From an uncultured Rhodobacterales bacterium (GTDB lineage Bacteria > Pseudomonadota > Alphaproteobacteria > Rhodobacterales > Rhodobacteraceae), in NCBI GenBank assembly GCA_903873585.1, contig CAIQOV010000011.1:1-51601 (forward strand): DNA of 51,601 nt, in the 5' to 3' direction. Positions 1 to 51,601 of the stretch are shown here, one piece after another. The notes under the pieces were generated by a model. The model was not told where the DNA came from. It saw only the letters and a list, made by a program, of their open reading frames with translations, and made no database searches. A program made the translations under genes and the position numbers. Position 1 is the first letter of the stretch. Every line of letters starts with the position of its first letter.

Positions 1-759
1 CCACAGATATTGCGCCACATTGGTGTCTTGGTATTCATCGACCAGAATATAGCGAAACCAGCGCTGGTATTGCGCCAACACATCGGCGTGGGTTTGAAAA
101 ATCGTCACACAGTGCATCAGCAAATCGCCAAAGTCGCAGGCGTTCAGGGTTAGCAGGCGGGCCTGATAGGCCTCATACAGTTCGCTGCCACGGTTGTTGT
201 AAGCGCTGGCTTCGGATGTCGGCACCTTATCGGGCCGCAAAGCGCGGTTTTTCCAACTGTCGATCAGGCTGGCCAAAAGCCGCGCGGGCCAGCGCTTTTC
301 GTCGATATTGGCGGCAGAAATCAGTTGCTTCATCAGGCGGATTTGGTCGTCAGTGTCCAAAATGGTGAAGTTTGACTTCAGCCCCACCAATTCCGCATGG
401 CGGCGCAATATCTTGACCGAGAGTGAGTGGAACGTGCCCATCCACGCGATGCCTTCTGACGCTTCGCCCATAATGCGGCCAATGCGCAGCTTCATCTCGC
501 GCGCGGCTTTGTTGGTGAAGGTCACAGACAGAATTTCATTGGGCCGCGCCTTGCCCATCGCCAGCAAATGCACGATCCGCGCGATAAGGGCCTTGGTTTT
601 GCCAGTCCCTGCGCCTGCCAGCATCAAAACCGGGCCATCGAGGGCTTCAACCGCTTCGCGTTGGGCGGGGTTTAGGTCATCAAGATAGGGCGCGGGGCGC
701 GCAGCGAGCGCGCGGCGCGACAAGGGAATGGCGTCGAAGGGATCGGCAGACTCGGTCAT
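1..759 (-). CDS. UvrD/PcrA-type ATP-dependent DNA helicase, C-terminus outside window
   Basis: Superfamily 1A 3'-5' helicase of nucleotide excision and mismatch repair. Only the first 253 codons are present; the gene runs off the left edge in frame. The N-terminus shows the Q-motif region (LNPAQREAV), a Walker A motif GAGTGKT about residue 50, motif Ia (SVTFTNKAAREM), the GTFHSLSV segment, and motif II VDEYQDTN close to the edge. The start is the ATG at 757-759, in front of MTESADPFDAIP. About 107 bases separate it from the proC-like gene upstream on the same strand, so read-through from that gene is possible. UvrD, PcrA and Rep cannot be told apart from this half; UvrD/PcrA is favoured by family distribution. 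Confidence 0.93.
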   Translation of the reverse strand, partial: MTESADPFDAIPLSRRALAARPAPYLDDLNPAQREAVEALDGPVLMLAGAGTGKTKALIARIVHLLAMGKARPNEILSVTFTNKAAREMKLRIGRIMGEASEGIAWMGTFHSLSVKILRRHAELVGLKSNFTILDTDDQIRLMKQLISAANIDEKRWPARLLASLIDSWKNRALRPDKVPTSEASAYNNRGSELYEAYQARLLTLNACDFGDLLMHCVTIFQTHADVLAQYQRWFRYILVDEYQDTNVAQYLW

Positions 760-866
760 GCGCCCGACCCTAGCGTGAACTGGTCCGGATGAAAAGCGCT
801 GTTCCGCTTCTGTTCTGATCGCACCACCACGGCGGGTAGGCAGGGCGCAGCGGGCCGCAAGGGGCG

Positions 867-1643
867 CTATTGGCCCAGCGCTTGGGCCTTGGCACTGGCT
901 GCGGCCAAGGCATCGGTGATGGCTTGGTGCAGGCCAGCTTCTGCCGCATCCAAACCCGCCGCCGTAACACCCTTATAGGCGCGGTAGGTATTTAAAAGCG
1001 CGTCCAACTCACCCATCTTGCCCGCCAAGAACGGGGCTGATCCGCAAACCACCGCTTCAACCGCCGCCATCGCCACGGCTTCGGGCAACCCCCGCGCCAA
1101 GGCATCGCGCAGCATGGCTTGCGCCATCAACGCGGGATAAGCCGACCCTGACCCTGACAACGCTGCCAGATAATCCAACTGCGCCTCATCTTGCACCGCA
1201 TCTTGCCCACCCATGGCCGACAGTATCCGCGCCACAAGGGCGGCATCGCCCGCGCCAAGCCCAGCGCCCACCCAAGGCGTATAAGAAGCGCCCACGGGTG
1301 CCGCGCCATTGGGCATAGCCCGCACAATCCGCGCATTGGGATACAGGGCGCGCAGTTTTGCCAGCGACCAAACGGTCATGAAGGATATCACCAGCTTGGC
1401 CGCAGGATCAAAGCCTTGCAGGGGAAAATCCTCGGGCCGAACTGCAATCACAATGACATCTGACGCAGCACAAAGCCCCGCCACATCGGCCCAAACCGCT
1501 TTAGGATGGGCGGCATAAGCGCTGCGCATGTCCGAGCGGTTGCACAGCACCAAATCGCCCGCGTCCCACAAGCCAAGCTGCACCAAGCGCAGCCCCAAGG
1601 CTTGGCCCAGCCACCCCGTCGCCCCGATAATCCCCAGCTTCAT
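867..1643 (-). CDS. pyrroline-5-carboxylate reductase family protein (ProC-like)
   Basis: 258-residue NAD(P)H-dependent reductase of the ProC family, which makes proline from pyrroline-5-carboxylate in the cytoplasm. The N-terminus has a Rossmann motif GIIGATGWLGQALG, with ATG-W in place of the usual GxGxMG. The C-terminal dimerisation domain shows SGSGSAYPALM, close to the family signature SGSGPAY, and an MPN motif (RAMPNGAAPVG). It is slightly shorter than typical ProC (about 270). The ATG overlaps the stop of the MarR-type gene by 4 bases (ATGA), so the two are co-transcribed and probably translationally coupled. Because the dinucleotide motif departs from consensus, a related imine or keto reductase is possible; the family is certain and the substrate is not. 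Confidence 0.85.
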   Translation of the reverse strand: MKLGIIGATGWLGQALGLRLVQLGLWDAGDLVLCNRSDMRSAYAAHPKAVWADVAGLCAASDVIVIAVRPEDFPLQGFDPAAKLVISFMTVWSLAKLRALYPNARIVRAMPNGAAPVGASYTPWVGAGLGAGDAALVARILSAMGGQDAVQDEAQLDYLAALSGSGSAYPALMAQAMLRDALARGLPEAVAMAAVEAVVCGSAPFLAGKMGELDALLNTYRAYKGVTAAGLDAAEAGLHQAITDALAAASAKAQALGQ

Positions 1644-2191
1644 CCTGACACCGCTGCGGGATATTGTTCGCGCATTCCATCAGTGTAGCGGCCAAACAGG
1701 CGGGCGAAGGTGACAATGTCATCCGCCGACCACTGCGAGAACAGCCGGATCGTGCGCTGCCATTTGGCATCCAAAAACGCCTCCATCAGCGCCCAAGCGG
1801 CATCGGTTGGCACCAGAACGGAACGGCGGCCATCCTCTTGGCTGACAGCGCGCTGCAACAGGCCACGCTCCACCAGATCAGCGGCGATCCGGCTGGCGCG
1901 AGACGGATCAAGCGCCAATTCTTCCGCCAGCAAACCCACGGTCGCCTCTGCCGCAGGGCGGGCATAGCCGCCGCGAATGCGCAAGATGGCGGATAGCGCG
2001 TGAAACTGTGTCGGCTCTAGACCTGCGTTTAACTCATCCATCAGGCTTTGCGGCACATCGCCCTTCATCACCCGGCGCACGTAGTGGAAATGGTCAGCGT
2101 CTAGCGCCAGCAACGCCTCGGCCACCTCGGCGGCGTAGCCTTGGGCCTGCAAGCTGGTCTTGATGCGGTCATTGGGGCGGGCGTGTGACAT
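1640..2191 (-). CDS. MarR family transcriptional regulator
   Basis: 183-residue winged-helix regulator. The central segment LSAILRIRGGYARPAAEATVG is followed by the DNA-recognition helix region LDPSRASRIAADLVERGLL and the wing (AVSQEDGRRSVLVPT), the typical MarR layout. Such proteins usually repress a neighbouring efflux gene and are released by small aromatic ligands. It is divergent from the MFS exporter, with a TGTCA-6-TGACA inverted repeat between them. The frame is open upstream to 2260, but ATG 2191 is preferred because a TTGACA-17-CTAATC promoter ends exactly 6 bases before it, which would give a leaderless mRNA. Its 3' end overlaps the proC-like gene. Confidence 0.88.
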   Translation of the reverse strand: MSHARPNDRIKTSLQAQGYAAEVAEALLALDADHFHYVRRVMKGDVPQSLMDELNAGLEPTQFHALSAILRIRGGYARPAAEATVGLLAEELALDPSRASRIAADLVERGLLQRAVSQEDGRRSVLVPTDAAWALMEAFLDAKWQRTIRLFSQWSADDIVTFARLFGRYTDGMREQYPAAVSG

Positions 2192-2197
2192 GGAGTT

Positions 2198-2226
2198 GAT
2201 TAGGGGCAGATCCTTGCGTGTGTCAA
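2198..2226 (-). promoter_or_regulatory. predicted promoter of the MarR gene, leaderless geometry
   Basis: On the minus strand TTGACA (2226-2221), a 17-base spacer, and CTAATC (2203-2198). The expected transcription start falls on the A of the ATG at 2191, and no Shine-Dalgarno sequence is visible. The -35 box lies inside the inverted repeat at 2221-2236, which fits autorepression. Confidence 0.5.
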
Positions 2227-2236
2227 GTATATGACA
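2221..2236. promoter_or_regulatory. inverted repeat, probable MarR operator
   Basis: TGTCAAGTATATGACA: arms TGTCA and TGACA around 6 bases. It lies between the divergent MarR and MFS genes and covers the -35 box of the MarR promoter. MarR proteins bind such 16-20 bp palindromes. Binding is inferred from position. Confidence 0.55.
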
Positions 2237-2253
2237 AGGGCAATTGCGTGCGG

Positions 2254-2282
2254 TTGACATATAAAATCGCCTGCCCTAAGGC
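2254..2282 (+). promoter_or_regulatory. predicted promoter of the MFS exporter gene
   Basis: TTGACA at 2254-2259, a 17-base spacer and TAAGGC at 2277-2282. This would leave a leader of about 20 bases holding the AAAGGAGA ribosome site. The -10 box is a poor match. The -35 box carries a further TGACA half-site. Confidence 0.4.
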
Positions 2283-2308
2283 TGGCGCAAACCCTAAAGG
2301 AGATCCCC

Positions 2309-3823
2309 ATGTCCCACCCGCCCAGCGGTGCCCCTGCCCCGTCCGAGACAGGCTCGCTTCGCCTTGTCATCCTGTCGATCGGCTTGCTGCTGTTTCTGGC
2401 TGCGCTGGATCAAAGCATCGTCTCGACAGCGCTTCCCACGATTGTGGCCAGCCTTGGCGGGGTCGAGCATTTGTCTTGGGTGGTGACGGCTTATATCCTG
2501 ACCTCGACCATAGTCGCACCCTTGTATGGCAAGCTGGGCGACCTGTACGGGCGGCGCAATACGATCTTTGTGTCGGTCGGGATCTTTATGGTGGGCTCAA
2601 TCTTATGCGGTGTGGCCAATTCGATGACCTTCCTGATCGTCTCGCGCGCCATCCAAGGCTTGGGCGGCGGCGGGTTGTTTGTGTTGGCGCTGTCGGTGGT
2701 GGGCGATGCCGTACCGCCGCGCGATCGGGGCAAAATTCAAGGCGTCTTTGCGGCGGTGTTTTCGACCTCGTCGATCTTGGGGCCATTGGCGGGCGGTTGG
2801 TTAACCGAGCAAGCCAACTGGCACTGGATTTTCCTGATCAACGTGCCGATGGGCCTGATTGCCTTGGTGGGCTTTGCGGCCAGCTTTAAGCCCAAAGGCG
2901 TGCGCGTCAGCCATAAGATTGACTGGTGGGGGGCTACCGCGCTGACCATCGGCCTTGGCGCGCTTACCTTGCTGACCAGCCTTGGCGGGCGCAGCTTTGA
3001 TTGGGCATCGTCGACCGCTGCCGCTTTGGCGGTGCTGACCCTTGTTGGGCTTGTGGCCTTTGTTTTCATCGAGCGCCGCGCAGCAGAACCCATCTTGCCG
3101 ATGTCGCTGTTTGGCTTGAACGTGTTCTGGGTCACGTCGGTCTTGGGCTTTGTGGTGGGTGCTAGCCTGTTTGGCGCGATCACCTTCTTGCCGCTGTATC
3201 TGCAAATCGCCGAAGGATCGACGCCCACGGGGTCAGGTCTGCAACTGATCCCGCTGACTTTGGGGATCGTGGCGGCATCGACGCTTGCGGGGATTTATAT
3301 GGGCAAGACGGGCAAGTATAAAATCCTGACGAATTTGGGCACGGGCCTTTTGACCCTTGGCATGGCCAGCCTGACGCAGATTGGCGCTGGCACCGGTATG
3401 GTGCTGTTTAGCGCGCAACTGGTGCTGGTCGGCCTTGGCATGGGCTGCATCTTTCCCGTGCTGACCACCGCCGTACAAAACGCCGTGCCGCGGCAAACCT
3501 TGGGCACGGCAACCGCTGCGGGTATCTTGCTGCGCCAAAGCGGTGGGGCTTTGGGGGTTGCGGCCTTTGGTGCGCTGTTCTCGGCTCGGTTGATCAGCGG
3601 CTTGGGCGATGCGGCGGCACAATTGGGCGGTGGGGCACAATTGGGCCCGCAGATGATCGCGCAATTGTCGCCCGAGATGAAAACCCTTGTCGCCGATGCC
3701 GTCATCAACGCCATCCACCCGATCTATTGGATCGTCGCGGCCATGGGTCTTGTTGCCTTTGGCTTTTCCTTCCTGCTGGAAGAAGTGCCCCTGATCAGCC
3801 GCGCGGTTCCCAAGGGCGAATAA
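2309..3823 (+). CDS. MFS multidrug exporter, DHA2 (EmrB/QacA) family, 14 membrane segments
   Basis: 504-residue inner-membrane drug:proton antiporter. The first helix carries LDQSIVSTALPTI, the DHA motif D1 (LDxTIVNVALP type). Motif A lies in the loop after helix 2 (GKLGDLYGRRNTI), and motif C-like glycines (GPLAGGW) follow helix 5. About 14 hydrophobic segments and the length fit the DHA2 family. The start has a strong site AAAGGAGA 7 bases before the ATG. It is divergent from a MarR regulator with a shared operator region, the usual arrangement for an inducible efflux pump. No EmrA-type membrane-fusion gene lies beside it, so it probably exports across the inner membrane only. The substrate cannot be read from the sequence. 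Confidence 0.92.
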   Translation: MSHPPSGAPAPSETGSLRLVILSIGLLLFLAALDQSIVSTALPTIVASLGGVEHLSWVVTAYILTSTIVAPLYGKLGDLYGRRNTIFVSVGIFMVGSILCGVANSMTFLIVSRAIQGLGGGGLFVLALSVVGDAVPPRDRGKIQGVFAAVFSTSSILGPLAGGWLTEQANWHWIFLINVPMGLIALVGFAASFKPKGVRVSHKIDWWGATALTIGLGALTLLTSLGGRSFDWASSTAAALAVLTLVGLVAFVFIERRAAEPILPMSLFGLNVFWVTSVLGFVVGASLFGAITFLPLYLQIAEGSTPTGSGLQLIPLTLGIVAASTLAGIYMGKTGKYKILTNLGTGLLTLGMASLTQIGAGTGMVLFSAQLVLVGLGMGCIFPVLTTAVQNAVPRQTLGTATAAGILLRQSGGALGVAAFGALFSARLISGLGDAAAQLGGGAQLGPQMIAQLSPEMKTLVADAVINAIHPIYWIVAAMGLVAFGFSFLLEEVPLISRAVPKGE

Positions 3824-3833
3824 GGCGAAAAAG

Positions 3834-3863
3834 GCTTTTGGCCGGTGAAATCCGGCCAAAAGC
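3834..3863 (+). terminator. hairpin after the MFS gene
   Basis: A perfect 12-base stem (GCTTTTGGCCGG) closes a 6-base loop 10 bases after the stop codon. No run of T follows the stem, so it may be a terminator of low efficiency or an mRNA-stabilising hairpin. Confidence 0.45.
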
Positions 3864-4031
3864 GGCATACTTTGGCATACATTCTCGCTATTTGCCCAAT
3901 TCTTTAGCACTTGTCACTCATTTGCCCTATTCTTGGCCAAATCAGCCCCAGCGCCCCTTGCGCTGCATCGCAGCACTTCTAGGATGAATGGTCAATTCTG
4001 CGGCCCTTTCCGCAGGCACCAAGGGGCACCC

Positions 4032-7000
4032 ATGACCGACTTTAAAAAGATCCTGATCGCCAACCGTGGCGAAATCGCCATCCGCGTGATGCGCGCTGCC
4101 AATGAACTGGGCAAAAAGACGGTCGCTGTCTATGCCGAAGAAGATAAGCTGTCGCTGCACCGCTTCAAGGCCGATGAAGCCTATCTGATCGGCGAGGGTC
4201 TTTCGCCAGTCGGCGCTTATCTGTCGATTGCCGAGATCATTCGCGTCGCCAAAGAATCCGGCGCGGATGCCATTCATCCGGGCTACGGGCTTTTGTCGGA
4301 AAACCCCGATCTGGTGGATGCTTGCGATCAAAACGGCATCACCTTTATCGGCCCCAAAGCCGAAACCATGCGCGCCTTGGGCGATAAAGCCAGCGCGCGC
4401 CGTGTGGCGATGGAAGCGGGTGTGCCGGTTATTCCAGCGACCGAAGTTCTGGGTGACGACTTTACCGCCATCAAGGCCGAAGCGGCGGCGGTGGGCTATC
4501 CTTTGATGCTCAAAGCGTCATGGGGCGGTGGTGGGCGCGGGATGCGGCCTGTGCTGGGGCCGGATGAGCTGGAAACCAAAGTGCTGGAAGGCCGGCGCGA
4601 GGCGGAAGCCGCCTTTGGCAATGGCGAGGGCTATCTGGAAAAGATGATCCTGCGCGCGCGCCATGTGGAAGTGCAAATTCTGGGCGACAAGCACGGCGAG
4701 ATTTACCACCTGTATGAACGCGACTGCACCGTGCAGCGGCGCAATCAAAAGGTGGTCGAACGCGCCCCCGCCCCCTACCTGACCGAAGCCCAACGCGCTG
4801 AGGTTTGCGACCTAGGTCGGCGCATCTGTGCCCATGTGGGCTATGAATGCGCGGGCACGGTTGAATTCCTGATGGATATGGACACGTCCAAGTTCTATTT
4901 CATCGAGGTGAACCCCCGCGTGCAGGTCGAACACACCGTCACCGAACAGGTCACGGGCATTGACATCGTGCAGGCGCAAATCCTGATTGCCGAAGGCAAA
5001 AGCTTGGCCGAGGCCACCGGCGTGCCCTCGCAATCTGAAGTGCGCCTGACCGGCCACGCGTTGCAATGCCGCGTGACGACCGAAGACCCGCAAAACAACT
5101 TCATCCCCGATTATGGTCGCTTGACGGCTTACCGCTCGGCCACAGGCAACGGCATTCGACTGGATGGTGGCACGGCCTATGCCGGATCGGTCATCACGCG
5201 CTATTACGATTCGCTTTTGGTCAAGGTCACCGCTTGGGCGCAAACCCCGCAAGCCGCCATCACCCGCATGGACCGCGCTTTGTCAGAGTTTCGTATTCGC
5301 GGCGTGTCGACCAATATCGAGTTTGTCATCAACCTTCTGAAACACCCGACATTCCTTGATTATTCCTACACCACCAAGTTCATCGACACGACGCCCGACC
5401 TGTTCACCTTCAAAAAGCGCCAAGACCGCGCGACGAAGATTTTGACCTATATCGCTGACATCACGGTCAACGGGCATCCTGAAACCGCAGGCCGCGCCAA
5501 ACCCCATGCCGAAGCCCGCAAGGCCCGCGCGCCCAAGCCCAAGGTCGGGGCCGAAGCACTGATGGGCACGCGCAACCTGCTGGAACAAAAAGGCCCGCAA
5601 GCCGTGGCCGATTGGATGTTGAAGCAGAAAAAGGTGCTGATCACCGACACCACCATGCGCGACGGCCACCAATCTTTGCTCGCCACGCGGATGCGGTCTT
5701 TCGACATGATCAAGGTGGCCCCCGCCTATGCCGCCAACCTAAGCCAGTTGTTCAGCGTTGAATGCTGGGGCGGGGCGACATTCGATGTGGCCTACCGCTT
5801 CTTGCAAGAATGCCCGTGGCAGCGCCTGCGCGATCTGCGCGCCGTGATGCCGAACCTGATGACGCAGATGTTGCTGCGCGCCTCTAACGGGGTGGGGTAT
5901 ACCAACTATCCTGACAACGTGGTGCGATCCTTTGTGGCACAAGCCGCGAGCTCTGGCGTTGACGTGTTTCGCGTGTTTGACAGCCTGAACTGGGTGGAAA
6001 ACATGCGCGTGGCTATGGATGCCGTGCTAGAGGCGAACAAGGTCTGCGAAGGCACGCTGTGCTATACCGGCGATATGCTTGACCCGAACCGCGCCAAGTA
6101 TAACCTGAAATACTACGTTGATCTGGCCAAGGAACTCAAAGCCGCAGGCGCGCATGTGCTGGGGCTGAAAGACATGGCGGGGCTGTTGAAGCCTGCCGCT
6201 GCGCGCCAATTGGTCAAGACCCTAAAGCAAGAAGTCGGCCTGCCGGTTCACTTCCACACGCATGACACATCGGGTGCTGCCGCAGCCACAATCCTTGCGG
6301 CTTGCGATGCGGGCGTGGATGCTGTGGATGCCGCGATGGATGCGTTTTCGGGCGGAACCTCGCAGCCGTGCTTAGGGTCAATCGTTGAAGCGTTGCGCCA
6401 CACTGACCGTGACACGGGGCTGGACATTGCCGCCATCCGCGAGATTTCGAACTATTGGGAAGCGGTGCGCGGCCAGTACGCCGCCTTTGAAAGCGGTCTG
6501 CCAGCGCCTGCTTCCGAAGTCTACCTGCACGAAATGCCCGGCGGGCAGTTTACCAACCTCAAAGCCCAAGCCCGCAGCTTGGGGCTGGAAGAACGCTGGC
6601 ACGAGGTGGCGCAAGCCTATGCCGACGCCAACCAGATGTTCGGCGATATTGTCAAAGTCACGCCCTCGTCCAAAGTCGTGGGCGATATGGCCTTGATGAT
6701 GGTGGCCCAAGGGCTGACCCGCGCGCAGGTCGAAGACCCCGGCGTCGATGTGGCCTTCCCAGATTCGGTGGCCGATATGCTGAAGGGCAACATCGGCCTG
6801 CCGCATGGTGGCTGGCCCGTGGGCATTCAGAAAAAGGTGCTTAAAGGCGAAGCGCCGCTGACAGAGCGCCCCGGCAAGAATATGCCCGCCGTCGATCTGG
6901 AAGCCACCCGCACCAAGCTGGAAAAAGATCTGGGCATCAAGATTGATGACGAGGATCTGAACGGCTACCTGATGTATCCCAAGGTTTTCCTTGATTACAT

Positions 7001-7475
7001 CACCCGCCACCAAGCCTATGGCCCCGTGCGGGTGCTGCCGACCAAGACCTTCTTTTACGGCATGGAAGCGGGCGAGGAAATCTCGGCCGAAATCGACTCG
7101 GGCAAAACGCTTGAGATTCGCTTGCAAGCCGTGGGCGATACGACCGACGAAGGCGATGTGCGGGTGTTCTTTGAACTCAACGGCCAACCGCGCGTCATTC
7201 GCGTGCCCAACCGTGCGATCAAAAGCAAAACCGCCGCCAAGCCCAAAGCGGTCGAGGGCAACGCCGCCCAAATCGGCGCGCCCATGCCGGGATCCATTGC
7301 ATCTGTCGGGGTGACTGTGGGCCAAAAGGTCAACGCAGGCGATCTGATGCTGACGATTGAAGCGATGAAGATGGAAACCGGCATCCACGCTGACCGCGCC
7401 GGTGTGATCAAGGCGCTGTATGTGGCCCCCGGCAGCCAGATCGAGGCGAAAGATCTGCTGATCGAATTCGAATAA
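4032..7475 (+). CDS. pyc: pyruvate carboxylase
   Basis: 1147-residue biotin enzyme that carboxylates pyruvate to oxaloacetate in the cytoplasm (anaplerosis). Domain order is that of single-chain PYC. A biotin carboxylase domain comes first (ILIANRGEIAIRVMRAA at residue 6; ATP-grasp loop KASWGGGGRGMR; EVNPRVQVEHTVTE). The carboxyltransferase domain follows (TDTTMRDGHQSLLATRMR, then HFHTHDTSG with metal-binding histidines), and a C-terminal biotin carrier domain ends in EAMKMET, where Lys about 1113 would carry biotin. The frame stays open to 3933, but the start at 4032 has AGGGG in front and matches the family N-terminus. A strong terminator follows at 7493-7524. Length is normal for the family. 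Confidence 0.97.
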   Translation: MTDFKKILIANRGEIAIRVMRAANELGKKTVAVYAEEDKLSLHRFKADEAYLIGEGLSPVGAYLSIAEIIRVAKESGADAIHPGYGLLSENPDLVDACDQNGITFIGPKAETMRALGDKASARRVAMEAGVPVIPATEVLGDDFTAIKAEAAAVGYPLMLKASWGGGGRGMRPVLGPDELETKVLEGRREAEAAFGNGEGYLEKMILRARHVEVQILGDKHGEIYHLYERDCTVQRRNQKVVERAPAPYLTEAQRAEVCDLGRRICAHVGYECAGTVEFLMDMDTSKFYFIEVNPRVQVEHTVTEQVTGIDIVQAQILIAEGKSLAEATGVPSQSEVRLTGHALQCRVTTEDPQNNFIPDYGRLTAYRSATGNGIRLDGGTAYAGSVITRYYDSLLVKVTAWAQTPQAAITRMDRALSEFRIRGVSTNIEFVINLLKHPTFLDYSYTTKFIDTTPDLFTFKKRQDRATKILTYIADITVNGHPETAGRAKPHAEARKARAPKPKVGAEALMGTRNLLEQKGPQAVADWMLKQKKVLITDTTMRDGHQSLLATRMRSFDMIKVAPAYAANLSQLFSVECWGGATFDVAYRFLQECPWQRLRDLRAVMPNLMTQMLLRASNGVGYTNYPDNVVRSFVAQAASSGVDVFRVFDSLNWVENMRVAMDAVLEANKVCEGTLCYTGDMLDPNRAKYNLKYYVDLAKELKAAGAHVLGLKDMAGLLKPAAARQLVKTLKQEVGLPVHFHTHDTSGAAAATILAACDAGVDAVDAAMDAFSGGTSQPCLGSIVEALRHTDRDTGLDIAAIREISNYWEAVRGQYAAFESGLPAPASEVYLHEMPGGQFTNLKAQARSLGLEERWHEVAQAYADANQMFGDIVKVTPSSKVVGDMALMMVAQGLTRAQVEDPGVDVAFPDSVADMLKGNIGLPHGGWPVGIQKKVLKGEAPLTERPGKNMPAVDLEATRTKLEKDLGIKIDDEDLNGYLMYPKVFLDYITRHQAYGPVRVLPTKTFFYGMEAGEEISAEIDSGKTLEIRLQAVGDTTDEGDVRVFFELNGQPRVIRVPNRAIKSKTAAKPKAVEGNAAQIGAPMPGSIASVGVTVGQKVNAGDLMLTIEAMKMETGIHADRAGVIKALYVAPGSQIEAKDLLIEFE

Positions 7476-7492
7476 ACGCCGCTGTAAGCCAA

Positions 7493-7524
7493 AAAAGCCG
7501 CCGCAGACCCCTGCGGCGGCTTTT
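7493..7524. terminator. bidirectional intrinsic terminator
   Basis: Perfect stem GCCGCCGCAG / CTGCGGCGGC with a 4-base ACCC loop, flanked by an A-run on the left and TTTT on the right, so it works in both directions. It sits between the convergent pyc and EF-hand genes. Confidence 0.9.
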
Positions 7525-7540
7525 CCGTTAGATCAAACGA

Positions 7541-7777
7541 TCAAGCCGGGATGGTGCCAGCTTTTTGCGCAGCAGCCAGCTCGTCAGCCGACAGTTGGCC
7601 GTCAGCGTTGGTGTCAGCGGCTTTGAAAACTTCCTCGGTCAGGTCCGGGAAAGCGGCTTTCATCTCGTCCATCGAGTAGGTGCCATTGCCGTCGGCATCT
7701 TTGATTTCGGTTGCAGCAATTGCGGAAACGCTGGTCAAAGCCAACAGGGCGGCAGCCGCCAGAACGGTGTATTTCAT
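7541..7777 (-). CDS. small secreted EF-hand protein
   Basis: 78-residue protein. Residues 1-22 (MKYTVLAAAALLALTSVSAIA) form a Sec signal peptide with a plausible AIA-A cleavage site. The mature part of about 55 residues carries two EF-hand-like loops, DADGNGTYSMDE and DTNADGQLSADE, each with D-x-D-x-N/D-G spacing and a terminal acidic residue, so periplasmic calcium binding is likely. The start at 7777 has GGAG 7 bases upstream; an ATG two codons earlier is too close to that site. It is convergent with pyc and shares its terminator. Similar small EF-hand proteins are common in Rhodobacterales; the partner is unknown. Confidence 0.85.
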   Translation of the reverse strand: MKYTVLAAAALLALTSVSAIAATEIKDADGNGTYSMDEMKAAFPDLTEEVFKAADTNADGQLSADELAAAQKAGTIPA

Positions 7778-8089
7778 TGTCATTCTCCAAGAACTAGGTT
7801 CGATGTGAACCCTTACGAAGGTCTTGCCTTCGGGTGTCGTCATACCAAGAAAATTATCTAAATCCAGTGCCTTGCGCGATTTTCGCATCCCTCTCACAGG
7901 GAGTTTACTCTCGCGAAAAGGTGAATTGACCATGATCGGAAAAGGGCAAATGCAGGGCGGTTGGCTTGGGGCCGCGCCACCCCGAACCGCCATCGTGGAC
8001 CAAGCAAAATCCGCCAAACTGAGCGCCTAGTGCACTTTCCCTCTTGCGGCTCCGCCACGGCTTGATTATTCCACCGCCATCGACGGAGT
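7778..8089. other. gene-free stretch between the EF-hand gene and the first tRNA
   Basis: 312 bases. The left third is the EF-hand leader on the minus strand, with a stem CGAAGG / CCTTCG at 7816-7832. The middle has an AT-richer patch around 7848-7860, a possible promoter. A 32-codon reading frame at 7932-8030 (plus) follows a weak AAGG site; I do not trust it. The right end carries the tRNA promoter. I see nothing else. Confidence 0.6.
8044..8072 (+). promoter_or_regulatory. predicted promoter of first tRNA-Gly
   Basis: TTGCGG (8044-8049), a 17-base spacer and TATTCC (8067-8072), 17 bases before the mature tRNA. Confidence 0.4.
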
Positions 8090-8164
8090 GCGGGCGTAGC
8101 TCAGGGGTAGAGCATAACCTTGCCAAGGTTAGGGTCGAGGGTTCGAATCCCTTCGCCCGCTCCA
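8090..8164 (+). tRNA. tRNA-Gly (anticodon GCC), first copy
   Basis: 75 bases including an encoded CCA. Acceptor stem GCGGGCG / CGCCCGC, D-arm GCTC-AGGGGTAGA-GC, anticodon stem-loop TAACC-TTGCCAA-GGTTA (anticodon GCC), variable GGGTC, T-arm GAGGG-TTCGAAT-CCCTT, discriminator T, then CCA. It is identical base for base to the copy at 9486-9560. It has its own promoter and a terminator. Confidence 0.97.
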
Positions 8165-8173
8165 GTCGAAAGC

Positions 8174-8782
8174 TTAAGCGGCACCTTCGGGTGCCGTTTT
8201 GCGTTTGCGCTGCCAGATTTCCAAAATCGCAAGGTTCAGCATCCAAGACCCCCAAGCCGTGATGTCATAGGTCTGCGCCACGCTCCACCCGCTGGCCATC
8301 AAGGGGCCCATGATCAAGCGCAGGGTGACGGCGGCAAAGGTCAGCGCGATGGATCGCGCCATCCACCAGTGGTGCCGCGCCAGATCACCGCGCATTGCCA
8401 AAGCGATTCCCGTAAAGGTCGTCACAAGCCACAGCACGCCCAGCACAAAAAAGCCGATCCGCGCAAAGTTGGATGCGTCTGATGTGGGGGCAAGGGTCAT
8501 GCCCGCCAACCCTGCGATCAGCACCGCAGCCCCGTAAAGGCGCCCCGACCAGCGGTGCGCGCGCGGCCAGCGCTGGCGCAGCCAAACCGACAGTTGCAAG
8601 GGCGCCAAGGCCAGCGCCAAAGGCCCGCCCAGAATATGCCCCCACAGCCGCCACGGCGCTTCGGTTAAGAAATGCGCCATGTTTGGCATGACAAGCGAAA
8701 GGGGTGCTACCAAACCGCGCAGTGAACTGAGCGCGATCAGCAGTGACAAAACGGCAAAGATCCAATAGGCGGGGCGGGTCAT
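8174..8782 (-). CDS. DUF2306 integral membrane protein
   Basis: 202-residue inner-membrane protein with about six hydrophobic segments. It matches the DUF2306 family by the conserved HRWSGRLYG segment after the second helix pair (about residue 75) and the RHHWWMARSIALTF segment (about 138), which carry the family's His/Trp/Arg residues. No biochemical role is established for the family. The start at 8782 has AAGGAG 7 bases upstream. It is divergent from a TetR regulator, with two copies of a CTTGACA-type palindrome between them, so it is probably the regulator's target. The last codons overlap the tRNA terminator on the other strand. Confidence 0.82.
   Translation of the reverse strand: MTRPAYWIFAVLSLLIALSSLRGLVAPLSLVMPNMAHFLTEAPWRLWGHILGGPLALALAPLQLSVWLRQRWPRAHRWSGRLYGAAVLIAGLAGMTLAPTSDASNFARIGFFVLGVLWLVTTFTGIALAMRGDLARHHWWMARSIALTFAAVTLRLIMGPLMASGWSVAQTYDITAWGSWMLNLAILEIWQRKRKTAPEGAA
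8179..8200 (+). terminator. terminator of first tRNA-Gly
   Basis: CGGCACC / GGTGCCG stem with a TTCG tetraloop and TTTT. It starts 15 bases after the tRNA and lies inside the 3' end of the opposing DUF2306 gene. Confidence 0.8.
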
Positions 8783-8791
8783 GGGCGGCTC

Positions 8792-8806
8792 CTTGACAGT
8801 GTAAAG
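8792..8806. promoter_or_regulatory. TetR operator copy 1
   Basis: CTTGACAGTGTAAAG, 13 of 15 positions identical to the perfect palindrome at 8829-8843. It lies just upstream of the DUF2306 ribosome site, where a bound dimer would block that gene. Confidence 0.6.
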
Positions 8807-8828
8807 TTATCTGAAACTTGCAGGTCAG

Positions 8829-8843
8829 CTTGACACTGTCAAG
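8829..8843. promoter_or_regulatory. TetR operator copy 2, perfect palindrome
   Basis: CTTGACACTGTCAAG: 7-base arms around one base. It is 22 bases before the TetR start, centre-to-centre 37 bases from copy 1. It contains TTGACA-like -35 boxes on both strands, so it could control both divergent genes. Confidence 0.65.
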
Positions 8844-8864
8844 CCACCGCGCGAAACTGGGAAG

Positions 8865-9422
8865 ATGAGCGAAACACCCAATCTGCGCGATGCCCTGATT
8901 CAAGCCGGCATGGACCTTTTGGCCGAAGGCGGCACGGCGGCGCTTACGCTGCGGCAAGCGGCCATGCGGGCGGGCGTGTCGCATGCAGCCCCCGCGCACC
9001 ATTTCAACGGCCTGCCCGGATTGCTGACCGCCATCGCCGCCCGCGCCTTTCAAACCTTTGCCGATACTTTGCACACCGCACGCGATGCCGCAGGCCAAGA
9101 CCCTCGCGCGCGCCTGTTGGGCACCTGTCAGGGCTATTTGACCTTTGCCGCACACCATGCGGGCCTGTTTCACCTGATGTTCGTAGCGTGTGAGGTGGAC
9201 CGAAGCGATCCGGCCCTAGCGCCCGCGGCTCTTCGCTCTTACCAAATCCTGTCAGAAGCCTGCCGCCCCTTTGCGACCCATGCCGATGATCGGCTTGAGG
9301 TGGCCGTTTGGTCGCTGGTGCATGGCTATGCCAGCTTGGGCTTTGGCGGCCCCACTCCCCCCAACCCCATGCGACACGCACCGCAATTCGCCGAGATTTT
9401 AGACGAATTGCTGCGCGGCTGA
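8865..9422 (+). CDS. TetR/AcrR family transcriptional regulator
   Basis: 185-residue regulator. Residues 5-50 form the TetR helix-turn-helix domain (ALIQAGMDLLAEGG, then LTLRQAAMRAGVSHAAPAHHF, the recognition helix). The rest is a helical ligand and dimer domain with the pattern of the WHG-type C-terminal family (LGTCQGYLTFAAHHAGLFHLMF, then VWSLVHGYASLGF). The N-terminus begins MSETPNLRDALI. The ribosome site is weak (GGGAAG close to the ATG). It is divergent from the DUF2306 gene with two matching operator palindromes between them, so autoregulation plus control of that gene is likely. The pair is bracketed by two identical tRNA-Gly genes. Confidence 0.9.
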   Translation: MSETPNLRDALIQAGMDLLAEGGTAALTLRQAAMRAGVSHAAPAHHFNGLPGLLTAIAARAFQTFADTLHTARDAAGQDPRARLLGTCQGYLTFAAHHAGLFHLMFVACEVDRSDPALAPAALRSYQILSEACRPFATHADDRLEVAVWSLVHGYASLGFGGPTPPNPMRHAPQFAEILDELLRG

Positions 9423-9444
9423 CAAATTCCCTTCACAAACCCGC

Positions 9445-9473
9445 TTGCCCCCGCCCCAATCACGCGCTAGTAA
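9445..9473 (+). promoter_or_regulatory. predicted promoter of second tRNA-Gly
   Basis: TTGCCC (9445-9450), a 17-base spacer and TAGTAA (9468-9473), 12 bases before the tRNA. It differs in sequence from the promoter of the first copy. Confidence 0.45.
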
Positions 9474-9485
9474 CCGCCACGGAGT

Positions 9486-9560
9486 GCGGGCGTAGCTCAG
9501 GGGTAGAGCATAACCTTGCCAAGGTTAGGGTCGAGGGTTCGAATCCCTTCGCCCGCTCCA
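9486..9560 (+). tRNA. tRNA-Gly (anticodon GCC), second copy
   Basis: 75 bases with encoded CCA, identical to the copy at 8090-8164. The six bases before each copy are also shared (CGGAGT). The flanking sequence otherwise differs, and each copy has its own promoter and terminator. Confidence 0.97.
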
Positions 9561-9567
9561 ACAAACA

Positions 9568-9593
9568 GGGTCAGCCGCAGGGCTGGCCCTTTT
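9568..9593 (+). terminator. terminator of second tRNA-Gly
   Basis: GGGTCAGCC / GGCTGGCCC stem (one G-T-type mismatch position) with a GCAG loop, followed by TTTTGCTTTT. It separates the tRNA from the rhamnose kinase gene. Confidence 0.8.
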
Positions 9594-9664
9594 GCTTTTG
9601 GGCGCATTTTCCTTTGGCTTTCGCGGGCAAAGCCGTAAGCTTTCCAAGGGCAAAGGGGGGCATC

Positions 9665-11047
9665 ATGGTGCAGTTTGTGGCGGTCATCGACATTGGCAAG
9701 ACCAACGCCAAGGTGCTGCTGATGGATCTGGCCAGCGGGGCAGAGGTTGCGGTGTTCAAAACGCCGAACCTTGTGGTCAACGCCCCGCCCTATGCGCATT
9801 TTGACACCGATGCGCTTTGGGGCTTTGTGTGTGACAGTCTGAAGCGCCTTGCAGCGCAGCACCACATCGACGCGATTTCGATCACCACGCACGGCGCATG
9901 TGCCGCTTTGGTCGATGCAAATGGCGCGCTGGCCTTGCCGATCTTGGATTATGAAGACGCAGGCCCCGATCGCTTGCCCGACTACAACGCCCTGAGGCCA
10001 CCTTTCGCGCAAACCGGCTCTGCGCGCTTGCCCGGCGGTTTGAACCTTGGCGCGCAGATTTATTGGCTGGCGCAGACCCATCCAGCAGAATTTGCCCGAA
10101 CGGCGCATATTCTGACCTATCCGCAATATTGGGCGCATCGGTTGACGGGGGTGGCGGCGTCAGAGGTCACCTCGCTTGGCTGTCATACCGATCTGTGGAA
10201 CCCTTGGACCGCGACCTTTTCCAGCTTGGTGGCCCAACAGGGTTGGACCAAGCTTTTCCCGCCCGTCCTGCCCGCCGCCTCCCGCTTTACGCTGCGCCCT
10301 GATCTTGCCACGTCGCTTGGCCTGCCCGCAGGGCTTGCGGTGCATTCGGGCATCCATGATTCCAACGCCTCGCTTTTGCCCTATCTGGGCGGCACTGATG
10401 CCTTCTCGGTCGTCTCGACCGGCACTTGGATGATCAACATGGCCATCGGCGGGCCGGCCTTGCCGCTGGATGCGGCGCGCGATGTGCTGGTCAACGTCAA
10501 CGCCTTGGGCGGCCCCACGCCCACCGCGCGCTACATGGCGGGGCGCGAGTTTGACATGCTGACCCAAGGGCACATCACCGCGCCAACCGCAGCAGAGCGA
10601 AGCGCTGTGCTGGCGGGCATCTATGCCCTGCCCTCGCTGCACCCCGAAACCGGCCCCTTCCCCGGCCTGACCTTTGCATGGCAAGGCGAACCCCAAACCC
10701 ACGGCCAGCGCAGTTTGGCCGCCAGCTATTACACGGCCCTGATGGGCGCACAAAGCCTTGCCCTGATCGGTGCGCAGGGGCCTATTCACTTGGAAGGCCC
10801 CTTTGCCAACAACCCCGATTTCGCCACGATGCTGGCAACCGCCACAGGGCGCGACGTGCTGCCTGCGGGGCAATCTGCGGGAACCGGCTTGGGCGCGGCC
10901 TTGCTGGCAGGGCCATTAGGCGCGGCTAAGGTCAAGGCGGAACCCGTGCATCCCGACCCCATGCTGCGCCCTTATGCTGCCGCATGGCGCAGCATGGTGC
11001 AGCATTTATGGGCCAAGGCGCAAAGCGCGCAAGGTCAGGCCAGATAA
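9665..11047 (+). CDS. rhaK: FGGY-family sugar kinase, probable L-rhamnulose kinase RhaK
   Basis: 460-residue cytoplasmic kinase that would phosphorylate L-rhamnulose on carbon 1. The N-terminal FGGY domain starts [17 protein letters not shown] (phosphate-1 loop). [14 protein letters not shown] carries the likely catalytic Asp about residue 232, followed by VVSTGTWMI (phosphate-2 type loop). The C-terminal domain has [17 protein letters not shown]. The frame is open back through the tRNA to 9308, but ATG 9665 has AGGGGGG in front and fits the family N-terminus. It faces the mutarotase gene and overlaps its 3' end by 13 bases. In Rhizobium leguminosarum RhaK is also needed for ABC uptake of rhamnose, and this locus has the same transporter. 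The specificity call rests on context. Confidence 0.88.
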
Positions 11048-11346
11048 AACGTCTCGACCAAATCCACCGCCACGGGCGAGCCATCGGGGTTGGTGCGCAT
11101 AATGTCGCCCATAAAGGCCCACCATTTTTGCATCACCGGATGGCGCGGCAGATCGGCCATCGTGTGACCCGCGCTGCGTTCAAGATAGGCGAACAAAACC
11201 CCCGTCTCGCGGTCAAGGTGGATCGAATAGTTCGACACCCCCGCAGCAGTTAGCAGCGCCGACAGGTCAGGCCAAATCGCATCGTGGCGGCGGATATACT
11301 CTGCCTCCATCCCGGGGTTGAGATACATTTTGAACGCATGGCGCAT
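11035..11346 (-). CDS. rhaU: L-rhamnose mutarotase
   Basis: 103-residue enzyme interconverting alpha and beta anomers of L-rhamnose. It matches the RhaM/RhaU family in length (about 104) and in motifs: [28 protein letters not shown] at the start (key His in RRHDAIWP), YSIHLD in the middle, and the Trp pair [10 protein letters not shown] near the end. ATG 11346 is used; a TTG two codons earlier is possible. It is the last gene of the rhaRSTPQU run, 9 bases after the upstream permease gene. Its last 13 bases overlap the convergent rhaK gene. Confidence 0.93.
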
Positions 11347-11355
11347 GGGCAAACC

Positions 11356-12306
11356 TTAAGCTTTGGCGCGACGGGCGCGCAGGTCTTGGGTGAGGTTGGG
11401 GATAAGAACCGACGCGATCAGCAAGACCCCGATCACCCCTGTTTGAATGTGGCCTGTGATGTTGGTCAAAGCCATGCCGTTGCGCAGGTTCAAGATGATC
11501 AGGATCGACAAGACCACCCCCGTCATACTGCCCTTACCGCCAAAGATGCTGACACCGCCCAGCAGCACCATGGTGATGATATCCAGTTCAAACCCCGTGC
11601 CGGCATCACCGCGCACCGACCCTAGGCGTGCGGCATACAGCAGGCCCGCAAGGGCTGCGATAAAGCCGCTCATCAAGAACAGAACCGTCTTAACCCGCGC
11701 CACGTTCAGCCCCGAAAACCGCGCCACTTCGGCATTGGTGCCGATCACCACAATCTGGCGGCCAAAGCCGGTGCGGTGCAGCAGCACGCCTAAGCCGACC
11801 AAAAGCACCAAGAACAAAACCAGCGACAGCGGCAAAGGGCCAAGCAGCGCGTCTTGGCCCAGATGCGTGACCCATAGGGGAAAGTTTCCCATGCTTTGGT
11901 CTTTCACCAACACCCGCGCAAAACCGCGAAAGCCGATCAGCATGGCTAAGGTGACAACCAGTGACGGAATGCCAGCGCGCGCGATCAACAGCGCGTTGAC
12001 CATCCCCGCCACCAGCCCTACCGCCAAACACACCACAATCGCCCCACCCGCCGGAAAACCGCCCGTGACCAGATAGCCAAAGGCACAGGCCGACAGCCCC
12101 ATGACAGAGGCGACCGACAGATCAATCTCGGCGTTGATAATGATCAGTGTCATCACCAAGGCGACGATGATCTTTTCAATCGACAGTTGGAACAGGTTGA
12201 TCTGGTTTTGCAGCGTCAGAAATTCGGGCGCCAAGATCACATTGCCCGCAAAGGTGGCAACAAAAAGAAGGGCCAGCATCCCCTCCCACGTTTTCAAACG
12301 CGCCAT
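11356..12306 (-). CDS. rhaQ: rhamnose ABC transporter permease RhaQ
   Basis: 316-residue inner-membrane permease of the RbsC-like (BPD_transp_2) family, with about nine hydrophobic segments. Family signs are [16 protein letters not shown] after the third segment and [26 protein letters not shown] near the C-terminus. ATG 12306 shares its A with the stop of the upstream permease (TGATG); a GTG one codon earlier is an alternative. It should form a heterodimer with RhaP. It belongs to the operon rhaR-rhaS-rhaT-rhaP-rhaQ-rhaU. Confidence 0.92.
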
Positions 12307-13301
12307 CACTTGCCCCCCTTTGCGCCCAAGCGGCCAAGCGAGCGTGACATGACGGTATCCACCGTCACCGCCGCCATGATCAGCATCCCCAACAGCGCAT
12401 CGCGCCAGAATTCTGACACCAATTCCCAGCGGGTCAGCGAATTGTCGATCGTATCCACCAGCACGCAGCCGATCACCACGCCAATCATGCTGCCTGACCC
12501 GCCCAAGATCGACACGCCGCCCACAACCACCGCCGCCACGGCTTTGAGTTCAAACCCCATGCCGGCAACCACGGTGATATTGCCGAATTTGGCCAAAAAG
12601 ATCAGCCCCGACAGGCCCGCAAACGCGCCCGAAATCACAAAGGCCACAAAGACCACCATGCCCGCATTGATGCCCGCCATCACGGCGGCATCGGGGTTGG
12701 ACCCCACCGCATAGATCCGGCGCGCTGCCCGCAAGCGGGTTAGCGCAATTCCCATGGCGATGGCCGACAGCAGGGCCAAAACCACCGTCACGCGCACATC
12801 AAGGCCAAACAGGCTAAAGGCATTGGCCTGCGGCAGATCAACCAGCCATTGCGGTAAGCTTGCCGTGGTGATGGTTTTGGCATCGGAATATTGCACCAAA
12901 AAGCTGCGATATAGCGCCAAAGTGCCCAGCGTGACGATGATCGAAGGCACACGCCCCCAAGCCACCAGCACCCCGTTGATCGCCCCCATCGCCCCGCCAA
13001 TCCCCATGGCCAGCAGCGCCACAACCAAGGGGTGCAGGTCAGGATGACCGCCCAAGAATTCCCCCGTCAGATAGGCCACCACACCCACGGTTGACCCAAT
13101 CGACAGGTCAATGTTGCGCGTCATCACCACGATGGCTTGACCCACGGCGATGGGCAAGATCACGGCAGCCGATGTCGTGATGCGGGTGAACATGCGCGGC
13201 GACAGGTAGCTGTCGATCTGGGTGGAAAAGAACACCACCGTGGCCAGCAGGGCCACAAACAAGGCGATGATGCGCAGGGTTTGGGGGTGCAGGCGCGTCA
13301 T
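12306..13301 (-). CDS. rhaP: rhamnose ABC transporter permease RhaP
   Basis: 331-residue inner-membrane permease, second member of the RbsC-like pair. It shows [23 protein letters not shown] in the early helices, the cytoplasmic loop [21 protein letters not shown], and [25 protein letters not shown], with about nine or ten hydrophobic segments. The ATG overlaps the ATPase stop by 4 bases (ATGA), a sign of coupled translation. The order ATPase-permease-permease and the neighbouring rhamnose enzymes support the assignment. Confidence 0.92.
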
Positions 13302-14803
13302 GCGGCCACCTGCGCGCTGGCTGATCCTGCGGCAAGTCGGATCACCTTTTCCTGTGTCGCCTCGGCAATATCCAAAATCCCCGCTTGGCGCCCTTCGCGC
13401 ATGACCAGCACGCGGTCGGCCAAGGCCATCACCTCGGGCAGGTCAGAGGAGATCACCAGCACCGCAACCCCTTGCTTGGCAAGGTCGCGGATGATGTTGT
13501 GCACCTCGGCCTTCGCGCCCACATCTACGCCGCGCGTGGGTTCATCAAAGATCAAGATGCGCGGCTTGGTTTCTAACCACTTGGCCAGCATCACCTTTTG
13601 CTGATTGCCGCCCGACAGTTTGCCCACGTCAATCCCCACACTGGGCGATTTGATCGCCAGTTGCCGCCGATAGCCCTCGGCCATGGCGGTTTCGGCCTTG
13701 CGGTCAATAATGCCAAAAGCGCGCAGCAATTTGGCCAAGCTTGCCAGCGAAATATTCGCGAAGATCGGCAGGCTCAGCGCCAGCCCCATTTTGCGGCGAT
13801 CTTCCGACACATAGGCAATTCCATGCCCCATGGCGTGCTGCGGGCTGGTGATCGTAACCGCTTGGCCGTCAATCAAAATCCGCCCCTCGGTGGCGGGTGC
13901 TATGCCAAACAGAGCTAAGGCCACATCGGTGCGCCGCGCGCCGACAAGGCCCGCAAAACACAGCACCTCGCCCGCCGACAAATCAAAGCTGATGCCCGAA
14001 AACACACCCGCGCGGCCCAAACCTTCTAAGCTCAGCACGCTTTCACCGTGCGGGTTGGCGGCAGATTTCACGGCGAATGTGTCAATCGCGCGGCCAACCA
14101 TGTCTTTGACCATGCCGTCAGGTGTCACCTGATCAATCGGCTTGGTCGAGATATGCTGGCCATCGCGGATCACCGTCACACGGTCAGCCACCTGAAAAAT
14201 CTCATCCAAACGGTGCGAGATATAGATCACCGCCACCCCCTTGGCCTTTAGCGCGCGCGCGATTGACAAAAGGCGTGCCACCTCATGCGCAGAGAGGCTG
14301 GCGGTGGGTTCATCCATGATCAGAACCTTGACGTTCAGGCTTAAGGCCCGCGCAATTTCAACCGTTTGCTGTTCGGCCAAGGTCAGGCCAGAAGCTGCGC
14401 GGTGCACATCCAAGCTAACGCCCAGTTGCGCGATCAGCGCCGAGGCGTCGGCATAAATCTGCTTCCAGTTCATGAAAGCGCCCTGCGCGCGGTTAGAGAT
14501 GAAGATATTTTCGGCCACATCCAGATCGGGAAAGACCATCGGTTCTTGATAAATCGCCGCAATCCCGTGGCTTTGCGCATCTTGGGTTGAGCGGATCGTC
14601 ACAGGCGCGCCCATCACATACATCTGGCCCTGATCGGGTTGATGCACCCCTGTCATGATCTTGATCAGGGTTGATTTGCCAGCGCCGTTTTCACCGACAA
14701 TGGCATGAATCTCTCCCGGTTCTATCGCAAGGTTCATATCCTTTAACGCCGCCGTGGCAGCGAAACTTTTGGCAATCGAGCGCAGTTCAAGAACAGCTGT
14801 CAC
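13298..14803 (-). CDS. rhaT: rhamnose ABC transporter ATPase RhaT, two fused nucleotide-binding domains
   Basis: 501-residue cytoplasmic ATPase of the sugar (RbsA/MglA-like) class. Domain 1 has Walker [10 protein letters not shown] (residues 37-45), signature [15 protein letters not shown] and Walker [13 protein letters not shown]. Domain 2 has a degenerate Walker A region ([11 protein letters not shown]), signature [15 protein letters not shown] and Walker [13 protein letters not shown]. The degenerate second site is normal for this class. The frame is open to 14842, but codons before 14803 lie in an intercistronic hairpin; I prefer GTG 14803 ([14 protein letters not shown]), 8 bases after GGAA. 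It overlaps rhaP by 4 bases. Confidence 0.92.
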
Positions 14804-14830
14804 AGGCGCATTCCAGCTTATAAAGGGCAA

Positions 14831-14855
14831 CAGGGCCGCCACCGGGGCGGCCCTG
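14831..14855 (-). terminator. intercistronic hairpin between rhaS and rhaT
   Basis: Perfect 10-base stem CAGGGCCGCC / GGCGGCCCTG with a 5-base loop in the 75-base gap after rhaS. No T-run follows on the minus strand. Hairpins here usually stabilise the binding-protein mRNA or attenuate the rest of the operon. Confidence 0.65.
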
Positions 14856-14878
14856 CACAGGTTTGCGAAAACGCCAGA

Positions 14879-15916
14879 TTACTTCGAGGCGGCTTCGACA
14901 TTGTCCTTGTTATACACCGTGAACGGCCCCATCAGCACGCGCTTGGCACCAGCACGGCCGGGATCTTCGTCGATCTTGAAGTTGCCCATACGGCCAGCGG
15001 CAAACTCTTCGCCGATCTCACCCTTGATAGCGCCAGTGGCAAGCAGGTAGCTGGTGTAATAGGTCAGATACCCAAGGTCGACAAACGACCACAGCGCGAA
15101 TTCCGGCGCACAGCCGTTCATCGTATACGACACCATCTCGGCGGGCAGACCTAGGCCGGAAACCTTGACCTTGTCGCACAGCTTTTCGTCCTGCATCGCC
15201 TTGGCAGCGGCCACGATACCCACGGTTGTGGGGGCCATGATCACTTTCAGGTCGGGATACTTGTCCACCAGACCCAAGGCGCGGTTGTAGGATTCTTCCG
15301 ACTGGTCGTTGCCATAGACAACATCGACCAGTTTGAGATCCTTGTACTTGGCATCTGCCGCCAGAACGGTCTTCATCGCTTCGATCCAAGCGTTCTGGTT
15401 GGCGGCATCGGGGCTGGCTGAGAGCACGGCGAATTCGCCAGCGCCACCGGCTTCGTCAAAGACCATATCGGCCATCACAGTGCCGATCGAGCCAAAGTCA
15501 ACCTGTGCGACAAAGACCGATTCGCCTTTGCCTGACGGGATCGGGCTGTCCCATGTCACAACCTTGGTGCCAGCGGCTTGGGCTGCTTCAGCCGTCGGGG
15601 CAATCTGGTCGCCAGCGTTGTTAGACAGCATCACCACGCCCTGCTTTTGGGTCGTAGCGGTCGTCAGCATTTCAATCTGACCTGCGGCCGAGTTTTCGGG
15701 GGTTGGCCCGATGTATTGATACGTGCCGGTGTTGCCCAGTTCCTTAGCGGCTTCTTGCGCGCCACGGTCGGCTTGGTCAAAGGGCAAAATGCCAAGGAAC
15801 TTCGGCAGCAGCACGATGTTCACGGCTTGGCCCGGAGTTGCGGTAATCACATCGGCCATCAGGGTCGTGCCCATCAGGCTTGCCGCTACGCTTAAGGCTA
15901 ATCCAAATTTCTTCAT
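14879..15916 (-). CDS. rhaS: rhamnose ABC transporter periplasmic binding protein RhaS
   Basis: 345-residue periplasmic binding protein of the RbsB/LsrB-like (Peripla_BP_4) family. Residues 1-21 ([21 protein letters not shown]) form a Sec signal peptide with cleavage likely before DVITA. The fold shows the usual [20 protein letters not shown] and [12 protein letters not shown] segments and the hinge part [21 protein letters not shown] strong site GGGAGGA lies about 6 bases before the ATG. It is the first structural gene after the regulator, with 27 bases between. RhaS delivers rhamnose to RhaPQT. Confidence 0.93.
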
Positions 15917-15943
15917 GTCGTCCTCCCGTTGGTTGTTGCGGCG

Positions 15944-16744
15944 TTAAGCGGCCGTTCGCTTCGCGTCACTTTCATCTTCGGCCACCAGCACCTCCACGCC
16001 GAGCGACCGCAGATGATCCACCATCCCCGCTGGCGCACCCCAATCGGTGACCACCGTTGACACCCGTGTCAGGGGGCACACCACCATGTTGCCCCGTGCC
16101 TCGAACTTCGAGGAATCTGCAATAACGATCAACTTTTCTGCCCGCGACAAAAGCTTGGCTTCGGCGCGTGCAATCAAAGGATCGCTTTCGATCACCCCCA
16201 TCGGCGTGATCGCATAACAAGACATAAACATCATGGAAGCCGCGAAATGCTGGATCGCATCTTCCTCAAACGGCGACAGGATGATCCCCGGTTCGCGGTA
16301 CAATTCACCCCCCGGCAGAACCACGCGGTTGCCGGAATTGGCGATAAGTTCCTGCGCAATGGGGAAAGAGTTGGTCAGCACCTGCATGCGGTGCTGGCGC
16401 AGGCATTGCGCCATGAACCACGTCGTAGACCCCGCGTTCAATATGATGGAATCGCCATCGGCACACAGGCTGGCAGCCTTGCGCGCCACGGCCAGTTTGG
16501 CCTGCGGGTTCGTCGTTTGGCTTGCCCCGAACGACACGGCGGTCAAATCGCCCTGCCCCGAGACTTCTGCCGTTTCCGCCCCACCATGCACGCGCTTTAA
16601 TTGACCCGTATCTTCCAACCGCGCCAAATCGCGGCGCAGCGTGGCAAGGGATGCGCCTGTCAAACTGGCAAGGTCGTTCACACGAACAATCCCGCGTTCG
16701 CGCAGCCGGTTCAGGATAAGGTGCCATCTTTCACGTTCATGCAT
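15944..16744 (-). CDS. rhaR: DeoR family regulator of rhamnose genes, RhaR
   Basis: 266-residue repressor. The N-terminal DeoR helix-turn-helix has RERGIVRVNDLASLTGASLATLRRDLARLEDTGQLKRVHGG, the family signature. The C-terminal DeoRC sensor domain (residues about 75-235) binds a phosphorylated sugar in this family, with DGDSIILNAGSTTW and LTNSFPIAQEL as typical pieces. It is transcribed with the transporter and divergent from rhaD. No Shine-Dalgarno sequence is visible; a TTGACG-18-TAGCCT promoter ends 6 bases before the ATG, so the mRNA may be leaderless. The 13-base operator candidate CAGAATCGCTCAT sits inside its promoter spacer. Confidence 0.92.
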   Translation of the reverse strand: MHERERWHLILNRLRERGIVRVNDLASLTGASLATLRRDLARLEDTGQLKRVHGGAETAEVSGQGDLTAVSFGASQTTNPQAKLAVARKAASLCADGDSIILNAGSTTWFMAQCLRQHRMQVLTNSFPIAQELIANSGNRVVLPGGELYREPGIILSPFEEDAIQHFAASMMFMSCYAITPMGVIESDPLIARAEAKLLSRAEKLIVIADSSKFEARGNMVVCPLTRVSTVVTDWGAPAGMVDHLRSLGVEVLVAEDESDAKRTAA

Positions 16745-16750
16745 GGGCCA

Positions 16751-16780
16751 AGGCTAGTCAGAATCGCTCATATCCGTCAA
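16751..16780 (-). promoter_or_regulatory. predicted rhaR-STPQU promoter
   Basis: TTGACG (16780-16775), an 18-base spacer containing ATGAGCGATTCTG, and TAGCCT (16756-16751), then 6 bases to the ATG. The same layout is mirrored on the other strand for rhaD. Confidence 0.5.
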
Positions 16781-16859
16781 CAACCAATCGCGTTGCTGCA
16801 TTGCAGTAAGTTTTCTGCACCGCAACATGCAGCATATTGATTGACGATGAGCGATTCTG
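16759..16859. promoter_or_regulatory. rhaR-rhaD divergent operator region, nested inverted repeats
   Basis: Outer pair: CAGAATCGCTCAT at 16759-16771 and its exact complement ATGAGCGATTCTG at 16847-16859. Inner pair: TGCTGCAT at 16794-16801 and ATGCAGCA at 16827-16834. The outer copies lie in the spacers of both promoters. RhaR binding is inferred. Confidence 0.6.
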
Positions 16860-16869
16860 CCCCTAGCCT
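16841..16869 (+). promoter_or_regulatory. predicted rhaD-rhaI promoter
   Basis: TTGACG (16841-16846), a 17-base spacer holding ATGAGCGATTCTG, and TAGCCT (16864-16869). The predicted start is the A of the rhaD ATG at 16876, giving a leaderless message. Confidence 0.5.
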
Positions 16870-16875
16870 TTCGCT

Positions 16876-18945
16876 ATGACCCAAAACATCCTTCTTTCGT
16901 CCCTATGGGACGATGCCGCCGCCGCCCCGCTCGATGAGCCGGGTAAACTGCTGTATCGGTCCAACTTGCTTGGGTCTGACCTGCGGATCACCAATTTTGG
17001 CGGGGGCAACACCTCGGCCAAAGTCACATCGCGCGACCCTTTAAGCGGGGCAGATGTGCAGGTGCTGTGGGTCAAGGGGTCGGGCGGTGATATCGGATCC
17101 ATGAAGCTTGACGGGTTTTCGACGCTGTATATGGACAAGCTGTTCCAACTGCGCGCCCAGTATAAAAGCCTTGATCAAGAAGACGCGATGGTTGACGCGC
17201 TGGGGCATTGTATCTTCAACCTGAACCCCCGCGCCCCTTCGATCGACACGTGGCTGCACGGCTTTGTGCCTGCGACCCATGTCGATCATGTGCATTCCGA
17301 TGCGGTGATTGCCATTGCCGCCGCGCGCGACCAAGTGGCGTTGACAGCGCAGATTTTTGGCGACGAGATCGGCTATTTGCCGTGGCAACGCCCGGGGATC
17401 GACCTTGGGATCAAACTGGGCGAAATGGCGGCGGCCAACCCCAAGATGGTGGGGCTGGTGCTGGGCAGCCATGGGCTGTTCACTTGGGGCGATACGGCGA
17501 AGGCGTGCTACGAACAAACCCTGCGCATCATCAATAAAGCGGCCGTTTGGCTGGATGCCAATTTGAAACGCCCCGCCTTTGACGGCGAGAAAATCAAAAG
17601 CCTGTCGCCCGAAGCGCGCCGCGATGCTGCGCGTCGGTTGATGCCCCTGATACGGGGCCGCATTTCGAAAGCCGAGATGAAGGCAGGCCATTTCACCGAC
17701 GCGCCCGAAGTGCTGGAGTTTGTGAATTCCAACGCTTTGGAAAGCCTTGCCCCCCTTGGCACGTCCTGCCCCGACCACTTCTTGCGCACCAAGATCAAAC
17801 CCTTGATCGTGCCCGCCGACGCCGATGCCGCCACGCTTGATGCGCTGATTGCAGGCTACCGCGCCGATTACGCCGCTTACTACAACCGCTGCAAACACCC
17901 CAATTCGCCGCCCATGCGCGACCCCAATGCCGTGATCTATCTGATCCCCGGTGTGGGTATGGTGTCATTCGCTAAAGACAAAGCCACGGCCCGCATCTCG
18001 GCCGAGTTTTATGTCAACGCAATCAACGTGATGCGCGGCGCTTCGGGTGTGTCGGTCTATCAGGGGCTGGATGAGCAAGAGGCCTTCAACATCGAATATT
18101 GGCTGTTGGAAGAAGCCAAACTGCAACGTATGCCCAAGCCCAAACCGATGCAGGGCCGCGTGGCCTTTATCACCGGCGGGGCGGGCGGGATCGGTTCAGC
18201 CTCTGCCGAACGCCTGCTGCGCGAAGGGTGCAACGTGGTGCTGGCCGATATTGACCAAACCGCGCTGGATGAGGTGACCGCCGGTTTTGCCAAACGCTAC
18301 GGCCGCGACATGGTGCGCGGTGTGATGATGGATGTGACGCAAGAAGCCCAAGTGGTGGCCGCGATTGAAACCACCGTGTCCGAATTTGGCGGGCTGGATG
18401 TGGTGGTGAACAATGCCGGCATCACCTCGGCCGCTGCCGTGGAAGATACCACTTTGGCCATGTGGAACCGCACGATGGATATTCTGTCGACCGGCTATTT
18501 CTTGGTGGGCCGCGAAGGTTACCGCGTGATGAAAACCCAAGCCATCGGTGGGTCGATGGTGTTTATCGCCTCGAAAAACGGGGTTGCGGCATCGCCGGGG
18601 GCTTCGGCCTATTGCACCGCCAAGGCCGCCGAGATTCATCTGGCGCGCTGCATGGCGCTGGAAGGCGCGCCGATGGGCATCAGGGTGAACGTGGTGAACC
18701 CCGACGCCGTGCTGCGTGGATCGAAAATCTGGAAAGGCGAGTGGAGCCAGCAACGCGCCGCCTCCAACAAAATCGCGGTGGACGAGTTGGAAGAACACTA
18801 CCGCAAGCGCAGCCTGCTGCAACGCTCAGTCTTTCCCGAAGACATCGCCGAGGGTGTGTATTTCTTCGCCTCGGATCTGTCGAACAAATCAACCGGCAAC
18901 TTCCTGAACGTGGACGCGGGCAATGCCGTGTCCTTTACGAGGTGA
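16876..18945 (+). CDS. rhaD: bifunctional rhamnulose-1-phosphate aldolase / lactaldehyde dehydrogenase (SDR)
   Basis: 689-residue fusion. Residues 1 to about 415 form a class II aldolase (AraD/FucA-like) domain, with FGGGNTSAK near 41 for phosphate binding, zinc ligands in ATHVDHVHSD (His 135, 138, 140) and GSHGLFTWG (His 199). Residues about 425-689 form a short-chain dehydrogenase with nucleotide motif TGGAGGIG (433-440), NNAG (512-515) and catalytic Ser 566, Tyr 579, Lys 583. The aldolase splits rhamnulose-1-phosphate to DHAP and L-lactaldehyde, which the SDR half oxidises. It is the first gene of rhaDI, 3 bases before rhaI. No ribosome site is visible before the ATG. The same fusion occurs in rhizobia. 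Confidence 0.95.
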   Translation: MTQNILLSSLWDDAAAAPLDEPGKLLYRSNLLGSDLRITNFGGGNTSAKVTSRDPLSGADVQVLWVKGSGGDIGSMKLDGFSTLYMDKLFQLRAQYKSLDQEDAMVDALGHCIFNLNPRAPSIDTWLHGFVPATHVDHVHSDAVIAIAAARDQVALTAQIFGDEIGYLPWQRPGIDLGIKLGEMAAANPKMVGLVLGSHGLFTWGDTAKACYEQTLRIINKAAVWLDANLKRPAFDGEKIKSLSPEARRDAARRLMPLIRGRISKAEMKAGHFTDAPEVLEFVNSNALESLAPLGTSCPDHFLRTKIKPLIVPADADAATLDALIAGYRADYAAYYNRCKHPNSPPMRDPNAVIYLIPGVGMVSFAKDKATARISAEFYVNAINVMRGASGVSVYQGLDEQEAFNIEYWLLEEAKLQRMPKPKPMQGRVAFITGGAGGIGSASAERLLREGCNVVLADIDQTALDEVTAGFAKRYGRDMVRGVMMDVTQEAQVVAAIETTVSEFGGLDVVVNNAGITSAAAVEDTTLAMWNRTMDILSTGYFLVGREGYRVMKTQAIGGSMVFIASKNGVAASPGASAYCTAKAAEIHLARCMALEGAPMGIRVNVVNPDAVLRGSKIWKGEWSQQRAASNKIAVDELEEHYRKRSLLQRSVFPEDIAEGVYFFASDLSNKSTGNFLNVDAGNAVSFTR

Positions 18946-18948
18946 ACG

Positions 18949-20229
18949 ATGAGCGAAGTTTCCGCCGATCTGATCGGAACGCTGAACCATAAAGGCGCTG
19001 AGGCACAGGCCGAAGATTACGCCGCTTTGGGGCGCCAATTGGCACGGCGCGGCGTGGATATAGAGGCTGTCACCCAGCGTGCCATGGCATGGTCGGTGGC
19101 GATCCCGACATGGGGCGTGGGCACAGGTGGTACGCGCTTTGCCCGCTTTCCGGGGGTGGGAGAGCCGCGCCACATTCATGACAAGCTGCAAGATTGCGGT
19201 GTCATTCAGGCGCTGACACGCGGCACCCGCACCGTTAGCCCACATATCCCGTGGGATAAGGTCAGCGATTACAACGCCTTGCGCCAAGAAGCCGCACAAT
19301 ACGGGCTAGGCTTTGATGCGATGAATTCTAACACCTTTCAAGATCAAGTGGGCCAAGCGCGTTCCTACAAATACGGCTCGCTCGCCAATGCCGATAAGAT
19401 GACCCGCGCCCAAGCTGTGGCGCATAATCTGGAATGTATCGAGATTGGGCAAAAGCTTGGATCAACCGCGCTGACCGTTTGGGTCGGCGATGGCACCAAC
19501 TTTGCCGGCCAGCAAAATCTGGGCAAGATGTTTGACGCCTATCTAGAGGCAATGGCGCAAATCTATGCCGGATTGCCCAAAGATTGGACGATGTTCATCG
19601 AACATAAAATGTATGAACCCGCCTTCTATTCGACCGTGATTTCCGACTGGGGATCGTCGCTGATCGCAGCCCAAACCCTAGGGCCGCAGGCCAAATGTCT
19701 GGTCGACTTGGGCCACCATGCCCCCAATACCAACATCGAACAGATTGTCGCGCGGTTGATCCATGTTGGCAAACTGGCAGGCTTTCATTTCAACGATTCC
19801 AAATACGGCGATGATGATCTGGATGCTGGCTCGGTCGACCCGTTCCGGTTGTTTTTGGTCTTTAACGAATTGGTCGATGCCGAACCTAAGGGTCTGAATT
19901 TGGCCTATATGATCGACCAAAGCCACAATATGACCGACCCGATTGAAAGCCTGATGTCATCCGCAATGGAAATTGCGCGGGCCTATGTGCAGGCGAGCTT
20001 GGTAGACCGGAAAGCTTTGGCCGCAGCACAGGCTGAAAATGACGTGCTGGCGGCGCACCGGATGCTGAAAGCGGCCTATATCACCGATGTGTCGCCCATC
20101 TTGGCCGAGGCGCGGGTGCGGCAAGGCGGGGCTTTGGACCCGATCGCTGTCTACCGCGCTTCGGGGTACCGCGCAGCGAAGGGCAAAGAGCGGCCGATGG
20201 TGGTGGGGGCCTCATCCGGCATCGTGTGA
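18949..20229 (+). CDS. rhaI: L-rhamnose isomerase
   Basis: 426-residue cytoplasmic TIM-barrel isomerase converting L-rhamnose to L-rhamnulose, of the Pseudomonas stutzeri-type branch rather than E. coli RhaA. Metal and proton-shuttle residues are visible: FIEHKMYEP (Glu 218, Lys 220), VDLGHHAPN (Asp 253, His 256), GFHFNDSKYGDDD (His 280, Asp 289) and MIDQSHN (Asp 323). The site GGTGAACG precedes the ATG. It lies 3 bases after rhaD and is probably the last gene of that operon, because a hairpin repeat follows its stop. Confidence 0.95.
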   Translation: MSEVSADLIGTLNHKGAEAQAEDYAALGRQLARRGVDIEAVTQRAMAWSVAIPTWGVGTGGTRFARFPGVGEPRHIHDKLQDCGVIQALTRGTRTVSPHIPWDKVSDYNALRQEAAQYGLGFDAMNSNTFQDQVGQARSYKYGSLANADKMTRAQAVAHNLECIEIGQKLGSTALTVWVGDGTNFAGQQNLGKMFDAYLEAMAQIYAGLPKDWTMFIEHKMYEPAFYSTVISDWGSSLIAAQTLGPQAKCLVDLGHHAPNTNIEQIVARLIHVGKLAGFHFNDSKYGDDDLDAGSVDPFRLFLVFNELVDAEPKGLNLAYMIDQSHNMTDPIESLMSSAMEIARAYVQASLVDRKALAAAQAENDVLAAHRMLKAAYITDVSPILAEARVRQGGALDPIAVYRASGYRAAKGKERPMVVGASSGIV

Positions 20230-20235
20230 TGCCGC

Positions 20236-20254
20236 GATTTTTCTGCGAAAAATC
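20236..20254. repeat. TTTTC-TGC-GAAAA hairpin repeat, copy 1
   Basis: GATTTTTC / GAAAAATC arms of 8 bases around TGC, 6 bases after the rhaI stop. It is one of four copies in the window and pairs with copy 2 in inverted orientation. Confidence 0.75.
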
Positions 20255-20277
20255 ATATTGGCCCCAAGCGCAACTTT

Positions 20278-20296
20278 GAATTTTCGCAGAAAATTC
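20278..20296. repeat. TTTTC-GCA-GAAAA hairpin repeat, copy 2
   Basis: GAATTTTC / GAAAATTC arms of 8 bases around GCA. The arm differs from copy 1, and both sides changed together, so the stem is kept. Confidence 0.75.
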
Positions 20297-20328
20297 GTGG
20301 CGATAAAACCGGAGGGGAGGCAAAAGCC

Positions 20329-21384
20329 ATGGCAGGCAAGCGATCTATCATCGACGAAAGCCACGATTTCTGGTCAGAAATCGTCCTTCCCCTGCTGCAA
20401 ACCCATTTCCCCACAGAAACCGCCCAAATGGCCGCAGGGTTTTTCGGCTACGGCTCTGAAGTGCTGCGCCTTGACGATCAATATTCCACCGACCACCACT
20501 TTGGCCTGCGTGTCAACATCCTGCTGCCGCAGTCGCTGATGCAGGCCAAGGGCGCTGCCATCGAAGACACACTCGCCGCCCGCCTGCCCCACTCATGGCG
20601 CGGGCGCGAATTGCGCGAAGGCTACACCCGCACCAAGGGCGTCGCCCTCGCAGCACTAGACCACCACCTTTTGTCCACCATCGGGCTGAACCACCCCCCG
20701 CAAAGCCTGACCGATTGGTTGCAAATTCCCGAAGAAGACATCACCCATATCATCGCTGGCGAGGTCTGGCACGATCCTTCGGGGCAGTTTTCAGCTATTC
20801 GCACAGCGCTGCTCGCCTATTACCCCGAACCCGTGCGCCTGCGCCGCTTGGCCCATTGGTCGCGCTATTTTTCAGGCATGGGGGTCTATGCGCTCAAACG
20901 CGCTTTGCTGCGCAACAATACGCTTTACGCCTCGACCACCTTTGCGCGCAGCCTGCGTTGGGGGGTGCAGATGGCTTTTATGCTCGACCGCACCTATTAT
21001 CCTTACGACAAATGGCTGACCGAGATGTTTTACCGCCTGCCCCGCATGGGCCCGCGCTTGGCACATATCGTCGAAAAGGCACCCCTTCTCACAACGGGAT
21101 GGGATGAAAAGCTGCACCTCTTGCACGAAATGTCAGATATTCTTGAAGCTGCCATGGTGGAAGACGGCCTGATCGCCCCGCATCCGCGTTATAAAGTGTC
21201 AGACACTTCGGGCTACCGCCTGCTGGAATCGGCCTATGCCGAGTTGATCCAGAAATGCCCAGACGAGATTAAAACCCTGATCCCGCAATGGGAACAGGTG
21301 CATTGGGAATCCTTCCATTCGGAATTTGTCGCTAATGTCGACCTGTCCGATTGGCGGCGTATGTTGGTATTGGAGCAAGCATGA
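20329..21384 (+). CDS. DUF4037 (nucleotidyltransferase-fold) protein
   Basis: 351-residue soluble protein. The segment GYGSEVLRLDDQYSTDHHFGLRV at residues 42-64 matches the G-S-x-x-x-G/L-x-D-D-x-x-S-x-D-H-x-x-G pattern of DUF4037, a family with a nucleotidyltransferase-like N-terminus. The remainder is helical and rich in aromatic and Arg residues. I know no tested function. The start has a strong GGAGGGGAGG. It begins a three-gene operon: its stop overlaps the URO-D-like gene by 4 bases, and a rhamnosidase gene follows. Position suggests a role in rhamnoside use or its control, which is inference only. Confidence 0.8.
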   Translation: MAGKRSIIDESHDFWSEIVLPLLQTHFPTETAQMAAGFFGYGSEVLRLDDQYSTDHHFGLRVNILLPQSLMQAKGAAIEDTLAARLPHSWRGRELREGYTRTKGVALAALDHHLLSTIGLNHPPQSLTDWLQIPEEDITHIIAGEVWHDPSGQFSAIRTALLAYYPEPVRLRRLAHWSRYFSGMGVYALKRALLRNNTLYASTTFARSLRWGVQMAFMLDRTYYPYDKWLTEMFYRLPRMGPRLAHIVEKAPLLTTGWDEKLHLLHEMSDILEAAMVEDGLIAPHPRYKVSDTSGYRLLESAYAELIQKCPDEIKTLIPQWEQVHWESFHSEFVANVDLSDWRRMLVLEQA

Positions 21385-22370
21385 ACTCGTTAGACCGCGT
21401 GATGGCCACGATCAACCGCCAACCCACCGACCGCACGCCGATTGATTGTTGGCTGTATCAAAAGCAATTCCTTGATCGGCTGGAAGCCGACTATGGCCCG
21501 CGCGAAAAGTTCATGGAGGAGTTTGGGGTTGATGTTTTTGTCGGCCTGATGCCCTTCCCAAACCAATACGGGCGGCGCTTTGACATCATGGAACTGGACT
21601 CGCTGTCTTTTGAAGACCCCAAAGACCCCAAATGGCTGAACTATTCCGCATGGAACTATGATTTCGGCGGCACCAACATTGCCACCGCCGTCGCCCAGCA
21701 AAAGGGCAAGCGCGCGGTTTTGGCGCATTGCTGGGGGATGGTGGAAGGCACCTCTTCTTTCCTTGGGATCGAGAATTGCTGGATGCACCTTGGCGGTCAA
21801 CCCGACCGCATGGCCGCATGGTTTGACAAATACGCCGATTGGATGTGCGTGCAGGTCGATAATCTGGTCGAAGCGGGGGTGGATATGATGACCCTGTCTG
21901 ACGATTGGGGCAGCAATGGCACCATGCTGTTTTCGCCCAAATCGTGGCGCAAGCTGATCAAACCCTATGCCATGCGCGTGGTGCAGCACGCCCGCAGCCG
22001 TGGCTTGCCGGTGAACCTGCATTCCGATGGCTACATTCTGCAAATCGTCGATGACATCATCGAAATGGGCTACACCTCGTGGCATCCGGTGCAAGAAAGT
22101 GCGGGGATGGACCCGCGCGAAGTTAAGGCGAAATGGGGCGACAAGATCACGATCTACGGCTCGTTAGATGTGATCGACGGACTGTTGAAGTTTGAAGGCG
22201 ACGAGCTTGAGGAATATATCACCAACCGCTTCGCCATCTATGCCCCCGGTGGCGGGTTTATCTTTAACGGCGGGCATTTCATTCAGCCCGATATCCCCCC
22301 CGCCCGCCTGATTCACGCCTACCGCGTGGTGCAAAAACTCGCCCCCTTATATGGCACCTTGTCCGCATGA
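21381..22370 (+). CDS. uroporphyrinogen decarboxylase (URO-D) family protein, not HemE
   Basis: 329-residue TIM-barrel protein of the URO-D superfamily. Conserved pieces are MNSLDRVMATINRQPTDRTPID at the start, a central VEAGVDMMTLSDDWGSNGTMLFSP, the strand LPVNLHSDGYILQIVDDIIEMG, and the end GGFIFNGGHFIQPDIPP. It lacks the N-terminal RQAGR signature of true uroporphyrinogen decarboxylase, so heme synthesis is unlikely. Related members act on methylated corrinoids, but no corrinoid protein lies nearby. ATG 21381 overlaps the DUF4037 stop (ATGA) and has GGAG 6 bases before. Its own stop overlaps the rhamnosidase start in the same way. Confidence 0.82.
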   Translation: MNSLDRVMATINRQPTDRTPIDCWLYQKQFLDRLEADYGPREKFMEEFGVDVFVGLMPFPNQYGRRFDIMELDSLSFEDPKDPKWLNYSAWNYDFGGTNIATAVAQQKGKRAVLAHCWGMVEGTSSFLGIENCWMHLGGQPDRMAAWFDKYADWMCVQVDNLVEAGVDMMTLSDDWGSNGTMLFSPKSWRKLIKPYAMRVVQHARSRGLPVNLHSDGYILQIVDDIIEMGYTSWHPVQESAGMDPREVKAKWGDKITIYGSLDVIDGLLKFEGDELEEYITNRFAIYAPGGGFIFNGGHFIQPDIPPARLIHAYRVVQKLAPLYGTLSA

Positions 22371-24400
22371 CCGACCTTGTGCCCGAAGGCGCTGTCTGGA
22401 TCGGGTCGGAACATCCCTTTGATCTATCCGAGGTTTACATAAACTTCCGCCGCGATCTGGTGCTGGAAAAGGCCCCCACCAAAGCGCGTTTTGTTCTGAC
22501 AGCGGACAGCCGCTATAAGCTGTGGATCAATGGCATCTACGTCGGGCGTGGCCCTGCGCGCTCTTGGCCCGATACGATGGCGCTGGATGATCTGGATATA
22601 GCCCCCTACCTGCGCGCCGGCCCCAACCATCTGGCGCTGCAAGTCTACAGCCCGGGCTATTCGCATTTCGCCTATGTTCACAGGGCGGCAACGGGCTGGA
22701 TCGGCTGGCTGGATATAGATGGCGAGATCACCGTATCCGACCACCACTGGCACGTTCAGCGCGATGCGTCTTATTCTGCACAGGTGCCGCGCGTGTCGAT
22801 CTATGGCACGGGGGTGGAGCAGCGCGATCTGCGCTTGGCGTCAGATTGGCAGACCGAAGCCGCCACCGATTGGGCGCAAGCCCGCGTGGTGCAGCCCCCA
22901 CATGGGCCGATCTGGGGCGATCTGGTGGCCCGCGACCTGCCTTTGCTGTGCGAAACCCTCGCCCCTTTGAGCGATCCTTGGCAAACCCGCCTAGGGCCTA
23001 GCCCTGCCGCAACCCTTGATCCCCACCAAGACCTGCGCACCGCTTTCACCGCTTGCCCCCCCGCCTCCCTGCCCGCAACGCTGCCCGCGCAGCACACCGC
23101 GATTTGGGTCTTTGACCTTGGCCACAGCCAAACCTGTGCGGCCGTCTGCCACATCGCCAATGCAAAGTCGGGTGACAGGTTGACCGTTTCATACGCCGAA
23201 AAACTGCGGGACGGTGAGGTTCTGCTGCCCGACCCCGCCACCTATTGCCGGATGCGCCCGACCGATGCGACGATCTTGCGGGGCGGCGCGCAATGGGTCG
23301 AACCCTTCACCCAACGCGGCGCGCGTTATGTGATCTTTCGCCTTGAAACGCGTGCCGCCATCACCCCCGACATCCAGTTTTTCGCCCGCACCCAAACCTA
23401 TCCGCTGGCCGAACGCCCCCTAAAACCCCAAGCCACACCGAGGTTAGAGGCCGTGGCGCAAATGTGCCGCCGCACCATCCTCGCCTGCCTTGCCGATGGC
23501 TTTGTTGATTCCATCTGGCGCGAAAGCTCGCAGTGGCTGGGCGATGTCGTGGCCGAGGCTTTTGCCTTGGCTGGCATCAGCGACGATCCCCGCCCCCTTG
23601 CCCGCGCGATCAACATGGCGGCAGCGGGGGCGGCGCAAGATGGCATCTTACCCTCGATCCTGCCGGGCGATGTGCCCGCCTATGTGGTGACAGATTACAA
23701 TTTTTCGTGGATCGAATTGCTGGACCTTTACGCAAATCACCCCGGCGTGACGGATGGCCCGCAGATGGTCGCGCGCCACCGCACCACGCTGGAAAAGCTG
23801 CTGACCCGCCTGCACCAAGATGTTGGCCGCAACGGGTTGATCCGCGCACAGCAAGGGCGGCGGTTGTTTCTCGATTGGTCGCAAGCCCCACGGGGCGAGC
23901 CGAACCTGACTTATAACACCCGCTACCTGCACGCGCTGCAAATCGCAGCCAAACTCACGGGCAGCGCGCAAGCGGCAACCCAAGCGAGCCACCTGCAATC
24001 TGCCATAATATCACGCTTTTTCACCCAAAGCTGGTGTGAAACCCCAGATGGCCCGCCAGCTTGCCAACTGTCATTGGCGCTGTTGATCCTGACCGATACC
24101 GTCACAGGCGATGCCGCCACCGAACTTGCCGCCCAAATCACCGCCCGCTCGCTGGATTTAGACGATACCGCACCGCCGACCAAACTTGTCCTAGCCAGCC
24201 CCTTTATGCACCATTACATCTTCCAAGCGCTGAACCACCTTGGCCAAACCGACCAAATTCAGGCGATCATCGCAGCGCGCTGGGGCCGCTGGGCGATGGC
24301 AGGCGAACCTACGACTTGGGAGAATTGGGATATCACCTTCCCCGACGGCTCGGCCTGCCACGGCTTTTCTGCCCATCCGCTTGGCTGGCTGAACCGCTAA
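22367..24400 (+). CDS. GH78 family alpha-L-rhamnosidase, cytoplasmic
   Basis: 677-residue glycosidase releasing terminal L-rhamnose. The N-terminal half is beta-rich, with a carbohydrate-binding-like part (RFVLTADSRYKLWINGIYVGRGPARSWPD, as in GH78 lectin domains). The C-terminal (alpha/alpha)6 barrel begins about residue 360. SIWRESSQWLGD gives Glu 386, equivalent to the general acid in the canonical QRDERxGWxGD motif, and GEPTTWENWD gives Glu 652, the likely base. The first motif is divergent (no Gln-Arg-Asp), so linkage preference may differ. There is no signal peptide, so the substrate must enter the cell. It is the last gene of the operon and lies next to the rha catabolic genes. Confidence 0.85.
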   Translation: MTDLVPEGAVWIGSEHPFDLSEVYINFRRDLVLEKAPTKARFVLTADSRYKLWINGIYVGRGPARSWPDTMALDDLDIAPYLRAGPNHLALQVYSPGYSHFAYVHRAATGWIGWLDIDGEITVSDHHWHVQRDASYSAQVPRVSIYGTGVEQRDLRLASDWQTEAATDWAQARVVQPPHGPIWGDLVARDLPLLCETLAPLSDPWQTRLGPSPAATLDPHQDLRTAFTACPPASLPATLPAQHTAIWVFDLGHSQTCAAVCHIANAKSGDRLTVSYAEKLRDGEVLLPDPATYCRMRPTDATILRGGAQWVEPFTQRGARYVIFRLETRAAITPDIQFFARTQTYPLAERPLKPQATPRLEAVAQMCRRTILACLADGFVDSIWRESSQWLGDVVAEAFALAGISDDPRPLARAINMAAAGAAQDGILPSILPGDVPAYVVTDYNFSWIELLDLYANHPGVTDGPQMVARHRTTLEKLLTRLHQDVGRNGLIRAQQGRRLFLDWSQAPRGEPNLTYNTRYLHALQIAAKLTGSAQAATQASHLQSAIISRFFTQSWCETPDGPPACQLSLALLILTDTVTGDAATELAAQITARSLDLDDTAPPTKLVLASPFMHHYIFQALNHLGQTDQIQAIIAARWGRWAMAGEPTTWENWDITFPDGSACHGFSAHPLGWLNR

Positions 24401-24421
24401 ATTTGTTGGTCTTGACTGCGG

Positions 24422-24456
24422 TGCACATACGGCGACGGCTTAGCCGCCGCCGTGCA
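24422..24456. terminator. hairpin between the rhamnosidase and folE2
   Basis: Inverted repeat TGCAC / GTGCA outside and GGCGACGGC / GCCGCCGCC inside, with a TTA loop and one mismatch. It lies between convergent genes. No clear T-run, so termination is only probable. Confidence 0.4.
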
Positions 24457-24458
24457 TC

Positions 24459-25547
24459 TTAGCCAACGTGGTACAGGCTGGCGAACAAGCGCGGGTCAAG
24501 GCTTTCGGCGGCAAAGGTCGGCCCTTCGGTCAGCACCGACACGGCATCATGGCTGTGCAGGCTTTCTTGGTGGCTGGCAACAATGCGAAAATCGCGGATA
24601 CGGTCATCGCCTTGCAGCGCCAAGCAGAAGCTGCGCGCGGCGTCTTCGACGAAGATCGGATTGGCGGCGTTAAGTTCGGCAAAAGCCTGCTCGTCTTCGC
24701 GCTTGACCATGACTTGAGTTTCAGTCGGCACGGCGGCGCGGGCAATCTCGATCAGGTCTTCAAACCACAGCACTTCATGCCCCACCACCTCGACCGAAAT
24801 CCGCGCCACAGAGCGTTGCGAATGCGGTGTGGCAAGCTGCCCGCGCGTGCGGCGTGCGTGTTCTGAGAGTTCCAGCGAACAGGGGCAGGTCGAGGAATAG
24901 ACGAAATCCAGATGGATGATCTGCTTGCGCAGGCCTGCGGTATCGACCAGCTCCAACGCGATGTCATAATACTGCCAGCCCGACAGACCCGACCGCAGCG
25001 ACCCCACCTTGACCGGAAAAGAAAACCGCATCTGGATGCGCGCATCGAACGACCCAAGGTCGCGCTTGTAATCTTCCAGCGCGTGTTCGATCACCTGAAA
25101 GCTGAAATCGCGTTCGGCATGGGCATAGAATGACCGCATGATGCGGCTCATGTTGATGCCCTTCTTTTCCGCCTCAAGGCTGACCGTGCCGGTGACAGAG
25201 GTTTCCAACATCACCTCGCCCGCATCGCGGGTGCGGTAGCGGATGGGCAAGCGAAAGTTCGAAATGCCCACATGCTGGATCACCTGCTTGGCGCCGACGA
25301 TCAGGCTTGCAGGGCCATTTTGCAGGTCGGGCAGGCTGTCTTTATACACCGCATCCACCAAGAACGCGTGCGGATAGGCGCGGTTTAACAGCGGATAGCC
25401 AGCGCCCAGCAATGCCCCCACCGCAGGGTCCAGCGCCACGATGTCGGCCTCGGATGCGCGGTCAGCCCAGCGTTTTAGCACTGCAAAGGCTGCCTCTGCC
25501 TCGTCGCGGCCGGGCTTACGGTCGAGTTCGGGGTCATAGATATTCAT
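24459..25547 (-). CDS. folE2: GTP cyclohydrolase I, type IB (FolE2)
   Basis: 362-residue enzyme converting GTP to dihydroneopterin triphosphate, the first step to folate and queuosine. It matches the FolE2/COG1469 family: VGISNFRLPIRYR near residue 90, the metal ligand region STCPCSLELSEHAR with the key Cys, and the HSHDAVSVL segment near the C-terminus. FolE2 does not depend on zinc. The frame extends to 25613, but MNIYDPELDRKP at 25547 has AAGGAAG upstream and the TATAGT promoter beyond it. It is downstream of metZ on the same strand with its own promoter. Confidence 0.94.
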   Translation of the reverse strand: MNIYDPELDRKPGRDEAEAAFAVLKRWADRASEADIVALDPAVGALLGAGYPLLNRAYPHAFLVDAVYKDSLPDLQNGPASLIVGAKQVIQHVGISNFRLPIRYRTRDAGEVMLETSVTGTVSLEAEKKGINMSRIMRSFYAHAERDFSFQVIEHALEDYKRDLGSFDARIQMRFSFPVKVGSLRSGLSGWQYYDIALELVDTAGLRKQIIHLDFVYSSTCPCSLELSEHARRTRGQLATPHSQRSVARISVEVVGHEVLWFEDLIEIARAAVPTETQVMVKREDEQAFAELNAANPIFVEDAARSFCLALQGDDRIRDFRIVASHQESLHSHDAVSVLTEGPTFAAESLDPRLFASLYHVG

Positions 25548-25584
25548 GGCAGCGCTTCCTTGTGCGATGGGTCGCCGTTGCGGG

Positions 25585-25613
25585 ACTATAAGGCAAATTA
25601 CCCAAGTCCCCAA
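25585..25613 (-). promoter_or_regulatory. predicted folE2 promoter
   Basis: TTGGGG (25613-25608), a 17-base spacer and TATAGT (25590-25585). The -10 box matches 5 of 6 consensus positions, giving a leader of about 30 bases. Confidence 0.55.
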
Positions 25614-25699
25614 CCCCTACATATCTAATACGGCTTTCCCCCAAGGCTAGATCACAGGCACAAGGAATTTGCGCCAATGCGAAGCCTATGTTTGGGGCC

Positions 25700-26887
25700 T
25701 TACCCTGCGATGGCATCCAAAGCCGCACGCAGATCGGCGATCAGGTCGCGGGTGTCTTCCAAACCGACCGACAGGCGGATCAGGCCGGGGGTGATGCCCA
25801 GCTTGTCTTTTTGCGGTTGGGGCAGGCGTTGGTGGGTGGTGGTGGTGGGATGGGTGGCGATGGATTTGGCATCCCCAAGGTTGTTGGAAATCTTGATGAT
25901 CTCCAGCGCATTCATAAAGCGAAACGCCGCATCCTTGCCGCCTTTTAGGTCAAACGTCACCAAAGTGCCGCCCGACCCCATTTGCGCCATAGCCAGATCG
26001 TGCTGCGGGTGGCTTGGAAGTTCGGGATAGATCACCCGCGAAATGCGGCTGTCGCCTTCCAAGGCTTTGGCCACTTGCAAGGCACTGTCGGCCATAGCGC
26101 GGCAGCGCAGGTCAAGTGTGACCATGCCGTTCAGCATCAACCACGCCGTAAAGGGCGAAATCGACCCGCCGGTGTGCTTCATATAGGGTTCCAGCACCTT
26201 GCGGATAAACTCTGCCGTGCCGCAGACCACACCGCCCAAAGCGCGGCCCTGACCGTCGATGTGTTTGGTGGTCGAGTAAACGATCACATCCGCGCCCTGT
26301 TCCACCGCTTTGGAAAAGATCGGCGTGGCAAAAACGTTATCAACCACCACCAAGGCCCCAACCGCATGGGCGATGGCCGAGACGGATTTGATATCAACCA
26401 GTTCCAGCGTGGGGTTCGACATGGATTCGAAGAACACCGCCTTGGTGCCCGGCGTTACCGCCGCACGCCACTGGTCTAAATCGGCCCCGTCTACAAAGGT
26501 GACGCGCACGCCGTAGCGGGTTAACACCTCTTCCAGCACATAAAGGCACGATCCGAACAGCGCACGCGACGAGACGATATGATCCCCCGCCCGCAGCATC
26601 GCCATCAGAACGCCCGACACCGCCGCCATGCCCGAAGCCGTGGCAAAGGCGTCTTCGGTGCCTTCCAAACTGGCAATACGCTCTTCAAACATCCGCGTGG
26701 TGGGGTTGCCGTAGCGGGCATAGATGAACTCATCCTCGCCCGCTTTGATAAAGCGCGCTTCGGCGGTTTCGGCATCGGGATAGACAAAGCCTTGGGTCAG
26801 AAAAATCGCCTCGGCCATCTCGCCATATTGGCTGCGGCGGCTGCCCTCGTGGACAAGCTTGGTGCGGGTGTTCCAGTCTTTGGTCAT
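25700..26887 (-). CDS. metZ: O-succinylhomoserine sulfhydrylase MetZ
   Basis: 395-residue PLP enzyme of the Cys/Met metabolism family that makes homocysteine from O-succinylhomoserine and sulfide. The cofactor lysine lies in YSTTKHIDGQGR (about residue 210), with the family parts YARYGNPTTRMFEERIASLEG and VDNVFATPIFSKAVEQGAD, and the C-terminal LIRLSVGLEDTRDLIADL. Length and N-terminus (TKDWNTRTKLVHEG) fit MetZ rather than MetB. GAGG lies 6 bases before the ATG. A SAM-II riboswitch precedes it, so expression should fall when S-adenosylmethionine is plentiful. Confidence 0.93.
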   Translation of the reverse strand: MTKDWNTRTKLVHEGSRRSQYGEMAEAIFLTQGFVYPDAETAEARFIKAGEDEFIYARYGNPTTRMFEERIASLEGTEDAFATASGMAAVSGVLMAMLRAGDHIVSSRALFGSCLYVLEEVLTRYGVRVTFVDGADLDQWRAAVTPGTKAVFFESMSNPTLELVDIKSVSAIAHAVGALVVVDNVFATPIFSKAVEQGADVIVYSTTKHIDGQGRALGGVVCGTAEFIRKVLEPYMKHTGGSISPFTAWLMLNGMVTLDLRCRAMADSALQVAKALEGDSRISRVIYPELPSHPQHDLAMAQMGSGGTLVTFDLKGGKDAAFRFMNALEIIKISNNLGDAKSIATHPTTTTHQRLPQPQKDKLGITPGLIRLSVGLEDTRDLIADLRAALDAIAG

Positions 26888-26948
26888 CTGATGCCTCGTG
26901 CGCGCAACATTGCGAACCGGAAAAGCAAGCGCCTGCGCAGGGCCTTAA

Positions 26949-27000
26949 CCTTTTTAGCGGAGGTTTAACGTGGCCCGCAATCCGGTAACAAATCGCCACG
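26949..27000 (-). ncRNA. SAM-II riboswitch aptamer upstream of metZ
   Basis: On the minus strand from 27000: stem P1 CGTGGC pairs with GCCACG; the strand GATTTGTTACCGGATTGCGGG lies between, and the tail GCTAAAAAGG is the conserved 3' pseudoknot strand of SAM-II. The 52-base length and the GCTAAAAAG ending fit the class found before metA/metX/metZ in alphaproteobacteria. A short CCTGCGCAGG stem and TTGCTTTT follow (about 26940-26915), a possible expression platform. metZ starts 62 bases further on. Confidence 0.88.
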
Positions 27001-27005
27001 CGCGC

Positions 27006-27034
27006 CTTTTAACAAGGCGCACAGCGTTGGTCAA
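27006..27034 (-). promoter_or_regulatory. predicted metZ promoter
   Basis: TTGACC (27034-27029), a 17-base spacer and TAAAAG (27011-27006). The expected start, about 27000, is the first base of riboswitch stem P1. A stem GCGCCTT / AAGGCGC (27002-27020) overlaps it and may serve as the terminator of the upstream yciB gene. Confidence 0.55.
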
Positions 27035-27043
27035 CGCACCCGA

Positions 27044-27673
27044 TTACGGTTTGGGCGCATCGTCTTTATCTGTGCCGTAGCGTTCCAAAAGCTTGGCCTG
27101 TGTCAGCAAAAACGCAAACATCGCCACGGTCAGGCCCACGGCCTTGAACGCCAGCCAAGTGCCATCGCTAAAATTCCGCCAGACCACTTCGTTGGCCAAG
27201 GCCAACGCCACAAAGAACACCGCAATCCGGCGGGTTAAGATCATCCAACCTTGCGCTTGCATCGGGATGGCATCCTCCATCACCAACCGCAGATAGGATT
27301 TGCCCTGCGCCAAGCCAACCCCAAGGGCGCCAGCGAAGAAGATGTAAATGATGGTCGGCTTCATCTTGATAAAGCGCGGGTCGTTAAACCACACCGTCAG
27401 GCCGCCCATGAACAGCACCACAACCAGCGTGATGATCTGCATCGGCGCAATCTTGCCCGTCAAGCGCCACAGGCCCAAGATCGAGGCGGCAAAGATCACG
27501 ACGAAGACGGCGGTTGAAACGATGAACCCCGAATAGGTCTGCCCGCCCAAGGTTAGGCTTTTGTCTTTCAGCACCCAATAGCCCAGCAAGAACAGCACCA
27601 GCGGGCCATATTCCAGCGCCAGTTTCAGGCGGTTGTCATAGGGTTTGGCCCCTTTACCTGTCGGATCGTTCAT
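27044..27673 (-). CDS. yciB: inner-membrane septation protein A (YciB/IspZ)
   Basis: 209-residue membrane protein with five or six hydrophobic segments. Family marks are LALEYGPLVLFLLGYWV at the start, the GGLTVWFNDPRFIKMKPTIIYIFFAGALGVG segment with the conserved FIKMKPT, and ANEVVWRNFSDGTWLAFKAVG. The family affects cell division and envelope integrity in E. coli and Shigella. The ATG overlaps the stop of the DMT transporter gene (ATGA). Alphaproteobacteria often keep yciB next to ftsY, as here. Confidence 0.93.
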   Translation of the reverse strand: MNDPTGKGAKPYDNRLKLALEYGPLVLFLLGYWVLKDKSLTLGGQTYSGFIVSTAVFVVIFAASILGLWRLTGKIAPMQIITLVVVLFMGGLTVWFNDPRFIKMKPTIIYIFFAGALGVGLAQGKSYLRLVMEDAIPMQAQGWMILTRRIAVFFVALALANEVVWRNFSDGTWLAFKAVGLTVAMFAFLLTQAKLLERYGTDKDDAPKP

Positions 27674-28569
27674 GCCGCCCCCTCCATAACCACAGCGCCC
27701 AAGGCGATCAAGCCCATCAACAGCCCGCGCACCAGCCCCACCTTTTCACCCAAAACCCACCAGCCAATCAAGGCCGCAAATACGGTAGAGGTTTCGCGCA
27801 ATGCCGCGGCCATGCCCACATGGTCAAGCCGTGTGGCCAGCATCACCGAGCCAAACGAAAACAGCGCCACAAAAGCCCCCAACACGCCGCGCTTTAGCAA
27901 AGGGGCGATGCGGGGGGCGGGTAAGCCCACCCAGCGCTTATAGGTCACGATCGGGATGAAAATCCCGTCGAACATGAAAAACCACGCCAAGAAGGTGAAC
28001 GGGTCCGCCGTGGCGCGAATGCCCCAAGCGTCAAAGGTCGTGTAAGCCGCCACAAACCCGCCCGTCACCAAGGCCAAGCCCAGCGCGGGCAGCAAGCTTG
28101 CCGCCTGCGCACCCAGTTGCCACAGCGAGTGGCCTGCAAGCCCCAGAATGCCCGCGACAAGCAGCGCCAGCCCCAGCCACTGCACAGGCACAAAATGCTC
28201 GCCAAAAACAAGGCCCGCAAACAGCACGGTAAAGAACGGCCCCGTGCCGCGCACGACGGGATAAACCACGGTGTAGGGCGCGCGGTCATAGGTCATGGCT
28301 TGCACGATTTTATAGCCTGCGTGCAGGGTGAAGGCGCCCGCAAAGATGGGCCACATACGGGGTTCAGGCCACGGCACAACGAACAAGGCAAAGGGCGCTG
28401 CGATCAGCCCGTAGCTTGCATCAATCGCCGCCCGTGTGATCCACGGATCATCCCGCCCCTTTTGCAGCGCGCCAAACAGCGCGTGCAGAACCGCCGCCAG
28501 CAAGGCCAGACCAATGGCCAGCCGATGTCCAGCGGGCGTGCCCACCATGGAAAGAAGCGCTGCTGTCAT
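27670..28569 (-). CDS. EamA/DMT family transporter
   Basis: 299-residue inner-membrane protein with about ten hydrophobic segments in two EamA repeats. The first half ends with APYTVVYPVVRGTGPFFTVLFAGLVFGEHF and the second with AALRETSTVFAALIGWWVLGEKVG, the repeated family motif. DMT proteins move small metabolites such as amino acids; the substrate is not predictable. It starts 6 bases after the ftsY stop and overlaps yciB by 4 bases, so ftsY-DMT-yciB form one operon. Confidence 0.9.
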   Translation of the reverse strand: MTAALLSMVGTPAGHRLAIGLALLAAVLHALFGALQKGRDDPWITRAAIDASYGLIAAPFALFVVPWPEPRMWPIFAGAFTLHAGYKIVQAMTYDRAPYTVVYPVVRGTGPFFTVLFAGLVFGEHFVPVQWLGLALLVAGILGLAGHSLWQLGAQAASLLPALGLALVTGGFVAAYTTFDAWGIRATADPFTFLAWFFMFDGIFIPIVTYKRWVGLPAPRIAPLLKRGVLGAFVALFSFGSVMLATRLDHVGMAAALRETSTVFAALIGWWVLGEKVGLVRGLLMGLIALGAVVMEGAA

Positions 28570-28575
28570 GGGGCG

Positions 28576-29559
28576 TTAAGCGTCCCGTCCGACCAAAGCA
28601 TTGGCGAAATCTTGCGGGTCAAAGGGCGAAAGGTCGTCAATCTGCTCGCCCACGCCAATCGCATGGATCGGCAAGCCGAACTTGTCGGCCAAGGCCACCA
28701 GCACCCCGCCGCGCGCTGTGCCGTCGAGCTTGGTCATCACAAGGCCGGATACATCGGCGATTTTCGAGAAAATCTCGACCTGCGTCAGCGCGTTTTGACC
28801 CGTGGTCGCATCTAGAACCAACAGCGTGTTATGCGGAGCCGACGGGTCTTTCTTGCGCAACACGCGCACGATCTTGGCCAGTTCCTCCATCAAATCCGCA
28901 CGGTTTTGCAAACGCCCTGCGGTGTCGATCAAAAGCAGGTCAGCGCCGTCAGCTTGCGCCTTGGTCAGGGCATCAAAGGCAAGGCTGGCGGGGTCTGATC
29001 CTTCGGGGGCGGTCAGGACGGGCACGCCCGCGCGCTGTCCCCAGATTTGCAACTGTTCCACCGCCGCGGCGCGGAACGTATCGCCTGCGGCAATCACCAC
29101 CGATTTGCCCGCCTCTTTGAACTGCGAGGCCAGCTTGCCAATCGTGGTCGTCTTGCCCGACCCGTTCACCCCCACCACCAACACAACCTGCGGCTTTTGT
29201 GCGTAAATCGGCAGCGGGCGGGCGACAGGTTCCATGATGCGGGCAATCTCGGCCGCAAGCGCCTCTTTCAGGTCAGCGGACGAAATCCGCTTGCCAAAGC
29301 GCCCTTCGGCGATGTTGGCAGTCACGCGCAGGGCGGTATCCACCCCCATGTCAGACTGGATCAACAGCTCTTCCAAGCTTTCCAACATGGCATCATCTAA
29401 CACCCGCCGACTTTCATCGCGCCCCAGCAAACGGCCCAGAAGGCCGGGCTTTTCGGCGGTGGGTGCATCGGGCGCGCCTGCCACCAAATCCTCTAACCCC
29501 GCGCCGATCTTGTCGGAGGAGCGAAACATCTTGTCGCGCAGTTTCTTGAAGAACGACAT
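28576..29559 (-). CDS. ftsY: signal recognition particle receptor FtsY
   Basis: 327-residue SRP-GTPase that docks ribosome-SRP complexes at the membrane. The short N-terminal region lacks the long acidic A domain of E. coli, as is usual in alphaproteobacteria. The N domain is followed by the G domain: G1 GVNGSGKTTTIGKLA (about 120), the insertion DTFRAAAVEQLQIW, G3 DTAGRLQNRADLM, G4 TKLDGTARGG, and the end GVGEQIDDLSPFDPQDFANAL. The start at 29559 (MSFFKKLRDKMFRSS) follows AAAGG; upstream frame codons to 29808 overlap xseA and are rejected. Confidence 0.96.
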   Translation of the reverse strand: MSFFKKLRDKMFRSSDKIGAGLEDLVAGAPDAPTAEKPGLLGRLLGRDESRRVLDDAMLESLEELLIQSDMGVDTALRVTANIAEGRFGKRISSADLKEALAAEIARIMEPVARPLPIYAQKPQVVLVVGVNGSGKTTTIGKLASQFKEAGKSVVIAAGDTFRAAAVEQLQIWGQRAGVPVLTAPEGSDPASLAFDALTKAQADGADLLLIDTAGRLQNRADLMEELAKIVRVLRKKDPSAPHNTLLVLDATTGQNALTQVEIFSKIADVSGLVMTKLDGTARGGVLVALADKFGLPIHAIGVGEQIDDLSPFDPQDFANALVGRDA

Positions 29560-29614
29560 GGGGGGTGCCTTTTGTTTGTCTTCACCTAAGCCGCACAGCG
29601 TATGGATGCAAGCG

Positions 29615-29641
29615 GCAGCGCCCTTGGCCCCAAAGGGCTGC
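29615..29641 (-). terminator. hairpin between xseA and ftsY
   Basis: GCAG-CG-CCCTT pairs with AAGGG-CTGC, with a 2-base bulge, in the 95-base gap. No T-run follows on the minus strand, so ftsY may still be read from the xseA side. Confidence 0.3.
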
Positions 29642-29654
29642 GGCATAAGGGGGG

Positions 29655-31223
29655 TTAAAAGAGCGAGCCTTGGGTGGGCTTGGGATCGCTGGCCTTGGCT
29701 TTCTTGGGCGCGGCTTTGGGGGTCATGCGGCCATCGTGAAATTCCAGTTCCAACACTTGGGCGGCATCGGCTTGATCTTTGCTGGTCACAACCGCGCCGT
29801 CGCCCCAAACCACCGCATAGCCGCGCCGCAGGGTTTCGGCGTAACCTAGGGTTTGGCGGGTGCGGTCTAGGGCATCAAGGCGGGCTTGCAGGTCGGATAG
29901 GCGCTTGGGCAAGGCGGCGTTCAGGCGCAGGGTCAGGGCTGCGAGTTGGTCTTGGTGCTTGGCAATGTCGCGGGCCGAGGTGGCGATCAACCGCGCCAAA
30001 GCGGGCGCAAGGCGCGAGGCCCATTTATCTAACGCGTTGTGCGCACGTTCCAACCGCAGGTCAGCACGGGTGTTTAGGGTGGTTTGCGCTGCAGCCAGTG
30101 CGTTCCGGCGGCTTTGCAGAAGGTTCGTCAAGATCGCAGGGCGCAAAGGCGCGGACAGGGTTTCAAACCGCGCCCGCTTGCGCGCGGTGGCGAGCGACAG
30201 CCCCCCCCCCAAGCGCTGGCTTGCGGCATCATAGCGCTGGCGCGGGGCAGACAGCAGCGCGTCCAGCCTTGGCAGCGCGCGGCCCAGATCGCGCAGGCGT
30301 TGGTCGCGCCGATCCAGCGTGCCGCGCCATCCGCGCGCTTGGCGGGCTGACAGGTCGGCGAGTGTGGCCAAAAGATCAGCGCGCACGGGCACGGCCATTT
30401 CAGCCGCAGCCGTGGGCGTAGGCGCGCGCAGGTCGGCGGCGTAGTCGATCAGTGTCGTATCAGTTTCATGCCCCACCGCCGAAATCAGCGGGATGTCTGA
30501 CGCTGCGGCGGCGCGGACCACCACCTCTTCGTTAAAGCCCCACAGGTCTTCAAGGCTACCGCCCCCACGTGCTACGATGATCAGATCGGGGCGCGGGATG
30601 GGGCCGTTGGGGGCCAAAGCGTTAAAGCCGCGAATGGCGGCAGCAACCTCTGCCGCGCAGGCTTGGCCTTGCACTGCCACAGGCCAGATCAGCACATGGC
30701 GCGGAAAGCGGTCGCGCAAGCGGTGCAAAATGTCGCGGATCACAGCGCCCGAGGGCGAGGTGACAACGCCGATCACCTTTGGCAGGTAGGGAATGGGCTT
30801 CTTGCGCGACGGATCAAACAGCCCTTCCGCCCCCAAGGCCGCTTTGCGCTTTTCCAGCATCGCCATCAACGCGCCAGCCCCTGCGGGGGCGACATCTTCC
30901 ACGATCATCTGATATTTCGACTGGCCGGGGAAGGTGGTCATCCGGCCTGTGGCCACCACTTCCATCCCCTCTTCGGGGCGGACCTGCATTTTGGCGACTT
31001 GGCCCTTCCACGAAATCGCGGCAATCACGTTGCGATCATCTTTCAGGTCGAAATACATATGGCCTGACGCGGGGCGCGACACTCGGCCCACTTCACCGCG
31101 CACGCGGATCAGGCCAAACTCGCCCTCGATCACGCGCTTCACGGCGCTGGACAGTTCCGAGACGGTATATTCCGGGCTATTGCCCACCTTTGGGGCGGGA
31201 TCGTCGTCTTCGAACAAAGCCAT
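29655..31223 (-). CDS. xseA: exodeoxyribonuclease VII large subunit
   Basis: 522-residue catalytic subunit of ExoVII, which digests single-stranded DNA. An N-terminal OB-fold ([45 protein letters not shown]) is followed by the catalytic core with [39 protein letters not shown] and [29 protein letters not shown] long helical C-terminal coiled-coil arm follows, then [11 protein letters not shown]. It is longer than E. coli XseA (456) because of that arm. It is divergent from purD with 64 bases between the starts. The small subunit gene xseB is not in the window. Confidence 0.95.
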
Positions 31224-31287
31224 TGTTGCCTCCGCTTCGCGCCCACCTTATGACGCAGGCGAACAAAGGCCAAGCGGGGGCGCGCAG

Positions 31288-32550
31288 ATGAACATCCTAA
31301 TCTTGGGCGGCGGCGGGCGCGAACACGCTTTGGCTTGGGCCATCAAGCAAAATCCCAAGACCGACCGCTTGATTGTTGCGCCGGGCAACGCAGGCATTGC
31401 CCAACTGGCCGAGGTGGCCGATGTTGATGTGCTGGACGGGGCCGCAGTCGTGGCCTTTTGCGCCGAAAACGCGGTGGATTTCGTGATCGTCGGGCCAGAA
31501 GCCCCCTTGGCCGCAGGTGTTGCCGATGCCACACGGGCGGCGGGGATCTTGACCTTTGGCCCAAGCGCGCAGGCCGCGCGGCTAGAGGCGTCAAAGGCCT
31601 TCACCAAAGAAATCTGCGACGCCTGCAACGCCCCCACCGCCGCTTACGCCCGCTTTACCAGCGCCGAACCAGCCCGCGCTTATATTCGCGCCCAAGGTGC
31701 GCCAATTGTGGTCAAGGCTGACGGCTTGGCCGCAGGCAAAGGCGTGATCGTGGCGATGAACGAAGCCGAAGCGCTAGACGCGGTTGACGATATGTTCGGC
31801 GGCGAGTTTGGCGCAGCAGGGGCCGAAGTGGTGATTGAAGAGTTTATGGAGGGCGAGGAAGCCTCGTTCTTCATCCTCACCGACGGCGTTACCGCCCTGC
31901 CGATTGGCACGGCGCAAGACCACAAGCGCGTGGGTGATGGCGATACGGGGCCGAATACGGGCGGCATGGGGGCCTATTCGCCTGCACCGGTGCTGACCGA
32001 TGCCATCCAAGCCCAAGCGATGGCCGAAATCGTTCTGCCGACGATTGCCGAAATGGCCAAACGCGGCACACCTTATCAGGGCGTGCTTTATGCGGGGCTG
32101 ATGATCAAAGACGGCAAAGCGCGCTTGGTGGAATACAACGCCCGCTTTGGCGACCCCGAATGTCAGGTGCTGATGATGCGGCTTGGCGCGCAGGCGTTGG
32201 ATTTGCTTTTGGCTTGTGCCGAAGGGCGATTGGGGCAAGCGCAGGTGAACTGGGCCGATGATCACGCGCTGACGGTGGTGATGGCGGCCAAGGGCTATCC
32301 GGGGGCCTATGAAAAAGGCACGACAATTCACGGGTTGCAGCGCCTGCCCGAAGACAGCCGGCATATGTGCTTTCACGCAGGCACCGTGGCAAAAGACGGG
32401 CGCATTGTCGCCAACGGGGGTCGCGTGCTAAACATCAGCGCGCGGGGCGACACGCTGGAAGAGGCGCGCAACCGCGCTTACGGCATGATCGACCACCTTG
32501 ATTGGCCCGAAGGCTTTTGCCGCAGCGACATTGGCTGGCGCGCGCTTTAA
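31288..32550 (+). CDS. purD: phosphoribosylamine-glycine ligase (GAR synthetase)
   Basis: 420-residue ATP-grasp enzyme of purine synthesis joining phosphoribosylamine and glycine. The N-domain starts [21 protein letters not shown]. The ATP-grasp part shows [18 protein letters not shown] and [17 protein letters not shown], and the C-part has [15 protein letters not shown] and [18 protein letters not shown], all family hallmarks. The frame is open back to 30934 within xseA; ATG 31288 fits the family start, though its ribosome site (GCGGGGG) is weak. Confidence 0.96.
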
Positions 32551-32617
32551 GGCGCGCTTGCCCCTGCCCCGCCATCTGCTATGAAGCCCCCGATTTTGAC
32601 GGAGGCAGGGCGCAAAT

Positions 32618-33874
32618 ATGCCAGTTCTGGTGATGAAATTCGGGGGAACCTCGGTCGCGGACCTGTCGCGGATCGAGAATGCCGCCAAAAAGGTGCAAGC
32701 CGAAGTGGAACGGGGCTATGACGTGATCGTCATCGTCTCGGCCATGTCGGGCAAAACGAACGAGCTGGTCGGCTGGGTCGAAGGCACATCAAAGCTGTAT
32801 GACGCGCGCGAATATGACGCGGTGGTGTCAAGCGGCGAGAATGTCACGGCGGGCCTGATGGCGCTGCGCTTGCAAGAAATGGGCGTTTCGGCGCGCTCAT
32901 GGCAAGGGTGGCAGGTGCCGATCAACACCACCTCGGCCCATGCCTCGGCACGGTTTGAATCGATCCCGCGGGCCAATATCGACGCCAGCTTTGCGCGCGG
33001 CTTTAAGGTGGCTGTGGTGGCGGGCTTTCAGGGTGTGTCGCCCGAAGGCCGCATCACCACACTGGGGCGCGGCGGGTCGGATACGACCGCTGTGGCCTTT
33101 GCCGCCGCCTTTGGGGCTGAACGCTGCGACATCTACACCGATGTTGACGGCGTTTACACCACCGACCCGCGCGTATCAGAAAAGGCGCGCAAGCTCGACA
33201 AGATCGCGTTTGAAGAAATGCTGGAACTGGCCTCATTGGGGGCCAAGGTGCTGCAAACCCGCTCGGTCGAACTGGCGATGCGCTATAAGGTGCGGCTGCG
33301 GGTGTTATCCTCGTTTGAGGATACCGACGAGACTTCTGGAACTTTGGTCTGCGACGAGGATGAAATCATGGAATCGAAAGTCGTCTCTGGCGTGGCCTTT
33401 AGCCGCGATGAAGCGAAAATGACCCTTGTGCGGGTCGAAGACCGCCCCGGCATCGCCGCCGCCATCTTTGGCCCCTTGGCCGATGCGGGGGTGAATGTGG
33501 ATATGATCGTGCAGAATATATCCGAGCATGATGACCCAACCGATAAGCGCGCTTACACCGACATGACCTTTTCGTGCCCGACCAATCAGGTGCTGCGCGC
33601 GAAAAAGGCCATCGAAGATGCGCAAGCGGCTGGCAAATTCGCCTATGCGCAGTTGATCACGGACAGCGATGTGTCGAAAGTTTCGGTTGTTGGCATCGGG
33701 ATGCGCAGCCATGCGGGGGTGGCAGCGAAGATGTTTGCATCCTTGGCGGCAGAGAACGTGAATATCAAAGTGATCGCAACGTCTGAGATTAAGATCTCGG
33801 TTCTGATTGATCGCAAGTATATGGAACTGGCGGTGCAAGCCCTGCATGACGCGTTTGAACTGGAAAAGGCCTAA
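32618..33874 (+). CDS. lysC: aspartate kinase
   Basis: 418-residue enzyme phosphorylating aspartate, first step to lysine, threonine and methionine. The kinase domain starts LVMKFGGTSVADLSRIENAA and has GRGGSDTTAVAFAAAFGAERCDIYTDVDGVYTTDPR. Two C-terminal ACT domains (about 265-415) give feedback control. Length fits the lysine/threonine-sensitive class, like the Corynebacterium enzyme. An in-frame ATG at codon 251 (MESKVVSGVAF) has GAGGA 7 bases before it, so a separate ACT-only beta subunit may be made. A hairpin at 33888-33913 follows the stop. Confidence 0.96.
   Translation: MPVLVMKFGGTSVADLSRIENAAKKVQAEVERGYDVIVIVSAMSGKTNELVGWVEGTSKLYDAREYDAVVSSGENVTAGLMALRLQEMGVSARSWQGWQVPINTTSAHASARFESIPRANIDASFARGFKVAVVAGFQGVSPEGRITTLGRGGSDTTAVAFAAAFGAERCDIYTDVDGVYTTDPRVSEKARKLDKIAFEEMLELASLGAKVLQTRSVELAMRYKVRLRVLSSFEDTDETSGTLVCDEDEIMESKVVSGVAFSRDEAKMTLVRVEDRPGIAAAIFGPLADAGVNVDMIVQNISEHDDPTDKRAYTDMTFSCPTNQVLRAKKAIEDAQAAGKFAYAQLITDSDVSKVSVVGIGMRSHAGVAAKMFASLAAENVNIKVIATSEIKISVLIDRKYMELAVQALHDAFELEKA
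33356..33370 (+). promoter_or_regulatory. internal ribosome site and start for a lysC beta subunit
   Basis: GAGGA at 33356-33360, 7 bases before an in-frame ATG at 33368. The product would be 168 residues holding both ACT domains. Codon 251 lies where Corynebacterium and Bacillus lysC start their beta subunit. Confidence 0.45.
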
Positions 33875-33887
33875 GATATTATGATTA

Positions 33888-33913
33888 GCAGGCGCGGCAT
33901 GGTCCGCGCCTGC
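33888..33913 (+). terminator. hairpin after lysC
   Basis: Perfect 10-base stem GCAGGCGCGG / CCGCGCCTGC, loop CATGGT, 14 bases after the stop. No T-run follows, so termination is probable but not assured. Confidence 0.5.
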
Positions 33914-34063
33914 ATCAGGGAATTGGCGCGCATATCAAGAATATTTTCAAATTGAGTTTTTTCGTTTGACTGTGGGGTTACCCATTAGTCCAAACTAAGG
34001 CGCGAATCAGTTACACCCGTTCGATTAAAGCCTAATGCCAACACTCAATTCCCTGAGGATATC

Positions 34064-34738
34064 ATGCGTTTACCCATTGCCCTTGCCAGCCTTTGCGCCC
34101 TTTTTCTAACATCATCCCCCACCTTCGCCCAAGAAGTGCCGCCGCGCGATGGCATGCAGCTTGATCCTACATTGGGCCTTGAAATCGGGAAAATCTATCA
34201 AGCGTGGATGACCCCCGATCAAGAAGGCGGCGAGGAAGAGGATACCCCCGCCATGATCCCGAAAATGTTCAAGTCGGTAGGCACACCAGTGCCCCGCGCT
34301 GATCGCCCCGACCGTGGCCATGGCACCTTGGCTTTTACCAAAGACCTTAGCCACGCCTATGCCCATATCAAACTGACCGATGTCAAAGTGGAAGATGTGA
34401 CGATGTTTCACATTCACTGTGGCAGGCCCGGAGAATTGGGGCCGATCATTGTCGACTTTGCCAATAACGTAAACCTGCAACAGGGGTTGGCCGACGGCGA
34501 ATTGTCGGTTGAAATCACCAACAAAGACATCACCGCCGTGACCGACCATGCCCATGGCCTTGTCGGCACCTATACACTGGGCTGCGGGATCAATCGCGGG
34601 GATCTTCAAGCAAAGATGGTAACCGTGGCGGGCCTTGCCACCATCGCGGCAGAAGGCGAGTTGTATTTTAACCTTCACACCAAGACCCAACAGTATTTCG
34701 GTGACATTCGGGGCCAACTTTGGGCCGTTGAAAAGTAA
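34064..34738 (+). CDS. secreted CHRD-domain protein
   Basis: 224-residue exported protein. Residues 1-22 (MRLPIALASLCALFLTSSPTFA) form a Sec signal peptide with cleavage likely at TFA-Q. From about residue 85 the chain matches the CHRD (chordin-like) domain: HGTLAFTKDLSHAYAHIKLTDV, then MFHIHCGRPGELGPIIVDF, and ending GELYFNLHTKTQQYFGDIRGQL. The His-x-His and the final NLHT...GDIRGQL pattern are the domain hallmarks; its function in bacteria is unclear. A GAGG site precedes the ATG. It is followed by a small membrane protein gene after 46 bases, probably co-transcribed. The pair separates lysC from ptsP. Confidence 0.82.
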   Translation: MRLPIALASLCALFLTSSPTFAQEVPPRDGMQLDPTLGLEIGKIYQAWMTPDQEGGEEEDTPAMIPKMFKSVGTPVPRADRPDRGHGTLAFTKDLSHAYAHIKLTDVKVEDVTMFHIHCGRPGELGPIIVDFANNVNLQQGLADGELSVEITNKDITAVTDHAHGLVGTYTLGCGINRGDLQAKMVTVAGLATIAAEGELYFNLHTKTQQYFGDIRGQLWAVEK

Positions 34739-34784
34739 AGCGGTCGCCCCACCCCAAATCGCAAATTCATTTAAGGACAACACT

Positions 34785-35174
34785 ATGATGGCAAATCTAT
34801 TCCTCCCCAACCCAACGATGCAAAAAGACACCCCTGCCCTGCGCGCATTTTATTGGATCTTGGCGCTTTTGACGGTGGGCGCGCAGGTGTTGTGCGCCTT
34901 AGGCTCTGGCAGCCCGGATACGGCCAACCCGATGCCCGATTGGGCCAATACCACGGCAAATATGCTCAACCTGATCATTGCCGTTCTGGTCCTGCTGCCG
35001 CGCACACGGGTGTGGGGAGCTTTGGCTGCCGCTTTAATGATGATCTTGTCGATGGTCACCAATGTGATGGTTGACGGGTTTGATTACTTCCTGACCGTGC
35101 TGGCCTTTGACCTTGCGGCCTTTGCGGTGGCAGCCGCACTTGCTTGGCATCACCGCGCCGATCTTGGGGCGTAA
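34785..35174 (+). CDS. small membrane protein of unknown function
   Basis: 129-residue protein with four hydrophobic segments (AFYWILALLTVGAQVLCAL, TTANMLNLIIAVLVLLP, VWGALAAALMMILSMVTNV and FLTVLAFDLAAFAVAAAL). I do not recognise a family; the outline is like DoxX or DUF-type four-helix membrane proteins. AAGGA lies 7 bases before ATG 34785; a second ATG follows at once. It is downstream of the CHRD gene with a short gap and likely shares its message. No motif points to a function. Confidence 0.7.
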   Translation: MMANLFLPNPTMQKDTPALRAFYWILALLTVGAQVLCALGSGSPDTANPMPDWANTTANMLNLIIAVLVLLPRTRVWGALAAALMMILSMVTNVMVDGFDYFLTVLAFDLAAFAVAAALAWHHRADLGA

Positions 35175-35329
35175 CGCGGCACAAGCACCGCGCCTTTGCA
35201 TCAAAACAGCACAAAACCGGCCTGTTCAGCGATTTTTAACTGCTGGATAGGCCAAACTTACAGTCAACCCTCCCGTTTGCAAGACAAAGCGCTTATCGCT
35301 AGTGTGAAGCGGCAAGCCAAAGGTCCAAG

Positions 35330-37567
35330 ATGCCAGAACGCACTGAAAGCGACAGCCGAAAGCTTCTGCGCCGTTTGCGCGACGTGCTTAGCACGCCGGC
35401 CAAGGGCCAAGACCGGCTGGACCGCATCACCTATATTATCGCCGATTCGATGGGGACCGAGGTGTGCTCGATCTACCTGTTTCGCGACCCAGAAACGCTG
35501 GAACTGTGCGCGACCGAAGGGTTGAAGAAAGAAGCCGTTCACAAAACCCGCATGAAGCTGGGCGAAGGTCTGGTGGGCCGCGTGGCGCGCTTGGGCCAGC
35601 CGGTGAACACGGCCAATGCCCCCGCCGAAAAGGGCTTTCGCTTTATGCCGGAAACGGGGGAAGAGATTTACTCTTCCTTCCTTGGCGTGCCGATCCAGCG
35701 GGTGGGCGAAAAGCTGGGTGTTTTGGTGCTGCAATCCAAAGCCGCGCGCACCTACGGCGACGATGATATTGACGCGATCGAAGTGGTCGCCATGGTGCTG
35801 GCCGAAATGGCCGAACTGGGCGCTTTTGGCAACGATGCGGGCCTTGCGTTGCACCGCCAGCCCATGCTGTTTCGCGGCACATCGGGCCAAGAAGGCGCTG
35901 CCGAGGGCCGCGTTTGGCTGCACGAACCGCGCGTGGTGGTCACCAACCCCGTGGCCGACGACCCCCTGACCGAGATTGACCGCATCCGCGACGCCGTGGG
36001 TGTCTTGCGCGTGTCGGTCGATGATCTTTTGGCCGCCGAAAGCCTTGATAAAGACCAAAAAGCCGTGCTCGAAGCCTACCGGATGTTCGCCCATTCGCGC
36101 GGCTGGCTGCGCCGGATGGAGGAAGATATCCAACGCGGCCTGTCAGCGGAAGCGGCGGTTGAAAAAGAACAATCCACCGCGCGCAACCGTCTGGAACAGG
36201 TCGAAGACGCCTATTTGCGCGAAAGGTTGCACGATCTTGACGATCTGTCGAACCGCCTTTTGCGCATTCTGACCGGACAGGGCCGCGATACGGGCGCGGA
36301 TATGCCCGAAAACCCTGTGCTGGTGGCGCGCAACATCGGGCCAGCCGAACTGCTAGACTATGGCCGCAAGCTGAAAGGCGTGGTGCTGGAAGAAGGCTCT
36401 GTCGGCTCGCACGCGGCTGTGGTGGCGCGGGCTTTGTCGATCCCGATGGTTCTTCACGCCAAGGGCATCACGTCAGATGCGCTCAACGGCAATGCCATTC
36501 TGGTTGACGGCGATCAGGGCATTGTGCACCTGCGCGCCGAAGAGGCGATTGCCCGCAGTTTCCGCGACAAAATCGCCATGCAGGCCGAAGCGCAAAAGCG
36601 CTATGCCAGCCTGCGTGATCTGCCCGCTGTCACCACCGATGGGGTGAAGGTGGAACTGCTGATGAACGCAGGGCTGATGGCAGATTTGCCATCAATGGTT
36701 GGGTCGGGGGCAGAAGGGGTGGGGCTTTTTCGCACCGAGTTGCAGTTTCTGATCCGCAACAAAATGCCACAGCGCGCCGAACTCGCCACGCTGTACGGGC
36801 GCGTTTTAGATGCCGCCCAAGGCCGCCCCGTGGCCTTTCGCACGCTGGATATCGGGTCAGACAAGGTGCTGCCCTATATGAAGCCCAATGACGAACCCAA
36901 CCCCGCCATGGGCTGGCGCGCCATTCGCGTGGGCCTTGATAAGCCCGGCGTTTTGCGCATGCAGGTGCAAGCGTTGATCCGCGCGGCCAATGGGCGACCT
37001 TTGCATATCATGTTTCCCTTTGTCAGCGAGTTTGGCGAGTTTAAGGCTGCACGGTCGCATGTGCTGCGCGAAATTCACCGCGAGCGCAGCCTAGACCACA
37101 TCACCCCGTCTGACATCAAGATTGGCGCGATGCTGGAAACGCCCTCGCTCGCCTATGCACCGGATGAGTTTTTCAAGCTGGTCGATTTCATCTCAATCGG
37201 GGGGAATGACCTAAAGCAGTTCTTCTTCGCCGCCGACCGCGAGAATGAACGGGTGCGCAAGCGCTATGATGTGCTGAACGTGTCGTTCTTGGCCTTCTTG
37301 GAACATATCGTCGCCCGCTGCGCTCCTTATGGGACAAAACTGTCGTTTTGTGGTGAGGATGCGGGGCGTCCGGTGGAAGCCTTGGCTTTAGCGGCGATTG
37401 GCCTGCGGGTGCTGTCGATGCGGCCAGCCTCTATCGGGCCGGTCAAGGCCTTGCTGCGCGCGGCCGATCTGTCAGCGGCACGCGCCGTGATGGACGATGC
37501 CAAGCGTGCCGGATCGGAAACAGTGCGCGCGGCGTTGATGGAGTATTTGTCGGGGCTAGAAGAGTAA
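35330..37567 (+). CDS. ptsP: phosphoenolpyruvate-protein phosphotransferase of the nitrogen PTS (EI-Ntr)
   Basis: 745-residue cytoplasmic kinase that passes phosphate from PEP to NPr. An N-terminal GAF domain (residues about 20-165, TEVCSIYLFRDPETLELCATEGL, GEGLVGRVARLG) is followed by the EI region. The phosphorylated histidine lies in GSVGSHAAVVARALSIP (His 361). The PEP-binding barrel has GLFRTELQFLIRNKMPQ, RTLDIGSDKVLPY and ISIGGNDLKQFFFAADREN, and the end has FCGEDAGRP. Length fits EI-Ntr. It lies near lysC, as in many alphaproteobacteria, but two extra genes intervene. It is followed by a hairpin-rich repeat region. Confidence 0.96.
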   Translation: MPERTESDSRKLLRRLRDVLSTPAKGQDRLDRITYIIADSMGTEVCSIYLFRDPETLELCATEGLKKEAVHKTRMKLGEGLVGRVARLGQPVNTANAPAEKGFRFMPETGEEIYSSFLGVPIQRVGEKLGVLVLQSKAARTYGDDDIDAIEVVAMVLAEMAELGAFGNDAGLALHRQPMLFRGTSGQEGAAEGRVWLHEPRVVVTNPVADDPLTEIDRIRDAVGVLRVSVDDLLAAESLDKDQKAVLEAYRMFAHSRGWLRRMEEDIQRGLSAEAAVEKEQSTARNRLEQVEDAYLRERLHDLDDLSNRLLRILTGQGRDTGADMPENPVLVARNIGPAELLDYGRKLKGVVLEEGSVGSHAAVVARALSIPMVLHAKGITSDALNGNAILVDGDQGIVHLRAEEAIARSFRDKIAMQAEAQKRYASLRDLPAVTTDGVKVELLMNAGLMADLPSMVGSGAEGVGLFRTELQFLIRNKMPQRAELATLYGRVLDAAQGRPVAFRTLDIGSDKVLPYMKPNDEPNPAMGWRAIRVGLDKPGVLRMQVQALIRAANGRPLHIMFPFVSEFGEFKAARSHVLREIHRERSLDHITPSDIKIGAMLETPSLAYAPDEFFKLVDFISIGGNDLKQFFFAADRENERVRKRYDVLNVSFLAFLEHIVARCAPYGTKLSFCGEDAGRPVEALALAAIGLRVLSMRPASIGPVKALLRAADLSAARAVMDDAKRAGSETVRAALMEYLSGLEE

Positions 37568-37591
37568 GGGAGCGCTTAGGGCCGGCCTTGT

Positions 37592-37715
37592 CGCAGGGGG
37601 TTTCACACCCCCCCAGCCCGGCCACGGGCCGGGCGTTCTTCGCGGAAATCCTCCACTGGAGGATTTCTGGCCGCTCATCACCCCGTGGGATATTTGTGCA
37701 CGTATGAAAGGGGGG
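37592..37715. repeat. intergenic hairpin repeat cluster, GTGGGATATTTG family, copy 1
   Basis: In order: GGGGGTTTCACACCCCC (37596-37612), CCCGGCC-ACG-GGCCGGG (37617-37633), GAAATCCTCC-ACT-GGAGGATTTC (37645-37667), then ACCCCGTGGGATATTTGTGC and a GTATGAAAGGGGG end (37680-37715). The first and last parts recur at 41322-41382. The two middle hairpins are absent there and look like an insertion. Confidence 0.7.
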
Positions 37716-37844
37716 GGCGCGGGGGGGATTTTCGCCTGTGCTTGGATTGTGCTTCTGCCATCTTGGCGGCAATGCGCGCGGGCGGCCGCTTGCGGTGGGG
37801 CGGGGTTTTGTGTCTGATGGACGCTCAATAGCCGGAGAAGTGCC

Positions 37845-39989
37845 ATGACCCGTGTTCGCCGCGCCACCCTTGAGGTGGAAGACAGTCTCGCCCGCTTTGT
37901 GGAAGAGCAAGCCTTGCCCGGCAGCGGCGTTGCGGCTGAGACGTTTTGGGCGGGGTTGTCAGACCTTGTGCACACCATGGGCCCGATCAACCGCGCCTTG
38001 TTGATTAGGCGCGAAGAGTTGCAAGCGCAGATCGACGCTTGGCACATATCGCAGCGCAACAAGCCGCATGATCCGGAAGCCTATCAACTTTTCCTGCGTG
38101 AAATCGGATATTTGCTGCCCGAAGGCGGGCCGTTTGAAATTGCCACAAGCGGGATTGACCCCGAGATCGCGTCAATCCCCGGGCCGCAACTGGTGGTGCC
38201 GATCACCAACGCGCGCTATGCGCTGAACGCGGCCAATGCGCGGTGGGGCAGCCTGTATGACGCGTTTTACGGCACGGATGCCATGGGCAGCCCTGCGCCT
38301 GCGGGGGGCTATGAACGCGGGCGCGGCGCGCGGGTTGTGGCGCGGGCAAGGGTGTTTTTGGATGAAGCCTTTCCGATTGTCGGCACCAGCCATGCCGATG
38401 TGCGGCGCTATTATATCAAAGACGGCGCTTTGTTGATTGACGAGCAGCCACTGGTCAGCCCGGAAAAATTTGTGGGCTACCGTGGCAATCCACGTGCGCC
38501 CGATGCCGTTTTGCTGCGCAACAATGGCCTGCATGTGGAACTGATCTTTGACCGCGCCCACCCGATTGGTGCGCGCGACCAAGCGCTTTTGGCCGATATC
38601 GTGCTGGAAAGCGCAGTTTCGGCCATTATGGACTGCGAGGATTCAGTCGCCTGTGTCGATGCCGAAGACAAAGTGCAGGCCTATGCCAATTGGCTTGGCC
38701 TGATGAAAGGCACGCTGACGGCGGATTTCGACAAGGGTGGCCGCCGCGTCAGCCGTGCCTTGAACGAGGATCGCAGCTTTACAGCGCCTGATGGCGGCAC
38801 TTTGACCGTGAAAGGCCGCGCGCTTTTATGGGTGCGCAATGTGGGCCATTTGATGACCAACCCCGCCATTCTGGATGACGAGGGCCAAGAGGTGCCCGAG
38901 GGGTTGATGGATGCGGCCATCACCGTGCTGATCGGCAAACACGATTTGCTGCGCAGCACAGGTTTGCGCAATTCGCACCACGGGTCAATCTATGTGGTCA
39001 AGCCCAAGATGCACGGACCTGAAGAAGTGGCCTTTGCCGATGCTGTCTTTGCCAAGGTGGAAAAGTTCTTGGGGCTTTCGGCCAACACGGTCAAAATCGG
39101 TGTGATGGATGAAGAACGCCGCACCTCGGTGAACCTGAAGGAATGTATCCGCGCGGCACAGCACCGCTTGGCCTTTATCAACACCGGCTTTTTGGACCGC
39201 ACGGGGGATGAAATTCACACCTCGATGGAAGCGGGGCCGTTTAGCCGCAAGGATTTCATCAAACGCAAATCGTGGATTGGCGCTTATGAGAACCAGAATG
39301 TCGACATCGGTTTGGAATGTGGCCTGTCGGGGCGCGCGCAGATTGGCAAAGGGATGTGGGCAGCGCCTGACCTGATGGCAGCGATGCTGGAACAAAAGAT
39401 CGACCATCCCAAGGCGGGGGCGAATTGCGCTTGGGTGCCTTCGCCCACGGCGGCTATCTTGCACGCGCTGCATTACCACAAGGTCGACGTTTTTGCCGTG
39501 CAACGCCGCTTGGCAGCGGGCGGACGGCGGGCCTATGTGGAAACGCTGCTGGAAATTCCCTTGGCGAGCTACCGCAAATGGAGCGAGGCGCAGGTTTTGC
39601 GCGAGGTGGAAAACAACGCCCAAGGCATCTTGGGCTATGTGGTGCGCTGGATTGATCAGGGCGTGGGCTGTTCCAAAGTGCCCGATCTGGGCGATGTGGG
39701 CCTGATGGAAGACAGGGCGACGTGCCGCATTTCTTCGCAGCACATCGCCAATTGGCTGCATCACGACGTGGTGACGCGAGAGCAGGTCGAGGCGGCTTTG
39801 CAGAAGATGGCGGGCTTGGTTGATCGGCAGAATGCGGGCGACCCGCTATATCAGCCGATGGCACCGCGCTTTGACGGCATCGCGTTTCAAGCCGCGCGCG
39901 AGTTGGTTTTGAAAGGGCGGGTGCAACCTTCGGGCTATACCGAGCCGATCTTGCACGCACGCCGATTGCAGAAAAAGGCGCGAGGCTAG
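37845..39989 (+). CDS. glcB: malate synthase G
   Basis: 714-residue monomeric enzyme condensing glyoxylate with acetyl-CoA, used for growth on two-carbon compounds. Length and segments fit isoform [79 protein letters not shown], and [23 protein letters not shown] followed by [17 protein letters not shown] and [25 protein letters not shown] precedes the ATG. Isocitrate lyase is not in the window, so the source of glyoxylate is not shown. It converges on rnd, with a hairpin repeat pair between. Confidence 0.95.
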
Positions 39990-40006
39990 GCAAAGAGCGC
40001 TGTCTG

Positions 40007-40025
40007 GTTTTTTCGCAGAAAAAAC
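40007..40025. repeat. TTTTC-GCA-GAAAA hairpin repeat, copy 3
   Basis: GTTTTTTC / GAAAAAAC arms around GCA, 18 bases after the glcB stop. It forms an inverted pair with copy 4. Confidence 0.75.
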
Positions 40026-40042
40026 GTGGCCCCGCAGGTTAC

Positions 40043-40061
40043 GTTTTTTCTGCGAAAAAAC
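40043..40061. repeat. TTTTC-TGC-GAAAA hairpin repeat, copy 4
   Basis: GTTTTTTC / GAAAAAAC arms around TGC, ending 3 bases before the rnd stop. Copies 3 and 4 are together a 21-base inverted repeat (with ACGT edges) and could also form one large stem. Confidence 0.75.
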
Positions 40062-40064
40062 AGA

Positions 40065-41222
40065 TTAAAGGCGCACAACGCGCACTTCGCTGCCCTTCGC
40101 GGTCAGCGCGATTTCCCCACGGCACAGACGCAAAGCATCTTCGCCAAAGGCTTCGGCACGCCAGCCTGACAGGGCAGCCACATCGCGCTGGCCTGCGGCG
40201 ATCAGATCAAGGTCTGACGACGAGGCGATCAGCCGTGCGGCAACGCCCAACCCTTCGGACTTGGCCTTTAGCAGCACGCGCAGCAAATCGGCCAGCGCGG
40301 GGTTGACCTGCAATTGTTCGCGCACATCATCGGGGCGCGGCAGGTCTTCGGGCTTGGTCTCCATCCCCGCCTTCACAGCGGCAAGGATGCCATCAGCGAT
40401 GTCAGGCTTGCGCCCTTCGCGCATCAACAGGCGCGAGCGGCCAAGTTCTTCGTGGTTGGTCGGCCGTGTCGAGGCCAGTTCCAACAGCGCGTCATCCTTC
40501 ATCACCCGCGAACGGGGGATGTTGTGGCTTTGGCAATAGCTTTCGCGAAAGCGGGCCAGTTCTTTGACCACGGCCAAAAACCGCCCCGAGGTGGTGCGGG
40601 TTTTGATCCGCATCCACGCTTCTTCTGGGCGTGTGGTGTAGGTTTCGGGATCAAGCAGGATATCAAGCTCTTCCGCCACCCAAGATTGCCGACTGTTCTT
40701 GGCGATTTGGGCGGCCAGAAATTCATAGATCACCCGCAAATGGGTGACATCGGCCACCGCATATTCGGCCTGCGCTTGGGTCAGCGGGCGGCGCGACCAA
40801 TCGGTGAAGCGCGAGGTTTTATCAAGATCGGCCTTGGCGATCTTTTTGACCAGCGTCTCGTAGCCCACCTGTTCGCCAAAGCCGCAAACCATGGCGGCCA
40901 CTTGCGTGTCAAACAAGGGCACTGGAAAGCAATTGCCTTCGACAAAGAAAATCTCCAGATCTTGGCGGGCGGCGTGAAAGACTTTCACCGTCGGCTCGTG
41001 GCGAAACAGATCATAGATCGGTTCCAGCGACATATCCGCGCCTTCAATCGGGTCGACCAAGACCGCGTCGCCATCTTTGCCCGGCAGCGCCATCTGGATC
41101 AGGCAGAGCTTGGACCAAAAGGTCCGCTCGCGCAGAAACTCTGTATCAATCGTGACATAGGGATGGGTTTTGGCGGCAGCGCAGAAGGCGGCGAGATCTG
41201 CGGTCGTGGTGATGGTGCGCAT
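40065..41222 (-). CDS. rnd: ribonuclease D
   Basis: 385-residue 3'-5' exoribonuclease that trims tRNA and other stable RNA. The DEDDy motifs are visible: TIDTEFLRE (Asp-Glu), FHAARQDLEIFF (Asp) and YAVADVTHL (Tyr-x3-Asp). One or two HRDC domains follow (about 210-370). ATG 41222 (MRTITTTADLAAFC) fits the family N-terminus; an in-frame ATG at 41255 has a better ribosome site (AAAGGCGGG) and cannot be ruled out. It is convergent with glcB. Confidence 0.92.
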   Translation of the reverse strand: MRTITTTADLAAFCAAAKTHPYVTIDTEFLRERTFWSKLCLIQMALPGKDGDAVLVDPIEGADMSLEPIYDLFRHEPTVKVFHAARQDLEIFFVEGNCFPVPLFDTQVAAMVCGFGEQVGYETLVKKIAKADLDKTSRFTDWSRRPLTQAQAEYAVADVTHLRVIYEFLAAQIAKNSRQSWVAEELDILLDPETYTTRPEEAWMRIKTRTTSGRFLAVVKELARFRESYCQSHNIPRSRVMKDDALLELASTRPTNHEELGRSRLLMREGRKPDIADGILAAVKAGMETKPEDLPRPDDVREQLQVNPALADLLRVLLKAKSEGLGVAARLIASSSDLDLIAAGQRDVAALSGWRAEAFGEDALRLCRGEIALTAKGSEVRVVRL

Positions 41223-41321
41223 GGGCAAGCTTTCACGAGGGGCCTGCGGGTTCATCCCGCCTTTCCGCTATAGGGGGCGGGGGGGCAAATGGAAAGGGAA
41301 AGTGCCTTACATTGGCGTTGA

Positions 41322-41382
41322 CGCAGGGGGTTTCACACCCCCTGCACCCCCGTGGGATATTTGGGCATGTATATGAAAGGGG
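41322..41382. repeat. GTGGGATATTTG repeat, copy 2
   Basis: Stem GCAGGGGG / CCCCCTGC with loop TTTCACA (41323-41345), directly followed by ACCCCCGTGGGATATTTGGG and GTATATGAAAGGGG. The CCCC and GGGG ends can pair too. It shares CGCAGGGGGTTTCACACCCCC with copy 1 at 37592 and lies between two minus-strand genes. Confidence 0.7.
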
Positions 41383-42315
41383 TTAGAAGGCGGTTTTGTC
41401 AGCCCCTTTGAGGCCGAGCATGTCGCGGGCTTCATCGGGGGTGGCGATATCACAGCCCAAGTCTTCGACGATGCGGCGGATTTTGGCGACTTGCTGGGCA
41501 TTCGAGGTTGCCAGTTGGCCGCGCGCGATTTGCAGGCTGTCTTCCAAGCCCACCCGCACGTTGCCGCCCATTTGGCTGGCGGTGGTGGCAAGGCCCATTT
41601 GTGCCCCCCCTGCACCTAAGACGGACCAGCGGTAATCATCGCCAAACAAGCGGTCGGCGGTGCGTTTCATGAAGATCAGGTTGTCAACCTCTGGCCCGAT
41701 GCCGCCCAGAATGCCGAAGATGAATTGGATGAAGATCGGGGCTTTGAACAGGCCAATGTCCATACAGAAGCGCAGGTTATACAGGTGCCCTACATCATAG
41801 CATTCGTGTTCGAACTTGATGGCGTGCGGGGCCAAGGTGTTGGCGACATTGGCAATATCGCGAAAGGTGTTGCGAAAGATATAGGTGTCAGAGTTTTCGA
41901 CATAGTCCTTTTCCCAGTCAAACTTCCACGTGTCGTAGCGTTTGGCCAAGGGGTGGAAGGAAAAGTTCATCGACCCCATGTTGAGCGAGCACATTTCGGG
42001 CGAAAAAGCCAAGGCGGGGGCGATGCGTTCTTCAATCGTGTTTTTCAGCGACCCGCCGGTTGAGATATTCACCACAGCCCCTGTCGCCTGTTTCACCTGC
42101 GGCAGGAAGGCGGCGAAATCTTGCGGGTTGATCGACACGCCGCCATCGGTGGGCCTGCGGGCGTGCAGGTGCAAGATGGCGGCCCCAGCCTCTGCCGCAG
42201 CGATGGCTTGGGAGGCGATGTCTTGCGCGGTGTAGGGCAGCGCGTCAGACATGGTGGGGGTGTGGATCGCCCCTGTGATGGCGCAGGTGATGATCGTTTT
42301 GGGGCGCTTGGCCAT
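41383..42315 (-). CDS. beta-keto acid cleavage enzyme (BKACE / 3-keto-5-aminohexanoate cleavage family), first copy
   Basis: 310-residue TIM-barrel zinc enzyme. Family members react a beta-keto acid with acetyl-CoA to give acetoacetyl-CoA and a new acyl product. Visible parts are ITCAITGAIHTPTMSDALPYT at the start, zinc histidines in AAILHLHARRPTDGG (about 49-51), VVNISTGGS, GMGS-like SLNMGSMNFS, and the catalytic acidic pair in VRVGLEDSLQIARG. The substrate class depends on pocket residues I cannot model. It is the last of ten same-strand genes, 3 bases after the LivM-type permease. Confidence 0.9.
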   Translation of the reverse strand: MAKRPKTIITCAITGAIHTPTMSDALPYTAQDIASQAIAAAEAGAAILHLHARRPTDGGVSINPQDFAAFLPQVKQATGAVVNISTGGSLKNTIEERIAPALAFSPEMCSLNMGSMNFSFHPLAKRYDTWKFDWEKDYVENSDTYIFRNTFRDIANVANTLAPHAIKFEHECYDVGHLYNLRFCMDIGLFKAPIFIQFIFGILGGIGPEVDNLIFMKRTADRLFGDDYRWSVLGAGGAQMGLATTASQMGGNVRVGLEDSLQIARGQLATSNAQQVAKIRRIVEDLGCDIATPDEARDMLGLKGADKTAF

Positions 42316-42318
42316 GAT

Positions 42319-43323
42319 TTAGTCCTTAAAATGAATGCGGTAGCCGACGGGAAACAGCGACCAGCCAAAGCGTTCCGCCGCATAGCCCCACAAGCCCTTG
42401 GGGGCGGCCAGCATCACCACGATGGCTAGGGTGCCCAGAAACAGCAGGTACAGCGTGCCGAAATCGGCCAGAAATTCGCGCAGCAGGAAGTAGACAATGG
42501 TGCCGATGATCGGCCCTTCGATCGTGCCGATGCCGCCGATGACGACGATGAAAATCACAAACGCCGTCCAATCGTTCACGCTGAACGCTGCATCCGGCGA
42601 GACGCGCAGTTTTTGCAGGCTGATCAGCGCGCCGATCATCGCCGTTAGCCCCGCCACCAGCACGTAAAGCACATGTTTCACCCGCCCGATGCGGATGCCA
42701 AGCGAGGTTGATGCCACCTCGCTGTCGCGGATCGCTGTCAGCGCCAGTCCGATGCGCGAGCGCAGCAGCAGATAGACCAGCGCCAAGCAGCCTGCGCCAA
42801 GCGCCAAGGCGAGCCAGAAAATTGACGCCTCGCGCAGCCATTTGCCGCCCAATTCCTTGGTGACAGTGGCAGGCAGGCTGATGCCTGACCCGCCACCAAG
42901 GGCGGTGGCTTGGGCGGCAATCAGGCGAAACACCTCTGCCATGACCCAAGTTCCGATGGCAAAGTAAGCCCCCGCAAGGCGAAACACCAGCGAGGCCACG
43001 GGTATGGCGACCAAGGCCGCCACCAGCCCCGCCAAGGGGATCGCCAGCAAAGGATGCACGCCCAAGAACAGCGCCAAGCTGAAGGTGATATAGCCGCCCA
43101 AGCCGACATAGGCTTGTTGGCCGACCGAGACGAGGCCTGTGTACCCCGCCAGCAGGTTCCACAGGGTGGCAAGGGCGAGGTAGACAGCGAACTCGCCCGC
43201 CAGATGCAAGAATGAGGAACTTGCCCACCACGGCGCTGCGGCCAGCACCGCCAGAAGCAGCAGGGCAAAGACGCCTGCGATGCGGGACGTTATTGTGGCG
43301 CGGGAAATGGTAAACTGCATCAT
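42319..43323 (-). CDS. branched-chain-type ABC transporter permease (LivM family)
   Basis: 334-residue inner-membrane permease with about nine hydrophobic segments. LivM marks are YTGLVSVGQQAYVGLGGYITF, GAYFAIGTWVMAEVFRLIAAQ, the loop RIGLALTAIRDSEVASTSLGI and GGIGTIEGPIIGTIVYFLLREF. The ATG overlaps the LivH-type stop (ATGATG). It works with the LivH-type permease and the two ATPases upstream. Confidence 0.93.
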   Translation of the reverse strand: MMQFTISRATITSRIAGVFALLLLAVLAAAPWWASSSFLHLAGEFAVYLALATLWNLLAGYTGLVSVGQQAYVGLGGYITFSLALFLGVHPLLAIPLAGLVAALVAIPVASLVFRLAGAYFAIGTWVMAEVFRLIAAQATALGGGSGISLPATVTKELGGKWLREASIFWLALALGAGCLALVYLLLRSRIGLALTAIRDSEVASTSLGIRIGRVKHVLYVLVAGLTAMIGALISLQKLRVSPDAAFSVNDWTAFVIFIVVIGGIGTIEGPIIGTIVYFLLREFLADFGTLYLLFLGTLAIVVMLAAPKGLWGYAAERFGWSLFPVGYRIHFKD

Positions 43324-44183
43324 CCGTCCATCCTTGGAAACAAGCCGCGCGGTTTGATGGCCAAGATCAGCAAGAACGCCACATGGCCCGCCAGTATCTG
43401 CCAGCCTGGGTCAATCGCGGCACCCAAACCTTGGGCCACACCCAAGATCACCCCGCCCGCCAGCGTGCCCCACAGGTTGCCGAGGCCACCGATGATCACC
43501 GCTTCAAAGCCGAAAATCAGCCGACCCGGCCCCATGAACGGGTCAAAGTTTGACCTGATCGCCAAGAACACCCCCGCAATCGCCACCACGCCTAGGCACA
43601 ACGCCATGGCCCAAGCGTAAACGCGGCGGCGGTCTAGGCCCATCAGCTCGGCAATCTCGGCATCGTCAGATGTCGCGCGAAAGGCGCGGCCGAGCGCAGT
43701 TTTGTAGAACATGAATTGCAAGGCCGCGATGACAGCCACGGCGGTGGCAAACATCAGCGCGGGCAACAGGCCGATTGACAGGCCGCCAAAGCTGAGCGAG
43801 GCGGTTTCTAACACCCCCGCATCCAGTTTGCGGCTGTCAGCGGTAAACACGGCGAGCAATCCGTTTTGCAAGATCACCGACAGGCCAAAGCTTACCAGCA
43901 AGGGCGGCAGCAGATCGCCGCCCAAAGTGCGGTTCAAGATGCCGCGTTGCAGGGCATAGCCAAAGGCCGCCATCACCGGCACAACAAAGATAAGCGCCAA
44001 AAGCGGCGGCAGGCCCGACAGCCTGATCACCTCCATCGCGATATAGGCGGCCAGCACGATCAGATCGCCGTGCGCGATGTTGACCAAGCGCATCACGCCA
44101 AAGATCAGCGACAGGCCTGCGGCAAACAGCGCATAAAGCCCGCCAACCAGAACGCCTTGCAAAACTATGTTGATCAAATCCAT
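43320..44183 (-). CDS. branched-chain-type ABC transporter permease (LivH family)
   Basis: 287-residue inner-membrane permease. It shows GLYALFAAGLSLIFGVMRLVNIAHGDLIVLAAYIA near the start, the conserved LivH opening, the loop RAFRATSDDAEIAELMGLDRRRVYAWAMALC, and GFEAVIIGGLGNLWGTLAGGVILG. The frame continues to 44291, but MDLINIVLQGVLVGG at 44183 is the family start; the upstream part lies in the LivF-type gene, whose stop is 1 base before this ATG. Confidence 0.93.
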   Translation of the reverse strand: MDLINIVLQGVLVGGLYALFAAGLSLIFGVMRLVNIAHGDLIVLAAYIAMEVIRLSGLPPLLALIFVVPVMAAFGYALQRGILNRTLGGDLLPPLLVSFGLSVILQNGLLAVFTADSRKLDAGVLETASLSFGGLSIGLLPALMFATAVAVIAALQFMFYKTALGRAFRATSDDAEIAELMGLDRRRVYAWAMALCLGVVAIAGVFLAIRSNFDPFMGPGRLIFGFEAVIIGGLGNLWGTLAGGVILGVAQGLGAAIDPGWQILAGHVAFLLILAIKPRGLFPRMDG

Positions 44184-44184
44184 C

Positions 44185-44886
44185 TTAGGTTCCGAAATAA
44201 GCGGCTGAAATCGCGTCGCGGCTGTGATCTTGGGGCGCACCCGCCAGCGACACCCGCCCCTCGACCAGACACAGGAATTGGTTGGCGGCACTTAGGGCGC
44301 GGGTCACGTCTTGTTCGACCAAGATCGCACTCATCCCCTGCCCCGTGATTTTGGGCAGTTGGGCGTAGATGTCTTTGATCACAATCGGCGCAAGGCCAAG
44401 GCTCAGTTCATCAAACAGCACGAGATCAGGGTTTGACATCAGCGCTCGCCCAATCGCCACCATCTGTTGTTGCCCGCCAGAAAGCGAGGTGGCGGGTTGA
44501 TGGCGTTTTTCTTGCAGAATGGGGAACAGGTCATACAGGCGTTGCAACCCCCAAGGGCCAGAGCGGCCGATTTGCCCGCCCAAGATCAGGTTTTCCTCGA
44601 CCGACAGCGATTTGAACAGGCGGCGGCCTTCGGGCACAAGGGCTATGCCAAGTGCTACAGTTTGCGCACCGCGCAGGCCCGTGATGTCACGGCCCCGCCA
44701 TGTGACACGGCCTGCCTTGGGCGATACCAAGCCGCAGATCGACTTGAGCAGCGTTGATTTGCCCGCCCCATTGGCCCCGATCAGTGCGAGCACCTTGCCC
44801 GGTTCCAAGGCCAGCGACACGCCGTGCAAGGCCTTGAAATCGCCGTAGAAGCTTTCGATGTTTTCCACCACCAACCCGTCAGACAT
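44185..44886 (-). CDS. branched-chain-type ABC transporter ATPase (LivF family)
   Basis: 233-residue ATPase. Walker A is GANGAGKST (about residue 38), signature LSGGQQQMVAIGRAL, Walker B LVLFDELSLGLAP, and the H-loop region ILVEQDVTRAL. The PEGRRLFKSLSVEENLILGG segment is typical for LivF. ATG 44886 overlaps the LivG-type stop by 8 bases. A frame extension to 44952 lies within that gene and is rejected. Confidence 0.93.
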   Translation of the reverse strand: MSDGLVVENIESFYGDFKALHGVSLALEPGKVLALIGANGAGKSTLLKSICGLVSPKAGRVTWRGRDITGLRGAQTVALGIALVPEGRRLFKSLSVEENLILGGQIGRSGPWGLQRLYDLFPILQEKRHQPATSLSGGQQQMVAIGRALMSNPDLVLFDELSLGLAPIVIKDIYAQLPKITGQGMSAILVEQDVTRALSAANQFLCLVEGRVSLAGAPQDHSRDAISAAYFGT

Positions 44887-45601
44887 GCTCTTCGGCCCCC
44901 ATATAAACCGACCGCACGTCTTTTGAGGCGAGAACCTCGGCCGGTGGCCCATCGGCGATTTTCACGCCAAAATCCACCACAACCAACCGCTGCGCGACCG
45001 ACAGCAGGGCGTGCACCACGTGTTCGATCCACACAATCGTCACCCCCGTGGCGTGCACTTCGCGCACAGCATCCAGCAGCGCTTGGCATTCGCGTTCGGT
45101 CAAGCCACCCGCGATTTCATCCAGCAGCAGCAGCGCAGGGTCGGTTGCCAAGGCCCGCGCCATCTCTAACCGTTTGCGCTCTAGCAGGGTCAGCGACCCC
45201 GCGCGGTCATTGGCGCGCTTGGCAAGGCCCGTCAGGCGCAACACCTCGGCCGCGCGGGCGTGGGGGGCTGTGGCATTGGGGCGGCCAAAGGTCGCACCGA
45301 CAAGGATATTTTCAAACACCGTCATCCCATTGAAAGGGTGCGGGATTTGAAAACTGCGCGAAATGCCCATGCGGCAGCGGGTTGACGCATCAAACCGCGT
45401 TACATCTTGGCCCGCAAACACCACGCGCCCTGCATTGGGCTGCACCGTGCCTGCGACCAAGTTGAACAGCGTCGTCTTGCCCGCGCCATTCGGCCCCAAA
45501 ATCCCCACGATCTCACCCTGCGCCACGCGAAGTGAGATATCGTCGGTGACTTTCAAAGCCCCATAGCTTTTAGACAGGTTTTCCAGCGATAACAGCGTCA
45601 T
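44879..45601 (-). CDS. branched-chain-type ABC transporter ATPase (LivG family)
   Basis: 240-residue ATPase. Walker A is GPNGAGKTTL, Walker B LLLLDEIAGGLTERE, and ISRSFQIPHPFNGMTVFENILVG is the usual LivG part. The signature reads LTLLERKRLEMARAL in place of LSGGQ or LSYGQ, a departure seen in some LivG-type subunits. It follows the binding-protein gene after a strong intercistronic hairpin. Confidence 0.93.
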   Translation of the reverse strand: MTLLSLENLSKSYGALKVTDDISLRVAQGEIVGILGPNGAGKTTLFNLVAGTVQPNAGRVVFAGQDVTRFDASTRCRMGISRSFQIPHPFNGMTVFENILVGATFGRPNATAPHARAAEVLRLTGLAKRANDRAGSLTLLERKRLEMARALATDPALLLLDEIAGGLTERECQALLDAVREVHATGVTIVWIEHVVHALLSVAQRLVVVDFGVKIADGPPAEVLASKDVRSVYMGAEEHV

Positions 45602-45618
45602 GCGCCACCCTTTGACAG

Positions 45619-45643
45619 GCTGGGGGCCAAGGCGGCCCCCAGC
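45619..45643 (-). terminator. intercistronic hairpin after the binding-protein gene
   Basis: Perfect 10-base stem GCTGGGGGCC / GGCCCCCAGC with a 5-base loop in the 49-base gap. No T-run. The position relative to the binding protein mirrors the rhaS-rhaT hairpin. Confidence 0.65.
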
Positions 45644-45650
45644 GCATTGA

Positions 45651-46922
45651 TCAGGCCAGCAGTTTCAATTCACCCGTCAGGGGCAATTGCGGGTTCTGCT
45701 TATTGTTGACGATCTTCAGTTCCAGCTTGCCATCGACCCGCTGCCACTGACCACCCGCCAAGGGCGTTTTGGTCACGTTCTTGACCGGACCATTGGCCCA
45801 GTTGATCGGCCCAACCATGGTGTTCAGGTTGGTGGCGGTGATCGCCTCCATGATCGAGGCTTTATCCGTCAAATCAGCGGCGCGTTTGATCACGTCTAGA
45901 CCCACCTCAAAGATCGCATGGCTAAAGCCCAGCGTCGATGTCCACGGCTTGCCGGTATCGGCCACATAGGCCGCGCCAAAGTCTTTGGCCGAAGCGCCGG
46001 TGAGCGAGGAGGAATAGGGGTAATCCGGTGTCCACCACACTTCGGTCGTCAAGCCATCGCCCCGATCGCCCAGCGCATCCACCGATGACGGGAACAGCAG
46101 CGCCTTGCCGATGGTCACAACCTTGGGCGCAAAGCCCTGTTGGGCGGCTTGGGCCCAGAAGGTCGCGAAATCGGGCGGGATCATCACGCCGGTCACAATC
46201 TCACAGCCCGCCGCTTTAAAGGCCGCAATCTGGCTGGTGAAATCGTTGTTCATCGGCTGGTAGCGGCCCGGATCGGTCAGCTCGTACCCAGCGGCGGCCA
46301 AGGGGCCGGGCAGGCCCAGTTTGGCATCACCCCAAGCGTTGCCATCCGCATCATTGGGGAACAGCCCGCCGACCTTTTTGGCCACACCAGAGGCATCCCA
46401 GATCGCGGTGAAGTTCGCGATGATATCCTCTAGCCCCCAGAAGAAGTGGTAGGTGTAGTTAAAGCCGACATCCGGCACACCGCCACGGCCAAAGAAATAG
46501 GGCTGCCACGGCGCGTTGGTCGAAATGCAGGGGATCTCGTTCAACTCGCACTGGTCGGCCACGGGGTTGGTCGTGTCGGGCGTGGCATGGGTCAGCATCA
46601 GGTTGATGCCTTCGTTCAAGATCAAATCCTGCGCCACTTCCGCTGCGCGGTTGGGGTTGGATTGGCTGTCTTTGGTGATGATTTCAATCTGCACCGGTTT
46701 GCCATTGTTGGTCATACCGGCCAGCGAGTCTTTCAGGCCAGCCAAAATCCAATCTTGTGCTTCGCCAAAGCCTGCCAAGGGGCCGGTGGTGGGGGCGACA
46801 AAGCCAATTTTGAACACGCCGTCCTGCGCCAAAGCGCGGTTGGCGCGCAAGATCGCGGGGGCGGCGATAAACCCCGTTGTGGCGGTGATGAACTTGCGCC
46901 GTGTGTAAGTGAAGTGAGCCAT
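45651..46922 (-). CDS. ABC transporter substrate-binding protein (LivK/Peripla_BP_6 type), TAT-exported
   Basis: 423-residue periplasmic binding protein. The N-terminus TRRKFITATTGFIAAPAILRANRALA is a twin-arginine signal (RRKFI) with cleavage likely after ALA. The mature chain starts FKIGFVAPTTGPLAGFGEAQ, the opening strand of type I receptors, and has LMLTHATPDTTNPVADQCE and WTPDYPYSSSLTGASAKDF. GGGAGGA lies before the ATG. The Liv class binds amino acids but also aromatic acids and amides, so the ligand is open. Confidence 0.92.
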   Translation of the reverse strand: MAHFTYTRRKFITATTGFIAAPAILRANRALAQDGVFKIGFVAPTTGPLAGFGEAQDWILAGLKDSLAGMTNNGKPVQIEIITKDSQSNPNRAAEVAQDLILNEGINLMLTHATPDTTNPVADQCELNEIPCISTNAPWQPYFFGRGGVPDVGFNYTYHFFWGLEDIIANFTAIWDASGVAKKVGGLFPNDADGNAWGDAKLGLPGPLAAAGYELTDPGRYQPMNNDFTSQIAAFKAAGCEIVTGVMIPPDFATFWAQAAQQGFAPKVVTIGKALLFPSSVDALGDRGDGLTTEVWWTPDYPYSSSLTGASAKDFGAAYVADTGKPWTSTLGFSHAIFEVGLDVIKRAADLTDKASIMEAITATNLNTMVGPINWANGPVKNVTKTPLAGGQWQRVDGKLELKIVNNKQNPQLPLTGELKLLA

Positions 46923-47060
46923 TCTTTCCTCCCAGAGTGATGGTTGCCCCGCCGGTCTTTTGCTTGGCCGTTGGGGATAGGGTTAAACTGTCGTCTCCTG
47001 CGCATGGGCGGGGCGTTGCCCGCTGCGTAGGGTCTTTGGGGTTGGGGGGGTGGTTTTCAT

Positions 47061-47984
47061 CTACCCCTCCAACAGCTTATCTAGGGCGAGCAGGTGGGAA
47101 ACCACCTTGGCGCGCAAGGTTTGTGCTTGATCGGGTGTCCAGTCATGAAACCCTTGGCCCGCTTTCATGCCCAAGCGCCCCTCTGCCACCATCTGCGCCA
47201 AAAGGGGCGATGGGCCGGGGCGGTGTTCTAGATCGGCCAGCACGGTGTTGTGGATGTCGAGCGTCAGATCGGTTCCCACCAGATCGGCGTTTTCCAGCGG
47301 CCCCAGCACCGCAAGCCTACGGCCAAAGCTGGCTTTGATCACGGCATCGACCGCCTTGGCATCGCAGATACCGCGTTCCACCAGCGAAACAGCCTCGCGC
47401 CACAGCGCGTGTTGCAGGCGGTTGCCGATGAAACCGGGCACATCCTTTTCGACCCGCACCGGGGTTTTGCCCGCCCCCGCCAACAGGTGCATCGCAGCCT
47501 CCATCGCGGCTTGCGATGTGTCCGCCGTGCGTATCACCTCAACCAGCGGAATAAGATGCGGCGGGTTCCACCAATGGGTGCCAAGCGCGCGGGACTTATC
47601 GGCCAAACCTTCCATGATCTGGGTGATCGGCATGACAGAGGTGTTGGAACACAAGATCGCCGTCGCAGGCGCTGCCGCTTCGATCTCGGCAAAGATCGCC
47701 TGTTTCAGGGCCATCTTTTCAGGGGCGGCTTCAAAGACAAAAGCAGCGTCTGTGACGGCGGCGGCGATACCGTCAGCGACAGTGATGCGGGCCAAGATTT
47801 GCGCGATGTCGCCCTCGGCCACGCCCATCAGCCGCAAACTGTCAGTGACACGCGCCATCAAACCGGCCCGCGCTTCGGCCACAGGGTCGGTCACGCAAAC
47901 CGCATGGCCTGCACGCGCCAAGGTCAGGGCAATGCCATGCCCCATCAACCCCGCCCCGATCACCGCGATGCGCACGTTTGTCAT
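47061..47984 (-). CDS. 3-hydroxyacyl-CoA dehydrogenase family protein (NAD-dependent)
   Basis: 307-residue Rossmann enzyme. The NAD motif GAGLMGHGIALTLARAG starts at residue 9. The catalytic part HWWNPPHLIPLVEVI holds the His of the HCDH family (HFFNPP type), preceded by the SNTSVMPITQI loop. The C-terminal domain has DVPGFIGNRLQHALWREAVSLVERGI. The single-domain, short form resembles L-carnitine or L-gulonate dehydrogenases as well as 3-hydroxybutyryl-CoA dehydrogenase, so it may act on a free beta-hydroxy acid. ATG 47984 follows the SDR stop by 1 base. Confidence 0.88.
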   Translation of the reverse strand: MTNVRIAVIGAGLMGHGIALTLARAGHAVCVTDPVAEARAGLMARVTDSLRLMGVAEGDIAQILARITVADGIAAAVTDAAFVFEAAPEKMALKQAIFAEIEAAAPATAILCSNTSVMPITQIMEGLADKSRALGTHWWNPPHLIPLVEVIRTADTSQAAMEAAMHLLAGAGKTPVRVEKDVPGFIGNRLQHALWREAVSLVERGICDAKAVDAVIKASFGRRLAVLGPLENADLVGTDLTLDIHNTVLADLEHRPGPSPLLAQMVAEGRLGMKAGQGFHDWTPDQAQTLRAKVVSHLLALDKLLEG

Positions 47985-47985
47985 C

Positions 47986-48780
47986 TCATCCCGCCGTATA
48001 GCCGCCATCGGCGTAAAGAATGTGGCCCGTGTAGAAATCTGACGCGCGTGAGGCTAAGAACAACAACGGCCCCGCCAGATCTTCCGGCTCGCCCAAGCGC
48101 CCCTTGGGCACCCGCGCCAAAAAGCCCGCACGCACGGCTTTGGCGTTGTCGGTATCGTCAAACATCCATGCGGTAAGCGGCGAGCGGAACACCGTCGGCG
48201 CAATTGCATTCACCGTGATCCCCGTCGGCCCCAATTCGCAGCCCAAGGCCTTGGTCATCCCGTCAACCGCCGCTTTGCTGGCGCAATAGGCGGTGTAGCC
48301 CGCTGGGTGGCCCAACAACCCCCGCGCCGAGGATACCAGCACGATTTTGCCGCCCCGCCCATGCGCCTTCATCTGCACAGTGGCGGCACGGGCCAAAAGC
48401 CAAGACTGGGTCACATTGGCATCCATCACGGCCAGAAAGGTTTCCGGTGCCATATCGTCAATCTTGGCAACCTTGTTCATGCCAGACGCGACAACCAAAA
48501 TGTCCAAACCGCCAAACGCCGCCACCGCCGCAGCCACCAAAGCGGTGCAAGCGGTTTCGGAATCGGGCCTTGTGTTCACCTCCACCACCTCGGCCCCGCC
48601 GGCGCGGCATTCGGCGGCGATGGCGGCAAGCTCGCTCGCCTTGCCAGCGGCCAGCACCAAGCGGCACCCCGCCCCCGCCAGAACCCGCGCAGCAACCGCC
48701 CCAAAGGCACCAGACGCGCCGGTGATCAGCGCCACTTTGCCTTTGACATCGAACATATCCAACGGGTTTGGAAGGCTCAT
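47986..48780 (-). CDS. short-chain dehydrogenase/reductase (SDR)
   Basis: 264-residue classical SDR. The dinucleotide motif is TGASGAFGAVAA (about residue 20). The usual NNAG is changed to VASGMNK. Catalytic residues are Ser in VLVSSARG and Tyr-x3-Lys in YTAYCASKAAVDGM; the C-terminus ends DGGYTAG. It probably oxidises or reduces a hydroxy group in the pathway. The ATG overlaps the cupin stop by 4 bases. Confidence 0.93.
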   Translation of the reverse strand: MSLPNPLDMFDVKGKVALITGASGAFGAVAARVLAGAGCRLVLAAGKASELAAIAAECRAGGAEVVEVNTRPDSETACTALVAAAVAAFGGLDILVVASGMNKVAKIDDMAPETFLAVMDANVTQSWLLARAATVQMKAHGRGGKIVLVSSARGLLGHPAGYTAYCASKAAVDGMTKALGCELGPTGITVNAIAPTVFRSPLTAWMFDDTDNAKAVRAGFLARVPKGRLGEPEDLAGPLLFLASRASDFYTGHILYADGGYTAG

Positions 48781-49127
48781 GCTGGCACCTTTGCAGGATA
48801 AGGGATCACGACCAGCATTTTGCAGACATGGTGCGACCGGTTGATAATTTCGCGCACTTCACCGGGGGCAATCGTGACAGAATCCATCGGCCCCAGCACG
48901 CTTTCCTGACCTGCGACGATCAGCGTCATCGAACCTTCCAGAACGACATAAACCTTCTCGAACGGGGTCGAATCCGGCCCTGCCCCGCCACCGGGTAAAA
49001 ACTGCGAAAAGCCCAGCCATTGGTTGGTTGGCCCGCCCGCCTCAAACCCCTGCAAGCGCAGCCCCACCACACCGCGATGGTTGGGGGCGTCGTAGGGGGT
49101 TGCGTCTTCAAAGCGTTTCACCAGCAT
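48777..49127 (-). CDS. small cupin-domain protein
   Basis: 116-residue single-domain cupin. Motif 1 is weak (GPDSTPFEKVYVVLEGSMTLIV, Glu present, His pair absent), and motif 2 reads GPMDSVTIAPGEVREIINRSHH. The strand pattern and length fit a jelly-roll cupin, either an isomerase-like enzyme or a binding protein. AAAGG lies upstream. Its stop overlaps the SDR start, so the two are coupled. Confidence 0.85.
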   Translation of the reverse strand: MLVKRFEDATPYDAPNHRGVVGLRLQGFEAGGPTNQWLGFSQFLPGGGAGPDSTPFEKVYVVLEGSMTLIVAGQESVLGPMDSVTIAPGEVREIINRSHHVCKMLVVIPYPAKVPA

Positions 49128-49174
49128 GGGTCTTGGCCTTTCCAGTTCATCTTGGTCTAACGACTTCGGGGTGT

Positions 49175-49194
49175 GCGGGGGCCTAGACCCCCGC
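49175..49194 (-). terminator. short hairpin between the cyclase and cupin genes
   Basis: GCGGGGG / CCCCCGC stem with loop CCTAGA in the 75-base gap; no T-run. Probably an mRNA-processing or stabilising element inside the operon. Confidence 0.4.
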
Positions 49195-49202
49195 TTGAAA
49201 GT

Positions 49203-50039
49203 TTAAAACGCCTCGCCTGCTTCGATCCGGTAGCCTTGGCTTTTGTCGATCATCGCCACCAAGCGGATGATACACCCATCGCCGCGATCCCAGTTCCACG
49301 GGAAGAAGGCAAAGGTGCAGCGTTTGCCCGTCACCGCATCCAAATCACCGCCGACGTTTTCGATGCCCAAGATGCCCGCCTTGAACAGGATTTGGTGGAC
49401 AGGCTCCCAATCGGGGAAGTCTTCGGCCCAATCGCGCCCACCGGACCATTCGAAATACTCTTTCTTCAGATGCGGCAGCAGCGGGCCGTTGCGTTGCGGG
49501 CCGATGGCCGTGGCCAAGGGATGGTCATTGGCTTGGGTGTCATGGCCGACAACCTTAACCCCTTTCTTAACCATCCATTCGCCAGCCGAGGGCACAAAGC
49601 CCGGGCAATAGGCAAAGTAATCGCCGTCTTCATATTGCTTGTGCCAGCCTGTGTTGATGATGAGCACATCACCGGGGCGGATGGCGTGGCCGCAGGCTTT
49701 TTCCAGATCCTCGCCGGTAATCGGCTCCCACTTCTTCTTGGGCAAACTGACCACAATCCCCGTGCCAAAGAAATGCGGCAGGGGCACTTCGTTGATAAAG
49801 GGGGTGCCTTGCACCACATGGGCGGGGGCGTCGATATGGGTGGTGGCGTGCATCGTAGTGGTGATGCGCTGGCTTAGAACGCCGGATTTCGCCATGTAAT
49901 GGATGCGTTCGATCTGCACATCCTGAAAATACGGCCAGTTGGGGTGCTGAAACCCGAAACGGTGCGAGAGGTTGTAAAACTCTAGCCCCATCGTGTTGTC
50001 CAAATTGCCTTGGAATTCGATGCCGCGCACAGTGACCAT
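49203..50039 (-). CDS. cyclase family metal-dependent hydrolase
   Basis: 278-residue enzyme of the cyclase/kynurenine formamidase (PF04199) family. The metal motif HATTHIDAPAHV (about residue 63; family HxGTHxDxPxH) has Thr for Gly. Other parts are LIINTGWHKQY, the WMVKKGVKVVGHDTQANDHPLATAIGP segment and the C-terminal GIENVGGDLDAVTGKRCTFAFFPWNW. Members open amides, esters or lactam-like rings. GGAGG lies 7 bases before the ATG. It is the first gene of the minus-strand operon, divergent from IclR. Confidence 0.92.
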   Translation of the reverse strand: MVTVRGIEFQGNLDNTMGLEFYNLSHRFGFQHPNWPYFQDVQIERIHYMAKSGVLSQRITTTMHATTHIDAPAHVVQGTPFINEVPLPHFFGTGIVVSLPKKKWEPITGEDLEKACGHAIRPGDVLIINTGWHKQYEDGDYFAYCPGFVPSAGEWMVKKGVKVVGHDTQANDHPLATAIGPQRNGPLLPHLKKEYFEWSGGRDWAEDFPDWEPVHQILFKAGILGIENVGGDLDAVTGKRCTFAFFPWNWDRGDGCIIRLVAMIDKSQGYRIEAGEAF

Positions 50040-50136
50040 TCTTAAACCTCCCCGATCATTGGCTGGCCTTGGCCAAGCCTTAAAGCTTGCGCCCTGCCTC
50101 CCGCAGGGTGCCGTCTTGCATGACGATACATATGCA

Positions 50137-50147
50137 CCGCATTGTGG
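50137..50147. promoter_or_regulatory. IclR operator copy 1
   Basis: CCGCATTGTGG, a palindrome with one mismatch, between the divergent hydrolase and iclR genes. It is 10 of 11 identical to copy 2. Confidence 0.5.
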
Positions 50148-50179
50148 TCAAATGATTCCCGCGCTATGACGGGGCTGTA

Positions 50180-50190
50180 CCGCATTGCGG
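50180..50190. promoter_or_regulatory. IclR operator copy 2
   Basis: CCGCATTGCGG, a perfect palindrome about one centre base. Centres of the two copies are 43 bases apart, about four helical turns, so dimers could bind on the same face. Confidence 0.5.
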
Positions 50191-50227
50191 GCTGGAATCG
50201 ACGCGCAGGGTCTGGCATAGGGCGGCC

Positions 50228-50971
50228 ATGAAGGATGATGTGAAACCCAAAGACGGCATTCAGGTGATCGCACGCGCCGCCGCCGTGCTGCGCGCGTTGA
50301 AAGATTGCCAGACGGGGCTGAGCCTTGGGCAAATCGCCGACAGGGTCGCCCTGCCCCGTTCGACCGTGCAGCGCATTGTTGCGGCCTTGATCGACGAACG
50401 CCTGCTTGTCGCCACCCGTGCCGCTGGCGTGCGTTTGGGGCCTGAGCTGCAAGCCTTGGCCGAAGCCGCGCGCACCAACACCGTGGATTTGTGCCGTCCG
50501 CATCTGGCCGCCCTGATGGCCGCCACGGGCGAGACGGTTGATCTGTCGGCCCTGCGCGGTGGTCAGATGGTGTTCTTGGATCAGGTGCAAGGCAGCCACC
50601 GCCTGCGGGCAGTTTCGTCTGTCGGAGAGCATTTCCCCCTGACCACCACCGCCAATGGCCGCGCTGCTTTGTCGATCTTGCCCGAGCAGGATGCCATCGA
50701 CCTTGCCGCAGCCGAATGGGGCCAAGGGCTTGGCAACTTGCCCGTGCTGCAAGCCCGCCTCGCCTTGGCGCGCAAACTGGGCTTTGCCGAGGATAACGAC
50801 GACCATACCGAGGGTATTTCCGCCATAGGCATCGCCTTTCGCGACTTTAGCGGCGAGGTGTTTGCCATATCCCTGCCCATCCCGACCTCGCGCTTTGCCG
50901 AGCGGCGTGCGCTGGTCACCTCCGCCCTTTTGGCGGTCAAGGCCGATCTGGAGGGGACGCTGGCAGGCTAA
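50228..50971 (+). CDS. IclR family transcriptional regulator
   Basis: 247-residue regulator. The N-terminal winged helix has AAAVLRALKDCQTGLSLGQIADRVALPRSTVQRIVAALIDERLL (residues 18-60). The C-terminal IclR effector domain (about 75-245) has GETVDLSALRGGQMVFLDQVQGSHRLRAVSSVGEHFPL and the family end GISAIGIAFRDFSGEVFAISLPIPTSRF. It is divergent from the hydrolase operon with two palindromes between, so it likely controls that operon and itself. It is tail to tail with the second BKACE, 2 bases apart. Confidence 0.93.
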   Translation: MKDDVKPKDGIQVIARAAAVLRALKDCQTGLSLGQIADRVALPRSTVQRIVAALIDERLLVATRAAGVRLGPELQALAEAARTNTVDLCRPHLAALMAATGETVDLSALRGGQMVFLDQVQGSHRLRAVSSVGEHFPLTTTANGRAALSILPEQDAIDLAAAEWGQGLGNLPVLQARLALARKLGFAEDNDDHTEGISAIGIAFRDFSGEVFAISLPIPTSRFAERRALVTSALLAVKADLEGTLAG

Positions 50972-50973
50972 TG

Positions 50974-51601
50974 TCATGCCAGCCCCAGCATTGCGCGGGC
51001 CTGTGCCCAAGTGGCGACAGGGCGTTGGTATTTCTCGCACAAATCCGCAGCACGCCTCACAAGCGCAGCGTTTGACGGCGCCAAGCGGTCGCGGTCTAGG
51101 CGGACGTTATCCTCCATCCCGGTGCGGGTATGGCCCCCCTTGGCGATGGCCCATTCGTTGATGGTTAGTTGCGCGGGGCCAATGCCTGCCGCGCACCATA
51201 GGGCCGTGGGGGCAAGGCGGTTTAGGGTTTCGATGTAAAAGTCAAAGATCCGCTCATCCGCGGGCATGGCGTTTTTGACACCCATGACGAACTGTACATA
51301 AAGCGGGTTCGACAAGCGCCCATCGCGCGCCATCGTGGCGGCTTGCACGATATGCGACAGGTCGAAGCATTCGATTTCGGGCTTCACATTGTATTTCAGC
51401 ATTTCCGACGCCAGCCAATCGACCAGATCGGGTGGGTTTTCGTAAACGCGAGTGGGAAAGTTGTTTGACCCCACCGACAGGCTGGCCATATCGGGGCGCA
51501 GGGGCAGCATCCCACCCCGCGCCGCGCCAGCGCCTGACCGCCCGCCCGTGGACAGTTGAATGATCATACCGGGGCAATGGGTCTTTAACCCCTCAACCAA
51601 G
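50974..51601 (-). CDS. beta-keto acid cleavage enzyme (BKACE) family, second copy, N-terminus outside window
   Basis: 209 codons of the C-terminal part; the gene runs off the right edge. It shows IIQLSTGGRSG, ASLSVGSNNFP, NPLYVQFVMGVKNAMPADERIFDFYI, GIGPAQLTINEWAIAKGGHTRTGMEDNVRL and the end VATWAQARAMLGLA, matching the family core with the Met-Glu-Asp catalytic region. It differs strongly from the copy at 41383 (QLSTGG for NISTGG, GIGPAQL for GAGGAQM, no FEHECYDVG segment), so it should use a different substrate class. It is convergent with iclR. Confidence 0.9.
   Translation of the reverse strand, partial: LVEGLKTHCPGMIIQLSTGGRSGAGAARGGMLPLRPDMASLSVGSNNFPTRVYENPPDLVDWLASEMLKYNVKPEIECFDLSHIVQAATMARDGRLSNPLYVQFVMGVKNAMPADERIFDFYIETLNRLAPTALWCAAGIGPAQLTINEWAIAKGGHTRTGMEDNVRLDRDRLAPSNAALVRRAADLCEKYQRPVATWAQARAMLGLA

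Follow-up and report, generated by a model that had tools for sequence, protein, structure and literature searches.

A conserved ten-gene operon of a Rhodobacterales bacterium, probably for uptake and reductive catabolism of phloroglucinol

Gene content of the locus

The analysed window, 51,601 nucleotides of an uncultured Rhodobacterales bacterium (assembly GCA_903873585.1, contig CAIQOV010000011.1, positions 1 to 51,601), ends in a catabolic operon of ten genes, all on the minus strand, together with an IclR gene transcribed divergently from it and another BKACE gene. These had all been recognized in the initial annotation and are confirmed by their coordinates and families, the latter backed by Pfam for all ten operon genes. 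The joints are mostly tight, as had been claimed: with better starts, six of nine measure -8 to +3 bases, and the remaining three 49, 75 and 138 bases. The features are as follows.

41383..42315, minus: BKACE1, assigned as 3,5-dioxohexanoate:acetyl-CoA cleavage enzyme; NCBIfam equivalog NF053538, 524 bits, cut-off 430
42319..43323, minus: LivM-type permease; PF02653, 103 bits
43320..44183, minus: LivH-type permease; PF02653, 91 bits
44185..44886, minus: LivF-type ATPase; PF00005, 110 bits
44879..45601, minus: LivG-type ATPase; PF00005, BCA_ABC_TP_C
45651..46922, minus: periplasmic binding protein of the Liv-type ABC importer; PF13458, 137 bits
47061..47984 (alternative start 48008), minus: 3HCDH-type dehydrogenase (HCDH), proposed (S)-3-hydroxy-5-oxohexanoate dehydrogenase (TfD); Pfam 3HCDH_N, 177 bits
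47986..48780, minus: SDR, proposed phloroglucinol reductase; best PDB match 5g4k/5g4l, PTVFRSxLTxWM
48777..49127, minus: Cupin_2 protein, conserved fifth component; Pfam 39 bits, adjoins the SDR gene
49203..50039, minus: cyclase-family (PF04199) hydrolase, proposed dihydrophloroglucinol cyclohydrolase (DPGC type); Pfam 112 bits, W35-P36-Y37
50133..50147, minus: putative IclR operator site 2, over the spacer of a predicted promoter (hexamers 50151 to 50123)
50176..50190, minus: putative IclR operator site 1, CCGCAATGCGGTACA; motif in 53 of 59 intergenic regions
50228..50971, plus: IclR-type regulator, divergent from the operon; NF045644 scores best of the NCBIfam IclR-family models, 98 bits, under the cut-off of 350
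50974..51600, minus: BKACE2, assigned as 3-oxoadipate:acetyl-CoA cleavage enzyme, 5' end missing; NCBIfam NF053568, 354 bits, cut-off 350

Conservation and regulation of the operon

The ten genes and the IclR gene recur in identical order, at an identity of at least 45%, in 51 of 80 BKACE1 loci, 48 of them plain and three (L015, L016 and L068) carrying something extra; of the other 29, 11 show just BKACE1, and 18 are incomplete, rearranged or truncated at a contig end. Coincidental adjacency, which had been named as a possible objection, is thus discarded for the operon itself. Of 196 genomes sampled from the order, 17 contain the cyclase, one of them being the window's own, and the operon was also found in Rhizobium, Devosia and Leucothrix loci and in a Geminicoccaceae MAG. 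The four-gene phloroglucinol cluster is reported in PMC10470551 (Zhou et al. 2023) from Mesorhizobium, Bradyrhizobium and marine alpha- and gammaproteobacteria. Inheritance of cyclase, cupin and SDR is linked: all are present in 3 of 3 genomes with a cupin-SDR pair outside the operon, and all are absent from the 7 of 7 examined genomes in which BKACE1 lies outside such an operon.

In the 51 full-order loci the IclR gene stands ahead of the cyclase gene, and the putative operator motif occurs in 53 of 59 orthologous intergenic regions, against 0.35 of 59 in shuffles. As to the direction of regulation, we infer that IclR probably represses, via two CCGCAATGCGGT-like sites ahead of the cyclase gene. 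No such conserved putative operator was found in the literature searched.

Assignment of the enzymes

The top PDB match of the SDR is 5g4k/5g4l, with 185 bits versus 142 for the next protein, a lead of 43 bits; its PDB label reads 'oxidoreductase, short chain dehydrogenase/reductase family protein', and we take it to be the structure of phloroglucinol reductase to which PMC10470551 refers. Searched against the window's own genome, the 5g4k/5g4l sequence retrieves this SDR first of 31 matches (183 versus 113 bits, 43% identity). Both proteins have the GxNK and PTVFRSxLTxWM loops, the second, a substrate loop, being found in 61 of 62 SDR orthologues. The cofactor site, in contrast, is TGRN in 5g4k/5g4l and AGK or AGN in SDRs of this operon type, where 52 of the 61 aligned sequences end the site in N, 8 in K and 1 in S; all 61 have R71-P72, for which 5g4k/5g4l reads ADP. 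The NADPH motif TR(S/N) of characterised reductases was not found in the window SDR, whose site is AGK. This enzyme most likely acts as a reductase, not an oxidase of its substrate, and of the one or two oxidations initially proposed only that by the HCDH is retained.

The cyclase carries an HxTHxDxPxH motif, presumably its metal-binding histidines. Its W35 and Y37 correspond to Trp20 and Tyr22, the residues named for CsDPGC in the accessible text of PMC10470551; WPYF occurs in 62 of 62 orthologues, W35/Y37 are invariant in 19 aligned sequences, and W20/Y22 of the Acetoanaerobium homologue match them too. Ring opening by this enzyme, as first suggested, is upheld, but the ring is most likely carbocyclic, opened by retro-Claisen cleavage, and not a lactone or amide.

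In the HCDH, S116, H137 and N188 match by motif, with a constant offset of 6, the Ser122, His143 and Asn194 given as catalytic for CsTfD in PMC10470551; the three residues are general to the 3HCDH family, so that the match is a weak test. The nearest named relative is a vitamin B6-degradation dehydrogenase (4om8, 192 bits; NF042925, 238 bits, cut-off 500), and not TfD. Of the two CoA-binding residues of 3-hydroxybutyryl-CoA dehydrogenase that are missing from TfD, Lys56 and Asn221, the region of the second looks replaced in the HCDH (FGRRLAVLGP), and the first is placed only approximately.

BKACE1 aligns over 1-310 of 310 with NF053538 (3,5-dioxohexanoate:acetyl-CoA acetone transferase); the cleavage to acetoacetyl-CoA first suggested is upheld. 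The Trp of CsTAL (TAL Trp16, in place of Kce Glu14) is absent from BKACE1, which has Ile (TGAI); the Acetoanaerobium BKACE, 31% identical to BKACE1, has TGAW at this site. By sequence, BKACE1 belongs to a different BKACE subgroup from CsTAL. It lies outside the operon in 8 of 80 loci with enough upstream sequence, and the four such proteins scored (L028, L061, L078 and L085) all pass NF053538; because of this occurrence, the model alone is no proof of phloroglucinol.

These assignments bear on a scheme along the lines of the initial annotation, in which a beta-hydroxy acid, lactone or amide is imported, for example a 3,5-dihydroxyhexanoate lactone: the cyclase would open the lactone, SDR and HCDH would oxidise two hydroxyls, and BKACE1 would cleave the 3,5-dioxo acid. 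BKACE1's assigned substrate would fit, BKACE1 is also found with other cyclase-family genes outside the operon, and the cyclase family includes amide hydrolases (its PDB matches are kynurenine formamidase and isatin hydrolase). We nevertheless regard this scheme as very improbable, since 5g4k is by far the closest to the SDR among solved SDRs and has the SDR as its top match in the genome, the cyclase has the Trp/Tyr pair of the C-C hydrolase, and the family set adjoins flavonoid-cleavage genes in Acetoanaerobium.

The cupin gene adjoins the SDR gene in all 63 loci with both above the cut, and its homologue does so in Acetoanaerobium; the protein may well help the SDR in its reduction step. 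The word 'cupin' does not occur in the main text of PMC10470551, and a conserved cupin of this pathway was not found in the literature searched. Its closest NCBIfam model is named beta-D-galactosidase (MYCTU), at 102 bits, under the cut-off of 175. The full Liv-type importer agrees with the import initially claimed; the only PDB relative of the binding protein at E <=1e-5 is 4ey3/4eyg/4eyk, at 39 bits.

The name of the cupin model and the importer, an odd provision for a small phenol, would suit another version of the pathway, in which the same four reactions serve an imported substituted phloroglucinol (acyl- or carboxy-phloroglucinol, a glycoside or a phlorotannin fragment) or a different cyclic 1,3-diketone. 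Phloroglucinol would then occur as an intermediate at most, its substituent being stripped by the cupin or by variable neighbours. The SDR NADPH motif, unlike that of known reductases, and an MBL-fold hydrolase inserted in some operons (L089, L090) point the same way. We consider this version unlikely: the PTVFRS substrate loop is common to the SDR and 5g4k, the window's operon has no MBL gene, and Pfam assigns none of its ten genes to a deacylase or decarboxylase family.

The second BKACE

BKACE2 and IclR are convergent. The end of the contig cuts off roughly the first 65 residues of BKACE2, yet it passes NF053568 (3-oxoadipate:acetyl-CoA acetyltransferase) despite truncation. In sister genomes BKACE2 is the last gene of a hydroxyquinol / 3-oxoadipate operon with its own LysR gene, preceded by genes for an FAD monooxygenase, a hydroxyquinol dioxygenase and a proposed maleylacetate reductase. 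The five best PDB matches of the dioxygenase (322-240 bits) are three hydroxyquinol/chlorohydroxyquinol dioxygenases, one PnpC and one unspecific, against 132 bits for catechol dioxygenase; the proposed reductase, of the Fe-ADH family, is 48% identical to the annotated maleylacetate reductase of MSH1.

The initial annotation had rightly seen two unlike BKACEs and offered two substrates or two keto acids in series. Two substrates are favoured; a series within one pathway, or BKACE2 as a second triacetate enzyme, is hardly credible. The arrangement BKACE2 - IclR - operon does recur, though it was seen in no more than four genomes of the genus plus L016, a Tabrizicola locus. The full-length sister BKACE2 scores 487 bits on NF053568 and 159 on the triacetate model (cut-off 430); BKACE2 closes a separate operon, ahead of which the IclR motif was not found in L105; BKACE2 at >=55% identity occurs in 1 of 80 BKACE1 loci (L016), though most flanks extend just 0.5-2 kb past IclR; and five other genomes of the genus have a 70-75% homologue on stretches that do not contain the operon. 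The combination of a reductive with an oxidative pathway is lineage-specific, not general; such a pairing of trihydroxybenzene pathways, each with its own terminal BKACE, was not found in the literature searched.

Proposed pathway and known systems

Family and subfamily assignments, gene order, co-inheritance and operator conservation, all read from sequence, point to an inducible operon by which phloroglucinol (1,3,5-trihydroxybenzene), or a compound yielding it, would be taken up and catabolised without oxygen, a reading to which we give a probability of about 0.8. For each reaction in this organism, and for transport specificity, we infer the following. The Liv-type importer would take up phloroglucinol, which the SDR would reduce to dihydrophloroglucinol; the cyclase-family metalloenzyme would convert this to 3-hydroxy-5-oxohexanoate by hydrolytic retro-Claisen cleavage, the HCDH would oxidise the product to 3,5-dioxohexanoate (triacetate), and BKACE1 would turn this, with acetyl-CoA, into acetoacetyl-CoA and acetoacetate, which a CoA-transferase encoded elsewhere in the genome could activate. 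In the neighbouring oxidative operon, the FAD monooxygenase, hydroxyquinol 1,2-dioxygenase and maleylacetate reductase would act in turn, and BKACE2 would convert 3-oxoadipate and acetyl-CoA to succinyl-CoA and acetoacetate.

No described pathway with these genes was known to the initial annotation; a reductive phloroglucinol pathway (PGR-DPGC-TfD-TAL) has, however, been reconstituted from the anaerobe Clostridium scatologenes (PMC10470551). As far as the available text of that paper describes it, the C. scatologenes cluster has the four enzyme families encoded together here, equal predicted intermediates, and the DPGC Trp/Tyr pair and TfD Ser/His/Asn present here. It differs in its transporter ('a major family transporter', not a Liv-type ABC importer), while the present operon has a divergent IclR, a conserved extra cupin, a BKACE of another subgroup (Ile for Trp) and an SDR without TR(S/N), and contains no thiolase or CoA-transferase. 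An exact match to a characterised pathway, which the initial annotation had named as a refutation, is largely present, and we call the operon a variant because the SDR NADPH motif and the lyase Trp of the Clostridium enzymes are missing. The deoxyribonate pathway, in the accessible part of PMC6365646, resembles it in its lactonase, SDR and BKACE logic, but has a different substrate, and no HCDH, cyclase-family enzyme or cupin is described there.

Adjoining the same five families in Acetoanaerobium noterae are a chalcone isomerase domain (195.6 bits) and, at 22.1 bits against a cut-off of 22.7, a DAPG-hydrolase-like gene. Similar gene sets can differ, because the PTVFRS loop is missing from the Acetoanaerobium SDR, and the Tyr from both cyclases of Rhizobium ACO-34A (40 and 50% identical to the window's). 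The cluster also adjoins hydroxyquinol-pathway genes on plasmids of Aminobacter MSH1 and Rhizorhabdus wittichii RW1. On RW1 pSWIT02 (Swit_5054-5065), IclR and cyclase - cupin - SDR - HCDH - DUF849 stand as here, next to hydroxyquinol 1,2-dioxygenase, Fe-alcohol dehydrogenase and FAD monooxygenase genes, and the BKACE passes NF053538 (505 bits), as BKACE1 does; RW1 differs in having CoA-transferase genes where BKACE2 stands here, no ABC importer within the stretch, and a monooxygenase only 28% identical.

By their gene names, Mycobacterium tuberculosis Rv1714-Rv1716 and Rv1717 presumably form an SDR / HCDH / cyclase / cupin set as here, and we know of no importer or BKACE at Rv1714-Rv1716. Rv1714-Rv1716 are reported to share about 40% identity with a polyphenol cluster of Clostridium (PMC5894108), and Rv1717 is described as a cupin (PMC7873859).

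Biological implications

A wider reading, which we offer only tentatively and as doubtful taken whole, joins these observations: a plant or algal polyphenol would supply both rings, its 1,3,5-trihydroxybenzene ring to the reductive, oxygen-independent arm and its 1,2,4-trihydroxybenzene ring to the oxidative one; the cupin would be a fifth, so far unrecognised pathway enzyme that, jointly with the reductase, acts on phloroglucinol as its keto tautomer; and cupin homologues annotated as beta-galactosidase would be misnamed. With each arm ending in its own BKACE, neither keto acid would need its own CoA activation.

The phlorotannins of brown algae are built from phloroglucinol, which also forms the A-ring of flavonoids, so that the recycling of that carbon would be touched by an importer dedicated to it in Rhodobacteraceae. 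The bacteria in which the operon occurs are usually thought to attack aromatics with oxygenases. The cupin-reductase pairing gives a handle on a family whose sole functional name here rests on a mycobacterial homologue. An operon of unknown substrate becomes a testable phloroglucinol route, and the twin BKACEs would be a clear example of a single enzyme family that completes two distinct ring pathways at the same locus.

Locus organization and distribution

The ten-gene block, the divergent IclR gene and the second BKACE described in the initial annotation are all present at the positions claimed for them. Its mostly overlapping or 1-3 base joints are likewise borne out, six of the nine measuring -8 to +3 bases and the other three 49, 75 and 138. 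The block and its flanking features are the following:

41383-50039, minus strand: ten-gene block (cyclase, cupin, SDR, the 3HCDH-type dehydrogenase HCDH, binding protein, two ATPases, two permeases and, last, BKACE1)
50133-50147, IclR-cyclase intergenic: putative IclR site CCACAATGCGGTGCA
50176-50190, IclR-cyclase intergenic: putative IclR site CCGCAATGCGGTACA
50228-50971, divergent from the operon: IclR gene
50974-51600: second BKACE (BKACE2), truncated, running off the end of contig C11

The window covers positions 1-51601 of contig C11, and its genome measures 3.2 Mb, in 55 contigs. A scan with BKACE1 identified 532 stretches encoding a relative, of which the best 80 were retained with flanks of up to 10 kb. 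The closest of these come from metagenome-derived Rhodobacteraceae genomes, one a Pseudorhodobacter MAG at 98% and two others at 95%. Across the 80, neighbourhood comparison found all ten genes and the IclR gene, in the same order and at no less than 45% identity, in 51 loci, 48 of them plain and three (L015, L016 and L068) with something extra. BKACE1 stands alone in 11 of the 80, eight of which are informative, since L007, L043 and L063 offer less than 0.5 kb upstream; the remaining 18 loci are incomplete, rearranged or interrupted by a contig end. Full or rearranged operons also occur, within the same set, in Rhizobium, Devosia, Roseibium, Leucothrix and a Geminicoccaceae MAG: the distribution is scattered. 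The cyclase occurs in 17 (E 1e-80) of 196 genomes sampled evenly across the window's order, the source genome among them, which marks it as an accessory trait.

Some versions of the operon contain an inserted MBL-fold hydrolase gene (L089:12912-13895, L090:15400-16368). Elsewhere in the window, and with no relation to phloroglucinol, positions 13298-20229 hold L-rhamnose catabolism genes, namely a sugar ABC ATPase (under its models' cut-offs), a bifunctional rhamnulose-phosphate aldolase/dehydrogenase and a rhamnose isomerase.

The putative IclR site at 50133-50147 overlies the spacer of a predicted promoter. Of 59 orthologous regions, that of the window among them, 53 have at least one site and 40 at least two when up to 2 mismatches are allowed, against a mean of 0.35 of 59 for letter-shuffled regions, a contrast inflated by the motif being drawn from the same regions and by the relatedness of the species.

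Proposed assignment to a phloroglucinol pathway

The initial annotation knew of no described pathway with this gene set; one has, however, been published, the reductive phloroglucinol pathway, reconstituted from Clostridium scatologenes and already known to occur in alphaproteobacteria, according to PMC10470551, on which all statements here about the Clostridium enzymes draw. Its final C6 intermediate is triacetate, or 3,5-dioxohexanoate, and BKACE1 scores 524 bits on the NCBIfam equivalog for 3,5-dioxohexanoate:acetyl-CoA acetone transferase (cut-off 430). The best solved relative of the SDR, the proposed phloroglucinol reductase, is 5g4k/5g4l (185 bits, runner-up protein in the PDB 142) and, in the reverse search against the window genome, the window SDR tops 31 matches, with 183 bits versus 113 for the next. 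We take 5g4k/5g4l to be the phloroglucinol reductase whose structure PMC10470551 cites. A substrate loop, PTVFRSxLTxWM, is shared by 61 of 62 SDR orthologues and missing from the three other SDRs with which the window SDR was separately aligned.

In the cyclase, W35 and Y37 are conserved, with WPYF in all 62 orthologues, and agree with Trp20 and Tyr22 of the C. scatologenes cyclohydrolase CsDPGC, which stand in for two isatin hydrolase residues (PMC10470551). Isatin hydrolase matches to the cyclase begin no earlier than position 37, too late for direct comparison, and the residue test therefore rests on an Acetoanaerobium homologue and the PMC10470551 numbering; the cyclase fold model was poor (pLDDT 54) and was set aside. 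HCDH residues S116/H137/N188 correspond, with a constant offset of six, to S122/H143/N194 of the dehydrogenase CsTfD (PMC10470551) but, being general to the 3HCDH family, make the match consistent rather than diagnostic. Acetoacetate could be activated by a CoA-transferase, whose subunit pair is encoded on contig C48 (251 and 152 bits); no acetoacetyl-CoA synthetase exceeded the cut-off in the window genome (best 268.6, cut-off 520.9).

Not all features fit the Clostridium enzymes. The NADPH motif of characterised reductases, TR(S/N), was not found in the SDR, which has AGK at that site in the window; among 61 aligned sequences, the cofactor site ends in N (52), K (8) or S (1), and the invariant R71 may take over the role of the motif. 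Where the triacetate lyase CsTAL has a Trp (PMC10470551), BKACE1, a member of a longer subgroup, has an Ile; it is 31% identical to an Acetoanaerobium BKACE, which does carry the Trp. The nearest named relative of HCDH is a vitamin B6-degradation dehydrogenase (4om8; NF042925 under cut-off), and that of the cyclase is arylformamidase (45.5 bits, cut-off 223). Two Rhizobium ACO-34A cyclases, 40 and 50% identical to the window's, lack the Tyr. Because of the motif and residue misfits, the operon is said to work like the phloroglucinol pathway, and is classed as a variant.

Other pathways were considered. Lysine fermentation and carnitine were dropped because of scores under cut-off, BKACE1 reaching 223 bits and BKACE2 179 on the Kce model (cut-off 382), and HCDH 159 and 140 on two carnitine dehydrogenase models (cut-offs 592 and 414). 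The deoxyribonate pathway disagrees in its gene set, as described in passages of PMC6365646. At three loci (L028, L061 and L078), members of the BKACE1 subfamily pass the 3,5-dioxohexanoate model and have another cyclase-family gene nearby, 25-32% identical to the window's, which suggests a second route to triacetate; L028 also has TRAP transporter genes and a CoA-transferase, and orthologues of the cyclase, cupin and SDR were not found in the L061 and L078 genomes.

The cupin

Pairing of cupin and SDR was counted in 85 named loci, at 44% identity and 60% coverage. One or the other exceeds the cut in 65 loci and both do in 63; in each of the 63 the two genes are neighbours on the same strand, with the cupin in front. 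The two exceptions are both distant: in Acetoanaerobium noterae (L087) the pair is adjacent with the SDR under the cut, and the 42% cupin of L091 is separated from the SDR. In three genomes (L013, L064 and L069) both genes are missing from the operon and are found next to each other at another position on its contig. Seven genomes in which BKACE1 lies outside an operon of this kind, L028 not counted, yielded no orthologue of SDR, cupin or cyclase at the E-values used (0 of 7 for each).

By alignment, the usual His metal ligands were not found in the cupin. Its fold model (pLDDT 84) resembles TM1459 as well as RemF, a polyketide cyclase, predicted likenesses that do not settle the function. Given the pairing, our guess is that the cupin works with the reductase, perhaps on tautomers. 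The nearest NCBIfam model to the cupin (48777-49127) is named beta-D-galactosidase, a name that seems to stem from assays of a refolded mycobacterial homologue; the conserved context argues instead for a role in phloroglucinol catabolism.

The second BKACE and its neighbours

In a sister genome (G001) the order is LysR, maleylacetate-reductase-like Fe-ADH, FAD aromatic monooxygenase, intradiol dioxygenase, BKACE2, IclR and operon, and it is kept in G012 and G014 as far as their stretches reach. In the window genome, the same genes upstream of BKACE2 are found where contig C9 begins. The C9 start (C9:5-562) overlaps the C11 end by 558 bases within BKACE2, at 92.5% nucleotide identity, and the contig break thus falls inside this gene; strain variation within the assembly may account for this, or else a recently gained second copy of BKACE2.

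On the 3-oxoadipate model (cut-off 350) the full-length BKACE2 of G001 reaches 487, against 159 on the triacetate model. The five best PDB matches of the dioxygenase (322-240 bits) include three named as hydroxyquinol types, a catechol dioxygenase following at 132. On these grounds the neighbour operon was assigned to hydroxyquinol, which it most likely converts to 3-oxoadipate, from which BKACE2 would yield succinyl-CoA and acetoacetate. Of the two options first proposed for the BKACEs, two keto acids in series or two substrates, the former is made unlikely by the BKACE2 neighbourhood in sister genomes, and the latter agrees with the model scores. The operator motif was not seen upstream of the hydroxyquinol operon in a relative (L105).

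BKACE2, at 93% or more, lies beside IclR and operon in 4 of 16 genus genomes searched; in five of the 16 there is a homologue of 70-75% identity, and the stretches that carry it, 4.9-19.9 kb long, showed neither the operon nor hydroxyquinol genes at the cuts used. The two operons are adjacent in four genomes of the genus, in Tabrizicola (L016) and, in other gene versions, on the RW1 and MSH1 plasmids. A general link within the order is not supported: among the 196 genomes, 29 have the hydroxyquinol dioxygenase (E 1e-70) and 17 the cyclase, and both occur in three versus 2.5 expected if independent, no excess over chance. One of the three is the window's own genome; in the other two the genes lie on separate contigs or at a distance of 0.28 Mb. 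Upstream sequence was read in 16 relatives (for one, 3.9 kb only): four, three of them from one genus, carry an intradiol dioxygenase of 38-42% identity no more than about 10 kb away, one has the monooxygenase at 74%, and 11 have neither gene. In L132, L135, L136 and L137 a hydroxyquinol-like intradiol dioxygenase (38-42%) lies about 3-9 kb beyond IclR, with a TRAP transporter gene beside it in L132 and L135, the two loci scanned with Pfam.

Other possible links to phloroglucinol

The A. noterae locus clusters cupin, SDR, HCDH, cyclase (with W20 and Y22) and BKACE with an FMN reductase, a chalcone-isomerase domain (195.6 bits) and, marginally, a DAPG-hydrolase-like gene (22.1 bits, cut-off 22.7). 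This gene set looks like one for flavonoid cleavage, of which the product would be phloroglucinol; the SDR of this anaerobe, however, has no PTVFRS loop, which counts against simple equivalence. For the binding protein, the sole PDB relative at E ≤1e-5 is 4ey3/4eyg/4eyk (39 bits). These are, we presume, aromatic-acid-binding proteins of Rhodopseudomonas palustris, and the likeness faintly hints at an aromatic ligand. In M. tuberculosis, Rv1714-Rv1716 are reported to be about 40% identical to a Clostridium polyphenol cluster (PMC5894108) and, going by locus number, adjoin the cupin Rv1717 (PMC7873859).

Searches of the open-access literature found no paper on a Rhodobacteraceae phloroglucinol degradation gene cluster, on phloroglucinol degradation with hydroxyquinol or maleylacetate reductase, or, judged by title, on a phloroglucinol-cupin gene cluster of the reductive pathway; subscription papers and bioRxiv preprints being mostly outside the search, such absence is weak evidence. 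The pairing of cupin and SDR, the putative operator, the link to an importer and the island with two BKACEs did not turn up in the papers searched. The locus is real and conserved, and would be largely explained, from its sequence, as a variant-type phloroglucinol catabolic operon adjoining a hydroxyquinol operon.
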